NCBI GenBank assembly: GCA_014871385.1
Contig: CM026426.1
Coordinates: forward strand, 110,146,457-110,210,456
DNA length: 64,000 nt
From: Ceratodon purpureus
Lineage: Eukaryota > Streptophyta > Bryopsida > Pseudoditrichales > Ditrichaceae
Direction of reading: 5' to 3'
In this document: piece after piece, positions 1 through 64,000 of the stretch
Layout of the letters: every line of letters starts with the position of its first letter
How positions within the stretch are numbered: position 1 is the stretch's first letter
Notes under the pieces: generated by a model
Told to the model about the DNA's origin: nothing
Database searches by the model: none
What the model saw: the letters and a program-made list of their open reading frames with translations, nothing else
Made by a program: the position numbers and the translations under genes

Positions 1-165
1 ATTCACCTTCAATCTCACTCTGCAGCACATGAGAGAATAGATACATTAATCTGTGCATGTTTTAATTACGTCACTAGTACAACAAGCATTGTATGTTATA
101 ATAGGGCGATGAACGGTCTTAGAAAACAACTATGAGAGTGGTATTATAATTAGATGTAGTCTTAC

Positions 166-246
166 CGCAGTTGGAGTAGCCATTGGAGTCGGGTCTGGAA
201 GACTGTCTCCAAGTAGAGCAGGATCTGTATATACAACAACGGGTAC
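166..246 (-). CDS. Putative internal exon, minus-strand gene
   Basis: An 81-base stretch open in one frame (27 codons, Pro/Thr-rich end) lies between a possible acceptor (AAAAG before GTACCC) and a strong donor (GCG followed by GTAAG) on the minus strand. It would be the most downstream exon seen of a minus-strand gene whose other candidate exons are at 726-928, 2062-2153, 3170-3348 and about 3400-4145. No family is recognised. The splice sites are the main evidence, and the frame linkage between exons is not proven. Confidence 0.3.
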
Positions 247-725
247 CTTTTAACAATTCATATATTCGAATTGCTCCGACAATATAGAGCACTCGATATA
301 GACATATTATCTCAATAAGTTACACCACATTTGACTCGAAGTACCCCAAAAGGGAAGTAGTCGAATATCATCTAGGTAAGCAAGAGAAATAACTTATTCC
401 TGTTTAAAACCTGATTCGGATACAAAAATTTATTTTAGAAAGCAGTAATAGTTCATAGCAAACATTACAGTGGACTCAAATAAATGGGGCAAGGATAAAT
501 CAGACGTTCAACAAAGAAGCTCAAGTTCATATGCAAAAGAATTATTAAGTGTAGGAACGAAAACAAATATGCACATTATTTGTTGGAATTCAGGAGGGCT
601 CCTTAATCCAAACTACATATGAATCACCCTGTAATATATAAGCAATTCAATCATTTTCATTAATGTTAATACATATACATGCAACGTAAACGAACCATGA
701 TTCTATAACTTGGAAAGTATCTCAC

Positions 726-928
726 CGTTTAAGATGTCGGGCACGCGGATTGCAGCCTCCTCGATTTCTCCTTCAAAGAAAATCTGTGTTGCATACAACT
801 CACATATATTGATAGCCCAGTCAGCGGAAACAAACACCAGATTGCCACGAAACATTCTCAAGAAATGCAATAAATATATACCTCTTCGGACACAGGGGCC
901 TGGATATCCGCCATGGAGTACAATCGAC
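726..928 (-). CDS. Putative internal exon, minus-strand gene
   Basis: On the minus strand a 203-base exon is bounded by a good acceptor (TTCTTTGTAG before GTCGA) and a strong donor (AACG followed by GTGAGA). One frame is open throughout and encodes a mixed hydrophobic/acidic segment containing MFRGNL, then a Glu-rich tail. MFRGNL also occurs in the partial gene at 63.3 kb, where the following residues differ. This could mean distant relationship or chance. No domain is recognised. Confidence 0.35.
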
Positions 929-2061
929 CTACAAAGAATCCAAATAAAGACATGTTACACAGACTTCTCTGACTCCACAGTGGGGTCAACGTATTGTGAA
1001 TTGCAATGTGTCGTGCATGGTTTCATTAGATGATACTGCAGAAACACCTTAAATAGCACATGTGTGTAAATCCAAATCACCCTGAATAGATTAAACTTTT
1101 GAATATCTTAATACGTAAAAGATTCATTGACCTCGTTAGGAAACTAATAATAACCAAAACCGACGAATCTCACAAATGATCCGCAAAGATTGAGGAGGCC
1201 ACCTGAATCCAAAAAACTGCCTACATTGCCGACAAGAATACAGTAACGGAAAAGCAAGTATCAGTTGACTAACAAAAAGACCTACCAGAATAGCAAACAA
1301 TCATAAGGGAAGTATGCGATATCTGCGGGACTTGATGCAACCAAGGAAGGCCATTATGAAACAAAAGTCTACCGGTGGATCAGCATGCACAGAATCTACG
1401 TACGTGATCAAGATACCGACTCGAAACTCGATTAAGAGGAAACTCTGTGCCAGTAAGTGAGATATCTCAATTGAAGGTCAGAACCGAGATTCATGCTAAT
1501 TTGAATGTGAAGTGTTTCAATAGTCATTCATAGCAAGAGAAGAACCAGATTTAAATTTCGTGAATTAATGGAAACCTTAGTATCCGAGTATTATCGGAAC
1601 CCGGATCCCATCCAATACGGTAAAGATTCAGATGGTCACCTTAAATAATGTAATTATGAAATTTACGGTATTTTGAATCTGGACTACACGACCATCATTA
1701 CTATATGAACTCCAAATTAAGGTGATCATCTGAAAATGCTTATAGGAACACACACAGGATTCAATGATACGGGATTCATATGCAGACCGTAGATACGATG
1801 AATGAACTGTGCACTTATACGGTTAGTACGTGCATGGAAAGCTAAATGTCGAGCTCCATCATTTAACAGCAACAAAGTTTAACACAACTACGCAACGAAG
1901 AGCAGTGGTTTATGAACACGTCGGGGAACAAGTGCAGGGACGACATTCCAACTAGATGATGCACATATCGAAACTTCCAACTAAAATACTGATTCCAGTT
2001 CCCACATGCAGAGATAGAGTAACTGTCATCATTGATAGACTTGGAAGTGTAAAGAACTCAC
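929..2061 (-). other. Probable intron holding two palindrome copies
   Basis: No convincing coding sequence is visible between the two candidate minus-strand exons. Two copies of the 20-bp ATTAAG...CTTAAT-type palindrome lie at 1626-1645 and 1716-1735 and read as inverted relative to each other (ATTCAG end against CTGAAA end). Confidence 0.35.
1626..1735. repeat. 20-bp palindrome, pair at 1.6-1.7 kb
   Basis: Copies are ATTCAGATGGTCACCTTAAA (1626-1645) and ATTAAGGTGATCATCTGAAA (1716-1735). Each is an imperfect 10+10 inverted repeat matching the window-wide consensus, and they are 90 bases apart. The mismatching half lies on opposite sides, so the pair reads as an inverted arrangement. Confidence 0.75.
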
Positions 2062-2153
2062 CTACAAAACTTGCCTTCAGATAAAGGAGTAAACAGTAGT
2101 AGACAAAAGAGAACCAGAGTTGTAACGCTGCATCAAATTCACAGCGTGCGCAT
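2062..2153 (-). CDS. Putative internal exon, minus-strand gene
   Basis: A 92-base minus-strand segment has a textbook acceptor (CTGTCTTGCAG) and a textbook donor (TTTGTAG followed by GTGAGT). One frame is open across it and encodes a CxxC pair followed by a hydrophobic, aromatic-rich stretch. The splice sites are the best in this gene model. Function unknown. Confidence 0.4.
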
Positions 2154-2344
2154 CTGCAAGACAGTGTAGTATTATAAGTTGACAATGACCGAAATATTAA
2201 AGCACATGCTATCATTGTGAAGACAAAGCAACATCAAAATGTGAGTTCACAATGCAGTCTTAACATGCAAGTTTTGAAGCTATTAATTCATGAAAACGAC
2301 CGAACACACATAACCAAAACATATAAATTAATAAATACTTACAA

Positions 2345-2686
2345 ATGTCCGTCTACATAGAGTTCGCACCTACTTTACAAGCAGGTGTAGAAGAGTTCGC
2401 AGCAACTTCGAGAGCAGATGTAGAAGGCAGAAGGTGTCGCTGCGTGCAAGCTCTCCAGCAACAAGAAGCAAATGTGGAGGATAGGAAACAATTTTGGGAA
2501 CTGCAACTTATATACAATAGTGGACGTCGAGCAAGTTACAACAGACAGGCGGGAAAGATTCTACGTAAGATTATTGGAGGGAAACAAAGCTTTGTTTCAA
2601 ACTCCAGATTCAGTAAAGTGATGTACCCATCTACTAGAATAGGATTCCTCCATAATTCCAGTGGCCGCAACATTTTCCTAGGATGA
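2345..2686 (+). other. Open frame with short internal duplication, probably not a gene
   Basis: A 113-codon plus-strand frame begins with a direct repeat (two versions of a GTTCGCA...AGCAG(G/A)TGTAGAAG unit at 2363-2430), giving repeated Phe-Ala and Val-Glu segments. No family, start context or splice partner supports it. It overlaps the presumed intron of the minus-strand gene. Confidence 0.12.
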
Positions 2687-3169
2687 CAGCTGCAGTGGTG
2701 ATACTCGTTTCTTCAATTAAAGTGCATGCGCCAAAGAATGTGAACGTTGAATGATTCCAATATTTGATATGCAACGGTGACTATTGATTCTATAGAGGTA
2801 CTGATGGTTCTAGAACGCATTTCCTTAGAAGGGTATAAATGCTACTCCGTTTTTCTGGAAGCCAAAGCATATTTTAAAAAATGTGCAGAACAAACTTTTT
2901 TTTTTGGATTACGTGCAACTTAGAGTTACTATTTAGTACCAGTGTATCTATAAATGACTCCAAGCACATGCACAAGACTAGAGATTAGATTAAAAACTCA
3001 GTAATTGATTCATTCATGAACTCTTCCGTGCGGGGGATGCGCATTTAACAAAGTTGCCACCAAAACAAAAATTTACACTCGAGTTAAAAGTCCAACTCAA
3101 AATGGGTCGTGTACAACACGAGAATGTCATTGCACCACTTCAAAAATGTAGGATTTTAAGCAACCTTAC

Positions 3170-3348
3170 AGTGTTTGCTGGAGCGTTTACAGTAAGAGAA
3201 GCCTTTGAATAGTCATCGAGAACGACATGCTGTGAGAAGCACGGAATACAGAATTTGAAATCCCAAAACATACTATACTTATCTAAACCCTCTTGAATTT
3301 CATCACCTAAATTGCAGTTACTACAAATAGTGATGTGGCCTTCACAGG
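3170..3348 (-). CDS. Putative internal exon with cysteine pairs
   Basis: The minus-strand exon is bounded by an acceptor with a pyrimidine tract (GTTGTCTTCTAG) and a donor (AACACT followed by GTAAGG). The open frame encodes a segment with C-x(8)-C-x2-C and a later C-x2-C spacing, compatible with a small zinc-binding module, but no named domain is recognised. It joins plausibly to the larger upstream frame at about 3400-4145 through an intron of roughly 70 bases. Confidence 0.4.
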
Positions 3349-3374
3349 CTAGAAGACAACCGTGAATGTGAGAA

Positions 3375-4145
3375 TTAGTAAGGATTGGGCTCTCGGCCCG
3401 AAACCCTGATGAACGGGCTAGGGCTTTCTTCTTCCTCGGATTCCAGAGCCTCGTAAGTGTAAGTACCACCGCGTCCACTTCGGTCGACTTCTTGAACGCT
3501 TTGGGTTGAACTTTTGGCGCCTTCATTGTGGGTCCCGTCTTCCAGAGGTAGCAATGGATCATTAGGCGCTGTAGCGGGCACCAACGCTTGAGATGAACCA
3601 GCCTCTTCCGCGCATAAAGTGCACAGTGGATTAAAGGCCCGGCTATGAACGCCATGCTCCAATCCGGAAGATCCACCTGCAACGCGTTGTTGGGATGTTC
3701 TGAAGATGCGTGGTCGATGCATGGGTCGATAGGGAGGGCTTGCCCTCACCAAAGTCAGCTGAGCCGGCATAGAATTCGATGAAGCTTGCCCCCTCCCCCT
3801 TCGCACAGGTCCGTGGCGACAAGTTCGGGAAGGATCGGCTGTTATTGCGGCCGCCACTTGGTGGGGTACACCTGCAGGTAAGACTACATCCGCAACACCT
3901 CGTGGTACATGCACATTAGGGACAAAGGTGAAGTTGAACGCATTATTCACAGATTCAAATTGAGTTTGACAAGTTAGTGTCCATGGAAACATTGCTCCAG
4001 TGTTCAGCAATGCTAGAACGATTGCATCGTGAGCTGGGATACCCCGAAAGCCTCTTCGCTCATGGATCCTACAAATTTCGAGTAACCAATGCAGGAGTTC
4101 TACTGAAGACTCCGGATGAGGGGGAGAGATCGTTGGCATCGGCAT
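3375..4145 (-). CDS. Putative first long exon, unknown Pro/Ser-rich protein
   Basis: A 256-codon minus-strand frame has ATGs at 4145 and 4139. The first ~75 residues look globular (a Leu/Trp-rich helix, then a Phe/Val-rich part). From ~100 onward it is Arg-, Pro- and Ser-rich, ending in an acidic Glu-Ser run. A candidate donor near 3418 would allow joining to the Cys-rich exon at 3170-3348. No family is recognised. The presence of spliceable downstream exons on the same strand is the reason for listing it. Confidence 0.35.
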   Translation of the reverse strand: MPMPTISPPHPESSVELLHWLLEICRIHERRGFRGIPAHDAIVLALLNTGAMFPWTLTCQTQFESVNNAFNFTFVPNVHVPRGVADVVLPAGVPHQVAAAITADPSRTCRHGPVRRGRGQASSNSMPAQLTLVRASPPYRPMHRPRIFRTSQQRVAGGSSGLEHGVHSRAFNPLCTLCAEEAGSSQALVPATAPNDPLLPLEDGTHNEGAKSSTQSVQEVDRSGRGGTYTYEALESEEEESPSPFIRVSGREPNPY

Positions 4146-4600
4146 TGTATTCTACAAAGAGGTGATCAAATTCGAGAACGCAAAAACAGAAAACTTAGGA
4201 GAGAAGAGAACAATGCCGTAACTATACTAAAGAAGGCCTTCAGGGTCACCCTTGAGGAGAACAGAGGTTTTGCAGAGGCAGAAATGGCGGCACGAACTAC
4301 ACTCTAGCTCCGTCACCAATGATTCAAGTTATGGACATGAAAGGCTGAGTGATCTCTATCTCACTGAGTTATATCAAGCTCCCATACGTATGACTGGTTA
4401 CCTCCACGTAAAAGTCCTATTATGAATCATATACAAATGTCAAAGTGATTTATCCTTTCAACTAAGACGTAACCTTGACAGTAAGTTAAATTTTACCTTT
4501 CAATAACTGAGGGACCCCACTTTCCAACACTAAATAATATAACCGTATTCAATAATAAAGGAATATCCGATAAAAAAAGCAAATCTCAAATTATAAGCAA
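4146..4600. other. Non-genic stretch
   Basis: Moderately AT-rich sequence upstream of the putative minus-strand gene. Short plus-strand frames here are unsupported. No repeat or regulatory element is recognised. Confidence 0.4.
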
Positions 4601-5500
4601 AAAGGAGGAAAATTGCAGTATCTAGATAACAGAAATGAATTGAAACAAAATGTTGAGAAGAGGGAACGAATTCATGGCCCAGAAATTAAAAATAAAAAAA
4701 TAAAAAAAAATTAAATAGTGCAAATAAGGAAATTAAGAAATAAAAAAACCATAGAACCAAATAGAAAACGAGAGAAGTTAAAGAAAATATATTATAGAAA
4801 TGTAAACAACAATCTCAAATTTGAAATAAATTCTTTCCATGGAGACAAGAGGTTCCTGGCAAAAAAATAATAAATAAAAACAATAAATTTTATTAAAAAA
4901 TTAAGATAAAATAGATCAATAAACATAATCAAATAGAAAATACGAAAATGATGAGTTAAGATAAAAGATAAATGATAACACGTGGAGATAATGAGTTATT
5001 TCCAAAAAACAATTAAAAAATATGAAGAGAAGATAATGAATTTATAAAAAAAGAAAAATAATTAAATAAATAAACAAGAATCAAATAGTGAATGAGAAAA
5101 TGGGTGGCATAAATTATAAGAAGATTGATAACACGTGGAGAGATTTAATTATTGGAATAAAAACAACAAAAAATATGTAGAGAAGATAAAGAAAGGATAA
5201 AGCAATTAAAAATTAAAAAAAAAACAAAAAAAAATAAAAAAAATATATAAACTTGAGGATATTGATGAGAAAATTATTAAAAAAATGAAAAAGAAGAATT
5301 TCAAAATAAATTTACAAAAATTAAAAATTGAAGAACGGAAAGAGGATGGAAGGAATTTTATTAAAACGGGACTGATAAGCGAGTACAAATATATAAAGAA
5401 AAAAGTAGAGAATGACTATTAACGGACTAAACAAATAATAACAACAATTAAAAAAATACCATTTCACTTGAAGTAATTGAGTAGAAATCGTTGAATTCTA
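4600..5500. repeat. A-rich tract with a ~153-bp direct duplication
   Basis: The plus strand is overwhelmingly A-rich with many A-runs. A segment is duplicated with a period of about 150-153 bases: AATAAACAtAATCAAATAG near 4918 recurs near 5068 with one change, and GATAACACGTGGAGA at about 4974 recurs at about 5127. Each copy carries one CACGTG (4979-4984 and 5132-5137), the only G-box-type sites in this tract. No gene is seen. Confidence 0.6.
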
Positions 5501-7130
5501 TATATCTATTATACAAATGAGCATGGATGTCTCACTCAACGGTTCCACGCCGGAATCCGTCGAGGAGACAACTCACACCTTCAGCATGTGCATTGGGGAC
5601 CGCTACGGCAGTGGTGGCGCGGAGGGTGCAGTTGCGAACGGTTTGATGGAGAAAGAAGGCGACACATTCTTGCAGTGCTACCTGATCTGCCTCCACGCTT
5701 CGACTTTCCATGCACATGCAGCCTGCTTTGGGGCAATCTTTCGGAGCTCCTTCCCATGAACTATCCATTTCTATCCTCAAACTTATTCTAAGCTTATCGT
5801 AATTTGGTCAGCTTCAGGGTTTGAGGTCTTGTGTTTGCGGCTCCAGTGATGCTCGCCTCTCTGGACAAGTGTGCAGCAGCGGGGGCAGGGTGTGGGCTTG
5901 CTGTCGTCTCCTTTGCACAACTACTGCATGTGTGTCGTCTGCATTCGCGATTCTTTCCGTGCCATTTGCAGTTCACTTCGTGTTCACGTGTGCATGGTTG
6001 GTCGTGTCCGGGGATGGAATCCGCGTTCGTGGTGGTCATATGTGCAGTTGTTTGAGGGGCCTGGTGGTTGGAGGTTCGGTTGACGTCTGACTTCGTAGGA
6101 CGTTGCAGGGTGGTGGATTGTGTAGAGAGGTGGAGGTGAAGGCGAGGGGCTTCTGTCATGTCAAGGAGCAGGGAGGACGAGGATAGAGATAAAGTGCAAG
6201 AATATAAAGCAGGACCCTAGATGTGGGCCGGGGTTTGAGCGGTCAGTCAATGCGGAGGCAGGTTCCATGGGAGTCGTAGCTGGTGCTGCAGCCGCCATAG
6301 ACAACAATGAGCCGTCTCTTCGCGGGGTTGCCATCGAGAAAGCTCAAGCTGAACTCAGGTCGGGAGAGGGGCGGGCAACTGAGTGGTGGTGTGGGGTGTG
6401 ACGTTTTCTCTGCATTGAGAAGTGGTGGAGTCAGTCGGTTGACTGACGGAAGGCATGGTTGGTTTTTGGGTTTGGGGCAGGCGGGATCTGGCTGTCCGGG
6501 AGGAGCGCAGGAGGGAGTTGGAGTTCCTAGAGAAGGTGGTGATGCTGTCCGCACCTGGTCGTCGGTGAACGTGATGAGCGTGAATGGTTGTTTGGTGTAT
6601 GGTGAGGGGGTGGATGAGGTTGGAGTCCGGGGATGTTCGATTTGGGAGGGGGCGCTGTGTAAGGGGCTTGCTATGTGGTTAGGCGTAGGTGCTCAGTGAG
6701 GGGAGTGCTGTGGAGAGTGTGTTTGGAGGTGCGAGGCGTGGCGCTATCGGTTTGCGAGAGGCTGCGTGTGCCTGCGAGGTGGTGTTTACGATGTGTGGCG
6801 GGCTTGGTTGCAGGGTGAGGAGCCGTTGGATTTTAAGTTTGGTGAGGCTCCCTTGGTCAAGTTATCGGCGGCATCTCCGAAAGAGGCAGGTGTTGATGGG
6901 TTGGTTCCTGTGAAGAGGTGGGTGCTTCGTGAGCGACCTGAGATTCGGAATGCCTGCTCCGCCCTTTTTTTCTGTTGGAATCATGATGTGGATGTGGTGG
7001 TTTGTTCTGGGGTGTGCTGGCGGATGAGAGGGCATGCACATTGTTCTGGCGAGGGATCTTGCCTGGTTTGCAGATTGTCTAGCTCCCACATTTGTGTAGT
7101 TCGGAATAATCCCTAATTCCCAGAATGTCT
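5500..7130. other. GC-rich degenerate region, no secure gene
   Basis: Composition changes abruptly from A-rich to GC-rich near 5500. Several short frames exist on both strands, but none has a family match or convincing splice structure. A plus-strand stretch at about 6265-6400 encodes an Ala-rich, then Glu/Lys/Ala-rich run and is followed by many stops. It vaguely resembles the coiled-coil genes at 22-25 and 43-44 kb and may be a far-decayed relative. Confidence 0.3.
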
Positions 7131-7890
7131 TGCAACAAAACAGCCTAAACCCTGAACCGTAGGCCAATTTGGCCTGCAACCTGGATTAAGGGTTAAGAAG
7201 AACCACAATGTGACCATAATTATGACAGTGGTGGCTGCTGCTATTATTGTGTTGCTGGCGTCTATCGTCTCTTTGGTTATAATCCGGAGATTGTTCAAAA
7301 GGATCCGTGTCCTTCGTGATATCCAGCGACGTATGTCCACTATCTTTCCTTTTCCGAATCAATCCAACAGGACTTGAGCAGTTGTGGAAGTTGATAAGCC
7401 CTCCTGGATCTGCTACTCATTGAACCGACCAGATTTTGAAGTACGATTTGTTGTGTGGATAGGTACGAGTTCAACATGCGGAAGAATATATTTCGGCTTC
7501 GTGGTTTTGTTTTAGTGCTTCCATCGTGAGCCTCCGGTTTGTTTTTAGAGCGCACTTCTTGGGTTTAAGTGCTAGGATTCTGCGCCAATTGAGTGCTCAT
7601 TTGTACACAGAGGTATTACTCTATCTCAGAGAGGCATTGAAATATTTGTAATTGGATTGCTTTTCAAGGAAGGAAAGAACATCATTTTATAAAATATAAA
7701 TATTTCAATCAGAGTTAAAGTTTCAACCAATGAATCTTCTACAATAGTGAATGTAAAATCTTCTATCATTTACTATTCCAAGAATATATACTATTCAATT
7801 TAATTTTAAATTTTTTTTAATAAAATTATTTGGAGTTTCTAAAAGTCCTTAATATTAATCTAATGACAACGTGCTCAACGGCACGGGTCC
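7131..7890. other. Non-genic stretch
   Basis: Intermediate composition grading into AT-rich sequence. No gene, repeat or regulatory site is supported. Confidence 0.4.
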
Positions 7891-7896
7891 TACTAG

Positions 7897-7902
7897 TATA
7901 TA

Positions 7903-7958
<56 letters not shown>
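7897..7958. repeat. (TA)n microsatellite 1
   Basis: About 60 bases of nearly pure TA dinucleotide repeat with one TG interruption. The open frames across it are simple Tyr-Ile repeats and are not genes. Confidence 0.95.
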
Positions 7959-7964
<6 letters not shown>

Positions 7965-8336
7965 CAAATATTGGTATATGTATATGTAAACATACATAAA
8001 CTATTGAATACATAGCAATATATGTAAATTTACATATACATACAGGCTTACATACACAATTACAAATGGAAAAATATAGTACTCATTAATGTTCATTAAA
8101 CGTAAAGTAGAGAGCATGTTATAAATCAACCACTCTTTAATATTAGAATCTTAGAATAAAAATTCAATTGTTGTACTTCTGTTATAATTTTTTATTTGAA
8201 TATTACATATATATGTTGTGATATATGTAAATAATAATTTATTACCTACATTCTCTATTTGTTTAATAATTATGGAATACAATAGAATTATATATGTGTC
8301 AATATATATATAAACATATATAAACATATACTTACT

Positions 8337-8338
<2 letters not shown>

Positions 8339-8404
<66 letters not shown>
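8339..8404. repeat. (TA)n microsatellite 2
   Basis: An uninterrupted AT dinucleotide array of about 65 bases within sequence already rich in ATATA words. Confidence 0.95.
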
Positions 8405-8407
<3 letters not shown>

Positions 8408-8484
8408 GTAGTCTATATAAAATTATTATATGTTAAAATGTTAATATATAACTCTATATATGTGTGTACTTACATTAATGTGTT

Positions 8485-8492
8485 TATATATA

Positions 8493-8535
<43 letters not shown>
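8485..8535. repeat. (TA)n microsatellite 3
   Basis: A third TA array of about 50 bases. Open frames on both strands here are artefacts of the repeat. Confidence 0.93.
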
Positions 8536-8537
<2 letters not shown>

Positions 8538-10200
8538 GTGTATATTTGCATGTATTTACATATAATATAGTTATTTATTGTTGTAGTAGAATATACAAGA
8601 GATTTAAAAATTTGTTTGAAATAATTTAGGTTGACATGTAGCATAATGGGTCAAGTATATAAAGTAAGAGGTTGAGAAAAGCAATTGATATTAAACTATT
8701 TAAAGAAAGTGAAGTATAGTTATTGAAGTTTCATGCTTATTATCATTTAACATTATTTATAAAAGCATTAGATCACTTTTTGGATCTTATTCTTGTGCAC
8801 ATAGAACAAGATATGAGTATATTCGATAAGATGGGAATCACTTTCACATTGAGCATTGTTATTCTATGTGCTTTTATTATAGTGCAAGCCAAAATAATAG
8901 ATATATATATCAGTTGCTACTCACATGCAATTCAAATATTACATTTTAAAAATTATGATGTATTCGAGGATATAGTATTAAACTAATTTTATGGAAATTC
9001 AATTTTATATAATAATTGAATGTTAAAAAAATTATAAATTACTAAGAAATCAATTTTCTTTGACTTTTATAGAAAAAGATTTTGTTATTTTCGTATTCTT
9101 AAAAATGTTCAAGTTAACTTACAACACATAAGATATTTTACTAGTTTTGCTAGTGAACTATGACTTTTTCAATACATTCCGGTATGATTTTGTAAAAATA
9201 AACGTAAAAGTGCATTTTTGTCAAATTTGTGAAAGCGTGTCTCTTCAACTTCGTGCTTAATTACGTTCACAAGGAATTGCTTGAAATCTCTTGTATATAC
9301 ATAAAGAACACTTTAATTTAAATAATATTGGATTCTCTAATTTCACAATATTTATCATGAAAGTTACATCCATTTATTTGATTGTTGATAGACAATTATA
9401 AATTCAATTAAATTGGAATTACAAAATAAAAAATATTATTCCTGGAATCCTCATCCAAGTAAGCTTTCGATTTCGTTGCAGTTTCGTTGTTACCACGATG
9501 AATATTTCAATATTGGTATTAGGTTTTCATTTACTACTGTGCCTTTTCTTTGACGGAATTGTAGGTTTTCATCGGGAACAACAGGATATCGTTCAAAGGT
9601 GCAGATGTTCATTCGCAACATCAGGTTATCGTTGGCAAGAGCTGCTTGATATTGTTAAAATACTGGAATATCCTTAGATTGCAGACACGGCCAAAAACTA
9701 TGCATTACATTTGTTTTTTTTGGAAGCAATAAAAGAAAATTCATTGCCCGGAAATAGAGTACAAACCCTCCTCAGACAAAAGTCCAGGGCGTAAAGATCA
9801 GGAACAACTATGCATTACATTCATGTCATGCAGCCATGCGTGAATTCTAAAATGAGCATCTTCCTAAGTATTTAATCCAAGATGAATTTTTAATCCAAAT
9901 GCTGCCGTTATTCTTCTGACACAACCTATCTAAATATCGATCAGAACTGCTACAATTAGTAAATAAACCACTTTGTAGAAAGTCGCACCTTACAAGTAGC
10001 ATGTTTTAAAATATGCTACATAGAGGGCTTGTATTCTTTTTTCTGCAATGGAATTCCTTTGTGTCCAAAAAAATAAATACAATAAAAAATGCTACATAGC
10101 GCGCTTAAATTAGAAAGATTTGAGTCCACCAAGATCATAGCATTGCTTGTTTAGATCCCACTGTATTTAGATAAAACGACAAACCTTTATCTCAATGGAC
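8536..10200. other. AT-rich spacer, no gene seen
   Basis: Long AT-rich sequence with scattered short frames, the longest 87 codons at 8723-8986, low in complexity and without a family match. No repeat structure or regulatory element could be defined. Confidence 0.45.
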
Positions 10201-10217
10201 CATTTCTGACTCCGCGA

Positions 10218-10237
10218 ATTAAGGTGTACATCTAAAT
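10218..10237. repeat. 20-bp palindrome copy
   Basis: ATTAAGGTGTACATCTAAAT, preceded by GCGA. It resembles the copy at 10740-10759 including some flanking bases (TCCGNGA just before both), so the two may derive from one duplication. Confidence 0.6.
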
Positions 10238-10454
10238 ATAGTACATTCTCTAGCTTCTGCTCTGAACTCCACATTCTTCATAACTTTAATTGAATACGAT
10301 GAGTTTTCACGTGAAGCACCAGTAGTTAATGGTGCTGGTAAACGGGGGTGGGTAGGCAGTAATTCATTTTGCCTCAGACCCTATCTATCTTCCAAGGACA
10401 GGGCGGGGGAAAATTGATGATCTGCAATGCATGAGTTGTAAGGTTAATTCTCCT

Positions 10455-10975
10455 GTAAAACTTAGATGTAAGTACTTGATGTGTGAATTTCCTATAATCA
10501 TCAGGAATTGGAAGATTAGAAACGACTCTACAAACGAAAGCACTCCCAATTCCCATTAATGTTTTGGATGTTTTTCTTAACGATAAATATTCTGTTATAA
10601 ATTCCTTATTTTTTTCAGTATATTTCAAAATGAAAGTGTTAGTAACACTAATTCGAATTTAAGATACAAATTGCACAAACAACATCCACTCTTTATACTC
10701 AAGGTGGTTTTTAGTAATGGTAAAAATTAGGCTCCGGGAATTAAGGTGCACATCTAAAATTACTATATTTACTTGATGTGTGATTTTCCTAGAATCGTCA
10801 AGAATTGGAAGATTAAAAACGACTCTACAAGCGAAAGCATTCCCAAATCCCATTAATGTTTTGGATGTTTTACTAAACGATAAATATTCGGTTATTAATT
10901 TTATATTCTTTTCAGAATATTTCAAAATGAAACTGTTAGTAACACTATTTCGAGTTTAAGATACAAATTTCATAA
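10455..10975 (-). repeat. Diverged tandem duplication with conserved open frame
   Basis: Two ~200-base units, about 10464-10660 and 10772-10968 (period near 308), align along their length with roughly 85 percent identity by eye. On the minus strand both encode a matching frame of about 52 codons (beginning MKY-S/T-EKN) without stops, though they differ at many positions. Keeping the frame after this divergence is mild evidence of past coding. No family is recognised. It may be a remnant exon duplicated locally. Confidence 0.6.
10740..10759. repeat. 20-bp palindrome copy
   Basis: ATTAAGGTGCACATCTAAAA, lying immediately before the second unit of the tandem duplication. The right half is decayed. 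Confidence 0.55.
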
Positions 10976-11465
10976 ATGTCATCCACTCTTTATGTTCAAG
11001 TAATTTTTAGTAATGGAGTTAAATGAACCTCCGTTTCATGATAGTGCCTTCCATCAAATGGGACTGATGCAACATGTTATTTTTCCATGCAGCCTAAATC
11101 CAGCACTCTCATCGTATCATTAGTCATCATGAATTACCATTACCAGTTTTCACATATCAAAGGATGACTGAAGGAAGTGTATGATTTGCATAATGACTCG
11201 TCGAGGGCATTGTCACATTAATATGATTTTCCAGCATGTAGCCGCCAGTGGAAGCCCACATTTTTGTGATCTGATCATAACTTGTTCCCGCCATGATTTA
11301 GTTATCTCTCCCACGTCATCATTCTGACTCAAAGAACTTCCTGAATGTTCCCAGTGACGACCTTCTACTGTTCCCCACATGTTAATAAACATGTTTGTGC
11401 GTTCCCCTCACCGTTCGAATGACCTTCAGGGTCATCGACCTCCTCCTCTCTGCTGAATCCCTTCC

Positions 11466-11834
11466 TCATTCTCTGTCCTTCTCCTCGTAGCCTTCAGTTA
11501 TCCTCCCCGTCGTCTCGTCTCTCTCTCTCGTGTCTCAATTTGTGTGCTTTGGTGCCGCAGTCTACACCATCTTCGCGATTCGTAAAAAAATATTGTTGTG
11601 TAGAAGTTGGAGTTGAGGTTTTGGAGGTCATAGAGCTGTCATTTGGCGGTGTTGGAGATCGAGCTAGAAGGTGGAGGGTTGTTGTTTTTTGGTGTGCGTG
11701 TGAGATCTGCACATCGTCTCGCAGCTACAACGTACTCTATCTAGGGTTTCTCAGACTTCAGGTGGTTAGTAGTGCACGTTGTTTCGATGTTGGCGAATCG
11801 CTATCAACACCTTGTCATACGCTGCGTATGTCAG
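11466..11834 (+). promoter_or_regulatory. Probable promoter and 5' leader exon of the 13-kb gene
   Basis: Pyrimidine-rich sequence at about 11430-11535 (TCCTCCTCTC..., CGTCTCTCTCTCTC) resembles a plant Y-patch/leader. A telo-box-type AGGGTTT lies at about 11743. The leader would end at a strong donor (GTCAG followed by GTAATT at 11835) and splice to the acceptor GACGCAG at 13012, two bases before the ATG at 13014. No TATA box could be placed with confidence. Confidence 0.4.
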
Positions 11835-13012
11835 GTAATTGTTTTGCACCACATCTTTGTTGAGTAATTTATTGCTGTGATCGTACTGTAACATGAAGTA
11901 GCATCTTCCAGTTAGTTTGTAATGTTGTACTTTTATTTCTGCTTCTGTTGCACTGCAAAGTCTGTGACGTCTTCGTTTTGAACTCCATATCTGTCGTTGG
12001 ATTTGATGAAGTGATGTTTCAGTGGAGCGCTACTTGGATGCGTAATGTATATTGTGGTCTGTAAGTCATTTGCGTGGTCTGCTTACGTAGTCCTGAAACG
12101 TTGTTCGGTACGAAGCCTTGGGTATTCTCAGTAGTCTAATCTGTTCTAGTGTAATTTTGCACATGGTCAAGCGTGTCTGTCTACACCCCCTCAGCTTCAG
12201 TCGTGTTTTTCCTCTACTTTTTGCTGGAAGTTCACATTTTGATAGGTTTTAAATATTGGTCAATGTCTTCGTGTCAATACTGTTTTAGAGTAGTTGTTCA
12301 AGTTGTATAGGAGAGACACATTGTTAGAGGTCAATCGTCCACGCTTAATCCCTACTTGTGCGCAGTAGTGATCGTATCCGTGTCTGTACAGTCCACTGTA
12401 ATTATACGTATACAGCCAATAATACGGTCATCAGGTGTTTCGTCATTTTTGTACTCCATTTTAGCATTGAGGTGATCAGCTTAAATTTATTCCATAAGGT
12501 TTTTAAGCACTCTATTACTGGGTATCCTGAAAACGGAGTTCATTACGGTTTCTAGTGAGCTTCATAATCTGAGATTACCAGATTGGAAGCTTTTTTCAGT
12601 TTCCACGTATAGAATCATTCTCTATGATATTTTCTAAACCTTAGTGATAGCACGGTTTCAGTACCACTCTTTAGATGAGATTTATGTGCCCACCTTATTC
12701 CCAGTCCATATGTCTAGGTTCTCACTTATTTTTCTACGAATAGAGAATGTGGTATTCCTTTGATGATGCATATGTAGTTTGTTGTTATCAGTGTCTACTC
12801 TGATACATTGGGATTGAGGTGCCGAGCTTATTTCAACATCAGATTAGGTTTCGGAATTCGCATATCAAACATGGAACGTTGAGAATTTTGTTTAGGGTTT
12901 AACGTTTAGTTCTCTAACAATGCATTGGTATTCAGGTGCCCTTCTCAAACATTGTACTGAATTTTAATACAGGGTTCTAAATTTCTAAACTGTTTACCTT
13001 TGTGAGACGCAG
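11835..13012 (+). other. Probable 5' leader intron
   Basis: A 1,178-base T-rich stretch between a CAG|GTAATT donor and a GACGCAG acceptor, without coding potential. It holds one palindrome copy (12466-12485) and a second telo-box-type word near 12893. Long leader introns are usual in plant genes. Confidence 0.4.
12466..12485. repeat. 20-bp palindrome copy
   Basis: ATTGAGGTGATCAGCTTAAA, within the presumed leader intron. Confidence 0.6.
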
Positions 13013-13013
13013 G

Positions 13014-14345
13014 ATGACTACAAACGACCCTTTTCTCTTCAGGATTGCTGTTCGGCAGGACGATTGTCCAAGCGATTGCGACACAGATTTTTTTGAGGAG
13101 ATAGAAGAAGTTTGCTTTACGGTTCGAAGCGAGGTGGTGGATACAAGTGCAGAGTGGTTTTTGGCAAGAGAGTCCGCAACGTCACCTACAGCTTCCCTGT
13201 ACGTCAAATTTCTAGAGACAGACAGCCATGTTCCAGTAACAGGCCACGATATAGTATCCTGCAAAGCCACACATCCTTACATATATCTAGTGCTTCAGCG
13301 ACCCGATGGTCTACGGGAGTCCTTATTGATCAAGACTTTGGATTTTGGTCTAAACCACCTTGAATTGCGAAATGCATGGAAGGACACTAATCTAGCCGCA
13401 TTCATTCCTGAGGCTTTCAACAAGGAATCGAACAAGTCTGGCGTCATTCAAACACAAGTGGAGAAGTTGATTACTAAATTGAAGGAGTCCGTCACGAAAA
13501 AGAAGAAAAAGGAGAGGAACAAGAAGAAGGACAAGGGGAGTTCCTCAGGGGTGATAGATCCGAATATAGAACCAGCCATTGTTGATAGTGTACGAGGTGC
13601 TCCTAAGAAGGTGCCTAGAGGCAAGAAGCAGCATAAGAAATCTACAAAGGTGGTGGTGGAACAAACTGTTACCAAGACAACAGATCATGAAGCACTAGAA
13701 GATATTCCTAGTGGCCATAACCTATCTTCGAATCGCAATGCGGACGGTACAGTTGTGGCAGAGGAGTGCATCTGGAGGTTCAAGAACTTCTGAGATGATT
13801 TCGGGAAGTATTACCCTCTCGGGTATGATACTTTGGTGGATATTGATGTGGAACAGGTGGATATTGCACCGTGCAACTACATTGTCCGGGTCCTGGAGAG
13901 TGAGGGTGTTACCGCCATTTATAACACTCTGTTGACGCAGGTTATTCCAAATAAGCAAGTCCTATGTCTCTATCCGCAGGGCTTGACAAAGATCCCAACT
14001 TCATGGGAAGAAATCAAGAATCTCCGATTTTACGCCATCAACAGCCAACACACTGTGAAGGCAGCTCAAAATATCTTGAAGTCCCCCGACATTGATGGTG
14101 CCAGGAAGGACATGCTGCGTACATGGAAAGCGCAGATTGTATGGGATCTTGAAGCTTGGAAGATCCAAGCAATATCGGATTACTATACCCAGTCCAACCA
14201 AATCAATCCGTTCATACCAACATGGGCTTCGAACTTGGTTCATGTGAGGCGGATCTGGGTTGAGATGGGGAAGCCGGAGAGAGTTAGGGGTAACGCGTCT
14301 GACAAGGCAAGCCCCGAGATGTCCAAGAAACGGAACGACCGGAAT
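13014..14345 (+). pseudogene. Exon 1 of ParB-like/methyltransferase-like gene, in-frame TGA
   Basis: The ATG at 13014 follows a splice acceptor. The frame runs 259 codons to TGA at 13791-13793 and then continues open in the same frame to a strong donor (GGAAT followed by GTAAGT at 14346). The first part is globular (~1-150), then a Lys-rich stretch (residues ~165-225, many KKK) suits nuclear localisation. After the stop comes a conserved-looking domain with INSQHTV, which resembles the G-x-H-R-type motif of ParB-like nucleotide-binding domains, followed by a Trp-rich helical part. That assignment is inference. The single TGA, with coding sense on both sides, indicates a disabled copy. Confidence 0.55.
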
Positions 14346-15510
14346 GTAAGTGACGCTCCTGAACCATCTCTTTGAATTGTAATTTACTTGCCACCGATAT
14401 TGAGTTGGTTACCTTAATATGAACTCAGGGCTGACTATGACAGAGTAGTACTGCTTTGAGAGTATATCAAGGCGGTATCCCGAATCTCAATTAAATTTTC
14501 TTTTAAGATGATCACATGTATCGGATGTTTAGAAGAAGATTGCCCTCTAAATCACTAGTAGTCCAATAAGTATCCATTCAAACTTGTAGAAAACATTAAG
14601 ACAAAAGGTTAATATGGAAGTAACAGTTCTGGTAGATCTTGACAGTTCCGTTCTTTCGATGTCCACATTTACGTTTCTTAGAAAATGTAATTGACACCTA
14701 AATCTCCAGCAATAAAGGATGACTCCATTCGACCTTAGACAATATTAAGATGGTATGCTTAATCTGGGAGTTGCAGTTCATGCTAGATATTAGAAGTGTT
14801 TCTTGCGAAAACCAAGTTTACGTGATCTATAAAATACGAATTGCACCTTTATCGCGAGTAGTGAAGATATTATCCATTTCTACTTCAAGACAACATTAAG
14901 ATGGAGAGCCTAATCTTAACGTTACCATGATCAGTAGATTTGTTTTTATTCTTTTATTTGATTATCAGCTTTACTAGATCTATTGAGGACAAGTAAAACC
15001 AAAATGACGAGTAGCAAAGACAGTATCCCTTTGTATTCAACAAGAAAATTAAGAAGACCACCTTAATATGAATGTAAAAGTTCTTGCTGGTCTGTGTATT
15101 TTCCTTTTAGGTCTAATGTTTTCGCGAATTAGTTATTCATACTTTCTCTTACTTGACAACAATTCGTAACAATTGATCAAGTATTGTGAGTGAATATTGT
15201 TGCACGAGTTTACAAAAAGGATTTACCTAAAGCTTTGCTTTGGACGAGTTTGTGGGATTCGTACTTCTTTCTTGATCTAACTGGTTATATCCTACTCCAT
15301 TACAAACTACTCTAGATTTTACCGTATTAGGTGTGTACCCTGATACTTAAGAGGGGAAATAATCATCAGTCAACATTAAGGTGTCCAGCTTAATTCAATT
15401 ATTGTCAATCAATTGTTTATTATTCTCTTGGGTTGACCAGTTTCGCATAATGTTATTGGACTGACATACCCTTCTCCCTCCCGCAAAGATTCTTGAATTC
15501 TATGATATAG
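14346..15510 (+). other. Intron 1, dense in the 20-bp palindrome
   Basis: A 1,165-base non-coding interval from a GTAAGT donor to an acceptor near 15510 (GATATAG). It contains six palindrome copies (14399, 14466 degenerate, 14744, 14895, 15048, 15375), about one per 190 bases, and weaker copies at 14502 and about 14594. The exact acceptor is uncertain. Confidence 0.5.
14399..15394. repeat. Cluster of 20-bp palindromes in intron 1
   Basis: Copies: ATTGAGTTGGTTACCTTAAT (14399-14418), ATCAAGGCGGTATCCCGAAT (14466-14485, decayed), ATTAAGATGGTATGCTTAAT (14744-14763), ATTAAGATGGAGAGCCTAAT (14895-14914), ATTAAGAAGACCACCTTAAT (15048-15067) and ATTAAGGTGTCCAGCTTAAT (15375-15394). Outer hexamers ATTAAG and CTTAAT are nearly invariant and the central eight bases vary, while length stays fixed at 20. 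Flanks are not shared between copies, so they are not copies of a longer repeat. Confidence 0.85.
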
Positions 15511-16881
15511 ACACTGTCAAGTGTGCGGTCAAAGAAGGACATTGCAGAGAGAGATGACAAACTCATCAAGTGGACTTTCAACGAAGTCAGATTTGAGTGG
15601 ACGTTAGCGAGATCCAGCGACGACTGCTGGAAGAAGTGGGAGCGATTTTTTACGAAGCACGTCAAAGGAGAACTGATTTGCCTTGAGCTTGGACACCAGA
15701 TTAAGGATACACCAAACTTCAAGAGCAACATGAAGATAATTGCCCCACTAACAAAGAACTGATTCAAATGCGTAGAGTCCCTTACCGAACGAGAAATTGA
15801 CAAGCTCGTCACGTATCTCTTGAACGAGAAGACTGATGATGACAAGCCCATCCCTGTATACCCCAAGGTAATCCCCTTTACAGTGAAAGGCGCTTCGAAG
15901 AGTCGCAGCATTCTCTCAGCTCTAGAGTGGGGAAACAGGAAGAGAACAAAGAGGCATGTCATTAGGGAATTCAATCGTTACACTAAGGGTGAATTTGGAT
16001 TGATTGAAACTACGGCAGTGAAGGGACTAGATGAAGCTCACGATGTACACCGCAAGAACTAGAGGACGTTCAAGAAGGTCTACATGATCTCTTCGAAGAC
16101 GATGGCAAATGTGGTGGAGTCAGCAGGGGAGAAATTCTTTAACAATTTTGAGGGAAGGAATAGACTCGACAAAGGATTCTTACCCGCACCGTTCATTGAG
16201 TCAATTCGAGCGGTTGTCGAAACGAAATCCGAAGATGCCCTCACTATCGATGTCGGTGCTTGCATTCTGGTAAAAAATGAAATCACAACACCAGGAGGCG
16301 AGGTGGTAAAGAAGGGGAATTTCACCATAGTAGGGGATATGCAAAAAGGGGACATTAGAGAGAGGACTAATTCTGAATGGGTGGCATTCATTGATTTTTG
16401 CAATGTAGAAGGTGTCGTACCTGGTTCCGACGTAGAGCATCCTTTCTGGGAGTCATTTGTCAAGAAGCTTGAGGCATTTAAGATTCCTAGATGGTCCGAG
16501 ACACCGGTTTGGATCTGGATCGCTGACAATTCACGGAAAGAGCAGGTTCAGGAGTTATATAAAAGGAAGCTGAAAACAACTCATTTGAAACTGGTCGAGG
16601 CATACTACCACCCGGACGCTATGGAAGGATTTAGAAGCGAGAAAAAGGTTAAGGGGAATGTGGTGACAATTTATTACATTGTGAAGGAACAGTGGGTCGT
16701 GCCGGCATTGACTAATGTCTTCAGGTGTCCGAAGTTGAAGGTGTACACGGAAGGTAAATACCGGTACTACACAGGAGAACTCCGGATGGAAACTTATATT
16801 AGGATCCTTCAGGAAGTATCCGGAGCATTCAGGTCGGTTTTCAACATCTACGGCGGGCAAAAGCTAATGCTTGCGTGTCAG
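15511..16881 (+). pseudogene. Exon 2, methyltransferase-like domain, two in-frame stops
   Basis: One frame spans the exon but is cut by TGA at 15760-15762 and TAG at 16060-16062. The distal part looks like a Rossmann-type DNA methyltransferase: a hydrophobic strand ending FIDFCN sits where N6-adenine enzymes have D/N-PP-Y/F/W, a helix and strand with PVWIWIAD follow, and a later YIRILQEV...NIYGGQKLMLACQ resembles the SAM-binding motif region near the C-terminus of such enzymes. If the alignment is right the catalytic Pro-Pro-aromatic is gone. The donor (GTGTCAG followed by GTAAAC at 16882) is strong. Family assignment is by pattern memory only. Confidence 0.5.
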
Positions 16882-17393
16882 GTAAACATCCTAATCAGAT
16901 TCATAGAGATATATAGATTTTCTACTTGAATCCTCTTTTGCGATTGTGTCCACCAGAGTGTTATTATGTTGCATGACTTATAAGAGATGATTGTACATGT
17001 ATGATGCAATTGCCACATTTTTATATCTGCGTTTTTGTAAATAATAGGCAACGTATAAATGCAAACTGAATTAAGGTGGTCTCCTTAATTCATTGGAAAT
17101 ATTGGACATTGTCGTACAGCCTAAGACCGTCAGCTGACTACTTTGATAGATTCTATGTACATTACGTAGTCCTTACAGTAGATGAAACTATTTTAAAAAC
17201 AGTTATACTTGTGTTTGGATGACCTTGATTAAGATGATCACCTGAATCTTGAATATGTTATGTCTTTTTTGATACGATATCCTTTTGAATCAGACGGTGT
17301 GTAATTGAATATGTCCATTTGGAGTTTAAACCAAGGAATTCCTAGTCAGTCACTTGCAATGACAAAGTCTAAGTATTCGTATGTTGTTCGCAG
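16882..17393 (+). other. Intron 2 with two palindromes
   Basis: A 512-base intron between CAG|GTAAAC and TTCGCAG. Palindrome copies ATTAAGGTGGTCTCCTTAAT (17070-17089, perfect outer arms) and ATTAAGATGATCACCTGAAT (17228-17247) lie inside. No other feature seen. Confidence 0.65.
17070..17247. repeat. Two 20-bp palindromes in intron 2
   Basis: The two copies are 158 bases apart. The first is one of the best-preserved in the window (nine of ten base pairs self-complementary). Confidence 0.8.
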
Positions 17394-19040
17394 ATGCTGA
17401 AAATGAATGTGTATACCTTTTGTAACCAAGACTCCTTGGACGATCTCCTATCCCTCAAGTCAAAGGCTGCAACCATGAATCACCAGGACTTTTTAGCTCC
17501 TCAGCGTTTAGGTAATCCTGGAACGATCGTTGCTTTGGGTGCTACTAGCAGTGCTCAACAAGAGCCAAGTAGTGGACAAGTAGAACCTAGTACTGGAGGG
17601 ACACCGTCTTCAGATTTGGGTGACCGAGTTGTACAGAGTGGATCTTTTACAGCACGTACAGATGCTTCTTCGGAAGAGATTATGGAATCTGGTGTTCCGA
17701 TCAATCAATCTTTTCGGAAACGTCCACATGGAGGGGATTCTGATGACTTTGTACCCAACAAAAACGACTTCATCTCTCCAACGAGTCACGGGAGTTCTCC
17801 TACGTTCAACCAGTCTGGTGGTCCCTCTGATCAGCGTGAGACTAGGACGCACTTTACTAAAAAACCCCGTGATAGCGCTGTTGAAGATGATCCCGACATT
17901 CAGCTCTTGCAGAAGTTGATAAAGAAGGCAGAGTTAGAAGTGAAGCTCAAAGAGCTACAGGTGAAGCTACAGCCAGCTGCCCCACTTGGACTTCCGCGTG
18001 GTGGATTCGGGCCGCCCTTGTATGCGTCTTACAACTACCCCTATCCCACAGGTCCTTACGGGGAAAGCACTGATACTCAGATGGTTGATGATTTTGGTTA
18101 TGATGAGTGCGGGACAATGAATCCACCACAGTATATACGTGGAAATTCTTACCAGTTTGATGGAAGAAGAGATGCTATCCGTTTTCAGACGCACTCTCAA
18201 AACCACAATCAACTTGCGCTTACGAACACGTCGGTGGTTCCTCTGAGACAACAAACTCCAATCATTGTCGAACCTATGGATACTGAGCATCAAGTAGGGT
18301 CAGAGGAAGATAGAGATCAACACCTGGATCATCCGATGGACTATACGGTCACCAATGTGGAGCAGGTGCTGGAGAATCAGCATGTCAATACGTGCACTAT
18401 TGTGGAGGAAAATACGAACATCGTGATGGAGCAGCAGGTTGCGACATCTATGGAGCCATCACTAAACAAGCCAGACCAGATTAAGGAGGTCTCCTTAATT
18501 CCTCCTTATCCAACAATCCTAGAACATGAATCTGCGACCGTCCTAACCGAAGGTCTCGGAAATCTAGAAGTGAGTGCGATTCCCTCTACAGACACTGAGA
18601 TGAACGACGACATGATTGAGGGGTCGATCTTAATCCTATCAAGTGCAGATTCCGTAGATCGAACTGCAAAGACTTCTCAGATATCAGTGCCAACTCCAGA
18701 TCCAAACTCGGTATCACCCGCTTGCACAGAGACTGAGTCTGAGCAGATTAAGAAGACAAGCTTAATTACAGAAGTAGTCCATAACGAAGGGTTGGATGAT
18801 GTGAGGGATCATCAGGTTGCCTCCATAGATGAAGCGTTGTGTGGAGAATCTGGGAGTCCTTTGAATTCTCCCATTGAACCTGATGTTATGACAAGCGAGA
18901 ACTCTAGTGACATTTTGTTGCATCCTTCAGAAAATGTCGCTGAGGAAGCTATCCCGGTTGTGGATGATGATGATGATAGAGAAGAGGGTATTGGAAAGGA
19001 TGCAGCGGATATTACTGGACCCCGGGTGAGAGTACACTAG
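17394..19040 (+). CDS. Exon 3, long disordered tail of the methyltransferase-like gene
   Basis: A phase-0 exon after a TTCGCAG acceptor, open for 548 codons to TAG at 19038-19040. The first ~15 residues would complete the methyltransferase-like fold. Then comes a low-complexity Ser/Thr/Gln/Glu-rich sequence with a basic patch (RKRPHG, ~residue 110), a short charged helix rich in Leu/Lys (~170-195), a Pro/Tyr-rich piece (~200-245) and an acidic C-terminus with a run of Asp. This is the only undamaged exon of the gene. Three 20-bp palindromes lie inside it, all in the same reading frame. The tail's function is unknown. Confidence 0.5.
   Translation: MLKMNVYTFCNQDSLDDLLSLKSKAATMNHQDFLAPQRLGNPGTIVALGATSSAQQEPSSGQVEPSTGGTPSSDLGDRVVQSGSFTARTDASSEEIMESGVPINQSFRKRPHGGDSDDFVPNKNDFISPTSHGSSPTFNQSGGPSDQRETRTHFTKKPRDSAVEDDPDIQLLQKLIKKAELEVKLKELQVKLQPAAPLGLPRGGFGPPLYASYNYPYPTGPYGESTDTQMVDDFGYDECGTMNPPQYIRGNSYQFDGRRDAIRFQTHSQNHNQLALTNTSVVPLRQQTPIIVEPMDTEHQVGSEEDRDQHLDHPMDYTVTNVEQVLENQHVNTCTIVEENTNIVMEQQVATSMEPSLNKPDQIKEVSLIPPYPTILEHESATVLTEGLGNLEVSAIPSTDTEMNDDMIEGSILILSSADSVDRTAKTSQISVPTPDPNSVSPACTETESEQIKKTSLITEVVHNEGLDDVRDHQVASIDEALCGESGSPLNSPIEPDVMTSENSSDILLHPSENVAEEAIPVVDDDDDREEGIGKDAADITGPRVRVH
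18480..18766. repeat. Three 20-bp palindromes inside an exon
   Basis: ATTAAGGAGGTCTCCTTAAT (18480-18499), ATTGAGGGGTCGATCTTAAT (18615-18634) and ATTAAGAAGACAAGCTTAAT (18747-18766) are spaced 135 and 132 bases apart. All start at the same codon phase and encode I-(K/E)-x-x-x-L-I. The regular spacing and shared phase suggest either ancient internal duplication of the tail or exonisation of motif-bearing sequence. Confidence 0.8.
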
Positions 19041-19810
19041 AGGTAGTGCAGTTTTGGCAAAACTGTATTGTACCATTGGGACCTTTGAGTACTTAATTGT
19101 ACAATAAGTACTCTACCTTACTCAATCTGAGCCGTTCAGATTCCATACAAGAGGAGGGGTTTGGCGATTTAGATGAGCCAATCAAAATAGCGTGCTCTGA
19201 CGCTAATGATTCCCTTCGATGGAGCTCCATATGGGCCAGCTGCTCTCGACTTGACACGTGGCTGAGTTTAAATACATAGACTGGCGGGAGTTGATGTCCA
19301 GCCTCGGAGGCAGGATCTAAAGTTGATTGAATCACACAGCATCCTAGTTCAACTCAGACAACGTTGCCCATCATCTATGTAATGTCGAATCATCCTGCTC
19401 TTGAAAATTGTATATTTGTTAAGCGTATGAGAGCTATGGAGTTGTCTGGACTTCAGGATTTTTTCAGATGAACTTCAAGTGAAGCCTAGTTCAGTCAAGT
19501 GATTGGTTTGTTGAAGGGCCTTCCAAAATACTATACAAATTATTGTAATTTAAAATATAGTATGACTCTAATATGATCCTCTTTTTAATACGATCATAAG
19601 ATATAAATTGAAAAAAATGAATATTGATTATTTATACATTTGTTATTTAAAGATTATAGAGTGTTCATAATTGAGCATCTTGAATATGAACTAGAAAAAT
19701 GCCCTAGAAAGTACTGAATAGAGTAAGATTATTTTTTGTTTTTTACATTTTTCTGTCAATATTTACTTTAAGGCTTTAATAATAGAAGGTGCAATTTTAA
19801 AAATTAAGAT
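19041..19810. other. Downstream spacer
   Basis: Sequence after the tail exon. It has one CACGTG (19255-19260) and otherwise nothing recognisable. AT content rises toward 19500. A polyadenylation region for the upstream gene is expected here but no clear signal was assigned. Confidence 0.35.
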
Positions 19811-20760
19811 ATGAACATCATTTCTTCCCCTAATTTATTTTTTTCATTTCATCCACTATTTTCATTTATCCCTTCCACTACCACTTTTTGCTCTCATTTT
19901 CATCCTAATTATAATTTTTATTTTTATTTTTCCATTTCTATTTTTATTTTTCATTTATCCCTTTTACTCGCACTTTTCTTCTTCATTCACATCTCCATTG
20001 TCTTCCTCTTTTTTTTTCTTCCATTTACTCAACTATTTTCATTTACCCCTTCTACTCCCACTATTCACTCTCAATTGCATCTCCATTATAATCTTTGTTT
20101 GACATTTTTTTTTCCGATTTCCATTTTAATTTTTCATTTATCCCTCCCACTTGCACTTCTCTTCTTCATTTACATCTCCATTGTCTTCCTTTTGTTTGTT
20201 TTTTCTTTTTCATTTCCTCCACTGTTTTCATTCATCAAGCTTCCACTCCCAATGTTCTCTCTCAATTTCATCCCCATTATAACCTTGTTTTTTTTTACAT
20301 TTCTATTTTTATTTTTCACTTATCCCTTCCACTTGTGGAAAAAAAAGGAAGAAAAATAAATAAGCTTGAAGGATAAATTCCAAAAACATAAAGCTATATG
20401 AAATGTTTAAATAGAAAAAGGAAAAAAGGAATAAAAAATTAAGATTTGAAGGAAGAATAATAAAGGAAAATAAAAGAATTATAAAAAGGGGAGGAGAAAA
20501 ATATGAAATATTAAAATACGGTTCATGGGAAAAGCTATTGAGGAAGAAAAACAAATAAAAGAAGGGCAAGTAAAGAAAGTGAAAAATATAAGAAATATTT
20601 AAAGGAAGGAAGGGAAAGAAAGGATAAAAACTTAATAAATGGAAGAATAATAAAAGAAGAGGAAAATATGAAGCAATCAAATGATATAAATAATAAGGGG
20701 GAGGGAAAAAAAAAAAACTGGAGGGGAAAAAAAGGATAAATAAATGTTGAAGGATGACAG
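19811..20760. repeat. Polypyrimidine tract switching to polypurine
   Basis: From about 19820 to 20335 the plus strand is almost all C/T with recurring words such as TTCATTTATCCCTTCCACT. A unit near 19945 (cell of about 180 bases ending in CTCCATTGTCTTCC) recurs near 20127. At about 20336, just after CTTCCACTTGTGGAA, the same strand becomes almost all A/G until about 20750. Frames on both strands are low-complexity Phe/Ser or Lys/Glu repeats, not genes. Such mirror-like homopurine/homopyrimidine blocks can adopt triplex or foldback structures. Confidence 0.75.
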
Positions 20761-21750
20761 AATAAGTTGTTGAAAGTTTGGTGTAATAGAGAAATGAAAG
20801 TGAAGTTTAAGAGTTTTAATCATTATCGACTAATAAAGCAATTTTGAAATAGATTAATGTGCGATAAAGGTAGATTTGTTCATACGAATGTTTTTTTGGA
20901 ATAAGACATGAGAGGGTAAAAATTAGCATGGCCGTTTTCATGATGCAAAATAGGGTATAATAGATGAACATCATTTCTAAACCCCTTTAAATAAATTATG
21001 AAATACAATACTTATCATATGTTGGAGGTAAACTCGTACGTATGTGTTTCTTTTTAGTTTTGGGAAAAAATTAAGAACATGGGTATTAGCATGTTGGAAA
21101 AAGAAAAATATGGGAAATTATATTATATATATGTAGTTCATTTTTTAATTTTATAATTTCATGTAGATGTATTTTAAGTGCTTTTGATGAAAGGAAAATA
21201 AATTTAAACATTCACTTATACGTTTCAACATACAAGCAATTTATTTTATTTTTTATTAGCGTTCTTGGGGATTTATTTGAGAATGGTAACTAAGTAAATT
21301 AGTTGGGCCCTAGGATAGGAGAGAAATAGCAGCTGGGAGTGCACAATTGAGGTGTCAAATAATGCTCAAGGCGGCTACGGTGTGGTATTAGATGTTCATG
21401 ACGGCGAGCAAACGGGCGGGAATTAATGTAGAGGGTTTAGTGACTGGTGGTCACCAAATACGGGGTTTAAGGTGTGAGAGAGTTACTGGTGACCGCCAGT
21501 GTGAAGGATGAGCGAGGCACTAGATGACCGGTGGTCGGGGGTGAGCATTGTCTCGCACCTCTCTCGAGCTGGGGTCGACGGCAGTGTGCAGTGTGCTCCA
21601 CCGGAGGTGTGATGGAAGGAGAAGCCTTAGCGAATTGCAATGGATCGGCTGGGCTTGCATGTATTCCACTATGGATTTAGGGGGAGGCGATGCTTAGCTT
21701 GGATTGTGGGGTTCCTTTTGGGGTTTTAATTTTCGTTGGGTCGGTGACTC
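20761..21750. other. Spacer before coiled-coil gene 1
   Basis: AT-rich to about 21300, then increasingly GC-rich. Short words such as CTGGTGGTCACC, ACTGGTGACCGCCAGT and GACCGGTGGTC (21440-21540) repeat a TGGT/ACCG theme, but no defined repeat unit could be drawn. No gene seen. Confidence 0.35.
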
Positions 21751-21804
21751 TAAGGGACATTGGAGTGGACGTGGGCGGGGCTTGTGTGGAGGGGTGAAAG
21801 AGTA

Positions 21805-23694
21805 ATGGAGCGAAGCCAGAGTGCGCGCTCTGGGGACACATCCAGTGCGCGGAAGGGGAGAGCACTTGGAGCGCGAGAGAGGAGGAGCCGCGGAGTGATG
21901 AGTGATGATGACGACGTCGGGAGGGAGGGTCCGCGGAAGAGGCTGCGGGGAGGAACAGGCAGAGGAGGGGCATCTGGTGAGGAGCCTGCTACCGAGGAAT
22001 TGCCAAAGAAAGGTGGCGCTGGGGAACGAGGTCGAAGTCGCGGCCGAGAAGAGGTGGAGGGAGGAGCTGCAAAGCAAGTGTCGAAGAAGGCTTCAGGTGC
22101 GAGACGAGGTCGAGGTGATAGCCGGGACGAGCTGGAAGGAGAAGCTGGAGCGGAAGCAAAGTCCACAGCAAAGAAGAAAGGAAAGGGAAATGTGAGGTCT
22201 GAGAAGGCCTTCACGTGCCTGGAAGACGTCGACGACAAGATTTCGAGGCTGAAGAAGCCTCCGCGGGAATTGAAGAGGGCGGACTTTCAGGCTGAATATG
22301 GACTCCCCAACGAGGGAGACAATCCCCATCACTTCCTTCGAGGCACGGTCTCCTCCGACACTGTGCGCAGGTTGTTTGGTAAGCCTACGGAGATGGTGGT
22401 CGGAGCGAGTTCTATTGGCAGGGTTGCGAAGTCCTGGAGGTTGTGGATAGGGTCAAGTATCTACACCCAATTCTGTATCAACATGGGGAGGAGGAGAATC
22501 CGAACCTGATCACGGTGAGGTTTGCCGAAGGTATCGCATTAGAGTATGAGGAAGGTGGTGGTCGTGTCAATTGGTGTGCTTTCGGGGAGGAGACAAACAA
22601 GCGACAGAGGGGCCGATCTACGTTGGACAGGACAAAGCTTGAGGAGCTCAGGAAGTCTATTGCGGACTCTAGGTGCACTGAGGGGAAGAAGAAGGTCGAT
22701 GTCCGAGGTAAGGAGTGGCGAGGAATTAAGGTCAAACCTGGCTGGGAGGGAAAGGTCGAGCAAGGGGATGCGGTGAGGGTGGGGGGTCGTGGGCCACCGG
22801 GTGAGTCGAAGGGTGGGCTGGAATCCGCCATGGCATCGGGTGTGTGCTTGCAGGAGGATACCGGTTTGCGAGGATAGAGTGCTGGGAGGTTGGCAAAGGG
22901 GGAAGTGGAGGAGCGGCTGCAAAATTTGGAGGGTCTGATGCAAGCTGTTTACTTGGAGCAGAAGTACAAGCGGGAGCTGAAGAAGGAGGCTGGTCAACGG
23001 CTTGACGGCGCCATTTGGAAGAGTAAGCAAAGTGAATGGGGCATGGGCACATTGAAGAAACAAGAGGAGCAGAAGACGGCGCTGATTAGAGCGCTGGAAG
23101 AGCAAGGCCAGGATGTGTACAAGGAGAACATAAAGATGGAGGGAATTCAAGAGCAGTTGCCAGAGGAGAAGGTCAAGGTCGCGGCCGCTAAAGGGGAGCT
23201 GGAGACCGCCGAAGCTGAGATCCAGGCATTGACAAGAGAATTGGAGTCGGGCCAGTTGCAGCTTGATGCCTTCGCAGCCGAGAAGTACCAGTTGAAGCAA
23301 GGGAGGAGTACTCTGAGCTTTTCTCCAAGTCCAATGGTGTATGCGCCCGAGGATCCAATATGTGGAGCGTTTGATTTTGCAGATGAGACCAGCTTCATCA
23401 GGATTACCGCTTGCTGCTTGTGTTCCTTCCCATTCCCGCAGTATGACATGGTAGTAACCTCGTGTAGACACTTGTATCATCCTTTCTGTACTTCAGTGGT
23501 CTTTGTATGTAGCTGCAAGTGCGTGGCCATAGGATGCGGGGAGATTTGTCACCCGGAATGGCATCGGAGTTTTAGTTGGGGAGAGCCACATGCAGAATTG
23601 GTGGAGAAGGCTAGGATGCTTGGAGTAGCCGAAGAAAGGCGGAGACTAATGGAGGAGAGAACAGAGCAAGCTATGGCGAAGGTGCCATCTGATG
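21805..23694 (+). pseudogene. Coiled-coil/RING-like gene copy 1, first long exon, disrupted
   Basis: The likely ATG is at 21805. Residues ~1-135 are Arg/Lys/Gly/Glu-rich and disordered; then comes a globular segment (ADFQAEYGLPN..., ~22260-22410). The frame shifts near 22410-22440, continues at about 22425 and meets TAG at 22875-22877, then stays open through a long charged coiled coil (~22890-23300) into a Cys/His cluster (CCLC...CRHLYHPFC...CSCKC...CGEICHPEWH, ~23405-23560) like a variant RING or zinc ribbon. The exon ends at a strong donor (GATG followed by GTAAGT at 23695). The layout matches copy 2 at 42.6-44.5 kb. Role unknown, possibly part of a multicopy transposon-like family. Confidence 0.5.
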
Positions 23695-24717
23695 GTAAGT
23701 TCATCTAAATTTGTGCTAGTATTCTGGATATGTGCTTTGCAATGTTGATTCTGGATATGTGCTTTGTAGGAATTTTAGTGTTTATGTACTATGGAGTCCG
23801 CGAATGTAGTATGCGGTTGTTCCAGTTTAGGTGAATTCTAGAAGTTTGTTATAGAAAGTAGTGAAAGTATATTGTTGGATCGTAAGGTTGTACACTCTAT
23901 ACGTGATGTGGTTGCTAGCTTTCACCTGATTGTGATCTGAGACAACTTAGACTTGCACAGTGTATATGAAGTCCAGGTTCATTAACAGCATGTGTCTGAA
24001 CATGTATATTAGTGTCGAAGTCTAAATGCAATATGTGTACAAGAAGTTCCTTCACTGAATTCCATGAATTGTTGTGTATTGCATAGTACTTGGTGAACAA
24101 CTGTTTGGCGCTGGAAATGAAATGTTTGTATGTTAGTGTCAAAGTCTAAATCCAGTATGTGTACAAGAAGTTCCTTCACTGAATTCCATGAATTGTTGTG
24201 TATTGCATAGTACTTGGTGAACAACTGTTTGGCGCTGGAAATGAAATGTTTGTATGTTAGTGTCAAAGTCTAAATCGAGTACGTGTACAAGAAGTTGCTT
24301 CACTGAATTCCAGTATATTATTGTGTATTGCATAGTACTCGATGATTTTTGTTAGGCGTTGGAAATGTCATATTTGTATATTAGGCCTAATCTTCAGGTA
24401 CATGCAGCTACTTAGAGCAAGTATTTTATGTACTCCATATGACATAGTGCTTGAAATGTACTTGCGGTGCTGTACGCAGACGACATTGTACTTGACAGAG
24501 CTACAACAGGTATTTCTTGTCTTTATTTTACTTGGTACTAGAAGTCCTACGTGGTAGTCATAGAGGTCATAGAGTACATTTAGAATTGCGGACTTGTACA
24601 AATGGTCCACCAGTTCAAATCCAATAGGTAGTGATAGTACTGGTTCATTTGTGCTAGTCGACTGCAATTACATTCGGTACCATATTCTATATACTCTAAC
24701 AGGATGTGTGGTGGCAG
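23695..24717 (+). other. Intron of coiled-coil gene 1
   Basis: A donor at 23695 and an acceptor at 24717 (GTGGTGGCAG) join in phase (G split as G|GT). The intron is filled partly by a 124-bp tandem repeat and is rich in the tetranucleotide GTAC. Confidence 0.6.
24011..24384. repeat. Tandem repeat, 124 bp x 3
   Basis: Units begin AGTGTC(G/A)AAGTCTAAAT at 24011, 24135 and 24259. Copies 1 and 2 differ at only a few positions and copy 3 is more diverged with indels near its end. Each unit carries GTGTACAAGAAG and TAGTACT. Minus-strand frames here are read through the repeat and are not genes. Confidence 0.92.
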
Positions 24718-26359
24718 GTTCTAGCCTAAGGTTTGCATCACCTCAGAAGGCCGTCAACAATGCAAGACGAACACTCGAAGGGGAGACAAGCCAGCCAGCA
24801 TGGTCTGGAGGCGCTCTAGAGGATTTTCATGGAGTGCCGCAACGGGTTGTCAGGGGCGACAACATTAAATCTAGAGACCAACCAATGCTGGAGAGGCCAG
24901 TGGAGAAGGTGGTGATGGCATGTCTTTCGGATGGTGCTCATCTTCAGGGACGTGAACCAGATCTGGAGTCGGGAGACGATTCTGGTTTTGACGAAGAGGA
25001 CAACAACACCAAGATTACCCCCCTACGTTCTAGCTCCGGCACTACCGTCGAGGAAGGGGATAGTGATACTTCGGAGAGCACTGATGCTCAGTCGGGGAAG
25101 GCTTCAGACCAAACTGGAGACGGTGATCCTTCACTTGACATAAGCTTGCCACCGCCAGAAACCTCAGTCCATGTGGAAGGAGTGGAGCTCGAGGGTCTGT
25201 CAAGTCCATGTCAAGGAAGGGGCAGCACTGATAAAGGAGGGAGTGTTGGCGTCGCTGCAGGGGCAAGGAAGAGGGATGAAGGACTGAGCGTCGTTGGAAG
25301 TGGAAAGAAGCAGGGTGAGGCTGCAGGGATTACTGGGAGCGGGAGGAAGGAGGAGAAGGAGGATTCGGGGAGAGCTAAGGAAGGGGATGGAGGGGCGGTG
25401 CTGAAGAAGGGAGGCGCAGCAGGGAGCGGGAGGAAGAAGGGGAAGGAGGATTCGGGGACAGCTGAGGAAGGGGACGGTGCTGTTGCGAAGGAGAAGGGTG
25501 GCGCAGCAGGGAGCGAGAGGAAGAAGGGGAAGGAGGATTCGGGGACAGCTGAGGAAGGGGACCGTGCTGTAGCGAAGGAGAAGGGAACGCCAACGGAAAA
25601 GGAGAAGGAGGTCTCGCCGCAGCCCGCGAGGAAGGAGACAACCAAGCCTGAGTCGCAATGCGTGCCGGGACGCAAGGGCAAGTTGCTTTGGGGAGAATAT
25701 GGTAAGGATGGTGGAGGAGCCACGGCCTCGGGTTTCGTGGATACCTTGGTGCAAGTGGAGGCTGCAGCCAAGTTCATGGAGGTAACAAGGAGGAAGGCCG
25801 AGGGGGGGGGGTAAAGGAGAAGGAGGATGTAGTGAGCAGTGGCGTAGGCGCGGGTACCAAGGATGTGCGAGCCTCAAGGTAGGTGGAGGTACAGGGTGGC
25901 GCAATGGAAGGAGAAGACGGACAATCGAAGGATATTGGAGCGGCGGAAGGAGGGCCCGGCGTGACCGATGCTGAAGTAGCGGAAGGAGAAGTAGAAGGGC
26001 TGTCGAAGTCTAATTTGCCCCGGTCTCCATTCCAGTTGAGAGCAAAGAGAGCAACGGGTCCAATTGTGGACGATGACTCAGGGCCGGGACTTGAGGCTGC
26101 GATAGAGAATGTCTATTCAGCTGACAAGACCACGTACAAGGAGCTGGCCGAGATTGTTGGGGTGAGTGGAAGTCCTATTGCTGTCCCTGAAACGAATGTG
26201 CGGACGAGAGCACGCACCGCCAAGGAGGCAGAGCAAGCAGCAGAGGAATCCCCGGCATCAATCAGAGCTAAGGGTCGTAAGAATGAGGGGAGAAAGAATG
26301 ATAAGGTCAAGGGCGACAAGGTAGGTGGCGCAGTCTCACAGAAACGGCGGAGAGGGTAG
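24718..26359 (+). pseudogene. Coiled-coil/RING-like gene copy 1, tail exon
   Basis: The exon begins in phase after GTGGCAG. It is a hydrophilic, low-complexity tail rich in Gly, Glu, Lys and Ser, with three ~29-residue repeats. A run of ten G (25802-25811) is one G short of keeping frame, giving a TAA at 25812; in the shifted frame TAG at 25880-25882 follows, although AAG|GTAGGT there could instead be a donor. The frame then stays open to TAG at 26357-26359 and ends in a basic KKRRRG-like sequence that suits nuclear localisation. No enzymatic domain seen. Confidence 0.5.
25340..25605 (+). repeat. Coding minisatellite, ~87 bp x 3
   Basis: Three adjoining units encode variants of GS(G/E)RKKGKEDSGTAEEGD followed by AVAKEKG-type ends. 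The last two are nearly identical at the DNA level, showing recent slippage or unequal exchange within the tail exon. Confidence 0.85.
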
Positions 26360-26640
26360 CCACTTAGAATGAGGGCTTGAGCAATCTGTAGGATTGCTTT
26401 TAGTGGATTGTTTTTTTGGTTTTTGATCTATTGAGCTGCGGTAGAGTGCTTGTGTAGAACGGATTTGCAGGTCAATTAATATATCTTACCTCATCACTGA
26501 GGTCTCCCTAACAAGGCCGAGACAAGGCTTCTGTATTTAATTTTCCATGCAGATGTGTTATTTGCGATCCTTCGTGATTTCTTTGCATTTGTGCTTTTGT
26601 TAGTCTTTCCAAGTAGCCTTGGAACTTTTCTTTTCTATTT
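26360..26640. other. Spacer between coiled-coil gene 1 and SET gene
   Basis: T-rich spacer with no supported feature. It could hold the 3' end of one gene and the promoter or last 5' intron of the next. Confidence 0.35.
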
Positions 26641-26648
26641 TTAAGAGT

Positions 26649-27755
26649 ATGACGAGGGGAAGGTGGTCTGTTGGGATGGGATTCAACCAGGCCGAAGCTT
26701 GGTATGATGCAGCAGATTTGTCTAAGGGGCTCGAGAGGATCCCTGTCCTTGTTGGTCAGTCTGATATTGCTATGAGATACTTTCAATATGTTAATTCTAG
26801 CGTGGTCTATGACCAAGCACACGTGCCTACCACCCTTGAGAGCCTTGGCCCCAGGGACTACTGTCTTTGTACCCCAGAATGCTTGGGTGGGAATGGTACT
26901 TGTGCGTGCCAAGCCGATTCAGTGGGAGGAGTTGCATACAACGAAGGAGGTATTGTGGAGGACGCTTATCTCTACAATCACAACGAAGAAGATGCACATT
27001 ACTATAAGAAGGGTAGACGGTGTTTTAAAGGCAAATCAGTGTGCCGAGGTCATGTTCCTCGTCTTTTCCTTAAGGAGTGCAATGTCAAGTGTAGGTGTCA
27101 TAGTGATTGTGGCAATCGTGTTGTCCAGCAGGGGATGAAGTTTCAAGTAGAGGTTTTTCCTACAGCCGTTACGGGGTGGGGGATTCGGACGAGTGAGCTA
27201 ATACCTAGAGGTGCGTTTGTTTTTGAGTTGGCCTGAGAGATTTTAACAAATGCTGAGCAAATGGTTAGGAACTTGGGGGTAGTTGCGGGTCAGTCCTATA
27301 GCTTGCAACTTGATGCTGACTGGGCCACTGAGCGGAAACTGGACGACCACAATGCATTGTGCTTGGATTCTACTCGATTTGGAAATGTGGCCAGGTTTTT
27401 GAACCACAGGTTAGAATTTGCGACCATATTCTACATACTCTACGGTCTTTCTTCTCACATTCTACGATATGGCCTGACTGTGGGCCTCTGTCATTACAGG
27501 TGTGAAGACTCTAACCTAGTGGACATACCTGTTTCGATAGAGAGTGTGGATCGCCGCTTCTATCATGTAGCATTTTTTGCAAGTCGTATCATACGTCCTG
27601 GAAAGGAACTAACCTGGGACTATGGCACTAATTTTAATAATGATGATCCGGACCTACCTCGATTTACTTGTAAGTGTATGAGTAAAATGTGTAGAAACAA
27701 TGCCTTACCACTTGCCATGCGAAGGTCAGCCAGTAAACCATCTAGGAGAAGATGA
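26649..27755 (+). pseudogene. SUVR-like histone lysine methyltransferase, TGA in SET domain
   Basis: Two exons: 26649-27409 and 27500-27755, joined by a 90-base intron (CCACAG|GTTAGA to ATTACAG) that interrupts the N-H-R-C motif. The protein shows a DLSKG/NSSVVYDQA region typical of SUVR proteins, a Cys-rich pre-SET (CLCTPEC...CACQ...CNVKCRCHSDCGN), SET motifs (GWGIRTSELIPRG, NVARFLNHRC, ELTWDYG) and a post-SET CKCMSKMC. NHRC rather than NHSC is characteristic of SUVR members. These enzymes methylate histone H3 (commonly Lys9) on repeats. TGA at 27234-27236 stands where the conserved Gly of the VGEILT motif belongs, and the frame continues open after it. No N-terminal WIYLD region was found, so the gene may be 5'-truncated. 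Confidence 0.8.
27410..27499 (+). other. 90-bp intron of SET gene
   Basis: GT at 27410 and AG at 27498-27499. Its length is a multiple of three and it has no stop in frame, so the intron can be read through. Placement is supported by restoration of the N-H-R-C SET motif. Confidence 0.8.
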
Positions 27756-27904
27756 CTCCACATATGTGTTGTGATATCCTTCTGTAAAGCAGAACCACAC
27801 TCGCACATTTTTCTAGACTTTCAACTGCAAGCCTTTTGTTTATGCATAAAAGGGATTAATCTTGAATAATTTTTCTGCCGATATACTGTTTGTACTACCA
27901 AAGA

Positions 27905-27997
27905 TATGTTCAGAGCATACTCTTTGTACATTTTGTTATACTACACGTACATATCCAGATTATACTCTTTATACATTTTGATATTCTACACGTACAT
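27905..27997. repeat. ~50-bp repeats around the CCGG insertion
   Basis: TACTCTTTGTACATTTTG...TACACGTACAT (from about 27918) is followed by a second copy (from about 27962). A third partial copy (TATCCAGAATATACTCTTTGTACATTTT) starts at about 29624, immediately beyond the 1.6-kb insertion. The insertion therefore landed inside a small tandem array. Confidence 0.7.
27993..27997. repeat. Target-site duplication, left (TACAT)
   Basis: TACAT directly precedes TGTAGCACG and matches TACAT at 29619-29623 directly after TTCCCACA. Confidence 0.6.
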
Positions 27998-28368
27998 TGT
28001 AGCACGACGTGGTATCCATATTCCTCCGGAAGGCACTTAATTGACACTAAATACCCTCCAAAGTAAACCACTCCGTGTTCGTTCCCACGAAGACCTATAG
28101 TTTTCCCTCTATTAGACAATAAGCTACCTTTCCCCGGCCGGCACCTAGCCAACCGGATTCCCTACCGGTGTGGACTTCCGGATTTTCACCCTCTAGATCC
28201 GGATCCGTCCGGATACCGGCTCCCAGACGGTTACCATCCGTCCACTCTAGTTACCGTCCGTCCCAAATCCCTTACCGGATGGTACTTGGACGGACGTCTA
28301 TTACAGTTTACTGGACAAACTTCCGGATTTTTAGACTAGTGGCCGGTTCCCACTGATCCGTCTATGCT

Positions 28369-28460
28369 TTAAAGTGGCTGGATTCTCCACCGTCCCGTGA
28401 CTTAAAGTGGCTGGACACCCACTGCCCCGTAACTTAAAGTGGCTAGACACCCACTGGTCC
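28369..28460. repeat. Short tandem repeat TTTAAAGTGGCTGGA-, x3
   Basis: Three ~37-base units of the form (C/A)TTAAAGTGGCT(G/A)GACACCCACTG occur in a row inside the CCGG-rich element. Confidence 0.8.
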
Positions 28461-28975
28461 TATTCTAACAACCGGATGGTATGATTTCCGTATGTCTACT
28501 TTATTGGACCGGATGGCTACTCAGTACCGGATACAGGGACGGAATCCTATACTACAATGACATTCCGGTCCGGCTGCAAGTACTGTTTCTACACTGTTAC
28601 TCCTTTCGGACGGTTTCCGATTGGCTAGTCAGGCTTTTGTCCCTGTTACCAGGCTCCTTCCGGACGTTGGAAACCGTCAACACTCGGCGCTTGACACCTT
28701 TCCAATCTCTCCGGGCGCTCTCCTGATTCACTCAACCGGAAAACACACTTCCGGAATCCTACCGGCAACAATGGTACTTCCAACCGGAACCACAATGGAC
28801 CTGCTATGCAACCGTCACTCGCTCAAACTCCAACAGTTTCTCAAAACATATTCTGAATTTCACAAGCTAATGGAATACAAAAACAAGGTGCAAGCCTTGG
28901 GAAAACTTCTGGCTTAAGTACTATCTCCTACCCGGAGTTCTCGCAGCCTAGTGGCCCACTAGATCCTAGAATTCT

Positions 28976-29075
28976 GGATCTGAGATCTAGATCTGAGATC
29001 TAGATCTGAGATCCGGAATTAAGATCTGAGATCCGGAATTTAGATCTGAGATCCGGTTTCTGGATCTGAGACTTC
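28976..29075. repeat. GATCTGAGATCTA / GATCTGAGATCCGG array
   Basis: About seven units built on GATCTGAGATC, the first three without CCGG and the later ones ending CCGGAATT or CCGGTTTC. It shows how CCGG is being spread or lost within one short array. Confidence 0.85.
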
Positions 29076-29618
29076 CGGATTCCAACAACAACAAATCACT
29101 ATATCTAACTCCCTGTTAATAGCCGGGTGCAATTGAGCCCCATCGTTAGTCGCTATTAAGAGTCGGGAGATTTCTAACTACCTATTTCTACTTCTTACCT
29201 GATCCGGAATTACAGAAGAGCCAGACTTCCGGCATCTTGGACATCTATCTACCGGCTTTGAGGTTCCGGTCAGTGTGGGAGCTAGCCCCATCTACTATTC
29301 TTGAGTTCCGGTATTCGTCCAACAGTTTCTGGATTCCGGATTTCCAAACTTCCGGAGTCCAGATTTCCGGATTTCCGGACTTCAGATTTCCGGATTCTGG
29401 AAACTTGCAGTCCGACCGGAACCGTCCGGCTAGCCGATATCAAAGACTTGTGCCACCATGTCTGGTTATGGCTTCTATTTTCTCCCAACCGTCTTATTAG
29501 CTAAAACTATCATATTTCTAATATTCCTATCTAGCTAGTATCCTAGAAACACTATAATTTCCGGTTTCGCCGGAAATTTATGCTTACTTCCGGAAACATG
29601 TGGGAACGTCTTCCCACA

Positions 29619-29623
29619 TACAT
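29619..29623. repeat. Target-site duplication, right (TACAT)
   Basis: Right-hand copy of the 5-bp duplication flanking the CCGG-rich insertion. Confidence 0.6.
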
Positions 29624-30441
29624 ATCCAGAATATACTCTTTGTACATTTTTGATGCACTACATGTACAAATAGACCAAATGCAAGGATTTTTGGGACTCA
29701 TGAAACTTCAACAATTCTGAAGCAAACATAGAACAACTCGGATAAATATACAACCATTCAAACTCAACAGCTCAAAGCCGGAACTTGAGTTTATAAACTC
29801 ACTTGTAAATTCTTAGAATCAATGTTTCAATGGTACTGTTTGAGTAGTCTTAGTACTTGTCTAAACACCAACCAGTACTTCTAAAACCAACGTCAAATGA
29901 GAAACAAACCTCTCACCCTAAACCGATTGCTCCCAATTCTAACATTCTACAATAACAGTGCTATCCTCAGATATGAGCTCTTGAGATACCGCTATCCAGT
30001 GCACCCTGTAGAAGGCCCAAAACAAAAAGGAAAAAAACTACAGTACCTAATATCCAACAAAATGTAGAACCATGATCGTCCAGCCTGACTCGAAATGAAA
30101 AAAAATATGGATGGGTGTTACTACAGTGAAGAGGCACACACGCAAAAGAGAGTGACATTAGAAGGTACAAAATGAAATTATAAAAAGAAGGTTATAAAGA
30201 ATAAAAAAAAGAAAGGGATTGCAGGTTCTCTTAATCACAGACTACTATGCCAGACAATAGATGACTGAAGCAAAAAAAAAGGGGAGCACTTGGATAGCGG
30301 GATATCTCTAGAGCTCACTTTCAGTTAGACAAATACCCAAGCATTTGTTTGACTTCTATCATCATGGGACCAGTACTTCTAAAACCAACGTCGGATGAGA
30401 AACAATCCTGAAATCAGTGTTCAAAGTGGACCAACTTGTAC
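29624..30441. other. Spacer, GTAC-containing
   Basis: No gene seen. Contains several GTAC tetranucleotides, and two related stretches: CCAGTACTTCTAAAACCAACGTC at about 29871 and the same words at about 30371, followed by a shared (A/G)GATGAGAAACAA, which suggests a ~500-base-spaced duplicate. Confidence 0.4.
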
Positions 30442-32341
30442 TTAATCTTCGTTGAATGCCCACCACTCTCGTAAGGCATCTTCACATATCTGAAGCGTTT
30501 CACTTGACATCTTGTATACAGGAATACCTTTAACCCTGTGTTGAGCTAGAACCATAGGGAATTTACAAGCTCTAACCAGATGGGCATCAACATGTGCATC
30601 AACTGCTTTGTCGCAGAGTACATACGTCTTTTCACCACGTCCGTACTTCTTGTAATGCTTTGCTCTGATCAAAACATCTCCAGCCCTAAACCCCCCCCCC
30701 CCAAGGGCAAGTCTTGGGCTCTGCTAACACAAACTTCTTTGCTTGACACTGGAGAATGTAGAATTCCACCCCGTCTTCGTTCTCCTCTTCTGCTGGAATC
30801 ATGAAATTGTCGCCGATGTCCACCAAGTCACCGACCTCCTCTAAAATGCCGTCATACACCCAGTTAGCCTCGTCGTCAATTTCTTCAATTTGCTGTGCTA
30901 CGCCTCCTGCACTCATTGGGCACAGCCTTTGAACAGCCCACTCCTGCACATGCGTCAAGTTCTCACACTCAATCCAATCACCATCAATGCATGGGACGCA
31001 GAAGCATGACAACTCTCGAGTTCTAAGCATAGAAGGATCAGCCATAGAGAAGCCCATAATAGAGTAGAGACTCTTTGAGCCGGGCAAAGTGTTACACTTG
31101 ATACTCTTATCATTATCTGTATTTCCTATCAACCAAAACACACGTGAAAGAGGGGAAGTTTTAGCATGAACATATGAACTGGCAACGCGCTCTGTGTATT
31201 TCTCCTCCAGGAGCTCCACAACTTGAGCGGCATTTTGTAAGGGCCTCAATGGAAATTGGATCTGCTCAGCAGCAAGCGCCCTCTTCACCACCGCACCAGC
31301 CCCATCCCATTCTCCTTTTCCATGAGCCGACTCAAAATAGTTCCACCGCATCTTGCAACCCCCAGTGAGCGCTGGGTAGTGTGCAACAAAGTACATCGCT
31401 GTCGCGCACTTAAACTGGAAACTACACCCGTCACTGTAGACCCAATGTTCCTCCGGTGTCAACCCTGAATCACCCAGCCAATCCCAATGCAACGTCAGAC
31501 AATGTTGAACAAAAGCTGAATCGTGAGCCTTATCATCAGATATGTAGAAGTGAGTCTGCTTCATGGTCTGCTCTCCTTCTTTCCACGTCGTAATGTGCAC
31601 CAGGATGGTCACACTAGTACTGAAGTAGTACAAGCTCTGGACCTCATTTTGGATGGCAAAAGTGTAGTTCTCTGCATAGTCAATATGTGACACAACCACT
31701 CCCTCCGGAACGTTCTTCATCATCAATTGACATTGCTCATCTTGCCATCGTGCCTTCAAGTTGTGTGTGATAAAGGTGGTCACTGTTTTCTCCATATAAG
31801 ATAGGAATTCGTGAAAATTTGTCTCTCTGAAAGCTTCCCGAAGACTTTTCTTCACTTTTCCAGACTGAGCATCCACTCCCACCTGGTAGTACTCGAAACA
31901 CTTCCATCTAACAAGAAAGGTGTTAGAACCAGACAACTCATGCGGGCAAATAGGAAAGAGTTGGAAACCACAGCTAGAACAATCGCCCATGAGACATTCA
32001 AGCCTATGCCACATATCAAATTCTCCTTTTGGACAAACACATGATTCCCACATCAGAGTTATATGTTTGAAAGTATTCTCATGCGCACAACAAGTCCCTT
32101 CCTTACTGCCTGTGCACACTGTACACGCACAATCACATGTGGTATGCACATGGAGCCCCCTGACTTTGTCCCTGAGGTTGCTCAATCCAACCTTCATCAT
32201 GTCCATCTCCACATGGTATATGCAACAGCAAGTATTCCTCTCCTTGAGTTTTCGCACCCACCATGGCTTCAACCTCTCAAAAGCCCTCTGCCGCACACTA
32301 CATTCTGGGTGGACCTCTTCGAAGCGCAAGTAGAATGAGGT
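30442..32341 (-). pseudogene. Transposase-like gene, exon 2 with G-run frameshift
   Basis: Exon 2 starts in phase after GATTGGCAG. The frame carries C-rich motifs (CCCIYHVEM, CDCACTVC), a hydrophobic core, YSDGCSFQFK, and HGKGEWDGAGAVVKRAL, a signature of a widespread, multicopy and poorly characterised transposon-like protein family in which acidic residues recall RNase H-fold transposases. That is inference. A run of 12 G on the minus strand (30691-30702) breaks the frame; 11 would join it to the final 77 codons ending at 30442, which resemble a BAH-like or other small beta domain. A one-base slip or sequencing error explains this. Its partner is exon 1 at 33164-33961. Confidence 0.6.
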
Positions 32342-33163
32342 CTGCCAATCACGCACAAGTGTACATTAGGTACAGTAGAGGACCTTCATTCAGAACCTGA
32401 TACAAAACATGCAATGAAATGTACTAATTGTAGAAAGCTGACACCATTACTCTACAAGAAAGACACAGATAAGAACAGTCGGTACCTCTTAGTACTTTGA
32501 ACAATGCCGCAAGTATAAAAGGTACATGAAGAAAGTACAATAGAGCGCAACGCTACGTATGAACATGACTCCAAGGACCACACTGTACTCTTAGTTTATA
32601 GCCGAGTGTTCAAAAGTAGCAAATTTAGTCAATTACTAAACACTGTATTAAAGAAAAACTCTAACCTAGTACAATAAGTACAGTGTGAACCATCTTATGG
32701 ACATTTATAACCCTGCATTGCAATTAGGGGAAGTCCAAAGTCAAAAAGTACATTACGGCGCACGTCCAGTACTTACTATGAACGTAAAGTACTCACAATA
32801 CCACTTCTCCACTTTTAATCTAAAGTCCGCAAAAGCACTAAATCATCTATTGACTCCAAATTACACAACCAGTACAAATTATACTTCGCTCTAACAGGAC
32901 CTTGCTAGAAGTTTATATTACATAGAGTACACATCCAAAGAAGACTATGTATAGTACCTTTTCTTGCAATGTTTTGATCCAAATTATGTACCATGGAATG
33001 CAACCTAGGCAAAATACGCTACACAACAACCACAAACTAACTAATGTTCACTTCTCTACAACTTCCAGAAACCGATATTGTCCTATGAGGTACTGAAAGT
33101 ATGTAAACTAAGCAATCGGACTCATCATATTATACAAACTCAAATCAATAACTTACAACTCAC
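32342..33163 (-). other. GTAC-rich intron of transposase-like gene
   Basis: The donor CTCAG|GTGAGT (33163) and acceptor GATTGGCAG (32342) are both strong, and the exons join in phase 0. By eye the 822-base intron has 18 GTAC tetranucleotides against about 3 expected; the flanking exons have roughly the expected number. Open frames inside it are spurious. Confidence 0.75.
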
Positions 33164-33961
33164 CTGAGGCTCGCACAAGTAATGTGTTGGATGAGGTTCG
33201 GCCCAGTCTTTTCGACCTACTCTATGCTTGACGATGTCCTTCTTGTTTGGTGATACTTTTGTTTGACCATTCCACCATGCATGAATGCATTGTTTGACGT
33301 ATTCAGATAGCCCTGGTCTCTTCTTCCGATGCAATCAAAGACTGCAAACCGTGACTGGAGTATTGGGGACATAAACCCTTCTGTTCAGCGCAATATTGAT
33401 GCTCTTCTGTGTCGTAACCAAAACACGTGACAACGGCCTCACTCCCTCCATCCCCTGGCTAACTGCGGCATCTAACAACGCACTCTTCCTTGCCAACAGC
33501 TCGTTAGAGTTAGCCTGCTTCACTAACTGTAACTCGTTCTTGAAGTTCTCAATGAAAGAATGAATAACCTTTGCTTCCTGTAGCCAAGCATAGTAAACAG
33601 GTAGCAAAGGCGAAATAGTGTTGTGACGCATGACCTTCTCCATAACATCTCTCCTACTAGATGGACCGGAACAACTTCTCAACTCTTCGACTATGTACTG
33701 TGCTATGCGAAGGGAGATCCGGTTCGACTCCCGCACAGTTAGAGCATCATCAACTTCATGATCCGGAGGCACAAAAGCTAAAACCAATGCCTCCTCATGT
33801 CTTTGTCTATCTCGTGCTCTCTGAAGGGCCTTCCTTTCTCTTGCCCTCTCTGTAGCTACGGCCCATAACTCCTCCTGCAAGCGAGCTTCGGCAAGCCTAG
33901 CCGCTGGACCTGGGCGGCTGATACCCTGTCGCAAGCGCTGCCTCTTAGCGGTGTTTCCCAT
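33164..33961 (-). pseudogene. Transposase-like gene, exon 1, in-frame TGA
   Basis: The ATG at 33961 follows a possible 5'-UTR acceptor (CTTAGCTTTCCAG). The first ~80 residues are Arg/Ala/Gln-rich and helical with a basic N-terminus, then come a helical domain and a segment with ARKSALLDAAVSQGMEGVRPLSRVLVTT. TGA at 33335-33337 interrupts an otherwise continuous frame that resumes with LHRKKRPGLSEYVKQCIHAWW and runs to the donor at 33164. CGA in place of TGA would restore an Arg. Together with the frameshift in exon 2 this copy is inactive unless both are artefacts. Confidence 0.6.
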
Positions 33962-34740
33962 CGCTGGAAAGCTAAGAGAAAAACAGACGTAGAAAACAAT
34001 AGACACGCATCAGTTTTCTGAAATTGAATAATCTGAGATCATGGTTGCGGGGTGCAGTCCGTGAAGGGTTTACAGAAGAAAAACACAAAATAACTCTTTC
34101 ATGAGACTGTAGCGGCAACTCACCGTCGAATATTAATCTCGTCACTTCGTGAACTCAAGAGATTCGCAAGAAGCAGTAGGAGACCCTACTGAAAGCCTTT
34201 CCTCAGAAACAAAAGGTGTGTTCTCAAAGCTACTTACGGAATAACATAACGAAATTGGACTCATGAATAAAGACCGCCTAGGGGACTCATCTACGATGTT
34301 GCATCTGCCTAGATAGAAATCGAGGTTCCCTTGCTTTGACACTGGGGTTTCTTCAACATAACCCAAATCAGAAACCTCACAAAATGAATGGCAGCAAGAA
34401 GAACCAAACTCAGTGATCGGAGCTGCAGTAAAGTATGATGTTATCAGTTTCTGCACAAAGACAACCTGCCGCTGCGTCGACTTTGACATTCTTCACACAG
34501 GAAGAGTAACCGCCCTTAAACTCATGAACAAGCTAAACTACAGATCAAACCAAAATCTTCAACACATTGTAAACCTCAATTCGCAAGCAACAGCATGCTA
34601 CAGCAAAGACGCAACACTGTGCTGCATGGGCGATGAGAGGAACCAGCGAGAGAGACGATGACGTGGACAAATCAAGAGGTGGTGGCGCCTTCATGGCATG
34701 GCGGCCCGGGAAAACAGGATTTGTTGAACAACGAGGCAGT
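33962..34740 (-). promoter_or_regulatory. Leader and upstream region of transposase-like gene
   Basis: Region 5' of the minus-strand gene. A 115-codon minus-strand frame (34142-34489, ATG start) lies here without a family match and may be leader sequence. Composition is mixed, with a GC-rich patch at 34665-34720. No TATA box was placed. Confidence 0.3.
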
Positions 34741-35339
34741 AGTTATGACAGATTCCATGTACATCATATACTCTAGAGTACATTGTGTACAAGTAGCACA
34801 CAGGAAGACGTCGAGGGCAAAGTAACGGAAAAATGACCATTTTCATTATTTGACAAAAGGCCATTGTAGAAATGCGTGCCGCCGTCGAGAATCATGCCTC
34901 CGATTACAAAAAATCTCAATTTTCCACTTTGTATTCCGTTGCAACTGAAACCAGCACTTACTTCCATGTACAGACCAAATTAACTATGTACTTGTAAAAT
35001 CAGGGATAGATTCCAATAGGCTATTCCTTCTTATCTCCTTTGCGAAAAACGAAAATAGAATTAGAGCCTTTGATGATGAAGAATTTTGTACTTTTCTCAT
35101 ATACAAGTATTGTGTGACTTTTTTGTACTAGTGCACAATAGTACAAATTGAACACACTTAACTTGCTTTTCTAATTGATTCAATAATGCAAAGGAAGTCT
35201 CTACATATGTAGTATTTGGAAAAACAAAACAAAAACCGAAGAAAAAGCTTCTGAGTACGGGTGACTATAAGTACAAATTTGTGCCGTCAATGTATATTGT
35301 ACTTTGACTCAAAAAGTACATTGGTCTAGCATACTTCCA
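34741..35339. other. GTAC-rich spacer
   Basis: About 12 GTAC tetranucleotides in 600 bases, often as TGTACA or AGTACT. No gene or larger repeat was recognised. Enrichment stops at the C-run at 35340. Confidence 0.6.
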
Positions 35340-35355
35340 CCCCCCCCCCCCCCCC
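35340..35355. repeat. Poly-C run, 16 bases
   Basis: Sixteen consecutive C followed by GGGG. It marks the border between GTAC-rich sequence and the FCP1-like locus. Such runs can form i-motif or G-quadruplex structures and are error-prone in sequencing. Confidence 0.95.
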
Positions 35356-35673
35356 GGGGATATAGAAATGACAGGTGGAGAACAAACAGACACGAAATTG
35401 GGGGGTCAGGAGCCGAAGGTGAATTGTGATGACGAGAAGGAGACAGTCAGCAGTGACACTAGCGGGGGAAAGAAGCCCTCCGAGAAGACATTGGAGACGG
35501 ATAACGAGGCATCGCAGAGTGATGCTAGCTTGTCAAGGAAGAGATCATCGCTCCGACTTAGCAAACGACAAGAGGATGCCGGGAATGTTGTGGTTGTAAG
35601 CCAGTCTCCGTCAACAAAGAAGATCACGGAGAATAAGAAAACCGCAGCAGCATTGTCGAGTGGGAAGGGGAAG

Positions 35674-35829
35674 GTACGTGAATTAAAAGATCTTTGATGA
35701 TCGCAATATGTAATGCTAGGATGCTTGGTCACTGTCTACGTGATGATATCCGGATTTTCCTAATAGGTTTAAGGTGTCATCCTTAATCCTCGGTTAAGAT
35801 TAGATGACGTAGATACTATGTTTGCACAG
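35674..35829 (+). other. Intron of gene A with one palindrome
   Basis: Phase-0 intron at the same place as the intron before the phosphatase-like domain of gene B. It contains TTTAAGGTGTCATCCTTAAT at 35768-35787. Confidence 0.65.
35768..35787. repeat. 20-bp palindrome copy
   Basis: TTTAAGGTGTCATCCTTAAT, a good match to the consensus, in the intron of gene A. Confidence 0.75.
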
Positions 35830-37221
35830 GATTGTGCTATACCAAGTAGGATCGAAGCAGCAACGTTGGTGCCCAACATTGAAGCGCCTTTAAGAGCACC
35901 TGTCCCTATGAAAGCATATTTCATTATCTTTGAAATTCAGAGAGTGTTGGCAGCGATCCAATATTTAGGGGATACTGAAGTCTCGGGTCTTGTTCACACG
36001 CCGCTAGATTGTTGTTACGATGAAGTCTCGCTCACCTTAGTTGGAAAATGTGATTTAGTTCGTGTGCGTTCCAACTTCCTGGAGTTCTGGGAGAAACTCT
36101 CTGCACTTGAGAATGTTTTTCCATTAGTCTGGAGTGATCTCCAATATGATCGTGTACGAGACATCTGATCTTTTTATTTCAGGAGTGTAGAGTGAAACCG
36201 GGTAGGATATTTTCTCAGTATGACATGAAGGAAATGAAAGATAAGAGTGGCTACAAGCATAGGAAACCCCTCGCTGTAGATTCTCTTAAGAAGCATGGCG
36301 ATGTGTATTATTTGAAAGACTTGAGGGAAACTCTTTGGACAAGACCATACCAATGGAAGTTCAATCCCAAGCCCCCAGAAGGAGTTTATCCAGAAGTTAC
36401 TAATACCCTGTTGATCGATTCAAATCGAGAGACAAATGTAACTTCTCCTGGGAATGTACTCTATACATCTCCATGGCATTATCCAACTGATCGTCACTCC
36501 AACCTTGTGAAGAATCTCTTTCCGTTTATTCGAGAACTAGCCGGCTCTGGAGAGAATGTTAGGGAATTTATGAAGAAGAATCGGAACATGGTTCCTGGCT
36601 TGGATCCATTGGGTAGTAAGGATCATGTTGTAGTCGAACTAAGGAAATGGCAGAGAGCTAAATGATCGATGTGTTGATTCCATGGAATAGATAATCGAGA
36701 AAGCAGAAGTTTACCTATCAAGGATTTATGTAAGAATTTCTTTTTAGTAGTGTGATAGCACTTCTTCAGTGCTGATAAGTAATATATGTTCTCGAGGACA
36801 ATATTTCTGAATATACTGCTTCTTTTGATTGAATGTAAAGGTTAATTCACGGTTGATTTATATAGTATTCGTATGGTTTGAATGTGATCATCTAAGAGTA
36901 ATGTGGAGAGTGTTTAATGCAACTGTCTGGTTCCTCTGATTTTTGTAATATATATTTCACGCATTTGAATAATTATTTTGTTCCGAATGTTGTAATATGA
37001 TTTGGATCTGACTCTTATGATCTCTAACAATTCGCATTAGAGTCTTAGATTGCTTTTACAACTGAGGTCAGAGATTCGATACTGTTTAGTTTCTTTGGTC
37101 CGTTGAATACGTCTTACAGGAATTTGACTTGAAGTTCTTTCTCATTTACTGGTACGTGTGTGGTTAATATTCCATTTCTTTCACCTATTCCTTTTTCCTA
37201 TCTTGTGTTTGTACTTTGAGA

Positions 37222-37399
37222 ATTAAGGTATTCATCTGAATTCTAGATCAATGTACCATTTATTAAATTTTGTTTTGGTATGTTGTCTTACAACTGATAT
37301 TTTTCTGTTGTTCATGTCGTTCATCTGCTTATGTATTCTTCTTCAGAGATGGACATGTCTGTTCTATATGGGCTTCGCATCTAAGATGACCATCTTAAT
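37222..37399. repeat. Two 20-bp palindromes
   Basis: ATTAAGGTATTCATCTGAAT (37222-37241) and TCTAAGATGACCATCTTAAT (37380-37399), both with one slightly decayed end. Confidence 0.7.
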
Positions 37400-37700
37400 C
37401 TACACCTTAAACAGTGGTATAAGGTTAAGTAGTCCTCCATTCTATTCATCCCTTGGTCCTTGGTGGACCAAATTTTAAATTGTATGTGACGTCTACTAAG
37501 AATATGGCTGTTTGATATATTCGTTGAATATATTATTCGTCTCTTGTATTGTCATTTTCGTCATTACTTTAGGTTACACTTTGTGTAGATATGGTCATTT
37601 TTTTTTATTTCTTTTTTGTTTTTAAAAATTCCGTGGTATTGAATCAATATGCAAATTCGATTGAATCTACTAGATATGAAGCATAACAAGAGTTTGATAG

Positions 37701-37784
37701 ATATCCTTGGTATATGAGTCCTGCAGTCTTGGATTAAGATGATCGTCTTAATCTGAGACCGCAGAGGTCATATACCAAGGATAT
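37701..37784. repeat. Foldback 1, 42-bp arms centred on a 20-bp palindrome
   Basis: Arms begin ATATCCTTGGTATATGA and end ...CCAAGGATAT, with about 7 mismatches in 42 pairs and no loop. The centre at 37742.5 is exactly the centre of ATTAAGATGATCGTCTTAAT (37733-37752). Confidence 0.9.
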
Positions 37785-37916
37785 GTACTGAACTCTAGTA
37801 GATACCCTCGGTATATAACATCTAAGGTTATGGATTAAGATGGTCATCTGAATCTATGACCGCCGATGATATATACCGAGGGTATCTACTGGAGTTCAGT
37901 ACATATCCTTGGTTTA
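37771..37916. repeat. Foldback 2, ~70-bp arms centred on a 20-bp palindrome
   Basis: CCAAGGATATGTACTGAA at the left pairs with ...CAGTACATATCCTTGG at the right. Inner arms include GTAGATACCCTCGGTATAT and its complement. The centre coincides with ATTAAGATGGTCATCTGAAT (37834-37853). Its outer arms overlap foldbacks 1 and 3, so the three interlock. A transcript would fold into a long hairpin like small-RNA precursors. Confidence 0.88.
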
Positions 37917-37956
37917 TGACTTCTGCGGTCTTGAATTAAGATGATCACCTTAATCC
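37903..37956. repeat. Partial third foldback unit
   Basis: ATATCCTTGG...GCGGTCTTGAATTAAGATGATCACCTTAAT repeats the left arm of foldback 1 in direct orientation about 202 bases downstream. Its own right arm is only weakly preserved beyond the 20-bp core (37935-37954). Confidence 0.75.
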
Positions 37957-38095
37957 ATCCGTCTGCAAATGGACTCTTTTCTCGGATGGATTTGTATGTT
38001 TTCACTAATCGTGAATTCGTTTTCAAGATCGTTTCAGCGTCGTTCTTGAGGCATTTTATAATTTTATGTTTATCTGTCTTCAGAGATCTTCAAGA

Positions 38096-39219
38096 ATGTC
38101 TAAAACAGCAATTCGTGGCATTAAGGGTATTCGTGTTACATCGGATACATGCTTTCCAGAGGATATACATCCTTATCCTGTCCATCGAACTCGTTCGATG
38201 GCCCGACATACTAGAGGAACTAAGTAGCTCGAAGTTGGATGAGGACAATTTTTCAGTAGATGGTAGAGTATGTGGTCTACTGTTTAAGTAGAACGGAAGA
38301 TACGAATTGTTTTTGTAATTGAAGTTATATTTGAACTTAAGTTGTTCTTTGATGAAGGTCTTAAATTCTGTGGTGTCGTTATGCTCCACAGGATGCCTTG
38401 GGTGTGGCATCGAAGATTCAAACGGTTCCCTCAGGCAATACTAGAACAAGATTGGTCATTCTCAACCTAAACCACGTGCTGTGCAATATTGTTTTTGTCC
38501 ATACAAAGAAAAAAGAAGAGATTCCCGCGCACACTTATGTGGAATGTCGGGAGGATATTCAGTATGAGAAGCCGGTTCTGATTAAGGCTTCTACAAGGGA
38601 ATCGTATAGGCTAGTGACTGCTTGTCCAAATGTCCGTTAATTTCTTCAGAGGCTCATGGCGTTAGCACATGTTGGGGTTTGGACGTGCATGTCGAAGGAT
38701 ATGGCTATCCCAATAGTGTCGTGGTTGTTTGGAGAATCTCAACCGCTGTTTCTTCTAACCCAAGAGTATTGCACTACTCTGAAACATGGCGAGAAGAGTT
38801 TAATGTATCGTTCTCAGGATGCACTTCATGAGGAATTCTTCAAAGAACTTCCTCTCTTCTGGAAGTTGGAATGGCCTATAGATTTGGGAGGCTTTGTGCC
38901 ATCACCCGAGAATACGGTCATTGTTGATGATACTCCCTTGAAGTGTTACCTGAATCCAGAGGGAAATTGTATTTATCCTAAGCCTTGGCATAGCGCAAAT
39001 GAATCGCACAGTGATATTCTTAAAGATATGCGCGATCTCTTCAACTTGAGTCGTTCGGATCTGTCTGTACCACAGTATGTAGATATCTTGATGGTGGATC
39101 CTAAGGGATTTAGAGCCTATGGGCAAAATCCAATTTCAAGAGATAGACAGATTGCGGATACGCTGAAGCCGTTCACTAGGCTAGTTAGACCCAGTATACT
39201 GTTCTTGCGAAGACGTTGA
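38096..39219 (+). pseudogene. FCP1/NIF-phosphatase-like gene B, in-frame TAA
   Basis: A first short exon may start at the ATG at 38096 (basic, Arg/Thr-rich, stops after ~43 codons). The domain exon starts at 38392 after CTCCACAG, at the position and phase used in gene A. It shows TRLVILNLNHVLCNIVF (first strand), FLQRLMALAHVGVWTCMS, a linker ending LFGESQPLF, FFKELPLFW and NTVIVDDTPLKCYLNP, a convincing FCP1-homology order. The nucleophile motif D-x-D is L-N-L-N-H, so catalysis is unlikely. TAA at 38638-38640 sits where CAA (Gln before FLQ) would fit. The C-terminal part runs to TGA at 39217. Confidence 0.65.
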
Positions 39220-39246
39220 AGCCGTTCACTAGGTTAGTTAGACTCC
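39160..39246 (+). repeat. 53-bp tandem duplication at the exon end of gene B
   Basis: CGCTGAAGCCGTTCACTAGG at 39161 recurs as CGTTGAAGCCGTTCACTAGG at 39214. The second copy reads CTAG|GTTAGT, a usable GT donor; the first reads CTAG|GCTAGT, a GC. The duplication puts TGA (39217) before the GT donor, so splicing at the second copy would include a stop. Confidence 0.75.
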
Positions 39247-39949
39247 AGTAGATGGTATTAACGGAGACTATGAGATTAAGCAGACAGTCTTAATCATTTT
39301 GAACATCCTCTCGGTGGTCCGTAATCTGCCTTCATACTCTTACTATTTTGTGGATCGATTACTTTGGAGTAAAACGTGATCGATTAATTTTGAAAATCAG
39401 ATTGTGTTTGGTCTCATCTTATTTGCCTTATTCATCCATTACATGTTAGTAAGGAATAAGTGTAAGTTGTGCTTTGAAGTAATCAATGTCCTTAGGGAAT
39501 GTATGCATTTCGTTTCAGTATCTTGGAATAGTGCATTTACTGTGTCCTCTATTCTTCGATTTGGTGCAGGTTGTTTTGGGTTCTATACATTGACGAATTG
39601 GTTACAGTGGAGGACTTGGAATCACGTCTATACAATGCACATATTCCCTTGATTTTATGTTCTTCATTGAGGCCGTGTAGTCGGACAAGCTTTAATTGGA
39701 AGAGTATTCTTAATTTATCAGTCGCAAATATTTAGTGTTTTTCTGCTTTTGTATGTAGAGAGTGAGTATCCAAAATCACTTTCGATGTAGAATGTGAACC
39801 TGAGGTTGTACCCTAAACGTTTGGCACCATTTGATGTCAAAGTTACATCCCGAGGGCCGAAATCAAGTTGAAAATGTATTTGGTTCTGTATGCCTATAAC
39901 TGTTCTTTACCTTGGCAACTTTTGACATTTGCCAGATTATATATGACAG
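39220..39949 (+). other. Intron of gene B with one palindrome
   Basis: T-rich non-coding stretch ending in the acceptor TATGACAG (39949). It contains ATTAAGCAGACAGTCTTAAT at 39275-39294, the last copy in the window. Confidence 0.5.
39275..39294. repeat. 20-bp palindrome copy, last in window
   Basis: ATTAAGCAGACAGTCTTAAT; outer hexamers intact. Confidence 0.75.
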
Positions 39950-40357
39950 GTCTTCATAGACACGCGTGGTGGTCAGCCTACTCCACATATGAATGCAACC
40001 AATGCCGGGGTTCGCAAGAACATTTGTGAGCGCTATGTTTTGCCAGCAATGGACTACTCTTCACCTTCTGATATAAACGTCGGTGTCGTCAACAGCTGGC
40101 CACATCGGCCTAAGAAAGTAATAAATCCACACAACATAGTGCATTCTTATGCAAACGTCAATGCAAGCTTCTACGGTGGTATGTACAGTAGATTCTTTGG
40201 AAGGCGTCCTAGCAGTGGAATACCTTCAAAAGTCAGGATAGAAGGTCCAATGCCACCTGGAAGTACTAGATCGAATAGAAGTGTTCTTATGAGGATTTAT
40301 GAAGAAAGAAAGGCAGCTGTAGCAGCAGGGATTATTCACTGGTCTGATGCTAGTTAG
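39950..40357 (+). CDS. Last exon of FCP1-like gene B or separate small gene
   Basis: Open in phase 0 from the acceptor at 39949 to TAG at 40355-40357 (136 codons; first internal ATG at 39989). The sequence is basic and moderately polar (FFGRRPSSGIPSKVR, then a Lys/Glu helix at the end). No family is recognised. Its position, strand and acceptor suggest a C-terminal tail of gene B, but no homologous tail was seen after gene A. Apparently undamaged. Confidence 0.45.
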   Translation, partial: VFIDTRGGQPTPHMNATNAGVRKNICERYVLPAMDYSSPSDINVGVVNSWPHRPKKVINPHNIVHSYANVNASFYGGMYSRFFGRRPSSGIPSKVRIEGPMPPGSTRSNRSVLMRIYEERKAAVAAGIIHWSDAS

Positions 40358-41620
40358 ATTCTTGTAATATATGATATGTAGTGCATATGATGAGAGTAGC
40401 CTACATTGGGGAAAGTGTGTACACTACATATTACATTAATATACATCAAAAGATGTTTTGGAGAATAAGAGGTTTTTGAAGTTGGTGAAAATTCAGTATG
40501 AAATTGAGATGTTTTAATAACCAATTGATGTATGCAATGGATCTCATTTAGAGCTCTCTGCAATATTGAGTGTTTAAGCACTTAACCAATCGTATATTAT
40601 TTCTTCTACATTCTCCTTTCAAAGCAAAAGTATTCTTAAAATAGTTCTTATCCTATAAATTTTCATATAGATTAGGGACTATAACATTATGAAACTCAAT
40701 AATGAATGGGCTTATAGTATGAATAACAAATAATGAATAGATTAGGACAGAGTTTGGAGGGAGATGGGTCTGAAATTACAAAACGTGCGAGATCTATTCA
40801 ACAACGCAATTTTGTTCCAATGTGCCAAATTCGCCCATTGTTCCCAAATTAATTAAAATGGTGTTCTGTGTGAATTGAGTACAATGCGTTCTAAACTCAT
40901 TGGATAGACATCTAGAATGTGGCAAGATTTTTATTTTATTTATTTATTTAATCGGAGTAGACAGTGGTTCTTCTTTGAACACATTTTTTTATTTCATTCT
41001 AGAATAGCCATTTACAGATAGATTTATAAAAAAAATTCGATTTTTTCCAGGAATTCTCTAAAATGGCTTATCAATTGCTATGTTAATCTCGATAATTATT
41101 AAAGAGGCACCCATGGAGAAGGTAGTAACTCCACTGACAATGAGGTTGCTGGCAGCAATGAGGACAGTGACAACGCGAGCAATGGCCGTGTGTGATTTGG
41201 CCGCAATGTGTCTTAAGTTGTAGCTATGTAGAATGTGGCTGGCAACAATGTTTTTTTTAAATGGATTAGACCATGGTTCTCCCTTAAACTTGTTTTGTGG
41301 ATAACTCACGAAAGTGCCTAGTCCATGCAATTATTAATCTCCTTAATTAATGGGTCTTAGTAATCATATGTACCGGTCACGCTAAATTAAGATTTTAATT
41401 TCTAAGACAATTTTCTAAGTACCCACATCAAATGGGGATGTGTGGTTTAGGGCCATGGCAATGATTTGCATGGAGTGGCAATTAAGGGGGATATGAGAGC
41501 TTCCCACCAATTCCTTAACCTCCCTTCATTAAACTCTATTTGAGACTCTCAACCCCCTCTAACAAGGACGCACAGGTGGTTGACTCCAGCACGGATTCCC
41601 CTCTCTTTTCTTCGCTTCTT
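40358..41620. other. Spacer, no gene seen
   Basis: AT-rich, scattered short frames on both strands without support. No repeats recognised. Confidence 0.45.
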
Positions 41621-41869
41621 CCTATACGCCGCACGTGGTTGACTCCAGCACAAGTCTGCCTAGAGCAGCCGAAGCCGCTCCCTTTGCTATGAGCAAACGC
41701 CCAGGCTTTTTTTGTTTTTTCAATTGGTGTTGTGGGTGCCGAGGAGAGACCGTGGAGGAGAAGAACCGCCCTCTTCGTACCGTTGATGATCGAGAGCAGG
41801 TGACGAAGAGCAGCAGCCTTGCCACCAAGAAGTCAGAGGAGCCGTTGCGGTATGCAGCTCGAAGGAGCT

Positions 41870-42300
41870 GCAGCGTGAGCAGCGGGCCGTGGAGGAGAGG
41901 GCAGCGGAGCTCAGGCGCAAGGGAGCTGCGAGGGAGCTGCAAGGAGCTGAGGAGGGAGCTACGGGGCACGGAGCTCAGGCGCAAGGAGCTGCGGAGGCGC
42001 AAGGGGCTGCGGAGGCGCAAGGGGCTGCGGAGGCGCAAGGGGCTGCGAAGAGCTGCGAGGCGCAAGGAGGCAAGCTTCGGAGACGCAAGGGGCAAGCTGC
42101 GAAGGCTGTGAGGGGCGAGTTGCGGAGGTCGTGAGGGGCGAGCTGCGGAGGCGCAAGTTAGTAGCAGGGGAGCCGCAAGGCACAAGGAGGCAAGCTGCAG
42201 AGGCGCAAAAGGCGAGTTGCGGAGGCCGCAAGGGGCGAGCTGCGGAGGCCGTGAGGGGCGAGTTGCGGAGGCGAGCTGCGGAGGCGCACTGCGAAGACTG
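41870..42300 (+). repeat. GC-rich minisatellite GCGGAGGCGCAAGGGGCT and variants
   Basis: From about 41880 the sequence is built from GGAGCT/GCAAGGAGCTGCGGAGG words. An 18-base unit is repeated nearly perfectly three times at 41990-42050, then looser copies run to 42300. All frames on both strands give Arg/Leu or Ala/Gln repeats. It lies upstream of coiled-coil gene 2 and may be its leader. Not translated as far as can be judged. Confidence 0.8.
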
Positions 42301-42578
42301 CTCAGGACTTTGGCGAGGTAAGTTGCCGGTTTTCTGCTCTCTCCTCTTTGCATTGTATTTTTCCAGAACAGGTGGAGTGAATCGGCCATGGTGTATTCGG
42401 AAGTCTATGGGTTCAGCCATGGCCGCCACAGTCCTTAGTTCTAAAAGATTTTTGAATAAACAATTTAACTAGTCTCATCCGCAAGAGTAATACCCCGTCA
42501 GTGGTCTTCCGTTTTCCAGCTGCCATGCGCGATCCCCCTATTGTAAAATCTGTTGTTTTTGCACTACCAGTGCCTGGA

Positions 42579-44300
42579 ATGTCGAGCCGTAGGAAGGGAA
42601 AGGCCACGGCTTCTCGGTAGGAGGATCGCACCGAGAAGGCTGTGGAGAAGAAGGAGGTCGTGGAGGTTGCTGAGAGCAAGGAGGAGGAAAGAGTTGAGAC
42701 GCCGTGGGATGATGCGTTTGATTTGGAGGCCTTACCCCATGCACTTCATCGACAGCTCCAACACCTCGCCCCATTTCTGTTGGGTAGGCAGGCTGCGGAT
42801 TACGATGAGGACTACTTCCACCGCACCTTGGGCTCTCCAATAAGGGGTTCAAGTTCAGTGACCTCAGCAGCGACAAGCATTGCACGAAGGCCGACTTCAT
42901 CGATAGATAGCCGGAGCGTTCTTCTGGGCGGCACTTCGTTGCTAACTGTGAGGATGGGGAGGCCGTGAGGAATTACTTGCTCCAATACCGGAAGACCTAT
43001 GGAGGTGGCCCCGACAATTGGGCATTCGGGACCTCCTTCCTTGGGCTTGCCACCTCTTCTTTGAAGAGGGCGAAGATGTCAACTTCGCCTAGAAGGCGGA
43101 GGCCCTTCAGAAGGCGCGTGAGAAGCTGCCAGGGCGTAATCCACAGAAGTTGACACCCCCGGCCTTGAGGAGCAGATTGAAGCCATCATCGACTTCCTTG
43201 CTGGCCACATTCTCGGTTCTGGCAGCAAGGGCAAGGGCGGAGGGGCGGAGGCGAGCTGTGGAGCCAAGGCGGTTGGAGCCACCTCCAAGGCCGTCACGGC
43301 GGCGGAGGCGAAGAAGGTCACGGGTCCTAGATCCCTGCCCGTTCCTGCCGAGGCCGTGGAGGAGAAGGAGGCCGTGAAGACCCGAGCTGCCGTTGCCATC
43401 AAGGTGCATCCCTTGGTGGCAAAGGTTCCGAAGCAGGTCCTGGAGCAGCAGCGCCTCAAGAAGAAGTCATTAGAGGCCGTACTTGTGAAGATGGAGGCCA
43501 GCCGGGACCGCGCGAAGGTCGACCTTGCAACCCAGCGGGACTACATCAAGGCCAAGGAGGCCGAGGAGTCCAAGCTCTATGACGACATCTTCTCCGCCCG
43601 CGAGGCCGCCAAGAAGGCCGCGGCTAATGGCAACGATCAAGAGAAGAGGCGCTTTGATCAAGCGGCCCGCTTAAGCCAAGACAAGCTGGGGCTTGCAAGC
43701 AAGACACTCCTTGAGGCCCAGGGCCGCATTGATAGGGTCTACAAGAAGTTGGAGGAGATGGAAGTTGATGAGCAAAGACGGCATGCTGAGGTCTCTGCGC
43801 TGACAGCGGAGATCTCGGCCTTGGAGTTGTCATCAGCTTTCTTGCGGCCGAAGAAGGTGTTGGCTCGTTACCCCCGGGAGTTCCAGGTGTTGCCAATAGC
43901 CTTGAACGACCCATGCCCCTATTGCGAGCGTTACTTTGATGACACCTGCTGCGTACCTTTGTTCTGCAGCTGCTTGGCACATCGCCATTGTATGTTTGAG
44001 GCAGTCTTCTCCCAGGACGCCCAATACCGTCGATGCGAGCGGGGTATGACTGGAGGAAGGCTTGGGCAGTTGGGCTTTAACCTTGACTCCAAGGCCGCGG
44101 AGGAATTTCGCCTCACGGAGGAGATCCTTCTGGCCGAGCTCGCTTCACCACGTGCTGGCAGCAAGCAGCCCGTTGCCCCCTTTGTGGCCGCGCTTCCGTG
44201 GAAGAAGGCCAAAAACGACCAAAGTTTGTTGCCTCTAAACCTACCTACGCATTGCTTGTTGCATGCTCCGTTGTACATCCGAATGTTACTTCTTTTCTAA
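42579..44300 (+). pseudogene. Coiled-coil/RING-like gene copy 2, multiply disrupted
   Basis: The ATG at 42579 starts a basic N-terminus. TAG lies at 42618-42620; a frameshift near 42835; TAG at 42908-42910; another shift near 43050; TAG at 43090-43092; and a C-run (43156-43160) one C short. From ~43160 the frame is open to 44300: Ala/Gly/Lys-rich, then a long charged coiled coil (~43440-43830), then a Cys/His cluster (CPYCERYFDDTCCVPLFCSCLAHRHC...RRCERG) like a variant RING. The same layout as copy 1 shows a multicopy family, with both copies inactivated. Role unknown. Confidence 0.55.
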
Positions 44301-44317
44301 TTCTTGTTTGTTGGCAG

Positions 44318-44538
44318 CAACTGCAGAGGATGCTCTCCCCGACTCAGACTCCCTGGAGTTCGATCCCACGCTGGTCTCTCCTCATGAGACCTAGACAACC
44401 CTATTTGGAGATGGGAACCGTGACTCCTCCGCCACCACGCAAGGACCAGGTGAAGGTGAGAAGAACAAGGACGACACCAACATGGAAAGACTGTCGAGCC
44501 TTGTTGAGGCAATTGCCACAATTTCAACCGTGGAGTAG
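44318..44538 (+). pseudogene. Coiled-coil gene 2, downstream exon with in-frame TAG
   Basis: Follows the acceptor TTGTTGGCAG. It encodes an acidic, polar tail (TAEDALPDSDSLEFDP...) interrupted by TAG at 44392-44394 and continuing in frame (LFGDGNRDSSATT...MERLSSLVEAIATISTVE) to TAG at 44536. CAG in place of the first TAG would restore a Gln. Confidence 0.45.
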
Positions 44539-44817
44539 ATTCCCACCTTAGATAGTTTTCTAGGCCGAGTTAGGGGTTTGCTGGCAGCGACTGTAGGTCC
44601 GGACTTTTATGGGCCACCTTTCTCAAACTTTTTCGAAGTTGAAAACAATTTGCTTCTGGAGTGCCATGTCTCTTTAAAAGAAATGGCATTCTTGTAACCC
44701 TTCTTTTTTATTTGCAACTGTATTTCTTCTTTATTGTGGACTGCCATCAGCAAGGGCTGCATTTTAGCCGCCATTTTATCTTTTGACCTGTTTATCTCTT
44801 CAAGCCCGCGCTATTTG
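44539..44817. other. Left flank of the gypsy insertion
   Basis: T-rich sequence with TTTGCAACTG and CAGCAAGGGCTGCATT words that recur in the right flank (62.3-62.6 kb). It was continuous with 62306 onward before insertion. Confidence 0.6.
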
Positions 44818-44822
44818 AGAGC
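44818..44822. repeat. Target-site duplication, left (AGAGC)
   Basis: AGAGC abuts the left LTR and matches AGAGC at 62301-62305 after the right LTR. Confidence 0.95.
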
Positions 44823-46097
44823 TATAAGGTGGAAATTCGCTAAACAACACCCAAGCCAAATAATATCTAGATTCGTTCTACGGGAGGGTCAAGTTCGTCT
44901 AAGTTTGGTGTATGTCTAAGGTGTAAGTAGGTAAATAAAGGTTTTTAAGGCTAAATGTCTTAAGGATAACTCTTATCTTAGAGTTTGTGTGGCACTTTGC
45001 CAAATAAGCTTTAAGGAGGGGGGTGGAATGAATCTTAAGGATCTCGCAACCTCACTCGTTGCCCTTTATCCTTGCCATGTTTGGCCATGGAGATCCTCCA
45101 TGTAGTTCTCTCATCATTCCTTGTTGATTCCTTAATTAAAGTGAATTACTTAAAACACAATTTACCTCGAGTAATTAACGCTCTCCAATCTCCATTCTCC
45201 AAGTACTGCTTCCTTCACTTAAAGGATTATTTAAGTTAGTAAATTGTATTCTTAAGATAAATCCACTTAAGTTTACTAACACAATGCACTATATGCATGC
45301 ATTATGCTCTCAAGGACTTCATTCACAACTTCTAATCTAATTCCACTTCATAATGCATTAACTCCTTTATTTCTTCCCTTGAGTCTTAACTCACTTTAAG
45401 CTATATTCACTTTGGTACTCACTTCTAAATCCAAGTATTCACAATTACTTATTCAACTCATAATCTTTATCATCACTCAATGATTACAATGATTCGCTCT
45501 TTAAGCAATTAAGGTATTTCCTTAACTTTCCATGAAGTACTATTTAATTTTTAAGTAATATAATGTTGAAATAATACTCCTCTCAAGTCAATATTCCAAA
45601 CATTCAACTCACAACACACACATTCAACACTTTTTTACACAATTCCTTATACAACTCAAAGAATTCACTCATTCTTTTATTGCAAAGACTAGCTCCAAGC
45701 TAGGACACACATATTACACAATGTGGTGCTTAACACCTTGGGGGAGAAGGGGATATAGTCCAAATCTTAAGGGCTACACCCTTTCTCAAGGGGTGCGCCT
45801 TTAAGTTGGTACCTCCTCTTAAGGTCGCGACTCTTTATAAGGTCGTACCCTTTAACAAGGGGTACATCCCTTTATAAAGGTGCACCTCTTGCCATGTTCA
45901 CATATAACCTATATTCTTAAGTGTTTATTCTTAAGCTATCTACTTCTTCTAGTGTGAACTGAGTTTCTTAAGTCCCTTTTCATATTCTAAGGATTTCTCC
46001 CTACTTAAAGCACTTAGTTTCTAATTTTTTAAAGTTTTTATTGCTACAGTTTCTTATTCTTAAGAATTTAGGCTTAAAACTAAAAAGTAGCTCTACA
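44823..46097 (-). repeat. 3' LTR (left copy)
   Basis: 1,275 bp, aligned end to end with the right copy. Differences seen: TA for TG at the left edge (44824), one C/T near 46046, one C/T near 46080, and ACA for TCA near the end. The hexamer CTTAAG occurs ten times in this LTR, far above the expectation of less than one. Confidence 0.95.
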
Positions 46098-46115
46098 TAG
46101 CCCCCTTCTTTATCA
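46085..46115 (-). promoter_or_regulatory. Polypurine tract at the 3' LTR
   Basis: Read on the minus strand, AAAGAAGGGGGCTA ends at 46098, directly before the 3' LTR. This is the expected plus-strand priming site. Confidence 0.8.
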
Positions 46116-48240
46116 TGAAAACGCCCTCGTCGAATAAATGTCTTCAATGTTATTTGTATATCTTTTACTCCTTTCTTGAAAGATCTTTGACTTGACACTT
46201 CCATTCTTTGAAGCACATTCTATTTTGATCTTTGTTTTTGCTTAAGTATTTCCCTTAAAGGATTATTCTTGAGTTAGTTCCTTAAGTACTTCTTTAATTG
46301 TCTCACAAATTCTCCAACTTGGTTTGAAACTTTTCTTTTGATCTCTTATTTCTTGATTGTGGTCTTGTACTTCTCTTTATTATCTTGAACATTGAATTTT
46401 GATTCATTAAAGTACAATTTTATCAACTATCAACTTAAAGACTCATCTTAACAACCTCTCATCAATAGTACTTATGACCTAAAACTTTATAATTTCTCTC
46501 ATGGTTATTCTTTCAAACTATTTCTCAAGATTCTCTTATTCTCTCGGGAATTTTTCAAGGAACTCTCATATATATTAACTTAATTTTCTCTCTTAATTTT
46601 TATCATGTTTTTTGACTCTATTCTTTCTTTAAGATCACTTTTTTTGAAATTTCTCATTTTCTCTTGAAATCCTCTCTCTTTTCATTCATTTCACTCATGT
46701 TCTTCCATTTCTACTCATTTTCTCTCAAGACCATCTAAAACAATATTTCTTGTTTATTATTATTTTATTAATAAGTGACAGGATACTATTTGTTCTTCTC
46801 TCAGATAATTTTCTTACAGATTCCACTCATTCCATTATCATGTTCTCTCTTATTTTTCCCTTTCAGCATGCTACTAATTTTGTACTGATTACTTAACTTT
46901 CCTTTATTTTGTTCACTCGGCGATTGGCTTCCTTAAACTTTACTTCTTTTCTCCTTCTTTTATATTATTTTATTATGTCCAATTTAAGTTTAGAAAGTCT
47001 AACTTAATTTTTTAATCATACTTTGGCGATTTTTTGTATATTTTTAATTTTCTCTCACAAAGGAACTAATTACTATATGAATTTTAATCTCATAATCTTT
47101 ACACGGTTTATATAAACTGCCTATTATACTTTTCCAATTTTAATAATTTTGTATTAGGTTCACTCTAGGCAAGATTTTTTCAAACTCCTATCAAAGCAGT
47201 GGTACAGAAATATAATTTTGCAGTGACACAATGCGTAGAGTGCTTCACCAGTTGACATTACTTCTTTTATTGAATTCTGATTTAAGTCTACCGATGTCTG
47301 AGAGAACATTGTAATTCATGTGTTCTGATAACCGCTGTGTCCGTGAGTTGTTGACATTTGGTATCACTACTGTGACCGTGAGTTCGCTCCCAGGTCCTGA
47401 CGGAAATCATCCCATATGGTTCGTCATGGCCTCCTAGGTTTGATATAAATAGAATCATATTAGTCATTATCCTCAGTCAAAGCCTTGGTGGCTTGGTGAT
47501 CCGAGGCTGCGGATTCGAACTGCCGTGGCAGCCCCAGGGTGCTAGTGCCGGGTTCGAATCCACCCTCCGACACCCACCCCACCACGCTTTCAATGCGCAG
47601 TTGATAGTGCCCAATTTTTTTATTTATTTTTTATTTTTTTCGTAATCTTTCTCTTGCAATCTGAAATCTTGTCTGTATACACAGAGTTTAATTTTAACAA
47701 TCGCACCTGTATACATTACACTCTATTTTTGTCTCCACATTCCAATTATCTCTTTTGAAATTCCTTACAGTTCTTCATTATCTCATATTTCCACAAAGTT
47801 CACAGACTTTATAGAGTTCTTAATCCTCAGGATTCACAAAGACATTTCTCGAAACATGCATTCTGCAATTCCTTCAGACATCATCTTCCTCTTAATGTTT
47901 TGAGCAACCTCGAAGCATTCACCTGTATCATGTACATAGACTACATTCTAGTTTCAAAACACAACGCAGCAATTATTTTTAACTTGTCTTTGATTCACGT
48001 GATCAGTCAAAATATTCAAGCTTCGGAATCAAGGTCTGAAAGTATAAGATTCAGAATCAGTAGTTTGTAAACTAATTTATATGAATCAACAGATCTTCAA
48101 ATCTTCAGCCTGTGCATGCTACAGTGGCATGCAGTCTCGGTACTTCCAATTCCTTCATCTCTCTCAACCATCTTGGTCTCGGTCCTCCTCGATTTCTTCA
48201 TACTTCGGTGACTTCATCCTGCAGATTTTCTGAACTATTC
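46116..48240 (-). other. Long 3' untranslated region of the element
   Basis: C/T-rich on the plus strand (A/G-rich in element sense), without long frames. It contains a tRNA-like/SINE-like insertion at about 47476-47642. No other gene seen. Confidence 0.6.
47476..47642 (+). mobile_element. tRNA-derived SINE-like sequence
   Basis: A perfect polymerase III B-box-type GGTTCGAATCC at 47551-47561 and an A-box-like GTGGCTTGGTG at about 47487 lie ~60 bases apart, with GTC...GAC-type ends. The T-stem does not pair, so it is not a working tRNA. A T-rich tail (47617-47642) follows. It is GC-rich against its AT-rich surroundings. A tRNA-derived short interspersed element or tRNA pseudogene fits; no target duplication was found. 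Confidence 0.45.
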
Positions 48241-48246
48241 CCTGCT

Positions 48247-51200
48247 TTACCGTCTCTTCGATTCTCCTCTGAACTTCTTGTGTTTCAGTTCATCCTCCAG
48301 CTCCATTTCTTGCAACACAACTTGCATTTCACTCTGCTCCAGATTTCTTCTTACATCTTCATCATGAGCTAGGAGGTAGGTATCATGGTTTTTCTGATAG
48401 TTGAGCCAGACATCTATCTGCTCTTGCCGACTATTGGAAAACTCTAGACTGAGGATAGAACTAGGACTATTCAGAAAAGAGGTAATTGCCATACACTCAA
48501 GTAAGCGTATCCATCTAGTGGGCTTCTGTTGGAGCTTGATCCAAATGTAAAGCTCGGGTTTAGACTCATCGTACCTGTTGACGTTTAGAACCATTCTGTA
48601 CCTTTGACAGATACAAGCAAGAAAATGGCAGAAAATGGCAGCTCTGAAACAGAGCGGATCAGTATGGTGACGATGGGCTTCGAAGAAGGCTCTGTAAGCT
48701 TCTGAACATTCTTGATAACTCGAGAAAGAGCCTGGAATTTGAGGCCAGTTGTAAGGAATAGTATCCAACTTGGCCCAGGGTGCCCACTTATACCTTCTCG
48801 CACATTTCAGGGGACATAGATGGGGATTCGTAGCAACTGCTACAGGCATCGTCATCGGCCATTGAGTTGACAGTCGAGGATAAATTTTATCCCACTGTCT
48901 CCATCCTTTCCTTGAAACTCCGTAATCTTCAAGTATCCATTCTAAGGCTTTCCACGTTGGAAAGGGAACTTCTTCCTTGTGATCAAATAGAGCATCGTAC
49001 TGTCCAAGAAACCTCTGGTTGAGATAGGAGCCGGTTACTGGGGTAGGTTGTTTCAACCATAAAGGAGCTCGGAAATCAGGGGGGGGGGGTGGTAACAACT
49101 GTCCCATGACAGAGTAGTCATCCATATCTAACACCTGGTTAGTAATATTCTCCAAACTCCTCTGAATTCGCTGATGAGAGAGCACCCTCCCATACACGTA
49201 TTGTCCAATTGTCATCTCTCCTCTCTGAGCCACTTCTTCTCTTCTTCTCACATGAGATAGAAGTTCTTCAAAATTTGGTTCTTGCTGTAGTTCTTGGTAC
49301 AGCTGCTCCAAACTCTGTTTCCAGCGAGGGATCTCCTCTGGATCAATAGTCCCATTGACTGTAGACAGTCGGTTTTCAGGTAATCTCACATACCTATGAG
49401 CCTCGGCAGCGTGATCCAGCTGCCTCTTGGCTTCGAGCTGAGATTCCAGCTTCATGTAATAAAGAAGAAATCGAGTCCCTATGTCTCCAATAGGATCCAA
49501 CAGTTTTGCATCTGAAGTCAAATATAAATCTGCTCTCACCAACATCTCACATAAGAGGTTTCGCATGTTGTCATACCTCTCGGCACTGTTCCACACCCTG
49601 TCGAATTCTTCGTCGGTGAGAGTAGATCCTCTTGTGAGATTGTTGAACTTGAGAAATGTATCTCTCTGTAACTCGTAACTCCTGAAGAGAGAAAAAGAGG
49701 GTGGGGCATTTAGCTCTTGCCACCACACAATTTCTTGTAAGTGTAGCTTTTGCCCTTGCTCAAGAGCAACCTGTGATTGCAGTTTGAGGTTGGCCTCGGC
49801 CAGGGTCCTCACGTGGTGTTCTAAATTTGACACCGTAACAACATCCTGCTGTGTCAGCAAGGTTGCTATCGGATTGTCAAATTTAACCTCTTGCAGTTGT
49901 TTCGCATGCTGCTGAATTAACAGGGTCATTTCTCTCGTTAATTTCTCATTCTTCTCCTTTTCGCACGTATAGAGAGCCTGAGTTTCTGACAGCTTCTCTG
50001 TTGCTTCTTCAAATCTCTTGGTTACCTTGGTAACCTCTCCTTGCAACCTCTCACTGTCTTGAATTTTCGTCACCAATTCCTCGTGCTTTCTCTTCCACTG
50101 TTCCCTGTGCTCCACGGTTCTCTTCAACTCCGTTATCAGCTCTGAATTCTCCTGTTGCAGTTTTTTCTCTATCTCATCCTTAGCTTTGAGAATCTGCTCA
50201 CCACTGTTCTGATATTGAATAACAAGGTCCTCCTTCTGAGTTATTAGTAACTCAAGGCCCTCTTTCTCCTTCTGCCACGAAAGTTTCTCCTGATCTCCGT
50301 GTTGCTTGGTACCCGTTGACTGTGAATTAGAATTTTTGTTGCCCGTCTCGGTGCGACTTTTCACTGATTCATTCTGATCCTCTGCAACCTTCGTAGCTAG
50401 CTTGTCAGAATTCTTCTCAAGATTTCGTTGCCCATTCCTTGGTGTCGTCCCCTTAGCTCTCGTTGTTATGGACATGGGGGAGGTTGGTAGAGCAGCTTCG
50501 GTAGCCGCAATCCGAAGCTGTAATCCAGCTACAGGTGTCGGTGGTGGATTCATCACCTTCTCCTGGTTGTACAGCGGATCTGGAGACAGTTGGCGAGGAG
50601 TTTCTTGGAGAAGAGGGGCATCATCGACTCCACATTCTTCTTGTGAGGAACTGATATACCTTCGTCTCTTCCTTTGTGATGTCTCGCACTTGCCAGATGC
50701 CTTGTTGCTCATACTTGACTCTGCTTCTAAGTCGGGACAGAATGCAGAGATATAAGTGGTGCTGTAGAAGAAAAGGCTGTTTCTTGTGGCCTTCCCTGCA
50801 ATCTCCATTCGAATTTGATTAAAGAGTATCTTGCTCCAATTCAGCTTTTCTCCCATCCAGCCTCGGTACGCAGCTGCCAGACCTTCGGGGGTAATTACTT
50901 CCGGTCCTTCTGGTGCCATCAGCAGCCTCTGGTTGATGTATCGGAGCCATTCTTGCCAACAGAATTTAGCCTTCAAAATGCTGTATCTTGTCTCTGTCGA
51001 CGCAGCAGCAGGTTTGTCGAATACATAGGATAGCTCAGTCTTGCTTAGCAGCTCCACATTCACCAACGTTGGTCCTGAGTACGGTAGGGTGAAGTTTTGC
51101 AGAATCGTTTGCACATCGAAGTGAACAATCTTCCCTTGAATCCGAAACTCATCTTGTGCACCCCTTCGTGAGTTCAATAGAAATGCTAACACCTTATTTG

Positions 51201-51435
51201 GTTTAGCTTCCGGCCACTTTTGCTGTATAAACTCCCACAATTGTGCTTTCTCCAAGTTGGCACGGTTCGGGTTGGTCATCTCTGGAGCAATCTCCATCAA
51301 AGGTGACGGCTCAATAATAAAATCTGTCTTCCGTTTCTTCACCCCCATGGTTTGGTCACTATTTGACACAAGTAGCTTCGCGGTGGAGGCTTTTTTCACA
51401 CAAAACGCATCAATATCAGCACTTGTCTTGACCAT
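48247..51435 (-). CDS. Extra ORF after pol, 1,062 residues, coiled-coil protein
   Basis: Starts ATG at 51435 (MVKTSADIDAF) on the same strand as gag-pol. Residues ~55-250 look globular with spaced Trp and Leu and a FYSTTYISAFC segment; ~270-330 are basic and Ser-rich (KRRRRY); ~385-560 form a long Gln/Glu/Lys coiled coil; there is a Pro run near 782; ~790-1062 is aromatic-rich and globular with a charged end. There is no signal peptide or clear membrane anchor, so it does not look like a retroviral envelope although it holds that position. The N-terminal part loosely recalls plant transposon-associated proteins found in Athila elements. Intact and long, hence probably functional or recently so. 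Function unknown. Confidence 0.75.
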   Translation of the reverse strand: MVKTSADIDAFCVKKASTAKLLVSNSDQTMGVKKRKTDFIIEPSPLMEIAPEMTNPNRANLEKAQLWEFIQQKWPEAKPNKVLAFLLNSRRGAQDEFRIQGKIVHFDVQTILQNFTLPYSGPTLVNVELLSKTELSYVFDKPAAASTETRYSILKAKFCWQEWLRYINQRLLMAPEGPEVITPEGLAAAYRGWMGEKLNWSKILFNQIRMEIAGKATRNSLFFYSTTYISAFCPDLEAESSMSNKASGKCETSQRKRRRYISSSQEECGVDDAPLLQETPRQLSPDPLYNQEKVMNPPPTPVAGLQLRIAATEAALPTSPMSITTRAKGTTPRNGQRNLEKNSDKLATKVAEDQNESVKSRTETGNKNSNSQSTGTKQHGDQEKLSWQKEKEGLELLITQKEDLVIQYQNSGEQILKAKDEIEKKLQQENSELITELKRTVEHREQWKRKHEELVTKIQDSERLQGEVTKVTKRFEEATEKLSETQALYTCEKEKNEKLTREMTLLIQQHAKQLQEVKFDNPIATLLTQQDVVTVSNLEHHVRTLAEANLKLQSQVALEQGQKLHLQEIVWWQELNAPPSFSLFRSYELQRDTFLKFNNLTRGSTLTDEEFDRVWNSAERYDNMRNLLCEMLVRADLYLTSDAKLLDPIGDIGTRFLLYYMKLESQLEAKRQLDHAAEAHRYVRLPENRLSTVNGTIDPEEIPRWKQSLEQLYQELQQEPNFEELLSHVRRREEVAQRGEMTIGQYVYGRVLSHQRIQRSLENITNQVLDMDDYSVMGQLLPPPPPDFRAPLWLKQPTPVTGSYLNQRFLGQYDALFDHKEEVPFPTWKALEWILEDYGVSRKGWRQWDKIYPRLSTQWPMTMPVAVATNPHLCPLKCARRYKWAPWAKLDTIPYNWPQIPGSFSSYQECSEAYRAFFEAHRHHTDPLCFRAAIFCHFLACICQRYRMVLNVNRYDESKPELYIWIKLQQKPTRWIRLLECMAITSFLNSPSSILSLEFSNSRQEQIDVWLNYQKNHDTYLLAHDEDVRRNLEQSEMQVVLQEMELEDELKHKKFRGESKRR

Positions 51436-53160
51436 AATTTCGAACTTCCTTGTTCATTCAAATTGATAGCTTTTTCTTCTTTGTTTTTCCATGTTATTTA
51501 ATTCCTTTCTTCTCTCGGCAGTTGGTTACTCTCAATATACTTAACATCTCAACTGTCTACATTGACTCATTCGAAAGGACTCTCACTGTTCTCTGCATTT
51601 CTTTCCAGAGTTAATTCGTTTTCTTGCCAATGAACAAAACTGAAATCGAATGAAATGAGCTTACCTTGTTTCAACCACTCTGTGACTTGTATGTATGCAA
51701 GATGCGTAGACAACCTATACCATTCGACACTCAGGGTCAGTACTTGTATCTGTGCCTACCATATTTCCACAATTCAAACTGTATGCACAGGACTCGATTT
51801 TTCAGTTATGGTAATGTCTTGCTCATTCCCTCAGCATTTACAATTTCCAGAAAAAGCTTACAAATCTTCACCATGTCACCCTTACCTGATGTGTATGTAC
51901 TCTATATGCTCCTGTAGGTTCGGAACTTGGTTGCTATCTCGGTTGTTACTTCTCACATTTGTTTCAATCTCCAACACTGTTACTCTTGGACTTAATGTAT
52001 TTACAATAATTTCTCTCTCCTATCGCTTAATACAGAGTCCCAGAATTGATTAACTATTACTGAGTATTACAAGACAGTGTATTTCTATTTCTATTAACAC
52101 GGGACTGCCTGCTTCTACTTATGAAAGATAACTATTTGCACATGCAAGAACTCTTTTCCATTCTCAATCTACGTCTGAGGTCTAATAATTTGAGACAACA
52201 TCTGAAAATTCGCAATTTACAATGATACTTAACAATTTGATGCTACGCACTCACCTACCTTCTACTGTTTGCTCACAGCAGACTTCTTAGTACGACATCA
52301 CATTTTCCAATGTATCTCACAAACTACAAGTACTTCAGAAAAGACGAGACCAAGACGACACTCTAAAAAGACTGATTACCAATCACACAATTCACAATGC
52401 TTTTGCAAGACTCACCTCCTCAATTCTTGAATGTTCTTCCAAATCTGTGCTCACCCTTGTGACACCTTTCAAGTTTTTTCAACCCTTGTAGTCTCACAGA
52501 CTGTTTCTACTACGTACCTACAAAACAATTCTCAAGTCAGAGAAATCTATCAGAGTTTCGTGCAATTTGCAATCTCATGTTACTAACTACTGCGAAACTG
52601 AAATTACAATCCACCAGCCTCGAAACCAATTCCAAGATCACACACCCAAAACCACATTTTACTTCAGCTTCACATGAATTCGTGAGCAACATGCCCATGC
52701 TTCCCGCAACTACTCAATCTTGACAAGGTGACTCAGTGCATGGCACCGTAGTTCCAAAAATAATTTCCCTCGGCTACCTCAGAATTTGTGGGCTAGGGTT
52801 TCCAATCTTGGCTTGCAACTTAATTCCGCAGGCAAGAAGTGTAATCGTTAGTAACTGACGTTCATCATTTCTGAGTTACTCCTTAACTGCATGGCCACGT
52901 GTCTCCTAGATGGGACGTTGTTTCCTTTGGACTTGACTGTGTTACTTTATTCTTCCCTCATCATTCTAATTTATTTATTCCATTTTGAAAGTTTGGGGCT
53001 TCTATTTAATTCTTATAACCTCTTTGCTATCACAATCTCATGAGACTTCTTAACTGCTAGTTCCCCAAGTATTTCAAATTGTTTATCTTGTAAATCTACT
53101 TTTTCTAAAAATTCTAATTTTTTAAGAAAGTAAAATTTTCCTTTAAAAATTTTAGGAGGG
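51436..53160 (-). other. Spacer between pol and the extra ORF
   Basis: No long frame. On the minus strand several good donor-type words occur (GAG|GTGAGT near 52411, GTAG|GTGAGT near 52252, CAG|GTAAGG near 51889, CAAG|GTAAGC near 51662), an unusual density for retroelement spacer. They could be 5' exon-intron remains of a captured gene or sites for splicing a subgenomic RNA. Confidence 0.4.
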
Positions 53161-53169
53161 TATAAGGTA

Positions 53170-53200
53170 CATTATCTTACACCTTGGCCCCCTTCTTTAA
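53170..53200 (-). promoter_or_regulatory. Second, internal polypurine tract after pol
   Basis: Minus strand: TTTAAAGAAGGGGGCCAAGG, followed by TGTAAGATAATG. It lies ~20 bases after the pol stop and shares AAAGAAGGGGGC with the tract at the 3' LTR. It is in the place where the terminal tract would be if the element lacked the 7-kb extra-ORF module. Confidence 0.65.
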
Positions 53201-53214
53201 AGGATAACTTGCCC

Positions 53215-56200
53215 TCAAGTTATGTATTTTTTAAGACGGTAACCGTTATAACGAGTATTATGAATATTCCCCTCAAAGTCTTGAATTTCTATTGAACCAT
53301 TGGGGTAAGCATTTAAAACTCGGTATGGTCCAAACCATCTCATTTTAAACTTACCTGGAAATTTTTGAAAACGACTATCATACAATAATACATAATCATT
53401 TCGTTTAAATTCCTTTGGTTGCAACTTACTATCATAATAAGTTTTACGATGCCGTTGAATTGCTTCCATATTAAGGTAAGCCTGACCTCGAATTTCATCT
53501 AACCTTTCCAACATCTCATATCGAGCTCTTAAGGAATCAGTATCTCCCAATCGCTCCGAAATAACTACTCTTAAGGAAGGTAGTTCAACTTCTATGGGTA
53601 ACATAGCTTGCAACCCATAAACAAGTTGGAAAGGAGTAGCCTTAGTTGTAGTTTTAACCGTACATCGATATGCCCATAAAGCATGATTAAGTTCATAATC
53701 CCAATTTGAGGGGTTTCCGGCTAAGGTTTTAGTGATAATTTTGCAAAGTATACCATTGGTTTTTTCGGTTTGGCCATTAGCCCTAGGATGATAAGGTGTA
53801 GATTTTCTATGTTTTATAAAGTAATCTTTCAACATCCTTTCTATAGTTTCATTTATAAAATGTGTTCCTCTGTCACTTACTATTTCCTTAGGACATCCAA
53901 ATCTAGTAATGATATTCTCATAAATGAACTTGGCAACCGTTTGTGCATCATCTTTTTTAGTTGCTACTGCTTCAACCCATTTCGTTACATATTCCGTAGC
54001 AACCAAAATGTATCTTTTTTGTCCTTGCCGACTTGGTGGTTTAATTGGTCCCACAAAGTCAATTCCCCATTTTTCGAAAGGGATTTGGGCTAAAATTGGG
54101 GTTAAGGGCATAGCCTTACTTGGAGTAGGTTTTCCTACTCTTTGACACGGGTCGCATTTTCTAACATAAAGTGTAGCATCAGAAAATAGAGTGGGCCACC
54201 AATAGCCAGTTCTTAAGGCTTTTTGAGCTGTGGCCCATCCCGCAAAATGCCCTCCACATATTTCATCATGACAACCCTTTAAGACCATGGGTACTTCACT
54301 CGGGTTTACACATCGTCTTAAGACATCATCATGTCCACGTTTATAAAGAACACCTCCAATCATTGTAAAAGGTTGTGCTTTATGAGCTAACCTAGTTTTT
54401 TCTTTTGGAGTGTAGTTATGAGGGAAAGTTCTTTTGGTTAAGTAATAAATGATATCGGCATATTCTACCGGAATAATATCCATGACATCCACTCCATCCT
54501 TAACATTAAAGATGTGTGCATCCGGGAAACTATCATCTAGAGACTCAGGATTTACAGTATCATTAATACGAGAAAGGAAATCAGCATTTTGATGGCTTTT
54601 GCCAGGTCTTACATTCACAGTGAAATCAAATTCTTGCAATAATAAGACCCATCTTGCCACTCTTCCACTAAGTTGGGGTTTATTGATCATATACTTTAAA
54701 GCATCATGATCAATATGGAATGTGAACTTATACCCCAGCAAATAATGTCTAAACTTTTGAACAGAAAAGATCATGCCCAATCCTTCTCTTTCTGTAACTG
54801 AGTAATTCCTTTCAGGAGCACTTAATTGACGACTTGCAAAATAAATTGGTCTATCATGACCCTTACTATTCTTTTGACTTAAGACGCTGCCAATAGCTAC
54901 ATTCGAAGCATCCACATATACTTCGAATGGTTTATCCCAATCCGGGGGAATTAAAATGGGTGCCTTACTTAAGCGTCTTTTTAATTTCTTAAAGGCTTTG
55001 GTACACTCATCTGTCCATATGCCGGCTGTATCTGTTTGTTTGGTTAATAGTGTTAAGGGTGCAGCTATAAAGGCAAAGTTATAAATAAACCTTCTATAAT
55101 AGCCCACGGCACCTAAAAATGCTTTTAATGCAGTCAAATGTTCAGGTATTCCAATGCTAAGTATAATTGCTACCTTATCAGGGTCAACAGAAATGCCCTC
55201 TTTAGAGACTACATGCCCTAAAAGTTTCCCACAAACTGTAGCAAATTCAGACTTAGCCGCGTTAATGGAAATTCCATATTTACGACATTGTCTAAAACAT
55301 TGCTTTAAGGAGCTTGGGTGATCTTTCTTAGACCCAAAGACACAGAAATCATCTAAAAAGATCTCCATAAATTTTCTTAAGTATTTAGTGAAGGCTCTTG
55401 TCATTACTCTTTGGAATGTTGCGGGTGCATTACATAATCCAAAGGGCATAACATTATATGCAAAGGTTCCCCAATCTGTGGTAAAAGTAGTTAAAGGTCT
55501 ATCTTCAGGTGCAATTTGCACTTGATTATAACCAGAAAACCCATCTAAAAAAGAATAACACTCATGGCCAGCTACCCCATCTAAAACAGCATCTGAAAAG
55601 GGTAGAGGAAAGAAATCTTTTTTAGTGGCACTATTCAACCTTCTAAAATCCTGACATATACGGATTTTCCCATTCTTTTTAGGTACTATAACTATAGGTG
55701 AAACCCATTCACTATATGGTACAGGATATATAAATTTACATTCTAAAAGTTTATCAATTTCTTCCTTAACCATTAAGGAATATTTAGGGTTCATCCTATA
55801 TTGCCTCTGTCTGACTGGCTTAACATTAGGTTCTAACACAATATGATGTTGACAAACATCAGGTGGAATTCCCTTTAAGTCTTTATAAGTCCAAGCAAAT
55901 GCATCTTTTTCACTCATAAAGAACTTATACCACTCATCATATTCTTTAGGACTTAATCCATCATAAATCTTAATGGGTTTAGGATCTTCTTTAGTCCCAT
56001 GATTCATTTCTATAGTATTTTTAAGTGGAAGTCTACTTGTAAAAGGGTTTTCCTCTTTAAGCTCTCCTAATGATTCTTCTGAATTGGATACATATGGTGA
56101 TTCTTCCTCTGATTCTTTATCAATGGTTATGTTAAAGATAGAAGAATTTTGCCAAGCTTCTATGGCTACGTCTAAGTCTATTGCTTGCTCAGGTGATACA

Positions 56201-57191
56201 AAGTATTCTCCTGGACCTAAACACTTAAAGGTAGGCATTTCTTGGGTCACATAATTTGTACTCTCAGAAACTGATTCAGAAGATACCTCTGTGGTATACT
56301 CTGAATCTTCGTCTTGAGTTTCACCATGATATTTAGCAGGAAACATAGGTAAAACAACCTTATTTCTACCTCTCCCAATAGTTAAAGTTCCTTTTCCCCA
56401 ATCATCCTTAACTCTCGCAGACTTAAGCCAAGGACGACCTAACAATATAGGATAAGTTGAAATAGATTCACTTACTTTAAAGACTATGTAATTAATCTTA
56501 AATCTAAGTCCTCCAATATTGGTTATAATTCCTCTCAAGATACCCAAAGGTACTACACGACTTTGGTCAGCCATTCTTAAGATAATGGGAGTTGAAGTCA
56601 TGTTGGTTAAACCCAACTCTTCCATAGTATCTACATTCATTAGGTTTACACTAGACCCACTATCCACTTGGGCTCCTTCTATTAATGCCCCATCTATCAT
56701 GACATCAACTGTTGGTGCCCCAGGATTTACGGATATATCATGAACATCTACAATTTTGGGGTTTTTGTTCTTTAAAGATCTATCCTTTTTTGTCTTAACA
56801 TTAACTTCTTCAGTTGTTTTAGGTTGTTTCCTTACTAAAGAAGACGTTAATTCGTTTTTACAAAGGGGAGACAAAGCAAGTAATTGTCTTAAAGAAATTT
56901 GGGGTTGCATTTTGTCTAAATCGTTAAGTATATCATAAGGAGGCATTCCTACTGTTAACTTCATTATACGGTTGTGTTTTCTCTTCTTAACACTTACAGG
57001 TGTCTCTTTCTTTATTTTCTTTGGTGGTCTATAAAAAGTAGGTTGTACCAAAGGTGTAGAGGATATGTTAGGTTGTTCGGGCATTAAGGGTTTAGAGGAA
57101 GCAGGTTTTTCCAAAGTTGGGGTTTTAAGTATTGGATCATCTTCTTTGTCAATTTCCTTATCTGAGGAATCTTTAGAACTTGACTCCCTTA
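53215..57191 (-). CDS. pol: pol polyprotein (protease, RT, RNase H, integrase)
   Basis: An open frame of about 1,300 codons read after a -1 shift from gag. Counting from residue 1 at 57114 (a TTG; the frame is open upstream into the gag end): protease with DSGSS near 151; reverse transcriptase ~420-640 with FLDG and FLDDF near 585 (Tyr replaced by Phe as in many plant gypsy elements); RNase H with YVDAS near 728 and TEREGL; integrase with a His/Cys zinc site (H...H...CDPCQ, ~945-990), catalytic acidic residues in WGIDFVGP (~1017), SDRGTHF (~1083) and GQTEKTNG (~1115); and a GPY-type module near 1262. No chromodomain. All key residues are present. Makes and integrates the cDNA copy. Confidence 0.93.
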
Positions 57192-59810
57192 AAGGTAAGG
57201 AGGTGGTGAATCTAGAACTATTGGAGTTGTTGGTGTTGGTTTACCCTTCACTGATTTCTCTCTCATTTTTGGTAGTTGAAAATCACTATTGGAACTGTCT
57301 GCTTGATCACTTTCTATAATGGCTTTTTTAGCTTGTGCTCGAGTTATAAAGACATCAGATGGTTCAGATACTGCTAAGTAATTCACATTTCGGGACGTAT
57401 TAGTCTGGGAACCTTCCTGAATTTGCACTTGTTTCCTTAAAGGATAACTTCTATTGGAGGGAGGAAACTCTGTTATGATGGCTGTACATACTGTGGAAAT
57501 GTGGCCTGATTGCCCACATCTTCCACATAAAGGTACATAATCTTCTGGTTTCCTAGTATTAGGGCAATCTCTCGCATAATGCCCTAACTCTCCACATCTA
57601 TAACATGTTAAGATTTTACCCTTCTCAGGCGGTCCATATTGATGAGTGTTAGGATTAGTTGGTGGTCCATTCCAAATAGGGTATTTGTTATATTCGTCGT
57701 TCCATCTAGGTCGACCATCCCCTGGCTCATAAGGAGGTCCCTTATTTGGCCTTGTGAATGGACGCTTAGACGTAACACGATAAGGTGTTTTAGGTGGTGG
57801 TGGTTGTTCATTAACTAACGCTACCACTCCTTTGACTTCCTTGATATTTCTACAAGTAGTTATATTATGACCTTTAGCCCCACAATAAGTACAACGGAGG
57901 TTAATGGTGCTTCCTATTGGGGAAGTACACTCATTGGATAAATGCCCATGACCCTTGCAATTACTACACCAAATGTTGGTTCTTTGGTTACTAGGTTTAG
58001 GACGTTTATTCTTACCCTCGGCAAGTTGAACTGACAATTCCTTAAGTTGCTTTTGTAATGCTTCTATTTGGGACTCTTCCTTAGTTACTGGCACTAAAGC
58101 AAGTTGATCCTGACGTTCTGAGGGAGCTCTCATAGCTAAAGGAGTAGGATTGACCATGGGTTTAGGGTAATAGTCTTTACCCCTACTATCCATCCCAGGT
58201 TGACTTGCTATAGGTGGAGGATAACTTAAAGGAAGCATATAAGGGTTATGGTATGAAGATGTTTTATTTTGATTCAACATGTTTGACCTTTGCATGGCTT
58301 CTTCCCAAGTACGTGCAGCTTCATAAGCTGCCGTTAAGGTTTGAGGGTCAGAAAGTTTTACTTGATAAATGCACATGGGATCTAATAGGCCTCTTATAAA
58401 GGTATTGGTTATCCACATATTTGGAAGTCCATGATTATGCCATTTACGAAGTAAAGTTTTAAGGCGGGTATAATAACTTGCTATACTTTCATCATGGTAC
58501 ATTTGAAAACCTTGAAGTTGGTCTTGTAAAGCATTATGATATGCTTTAGGTCTAAAGTAATCAAGGAAAGCATTCCTTAAGTCATCCCAATCCTGGGGTC
58601 TAGGGTTTAAGGAAGCATACCATCTTTGAGCTTCCCCTAACAAATTCCCTGGAAAACTTGTTGCCCACTTTCGCTCAGGTAAGTCATTTGCTATAGCTAC
58701 TACTTGGAACCTTTCTAAGTAAGCATCAGGATCCTCACCAGGCTCACCATAAAAAATAGGGAATGGAGCAATATTCATCATTCTAGGTTGTGCCATTCTA
58801 TATGAATAAGTTATGGGAGTTGGAAGTGGTGGAGGTGGGGGTGGTGGTGGTGGTTGAGGTGGTAGTGGTGGTGGTGGTTGAGGTGGTAGTGGTGGTGGTG
58901 GTGGTGGTTGAGGGTAACGCCTTAAAGGCTCGTCCTCACTCTCACTTGACTCACTAATTTCACTACTACTACTCTCTGGTGGACTCTCTGAAGGATGACC
59001 CCAATGACTTATGTCTTCATTGTTCCACCCACTTGGTTGATCATAAGGATTAGTAAAAGGTTGTATGGTTGGAAGGGAATCTGGTAAAGAAAGTTGATAA
59101 GTTAATTCTTTATCTACCCATCTTCTTCCAATGCCTTCAAATGAAACTTCTGGTATGAAATTACTAATAGGGGTACTTGTTTCTACTTCAGTAATATCTT
59201 CAATGTCATTAACCCAACTTTCTAATCCTGTAACAAAGGTTTGTATAGCCTCATCTAAATAAGTTATAGGTGTTTCAAAGTTAAGTTGATTATCAATGGA
59301 AAATTCGGGTGGATTAGATGATTCTCCAACCTCGGTTATAGATGGACCTTTAAAAGGACTTCCTAAGTCTGAAGAGGAAGGTGAGATAGGTTCTTCTACC
59401 TTCTTATCCTTTTTAAGCTTAGTTCTAATTGGATTAACTTCACTTGAAGATCCCCAAGTTAATCTTCTAAAGGCAGGTGATTGACAACAATTATAACGTG
59501 ACTTTCCCTTTTCTACTAAATCCTCGTCATGTAATTCTAATTCTTCCTTTAAAGGATCATTTTGTTGTTCCTTTAAAGAAGGTTCATTTAAAATTACTTC
59601 CTGACTTTCACCTGACTCAGTTGAATTATCAGGATTCAAGTTGGATGGATTAGATTCGTCTTTGCTTATGGGAGAAGGGGTTGAGTTATAAACAGGGTTT
59701 GCAGTTACTAAGGTTATGACTTGTTTTTCTTTTCTTTCTAACCTTCTTTTAAGACGTTCACTTCTTGCAATATTCTGTTGCTCCCTTAATTCCTTCTCTT
59801 TCCCAGACAT
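57189..59810 (-). CDS. gag: gag polyprotein with four zinc knuckles
   Basis: The ATG at 59810 (MSGKEKELREQQ) is preferred over non-ATG starts upstream (frame open to 59855). Order: a charged N-terminus; a long acidic Ser/Pro/Glu region; a polyproline stretch (about 58815-58910); a capsid-type retrotransposon gag domain (WATSFPGNLLGEAQRWY..., about 58430-58700); and four CCHC knuckles, CSNCKGHGHLSNEC, CTYCGAKGHNITTC, CYRCGELGHYARDC and CGRCGQSGHISTVC (57970 to 57490). It packages element RNA in virus-like particles. Plant gypsy gag usually has one or two knuckles, so four is unusual. Ends at TAA 57189-57191 inside the pol frame. Confidence 0.92.
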   Translation of the reverse strand: MSGKEKELREQQNIARSERLKRRLERKEKQVITLVTANPVYNSTPSPISKDESNPSNLNPDNSTESGESQEVILNEPSLKEQQNDPLKEELELHDEDLVEKGKSRYNCCQSPAFRRLTWGSSSEVNPIRTKLKKDKKVEEPISPSSSDLGSPFKGPSITEVGESSNPPEFSIDNQLNFETPITYLDEAIQTFVTGLESWVNDIEDITEVETSTPISNFIPEVSFEGIGRRWVDKELTYQLSLPDSLPTIQPFTNPYDQPSGWNNEDISHWGHPSESPPESSSSEISESSESEDEPLRRYPQPPPPPPLPPQPPPPLPPQPPPPPPPPPLPTPITYSYRMAQPRMMNIAPFPIFYGEPGEDPDAYLERFQVVAIANDLPERKWATSFPGNLLGEAQRWYASLNPRPQDWDDLRNAFLDYFRPKAYHNALQDQLQGFQMYHDESIASYYTRLKTLLRKWHNHGLPNMWITNTFIRGLLDPMCIYQVKLSDPQTLTAAYEAARTWEEAMQRSNMLNQNKTSSYHNPYMLPLSYPPPIASQPGMDSRGKDYYPKPMVNPTPLAMRAPSERQDQLALVPVTKEESQIEALQKQLKELSVQLAEGKNKRPKPSNQRTNIWCSNCKGHGHLSNECTSPIGSTINLRCTYCGAKGHNITTCRNIKEVKGVVALVNEQPPPPKTPYRVTSKRPFTRPNKGPPYEPGDGRPRWNDEYNKYPIWNGPPTNPNTHQYGPPEKGKILTCYRCGELGHYARDCPNTRKPEDYVPLCGRCGQSGHISTVCTAIITEFPPSNRSYPLRKQVQIQEGSQTNTSRNVNYLAVSEPSDVFITRAQAKKAIIESDQADSSNSDFQLPKMREKSVKGKPTPTTPIVLDSPPPYL

Positions 59811-59958
59811 TGGTGAATGCCATTTAGACTTTAAGCATTGAAGCTTAAATCTCAATGAATTCTTGTCCCCAATTTTAACACAAGAAGAAGACTTAAGGTT
59901 TCACTATACACTCTGCCTTTTCCAAAGTTTCTTTATTCCATTCAATTTAGAATAAACA

Positions 59959-60258
59959 CTAACTCTTATTGGTGTCAAACCAAGAAATTATCCAAGTGTT
60001 TAAAGTAAAGGGTTCTACTTCAAATATCTCTTCAATTTCTTTTTCTTGAAAATTCCTTGGATAATTGTACTCACTAATCAATTGCTCTATTAAAGAATTC
60101 TTTTCAGAATCAACTTCACCCTCTTTACTAATTTGATCTATCTCCTTAGCTAAAAGATGAATTAGAGCTTCTTCATTTCTTTGTACACCCTCGTATATTA
60201 TCAACAGTCGTCTTAACCTTACCAATTGTTCAATAATAGGCTCATTAGGACTTACCAT
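59959..60258 (-). CDS. Small ORF 0b upstream of gag, 99 residues
   Basis: Starts ATG at 60258, three bases after the stop of ORF 0a and in the same frame. Predicted helical and acidic (Leu/Ile/Glu-rich), ending near an Asp/Thr/Asn tail. No family recognised. With ORF 0a it forms one reading frame broken by a single TAA, in a place where Tat/Ogre-type elements carry an extra ORF. Confidence 0.5.
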   Translation of the reverse strand: MVSPNEPIIEQLVRLRRLLIIYEGVQRNEEALIHLLAKEIDQISKEGEVDSEKNSLIEQLISEYNYPRNFQEKEIEEIFEVEPFTLNTWIISWFDTNKS

Positions 60259-60261
60259 GTT

Positions 60262-60759
60262 TTAAAGACATAGCAATCCAAATGAAACTGAAATTGGACA
60301 ATTTGAATCTTTAACTAGGAAATCCGGGATTAATACTTGACTATCTAATTTTTGAGGCCCATACTTAAAGACATAAGTTTTTAAATCTATCTTATACCCA
60401 TTCCATGCTCCACATCCTCTAGAGATTAAAGGCGAGGTTATGTTTTTTAACCTTCCATATTGGGCAAACAAAAAGTGTAAATTGCTTTGCAAAAATAATT
60501 CCCCTTTAAAAACTATCAAAGCGTTAAACCTTTTGCCACTATCCCAAATTTTTGATAATATTATCCTTTTGATATCAATAGGTAATTGATCAAATCTACT
60601 TTGTAGGTTTAAGTCAAATCTGGAATGTGATCCACAAATTTGAAATCCTTGCCCAAAATAAGCACCTCTATAAACTCTATATAAGGCTGCAAACAAATAG
60701 GAATCTTCAAAGAATAGATTTACGTTTTCTTGGTTTACTTCCCAAGGAAATATTGACAT
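60262..60759 (-). CDS. Small ORF 0a upstream of gag, 165 residues
   Basis: Starts ATG at 60759 (MSIFPWEVNQEN), aromatic-rich and probably globular, and ends TAA at 60262-60264. No family recognised. Its location between the 5' LTR and gag matches the extra 5' ORF of some Tat-lineage plant elements. Confidence 0.55.
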   Translation of the reverse strand: MSIFPWEVNQENVNLFFEDSYLFAALYRVYRGAYFGQGFQICGSHSRFDLNLQSRFDQLPIDIKRIILSKIWDSGKRFNALIVFKGELFLQSNLHFLFAQYGRLKNITSPLISRGCGAWNGYKIDLKTYVFKYGPQKLDSQVLIPDFLVKDSNCPISVSFGLLCL

Positions 60760-60764
60760 AATTT

Positions 60765-60989
60765 CCTTACATCATCTATTGATTGTTAATCTCAACATTC
60801 ACAATCGATACTCTACTTACTTCACTTACTGCTAGATAAGTTAGCTTTAAAGGAATTCACATACATGATGTTTCTTAAGTTCTATTGCCTTAAGAACCAT
60901 ATATGCCTAGGCTTTAAGACCAAGAATCCCCTGCTAATACTTAAGACATTATCTCTTAAAGGATTCTTACACTACTCTATAGACACCTT
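60765..60989 (-). other. Leader between primer-binding site and ORF 0a
   Basis: AT-rich, with repeated CTTAAAG/CTTTAAG words as in the LTR. No other feature. Confidence 0.5.
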
Positions 60990-61019
60990 ATGACGGAACC
61001 CTCCCCAGCATGGTCGCCA
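60990..61019 (-). promoter_or_regulatory. Primer-binding-like site
   Basis: On the minus strand the 5' LTR end (CCTTACA) is followed by six T and then TGGCGACCATGCTGGGGA. The TGG start fits pairing to a tRNA 3' CCA end. The exact tRNA was not assigned. Confidence 0.7.
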
Positions 61020-61025
61020 AAAAAA

Positions 61026-62300
61026 TGTAAGGTGGAAATTCGCTAAACAACACCCAAGCCAAATAATATCTAGATTCGTTCTACGGGAGGGTCAAGTTCG
61101 TCTAAGTTTGGTGTATGTCTAAGGTGTAAGTAGGTAAATAAAGGTTTTTAAGGCTAAATGTCTTAAGGATAACTCTTATCTTAGAGTTTGTGTGGCACTT
61201 TGCCAAATAAGCTTTAAGGAGGGGGGTGGAATGAATCTTAAGGATCTCGCAACCTCACTCGTTGCCCTTTATCCTTGCCATGTTTGGCCATGGAGATCCT
61301 CCATGTAGTTCTCTCATCATTCCTTGTTGATTCCTTAATTAAAGTGAATTACTTAAAACACAATTTACCTCGAGTAATTAACGCTCTCCAATCTCCATTC
61401 TCCAAGTACTGCTTCCTTCACTTAAAGGATTATTTAAGTTAGTAAATTGTATTCTTAAGATAAATCCACTTAAGTTTACTAACACAATGCACTATATGCA
61501 TGCATTATGCTCTCAAGGACTTCATTCACAACTTCTAATCTAATTCCACTTCATAATGCATTAACTCCTTTATTTCTTCCCTTGAGTCTTAACTCACTTT
61601 AAGCTATATTCACTTTGGTACTCACTTCTAAATCCAAGTATTCACAATTACTTATTCAACTCATAATCTTTATCATCACTCAATGATTACAATGATTCGC
61701 TCTTTAAGCAATTAAGGTATTTCCTTAACTTTCCATGAAGTACTATTTAATTTTTAAGTAATATAATGTTGAAATAATACTCCTCTCAAGTCAATATTCC
61801 AAACATTCAACTCACAACACACACATTCAACACTTTTTTACACAATTCCTTATACAACTCAAAGAATTCACTCATTCTTTTATTGCAAAGACTAGCTCCA
61901 AGCTAGGACACACATATTACACAATGTGGTGCTTAACACCTTGGGGGAGAAGGGGATATAGTCCAAATCTTAAGGGCTACACCCTTTCTCAAGGGGTGCG
62001 CCTTTAAGTTGGTACCTCCTCTTAAGGTCGCGACTCTTTATAAGGTCGTACCCTTTAACAAGGGGTACATCCCTTTATAAAGGTGCACCTCTTGCCATGT
62101 TCACATATAACCTATATTCTTAAGTGTTTATTCTTAAGCTATCTACTTCTTCTAGTGTGAACTGAGTTTCTTAAGTCCCTTTTCATATTCTAAGGATTTC
62201 TCCCTACTTAAAGCACTTAGTTTCTAATTTTTTAAAGTTTTTATTGCTATAGTTTCTTATTCTTAAGAATTTAGGCTTAAAATTAAAAAGTAGCTCTTCA
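61026..62300 (-). repeat. 5' LTR (right copy)
   Basis: 1,275 bp, plus-strand edges TG...CA. Two TATA-like words in element sense (TATAAAG, at 62074-62079 and 62037-62042) lie in a GC-richer patch with repeated GGGTAC/GGTGCACC words and could be the promoter. Confidence 0.95.
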
Positions 62301-62305
62301 AGAGC
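62301..62305. repeat. Target-site duplication, right (AGAGC)
   Basis: Right-hand copy of the 5-bp duplication of the gypsy insertion. Confidence 0.95.
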
Positions 62306-63282
62306 CATGGCCGTCTTCGAAGTTCTTCCCTTTGTATTTCCCTTCTTATATGCAACCAAGTTGCATTTTTTATTTGCAAGCTCTTTTATCCTTTATTTTT
62401 TCTTATTTCATTGATTGCAACCATGGTTCTTTTTAATAATTGCACTTGTTGTTATTTTCCATATGCGACCTAATTCATCTCTTATGAACAACTGTTTTTA
62501 TTTTTATCTTATTTTATTAGAATCAACCGTGGTTCTTTTTTTATTTGCAACTTTCCTTTTTTTTCCTGCGTTGGCAGCAAGGGCTGCATTGTACCCGCCA
62601 CTGCCAATTCAGAGCACCAAGTTCACGAAGGAGCCAACCTCTACAACCGAAATGACAAACTTTACATTCCTTCCTAATTACTTTATATTTGTCAAGTACC
62701 AAACTCCATTTTGTGTTTGCAACTGATGTGGTCTCTTGTTTGCAATTGTTTTTACTTCTTATGTTGCGATGGAACCAGGCTCCACCATCAATGGCGCCAC
62801 CGCAAGTTCTAAGCAATTTTCCGATTCAAACCCGGGCTCTTCGAAACCCCGGCCATTCTTTAGACTTCCTGTATTTTATTTTATTTTTCATTGGCATCCT
62901 AGGATTCATTTCTTAATTGCAACTGTCTTTGTTTTTTATTTCCGCTGACAGCACATAGATCAAGGGTACTTCAAATTTGCCGTATATAACACGTTAATAG
63001 AGGAAGTCCCACAGAAAGTCCTGAATGATAAGCAAAACCACTACCTGAACTCACTAACGACTTGGCAAAGAACATCTCACATACTGTAACTACCCATCCC
63101 CGAAATCACTTTTCCTACAACTCCACAATCTTGATCCTTTTGGGAACCGTGACATCTGCAGCTGTAAGGTGTCTCTCATGGCGGTGGTTGATCTTCACGC
63201 AACAAATCCTGTCATTTTTGTTTGCTGACAGCAAAGAGCTCCGAACAGCCAATTCCCAATCTACACGATACGATGAATTTGC
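62306..63282. other. Right flank, TTGCAA-rich spacer
   Basis: T-rich sequence with about eight TGCAA/TTGCA words in 660 bases and several acceptor-like ends followed by CAGCAA or CACAT (62577, 62953, 63232). CAGCAAGGGCTGCATT at 62575 repeats 44748 in the left flank. It may hold small plus-strand exons of coiled-coil gene 2 beyond the insertion, but none is secure. Confidence 0.35.
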
Positions 63283-64000
63283 CTAGACTCGTACCTTTTT
63301 CTCACAAACACTGTTGGCCTCTATCACAACCAGGTTGTATTGCCCACATACGTCATCTCCAAGTGCCATTGCAATTTCGTGCCGCAGGTGGGATACTGGC
63401 CAGCCCTTGCCAACTTCGAATGTTGGCAGCAGGTTCCCCCTAAACATACAAGACACTTCCACCATCACGTCTTCTGGTAGGTGATCCATCGCTTCCCACT
63501 TACTGTTGGCAGCCCCCCTATACCTTGTATACATGAACCTGGTGTATAATATCTGTCTTCCCACATGATAGCGGAAGACAATGTTGGTCGTGTTGGCAAC
63601 GCACTTGTTGACATCTTGGCCAATGTGGAACTTCTCGTCCCACACTAGGTTCATCAGACTGCTTAGCAGAGCCTCCGATGGACTATTCAAAACAAACAGT
63701 GTAGGTGTCCCCCTAATGCTGTCAACAGCTACCGCCACAAATCAACCATAATATGGATTGGCATAAACCATTGGTGGTGGATGAAGCTGCTACCACTTGT
63801 TGCTTTCATAGCATTTGCAAAATCGAAAGTGAGCTTTGTTCTAAACGCCTCAGATGTGTGCATGTCTGGCAAAGGCCACTCCACATTGTTGAACCCTGGA
63901 AGCGGCAGTGCTTCAACCTTCCCGTACAGCGTGTCACCTGTTGGAGGTAAATACAGACCACCAAGGAAGAAAGTACCTATGTCCAGCAACTCCGCGTGGC
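63283..64000 (-). pseudogene. Partial minus-strand gene, unknown family, frameshifted
   Basis: Open to the window edge. The first part (63989 to ~63729: FFLGGLYLPPTGDTLYGKVEALPLPGF in outline, then a basic/hydrophobic part) changes frame at 63729-63738 and continues as a 151-codon frame to 63283. The second part includes VEVSCMFRGNLLPTFEV and WPVSHLRHEIAMALGDD, whose pattern could be a ubiquitin-like beta-grasp fold (speculative). A donor-like AAAAAG|GTACGA sits near 63294. No family named. Either a decayed copy or a gene with an unrecognised small intron. Confidence 0.45.

Follow-up and report, generated by a model that had tools for sequence, protein, structure and literature searches.

Dyad sites in a 64,000-nt window of Ceratodon purpureus mark one giant DNA transposon family

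The stretch of Ceratodon purpureus DNA that we analyzed (64,000 nt, hereafter the window) begins within a partial copy of a giant DNA transposon (1..40865), the left end of which lies beyond the window. Blocks 1-5479, 7966-19026 and 35353-40865 matched a copy on contig C2 (L001-L005) at 90-97%, and window 5480-7965 had no match in that copy. The window copy ends in its right terminal inverted repeat (40841..40865, minus strand), which is common to both ends of two other copies. These 25-bp terminal inverted repeats, starting AACAC, bound two copies (28.6 and 40.2 kb) on either side and were found at the single end seen of two more (the window copy and one on C3). In each of the two copies with both ends, four identical bp lay beside the ends (ATTT and AAAA), a putative 4-bp target-site duplication, though A/T-rich and from two copies only. 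A candidate pair of element ends at 10169/62509 was rejected as chance level, at least one such pair being present in 4 of the 40 Markov pairs compared and in 6 of the 30 other pieces. The site-bearing element is interrupted by a second transposon, a 16.3-kb foreign insertion (19024..35342) with inverted repeats GGGTGRRAGTAYRCTAG that is missing from the C2 copy and from P0003.

The preliminary description had separated a ‘ParB’ locus from an ‘FCP1’ locus, but these belong to a single plus-strand gene split by the insertion. Exon 1 (13014..14346, limits by eye) contains one in-frame stop and exon 2 (15511..16882) contains two. The first part of exon 3 (17394..19023) is open; the search behind it scored the best 7,996 candidates. 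The second part of exon 3 (35353..35674) is 88% identical to P0003 and is followed by an FCP1/NIF-like phosphatase exon (36192..36662) that reached 20.1 bits with PF03031, just below the cut-off of 21.8; the longer phosphatase ORF of the C2 copy reached 22.5 bits, above it. A second NIF-like phosphatase ORF (38656..39219, plus strand; PF03031, E 1.1e-6) lies downstream, and a 638-aa ORF with DUF7869 (E 1.1e-43) was found near the left end of the element. DUF7869 and NIF were the only families recovered from the element ORFs scanned, with no DNA-binding family above cut-off and no known transposase domain. A Mutator-like transposase (VANA) was absent from 20 of the 31 window ORFs of at least 150 aa and from eight ORFs taken from the C2 copy and the adjoining flank. 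A literature search on DUF7869 gave no match.

All 26 sites of a 20-bp palindrome found in the window lie inside the element. The consensus of the motif is RR-ATT[A/C/G]AG-RWG-NN-CWY-CT[T/C/G]AAT-YY. There were 16 places in the window within three mismatches of ATTAAGRTGRTCAYCTTAAT, compared to 0.03 expected; matches at up to 0, 1, 2, 3 and 4 mismatches numbered 1, 5, 9, 16 and 22, and the means from 100 first-order Markov sequences were 0, 0, 0, 0.03 and 0.28. A symmetric matrix was trained on 25 sites, including 22 positions from the preliminary description. That list of 23 positions was sound except for 14466 (7.5 bits), which is not a site; the other 22 scored 18.1 to 29.5 bits. We added sites at 588, 1189, 12813 and 12930, and the best non-site place in the window scored 11.2 bits.

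Four sites, at 588..607 (23.2 bits), 1189..1208 (25.1), 1626..1645 (25.2) and 1716..1735 (24.9), lie far to the left; these sites at 0.6-1.7 kb belong to the same element as the rest. Two more are upstream of the gene, at 10218..10237 (22.8 bits) and, beside an 88% direct repeat, at 10740..10759 (19.1). The presumed 5’ leader or its intron holds 12466..12485 (23.5 bits), the weak site 12813..12832 (15.5) and 12930..12949 (19.0, outside the matrix training). Intron 1 contains 14399..14418 (18.9 bits), 14744..14763 (22.6), 14895..14914 (18.2), 15048..15067 (28.1) and 15375..15394 (27.5), intron 2 contains 17070..17089 (28.9) and 17228..17247 (27.7), and intron 3 contains 35768..35787 (20.9). The sites to the right are at 37222..37241 (21.6 bits), 37380..37399 (21.4), 37733..37752 (25.2), 37834..37853 (27.2), 37935..37954 (29.5) and 39275..39294 (19.1). 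A gap had been described at 19.1-35.7 kb, and 19024..35342 is indeed site-free, being the foreign insertion. The earlier observation of a dispersed palindrome confined to certain loci was partly confirmed: the palindrome is dispersed and confined, but to one mobile element rather than to certain loci.

Although the sites had been placed in introns and spacers only, three fall within coding exon 3, at 18480..18499 (27.2 bits; IKEVSLI), 18615..18634 (18.1; IEGSILI) and 18747..18766 (22.6; IKKTSLI). Each of them beat synonymous recoding at p about 0.002 (0.002, 0.003 and 0.002, respectively; jointly 0 of 20,000), in a test whose codon use included the sites themselves. A peptide-level cause of the exonic copies was rejected, as the codon choice matches the DNA motif more closely than the peptide requires. 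A single reading offset is nearly forced for coding sites because stops fill the other two (19 and 23 of 26 sites, compared to 7 of 26 in the offset used). P0003 is 96% identical, and the exonic peptides retained there therefore say little. In other copies, too, some sites fall in the exon-3 coding tail; in the second C2 copy, the coding-site ORF and the P0003-matching ORF are separated by a stop. Exons 1 and 2 contained no site in any of four copies (the window copy and three that were fetched). The sites avoid exons 1-2 and fit the exon-3 tail at the DNA level.

The sites have spread partly by tandem duplication, contrary to the claim that their flanks are unrelated. Positions 14594 (decayed), 14744, 14895 and 15048 are units of an old ~150-bp array, in which the best pair reached z 10.8 and four other pairs 3.6-5.2 (14 positions compared), and 37733, 37834 and 37935 lie within 101-bp repeats. 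One other flank pair, 15375/12813, reached z 3.2. In a separate comparison of flanks (27 positions, best 25 scores), a few non-neighbour pairs scored 26-31, compared to a 99.9% null of 25.2. The proposal of a tiny mobile unit was not supported: duplications of at least 3 bp flanked 1, 3 and 1 of the 26 sites, with 1.1-1.3 expected, and it is a giant mobile element that carries the sites.

Across the 362-Mb genome, the motif was enriched near the gene family, against the possibility, raised in the preliminary description, that its density would be no higher there. ATTAAGRWGNNCWYCTTAAT occurred at 361 places genome-wide and its reversed control at none; ATTAAGN8CTTAAT occurred at 708 and its reversed control at 71. 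Among the first 50 listed places of each (contigs C2-C6 for ATTAAGRWGNNCWYCTTAAT and C1-C3 for ATTAAGN8CTTAAT, the rest being counted only), 48 and 44, respectively, lay no more than 60 kb from the gene family, a neighborhood that makes up 2.3% of the genome. The two exceptions for ATTAAGRWGNNCWYCTTAAT were C3:23546138 and C6:2656394, and the six for ATTAAGN8CTTAAT had cores unfit for the motif by eye. The motif is thus near-exclusive to the giant transposon family among the places mapped, and an ordinary host regulon was dropped from consideration after the genome search. A prokaryotic or viral operator was also rejected, with no related coding loci, no phage match and no match of the exact core word in viral_contigs or genome_contigs, where few were expected by our own estimate.

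The family comprises 102 exon-1 matches at 72 loci; eight matches, on contigs C2, C3, C5, C6 and C12, are 99% identical to P0004. We fetched three copies, at 6.2 Mb on C2, 24.6 Mb on C2 and 12.7 Mb on C3 (one end seen), with exon-1 identities to P0004 of 99%, 74% and 63%. They carried 36, 32 and 24 matrix sites, respectively, all inside the ends seen, and the 10-kb left flank of the C2 6.2 Mb copy had none by matrix. Because the matrix had been trained on the window and then applied to its relatives, we added a matrix-free count, which gave 96 in 80.6 kb of element DNA (reversed control 1) and 1 in 18.9 kb outside. This rule, looser than the matrix, gave five matches in the window right of the element, compared to three in the reversed control, and one in the C2 left flank. 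The sites of the C2 copy span from 0.7 kb inside its left end to 1.5 kb inside its right end. The window copy is decayed and several of its sites differ from those of the C2 copy. Introns of different subfamilies gave no blastn alignment, yet sites are kept in them; individual sites turn over between the three diverged subfamilies and the consensus stays the same. The sites therefore mark one giant DNA transposon family, nearly exclusively where mapped, rather than gene loci.

A ‘self-complementary core’ had been described, but core pairing in the window was 48, compared to 49.6 after shuffling halves, and among 96 pooled sites of three copies it was 202, compared to 196.7 (p 0.25). Pairing at position 7, one of 10 positions, was slightly above shuffles in the pooled sites (57 vs 46.9, p 0.014) and self-complementarity at the center was below them (22 vs 33.8); the two halves thus show some dependence. 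The little covariation between halves points to a dyad site in duplex DNA rather than a stem. A kept stem was ruled out by the shuffled-halves comparison, and compensatory changes between arms were not found. Literature searches with the motif strings gave no match.

The suggestion that a dimeric protein binds here fits the dyad consensus, the fixed length, the little covariation between halves and the DNA-level fit in coding sequence. Of the earlier interpretation, this part is supported, the tiny mobile unit is not, and the link to a ParB-like protein is unproven. The palindrome is probably a docking site that lets a protein distinguish these elements from other genomic DNA. In our judgment, there is an even chance that it is an element-specific label, a predicted duplex site for a dimeric, probably element-encoded protein that changes chromatin. 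The giant transposons would carry this label 24 to 36 times per copy, a dimeric protein, most likely one that the element encodes, would recognize it from one end of its own copies to the other, and the bound protein might change the chromatin state of those copies by analogy with VANC on VANDAL. The dimeric binder, its encoding by the element and the chromatin effect are what we infer.

A role in transposition or maintenance, with a transposase or accessory protein of the element binding the dyads for synapsis, excision or replication of the 30-40 kb element, like TNPA on the subterminal repeats of CACTA, is possible but unlikely. Inverted repeats and putative target duplications occur in the family, and element-encoded binding to repeated motifs is known for CACTA (PMC2613891), but the dyads occur throughout the element, even in the coding tail, with no concentration at the ends. 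It is improbable that the element’s own large multi-domain product assembles on the dozens of dyads, those in introns and those in frame in the coding tail, into a parS-like chromatin compartment shielding the element from silencing. That product would combine a possible distant ParB resemblance with FCP1-type phosphatase exons. Exon 1 had been called ‘ParB-like’, but ParB kinship went undetected by family profiles and by PDB profile searches, which gave no match. No ParB or methyltransferase family was found for the exon parts (profile search, E up to 0.001), for P0001, P0003, P0004 and P0006 (E up to 5) or for four exon-1 relatives (E up to 10), whose best matches were DUF4603 (0.021) and MADF DNA-binding (0.035), MADF and DUF1840 being under the cut-offs. 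The relatives contain GQHTV.AA and NQSN[QK]INPFKP, which resemble ParB boxes. The structure models (mean pLDDT 32 and 33) were too poor for a fold search.

A host factor that recognizes and silences the family, or is recruited to it, is slightly more doubtful still. The same dyad persists in subfamilies with introns too diverged to align, but few of the mapped places are distant from the family and, by our reasoning, a label helping the host alone should be lost, not tandemly multiplied. We consider it very unlikely that the sites are targets of a nuclease or of recombination and that fold-back repair produced the long inverted repeats near 37.7 kb. Long, nearly perfect hairpins (-62.6 and -57.7 kcal/mol, computed with RNA parameters) occur there with a site at the tip, the site at 37733 being at the tip of a long inverted repeat, and a 228-bp near-palindrome is centered on the site at 37834; site-against-flank identities are weak evidence, as unrelated 40-mers reach 67%. 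Over the window sites as a whole, flank complementarity was not extended (flanks 3-10, 59 vs 52.5, p 0.16), and many sites per copy are intact. Equally poor, and already disfavored, is a satellite-like by-product of duplication with no binder: several arrays hold sites, but none of 10 non-array positions resembled array units at z >3, the consensus is common to three diverged subfamilies, and the synonymous test also speaks against it. A conserved RNA hairpin in transcripts, which the hairpins at 37.7 kb would favor, is scarcely credible and already disfavored, given core pairing not above shuffles, center self-complementarity below them and no Rfam match to a known RNA.

If the element-specific label is real, it would be an independent case of transposon self-marking, by a long dyad that reaches coding sequence, in a family whose protein domains are unrecognized by the libraries tried except for DUF7869 and the phosphatase part. 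With no genome-wide control matches, the label is specific enough to serve as binder bait and copy marker, and it makes the way in which elements distinguish self from host open to test.

To our knowledge, self-marking of copies by a short dispersed motif is found in few transposons. ParB-parS is alike in having palindromic sites near the gene of a possible binder, but ParB kinship was undetected here and the site sequence differs from that of parS. The subterminal repeats of CACTA/TNPA (PMC2613891) are alike in having many copies of a short motif, several of them arranged as palindromes, a presumed element-encoded binder, and a motif that differs between subfamilies; those motifs lie near the ends only, whereas the present sites occur throughout the element, the ends of which are not CACTA. 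The VANC21/VANC6-VANDAL system of Arabidopsis (PMC5735166, PMC10398659) also has a short motif found mainly in non-coding sequence, introns included, of one transposon family; VANC proteins bind it and remove DNA methylation. In PMC5735166, the 9-base motif bound by VANC21 lies in non-coding VANDAL21 sequence and has spread by tandem repeats, the coding-region probes lack the motif, and the motifs, of 8-9 bases, are not called palindromic, compared to a 20-24 bp dyad here. Unlike in those accounts of VANDAL, part of the present sites are coding (exon-3 tail) and no VANC or Mutator-like gene was recognized among the ORFs scanned. In the same accounts, the motif is over-represented in the family and the motif regions are diverging tandem repeats, as we found here too.

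Scoring the window with a symmetric matrix yielded 26 places at or above 15.5 bits, the next-best place reaching 11.2 bits, and these included 22 of the 23 palindromes listed in the preliminary description plus four further places. With up to three mismatches, ATTAAGRTGRTCAYCTTAAT occurred at 16 places in the window, compared to a mean of 0.03 in Markov sequences. Neighboring sites were 90-160 bp apart in 10 of 18 pairs against 2.8 expected, for part of which duplication accounts. Pairing between the two halves came to 48 in the core of the window sites (49.6 in shuffled halves) and to 202 in the pooled sites (196.7 shuffled), the latter lying slightly above the shuffled value at position 7 (p 0.014) and below it at the center. 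Nested inverted repeats at 37686-37960 carry sites at their hairpin tips and, if transcribed, could yield double-stranded RNA.

We ran the genome-wide palindrome search that the preliminary description proposed on 362.5 Mb in 151 contigs (the window being C6:110146457-110210456); among the places mapped, the palindrome is enriched near the gene family. ATTAAGN8CTTAAT had 708 places in the genome compared to 71 for the reversed control, and ATTAAGRWGNNCWYCTTAAT had 361 compared to 0. Of the first 50 places for each pattern, 44 and 48, respectively, were within 60 kb of a match to exon 1 of the window gene, and DNA within that distance makes up 2.3% of the genome. Matches to exon 1 numbered 102 and fell at 72 loci; contig C6, whose length is no less than 110 Mb out of 362 Mb, carries 54 of these loci, a picture that may correspond to a moss with a giant sex chromosome, such as Ceratodon purpureus.

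The copy at C2:6.19-6.23 Mb is 90-97% identical to window 1-5479, 7966-19026 and 35353-40865, so the window sites at 0.6-1.7 kb are part of the same giant element; window 5480-7965, unmatched in that copy, is probably a further insertion. This first C2 copy (40.2 kb, including 10 kb of N) has 25-bp terminal inverted repeats, AACAC[C/G/T]ATATT[A/C]ATTAA[T/A]TTGGGAA, flanked at both ends by ATTT. A diverged copy at C2:24.63-24.66 Mb (28.6 kb) has like ends with AAAA on both sides, and single ends were seen at window 40841-40865 and in the C3:12.70 Mb copy. From its left end, the first C2 copy contains a DUF7869 ORF (L001:5260-7173, minus strand, 638 aa, E 1.1e-43), a 332-aa ORF without a domain, and then the window's gene. 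The DUF7869 region shares 79% DNA identity with a diverged copy, and its product is a candidate transposase or candidate label-binding protein. Also near the left end, L001:1107-3354 lacks long ORFs, yet two subfamilies share 84% identity there, compared to 71-73% DNA identity in their exons 1-2; this likeness may reflect strong conservation or recent exchange.

The three fetched copies carried 36, 32 and 24 sites. A matrix-free count gave 96 sites in 80.6 kb of element, with one for the reversed control, and one site in 18.9 kb outside it. Subfamily introns gave no blastn alignment, yet share an identical site consensus; judged from these sequences, site positions turn over between subfamilies and the word itself is conserved.

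All seven relatives found (P0001-P0007, 61-97% identical) define the exons of the window gene: exon 1 at 13014-14346, with one in-frame stop in the window copy, exon 2 at 15511-16882, with two, and exon 3 from 17394 onward by the same comparison. NIF-like phosphatase exons are downstream of exon 3. With exon limits taken by eye, 19 of the 22 sites within the gene were non-coding, exon and non-exon lengths being about equal (p 5e-4), and exons 1-2 were site-free in all four copies, the window's and the three fetched. The window copy and the first C2 copy each have three sites in the exon-3 tail, the C3 copy has five, which lie inside 84-87 bp in-frame repeats, and the codon offset was 0 in every case; the second C2 copy has one site, in an ORF adjoining the tail. 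At the three exonic window sites, the motif fit exceeds synonymous recoding.

In the alignment, P0003 passes directly from window 19025 to 35353; a single gene is split here by a 16.3-kb insertion (19024-35342), which the first C2 copy lacks. Bounded by imperfect inverted repeats GGGTGRRAGTAYRCTAG, the insertion is a second large transposon within the giant element. It encodes a SET-domain ORF (27261-27755, E 5.4e-8) with an apparent pre-SET region ahead of it, by eye. It also holds 20 of the 27 TCCGGA words in the window, 17 of these within the non-coding stretch 28025-29594; TCCGGA is possibly a different label, the insertion's own. Elsewhere in the window, a Ty3-type LTR retrotransposon at 44825-62300 has an additional, unassigned 1,062-aa ORF (48247-51435) and is recent, since its 1,273-bp end repeats are 99.8% identical.

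On the strength of the genome-wide searches and of the ends found for the element, we give an even chance to the proposal that the symmetric duplex site, of which one transposon family maintains dozens of copies, is an element-specific address read by a putative dimeric, probably element-encoded protein. The same two results led us to consider the main alternative, that the sites serve transposition, which we regard as rather unlikely; recognition by a putative host protein seems improbable.

An element-specific address would share its working principle with the VANC proteins of Arabidopsis VANDAL elements, and we borrow that principle alone, claiming no VANDAL membership for the moss element. 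The comparison is with the VANC target motifs described in PMC5735166. VANC targets and the moss sites have in common many copies in one transposon family and spread by tandem duplication, and they resemble each other in avoiding conserved exons and in being rare elsewhere, for the moss sites among the places mapped.
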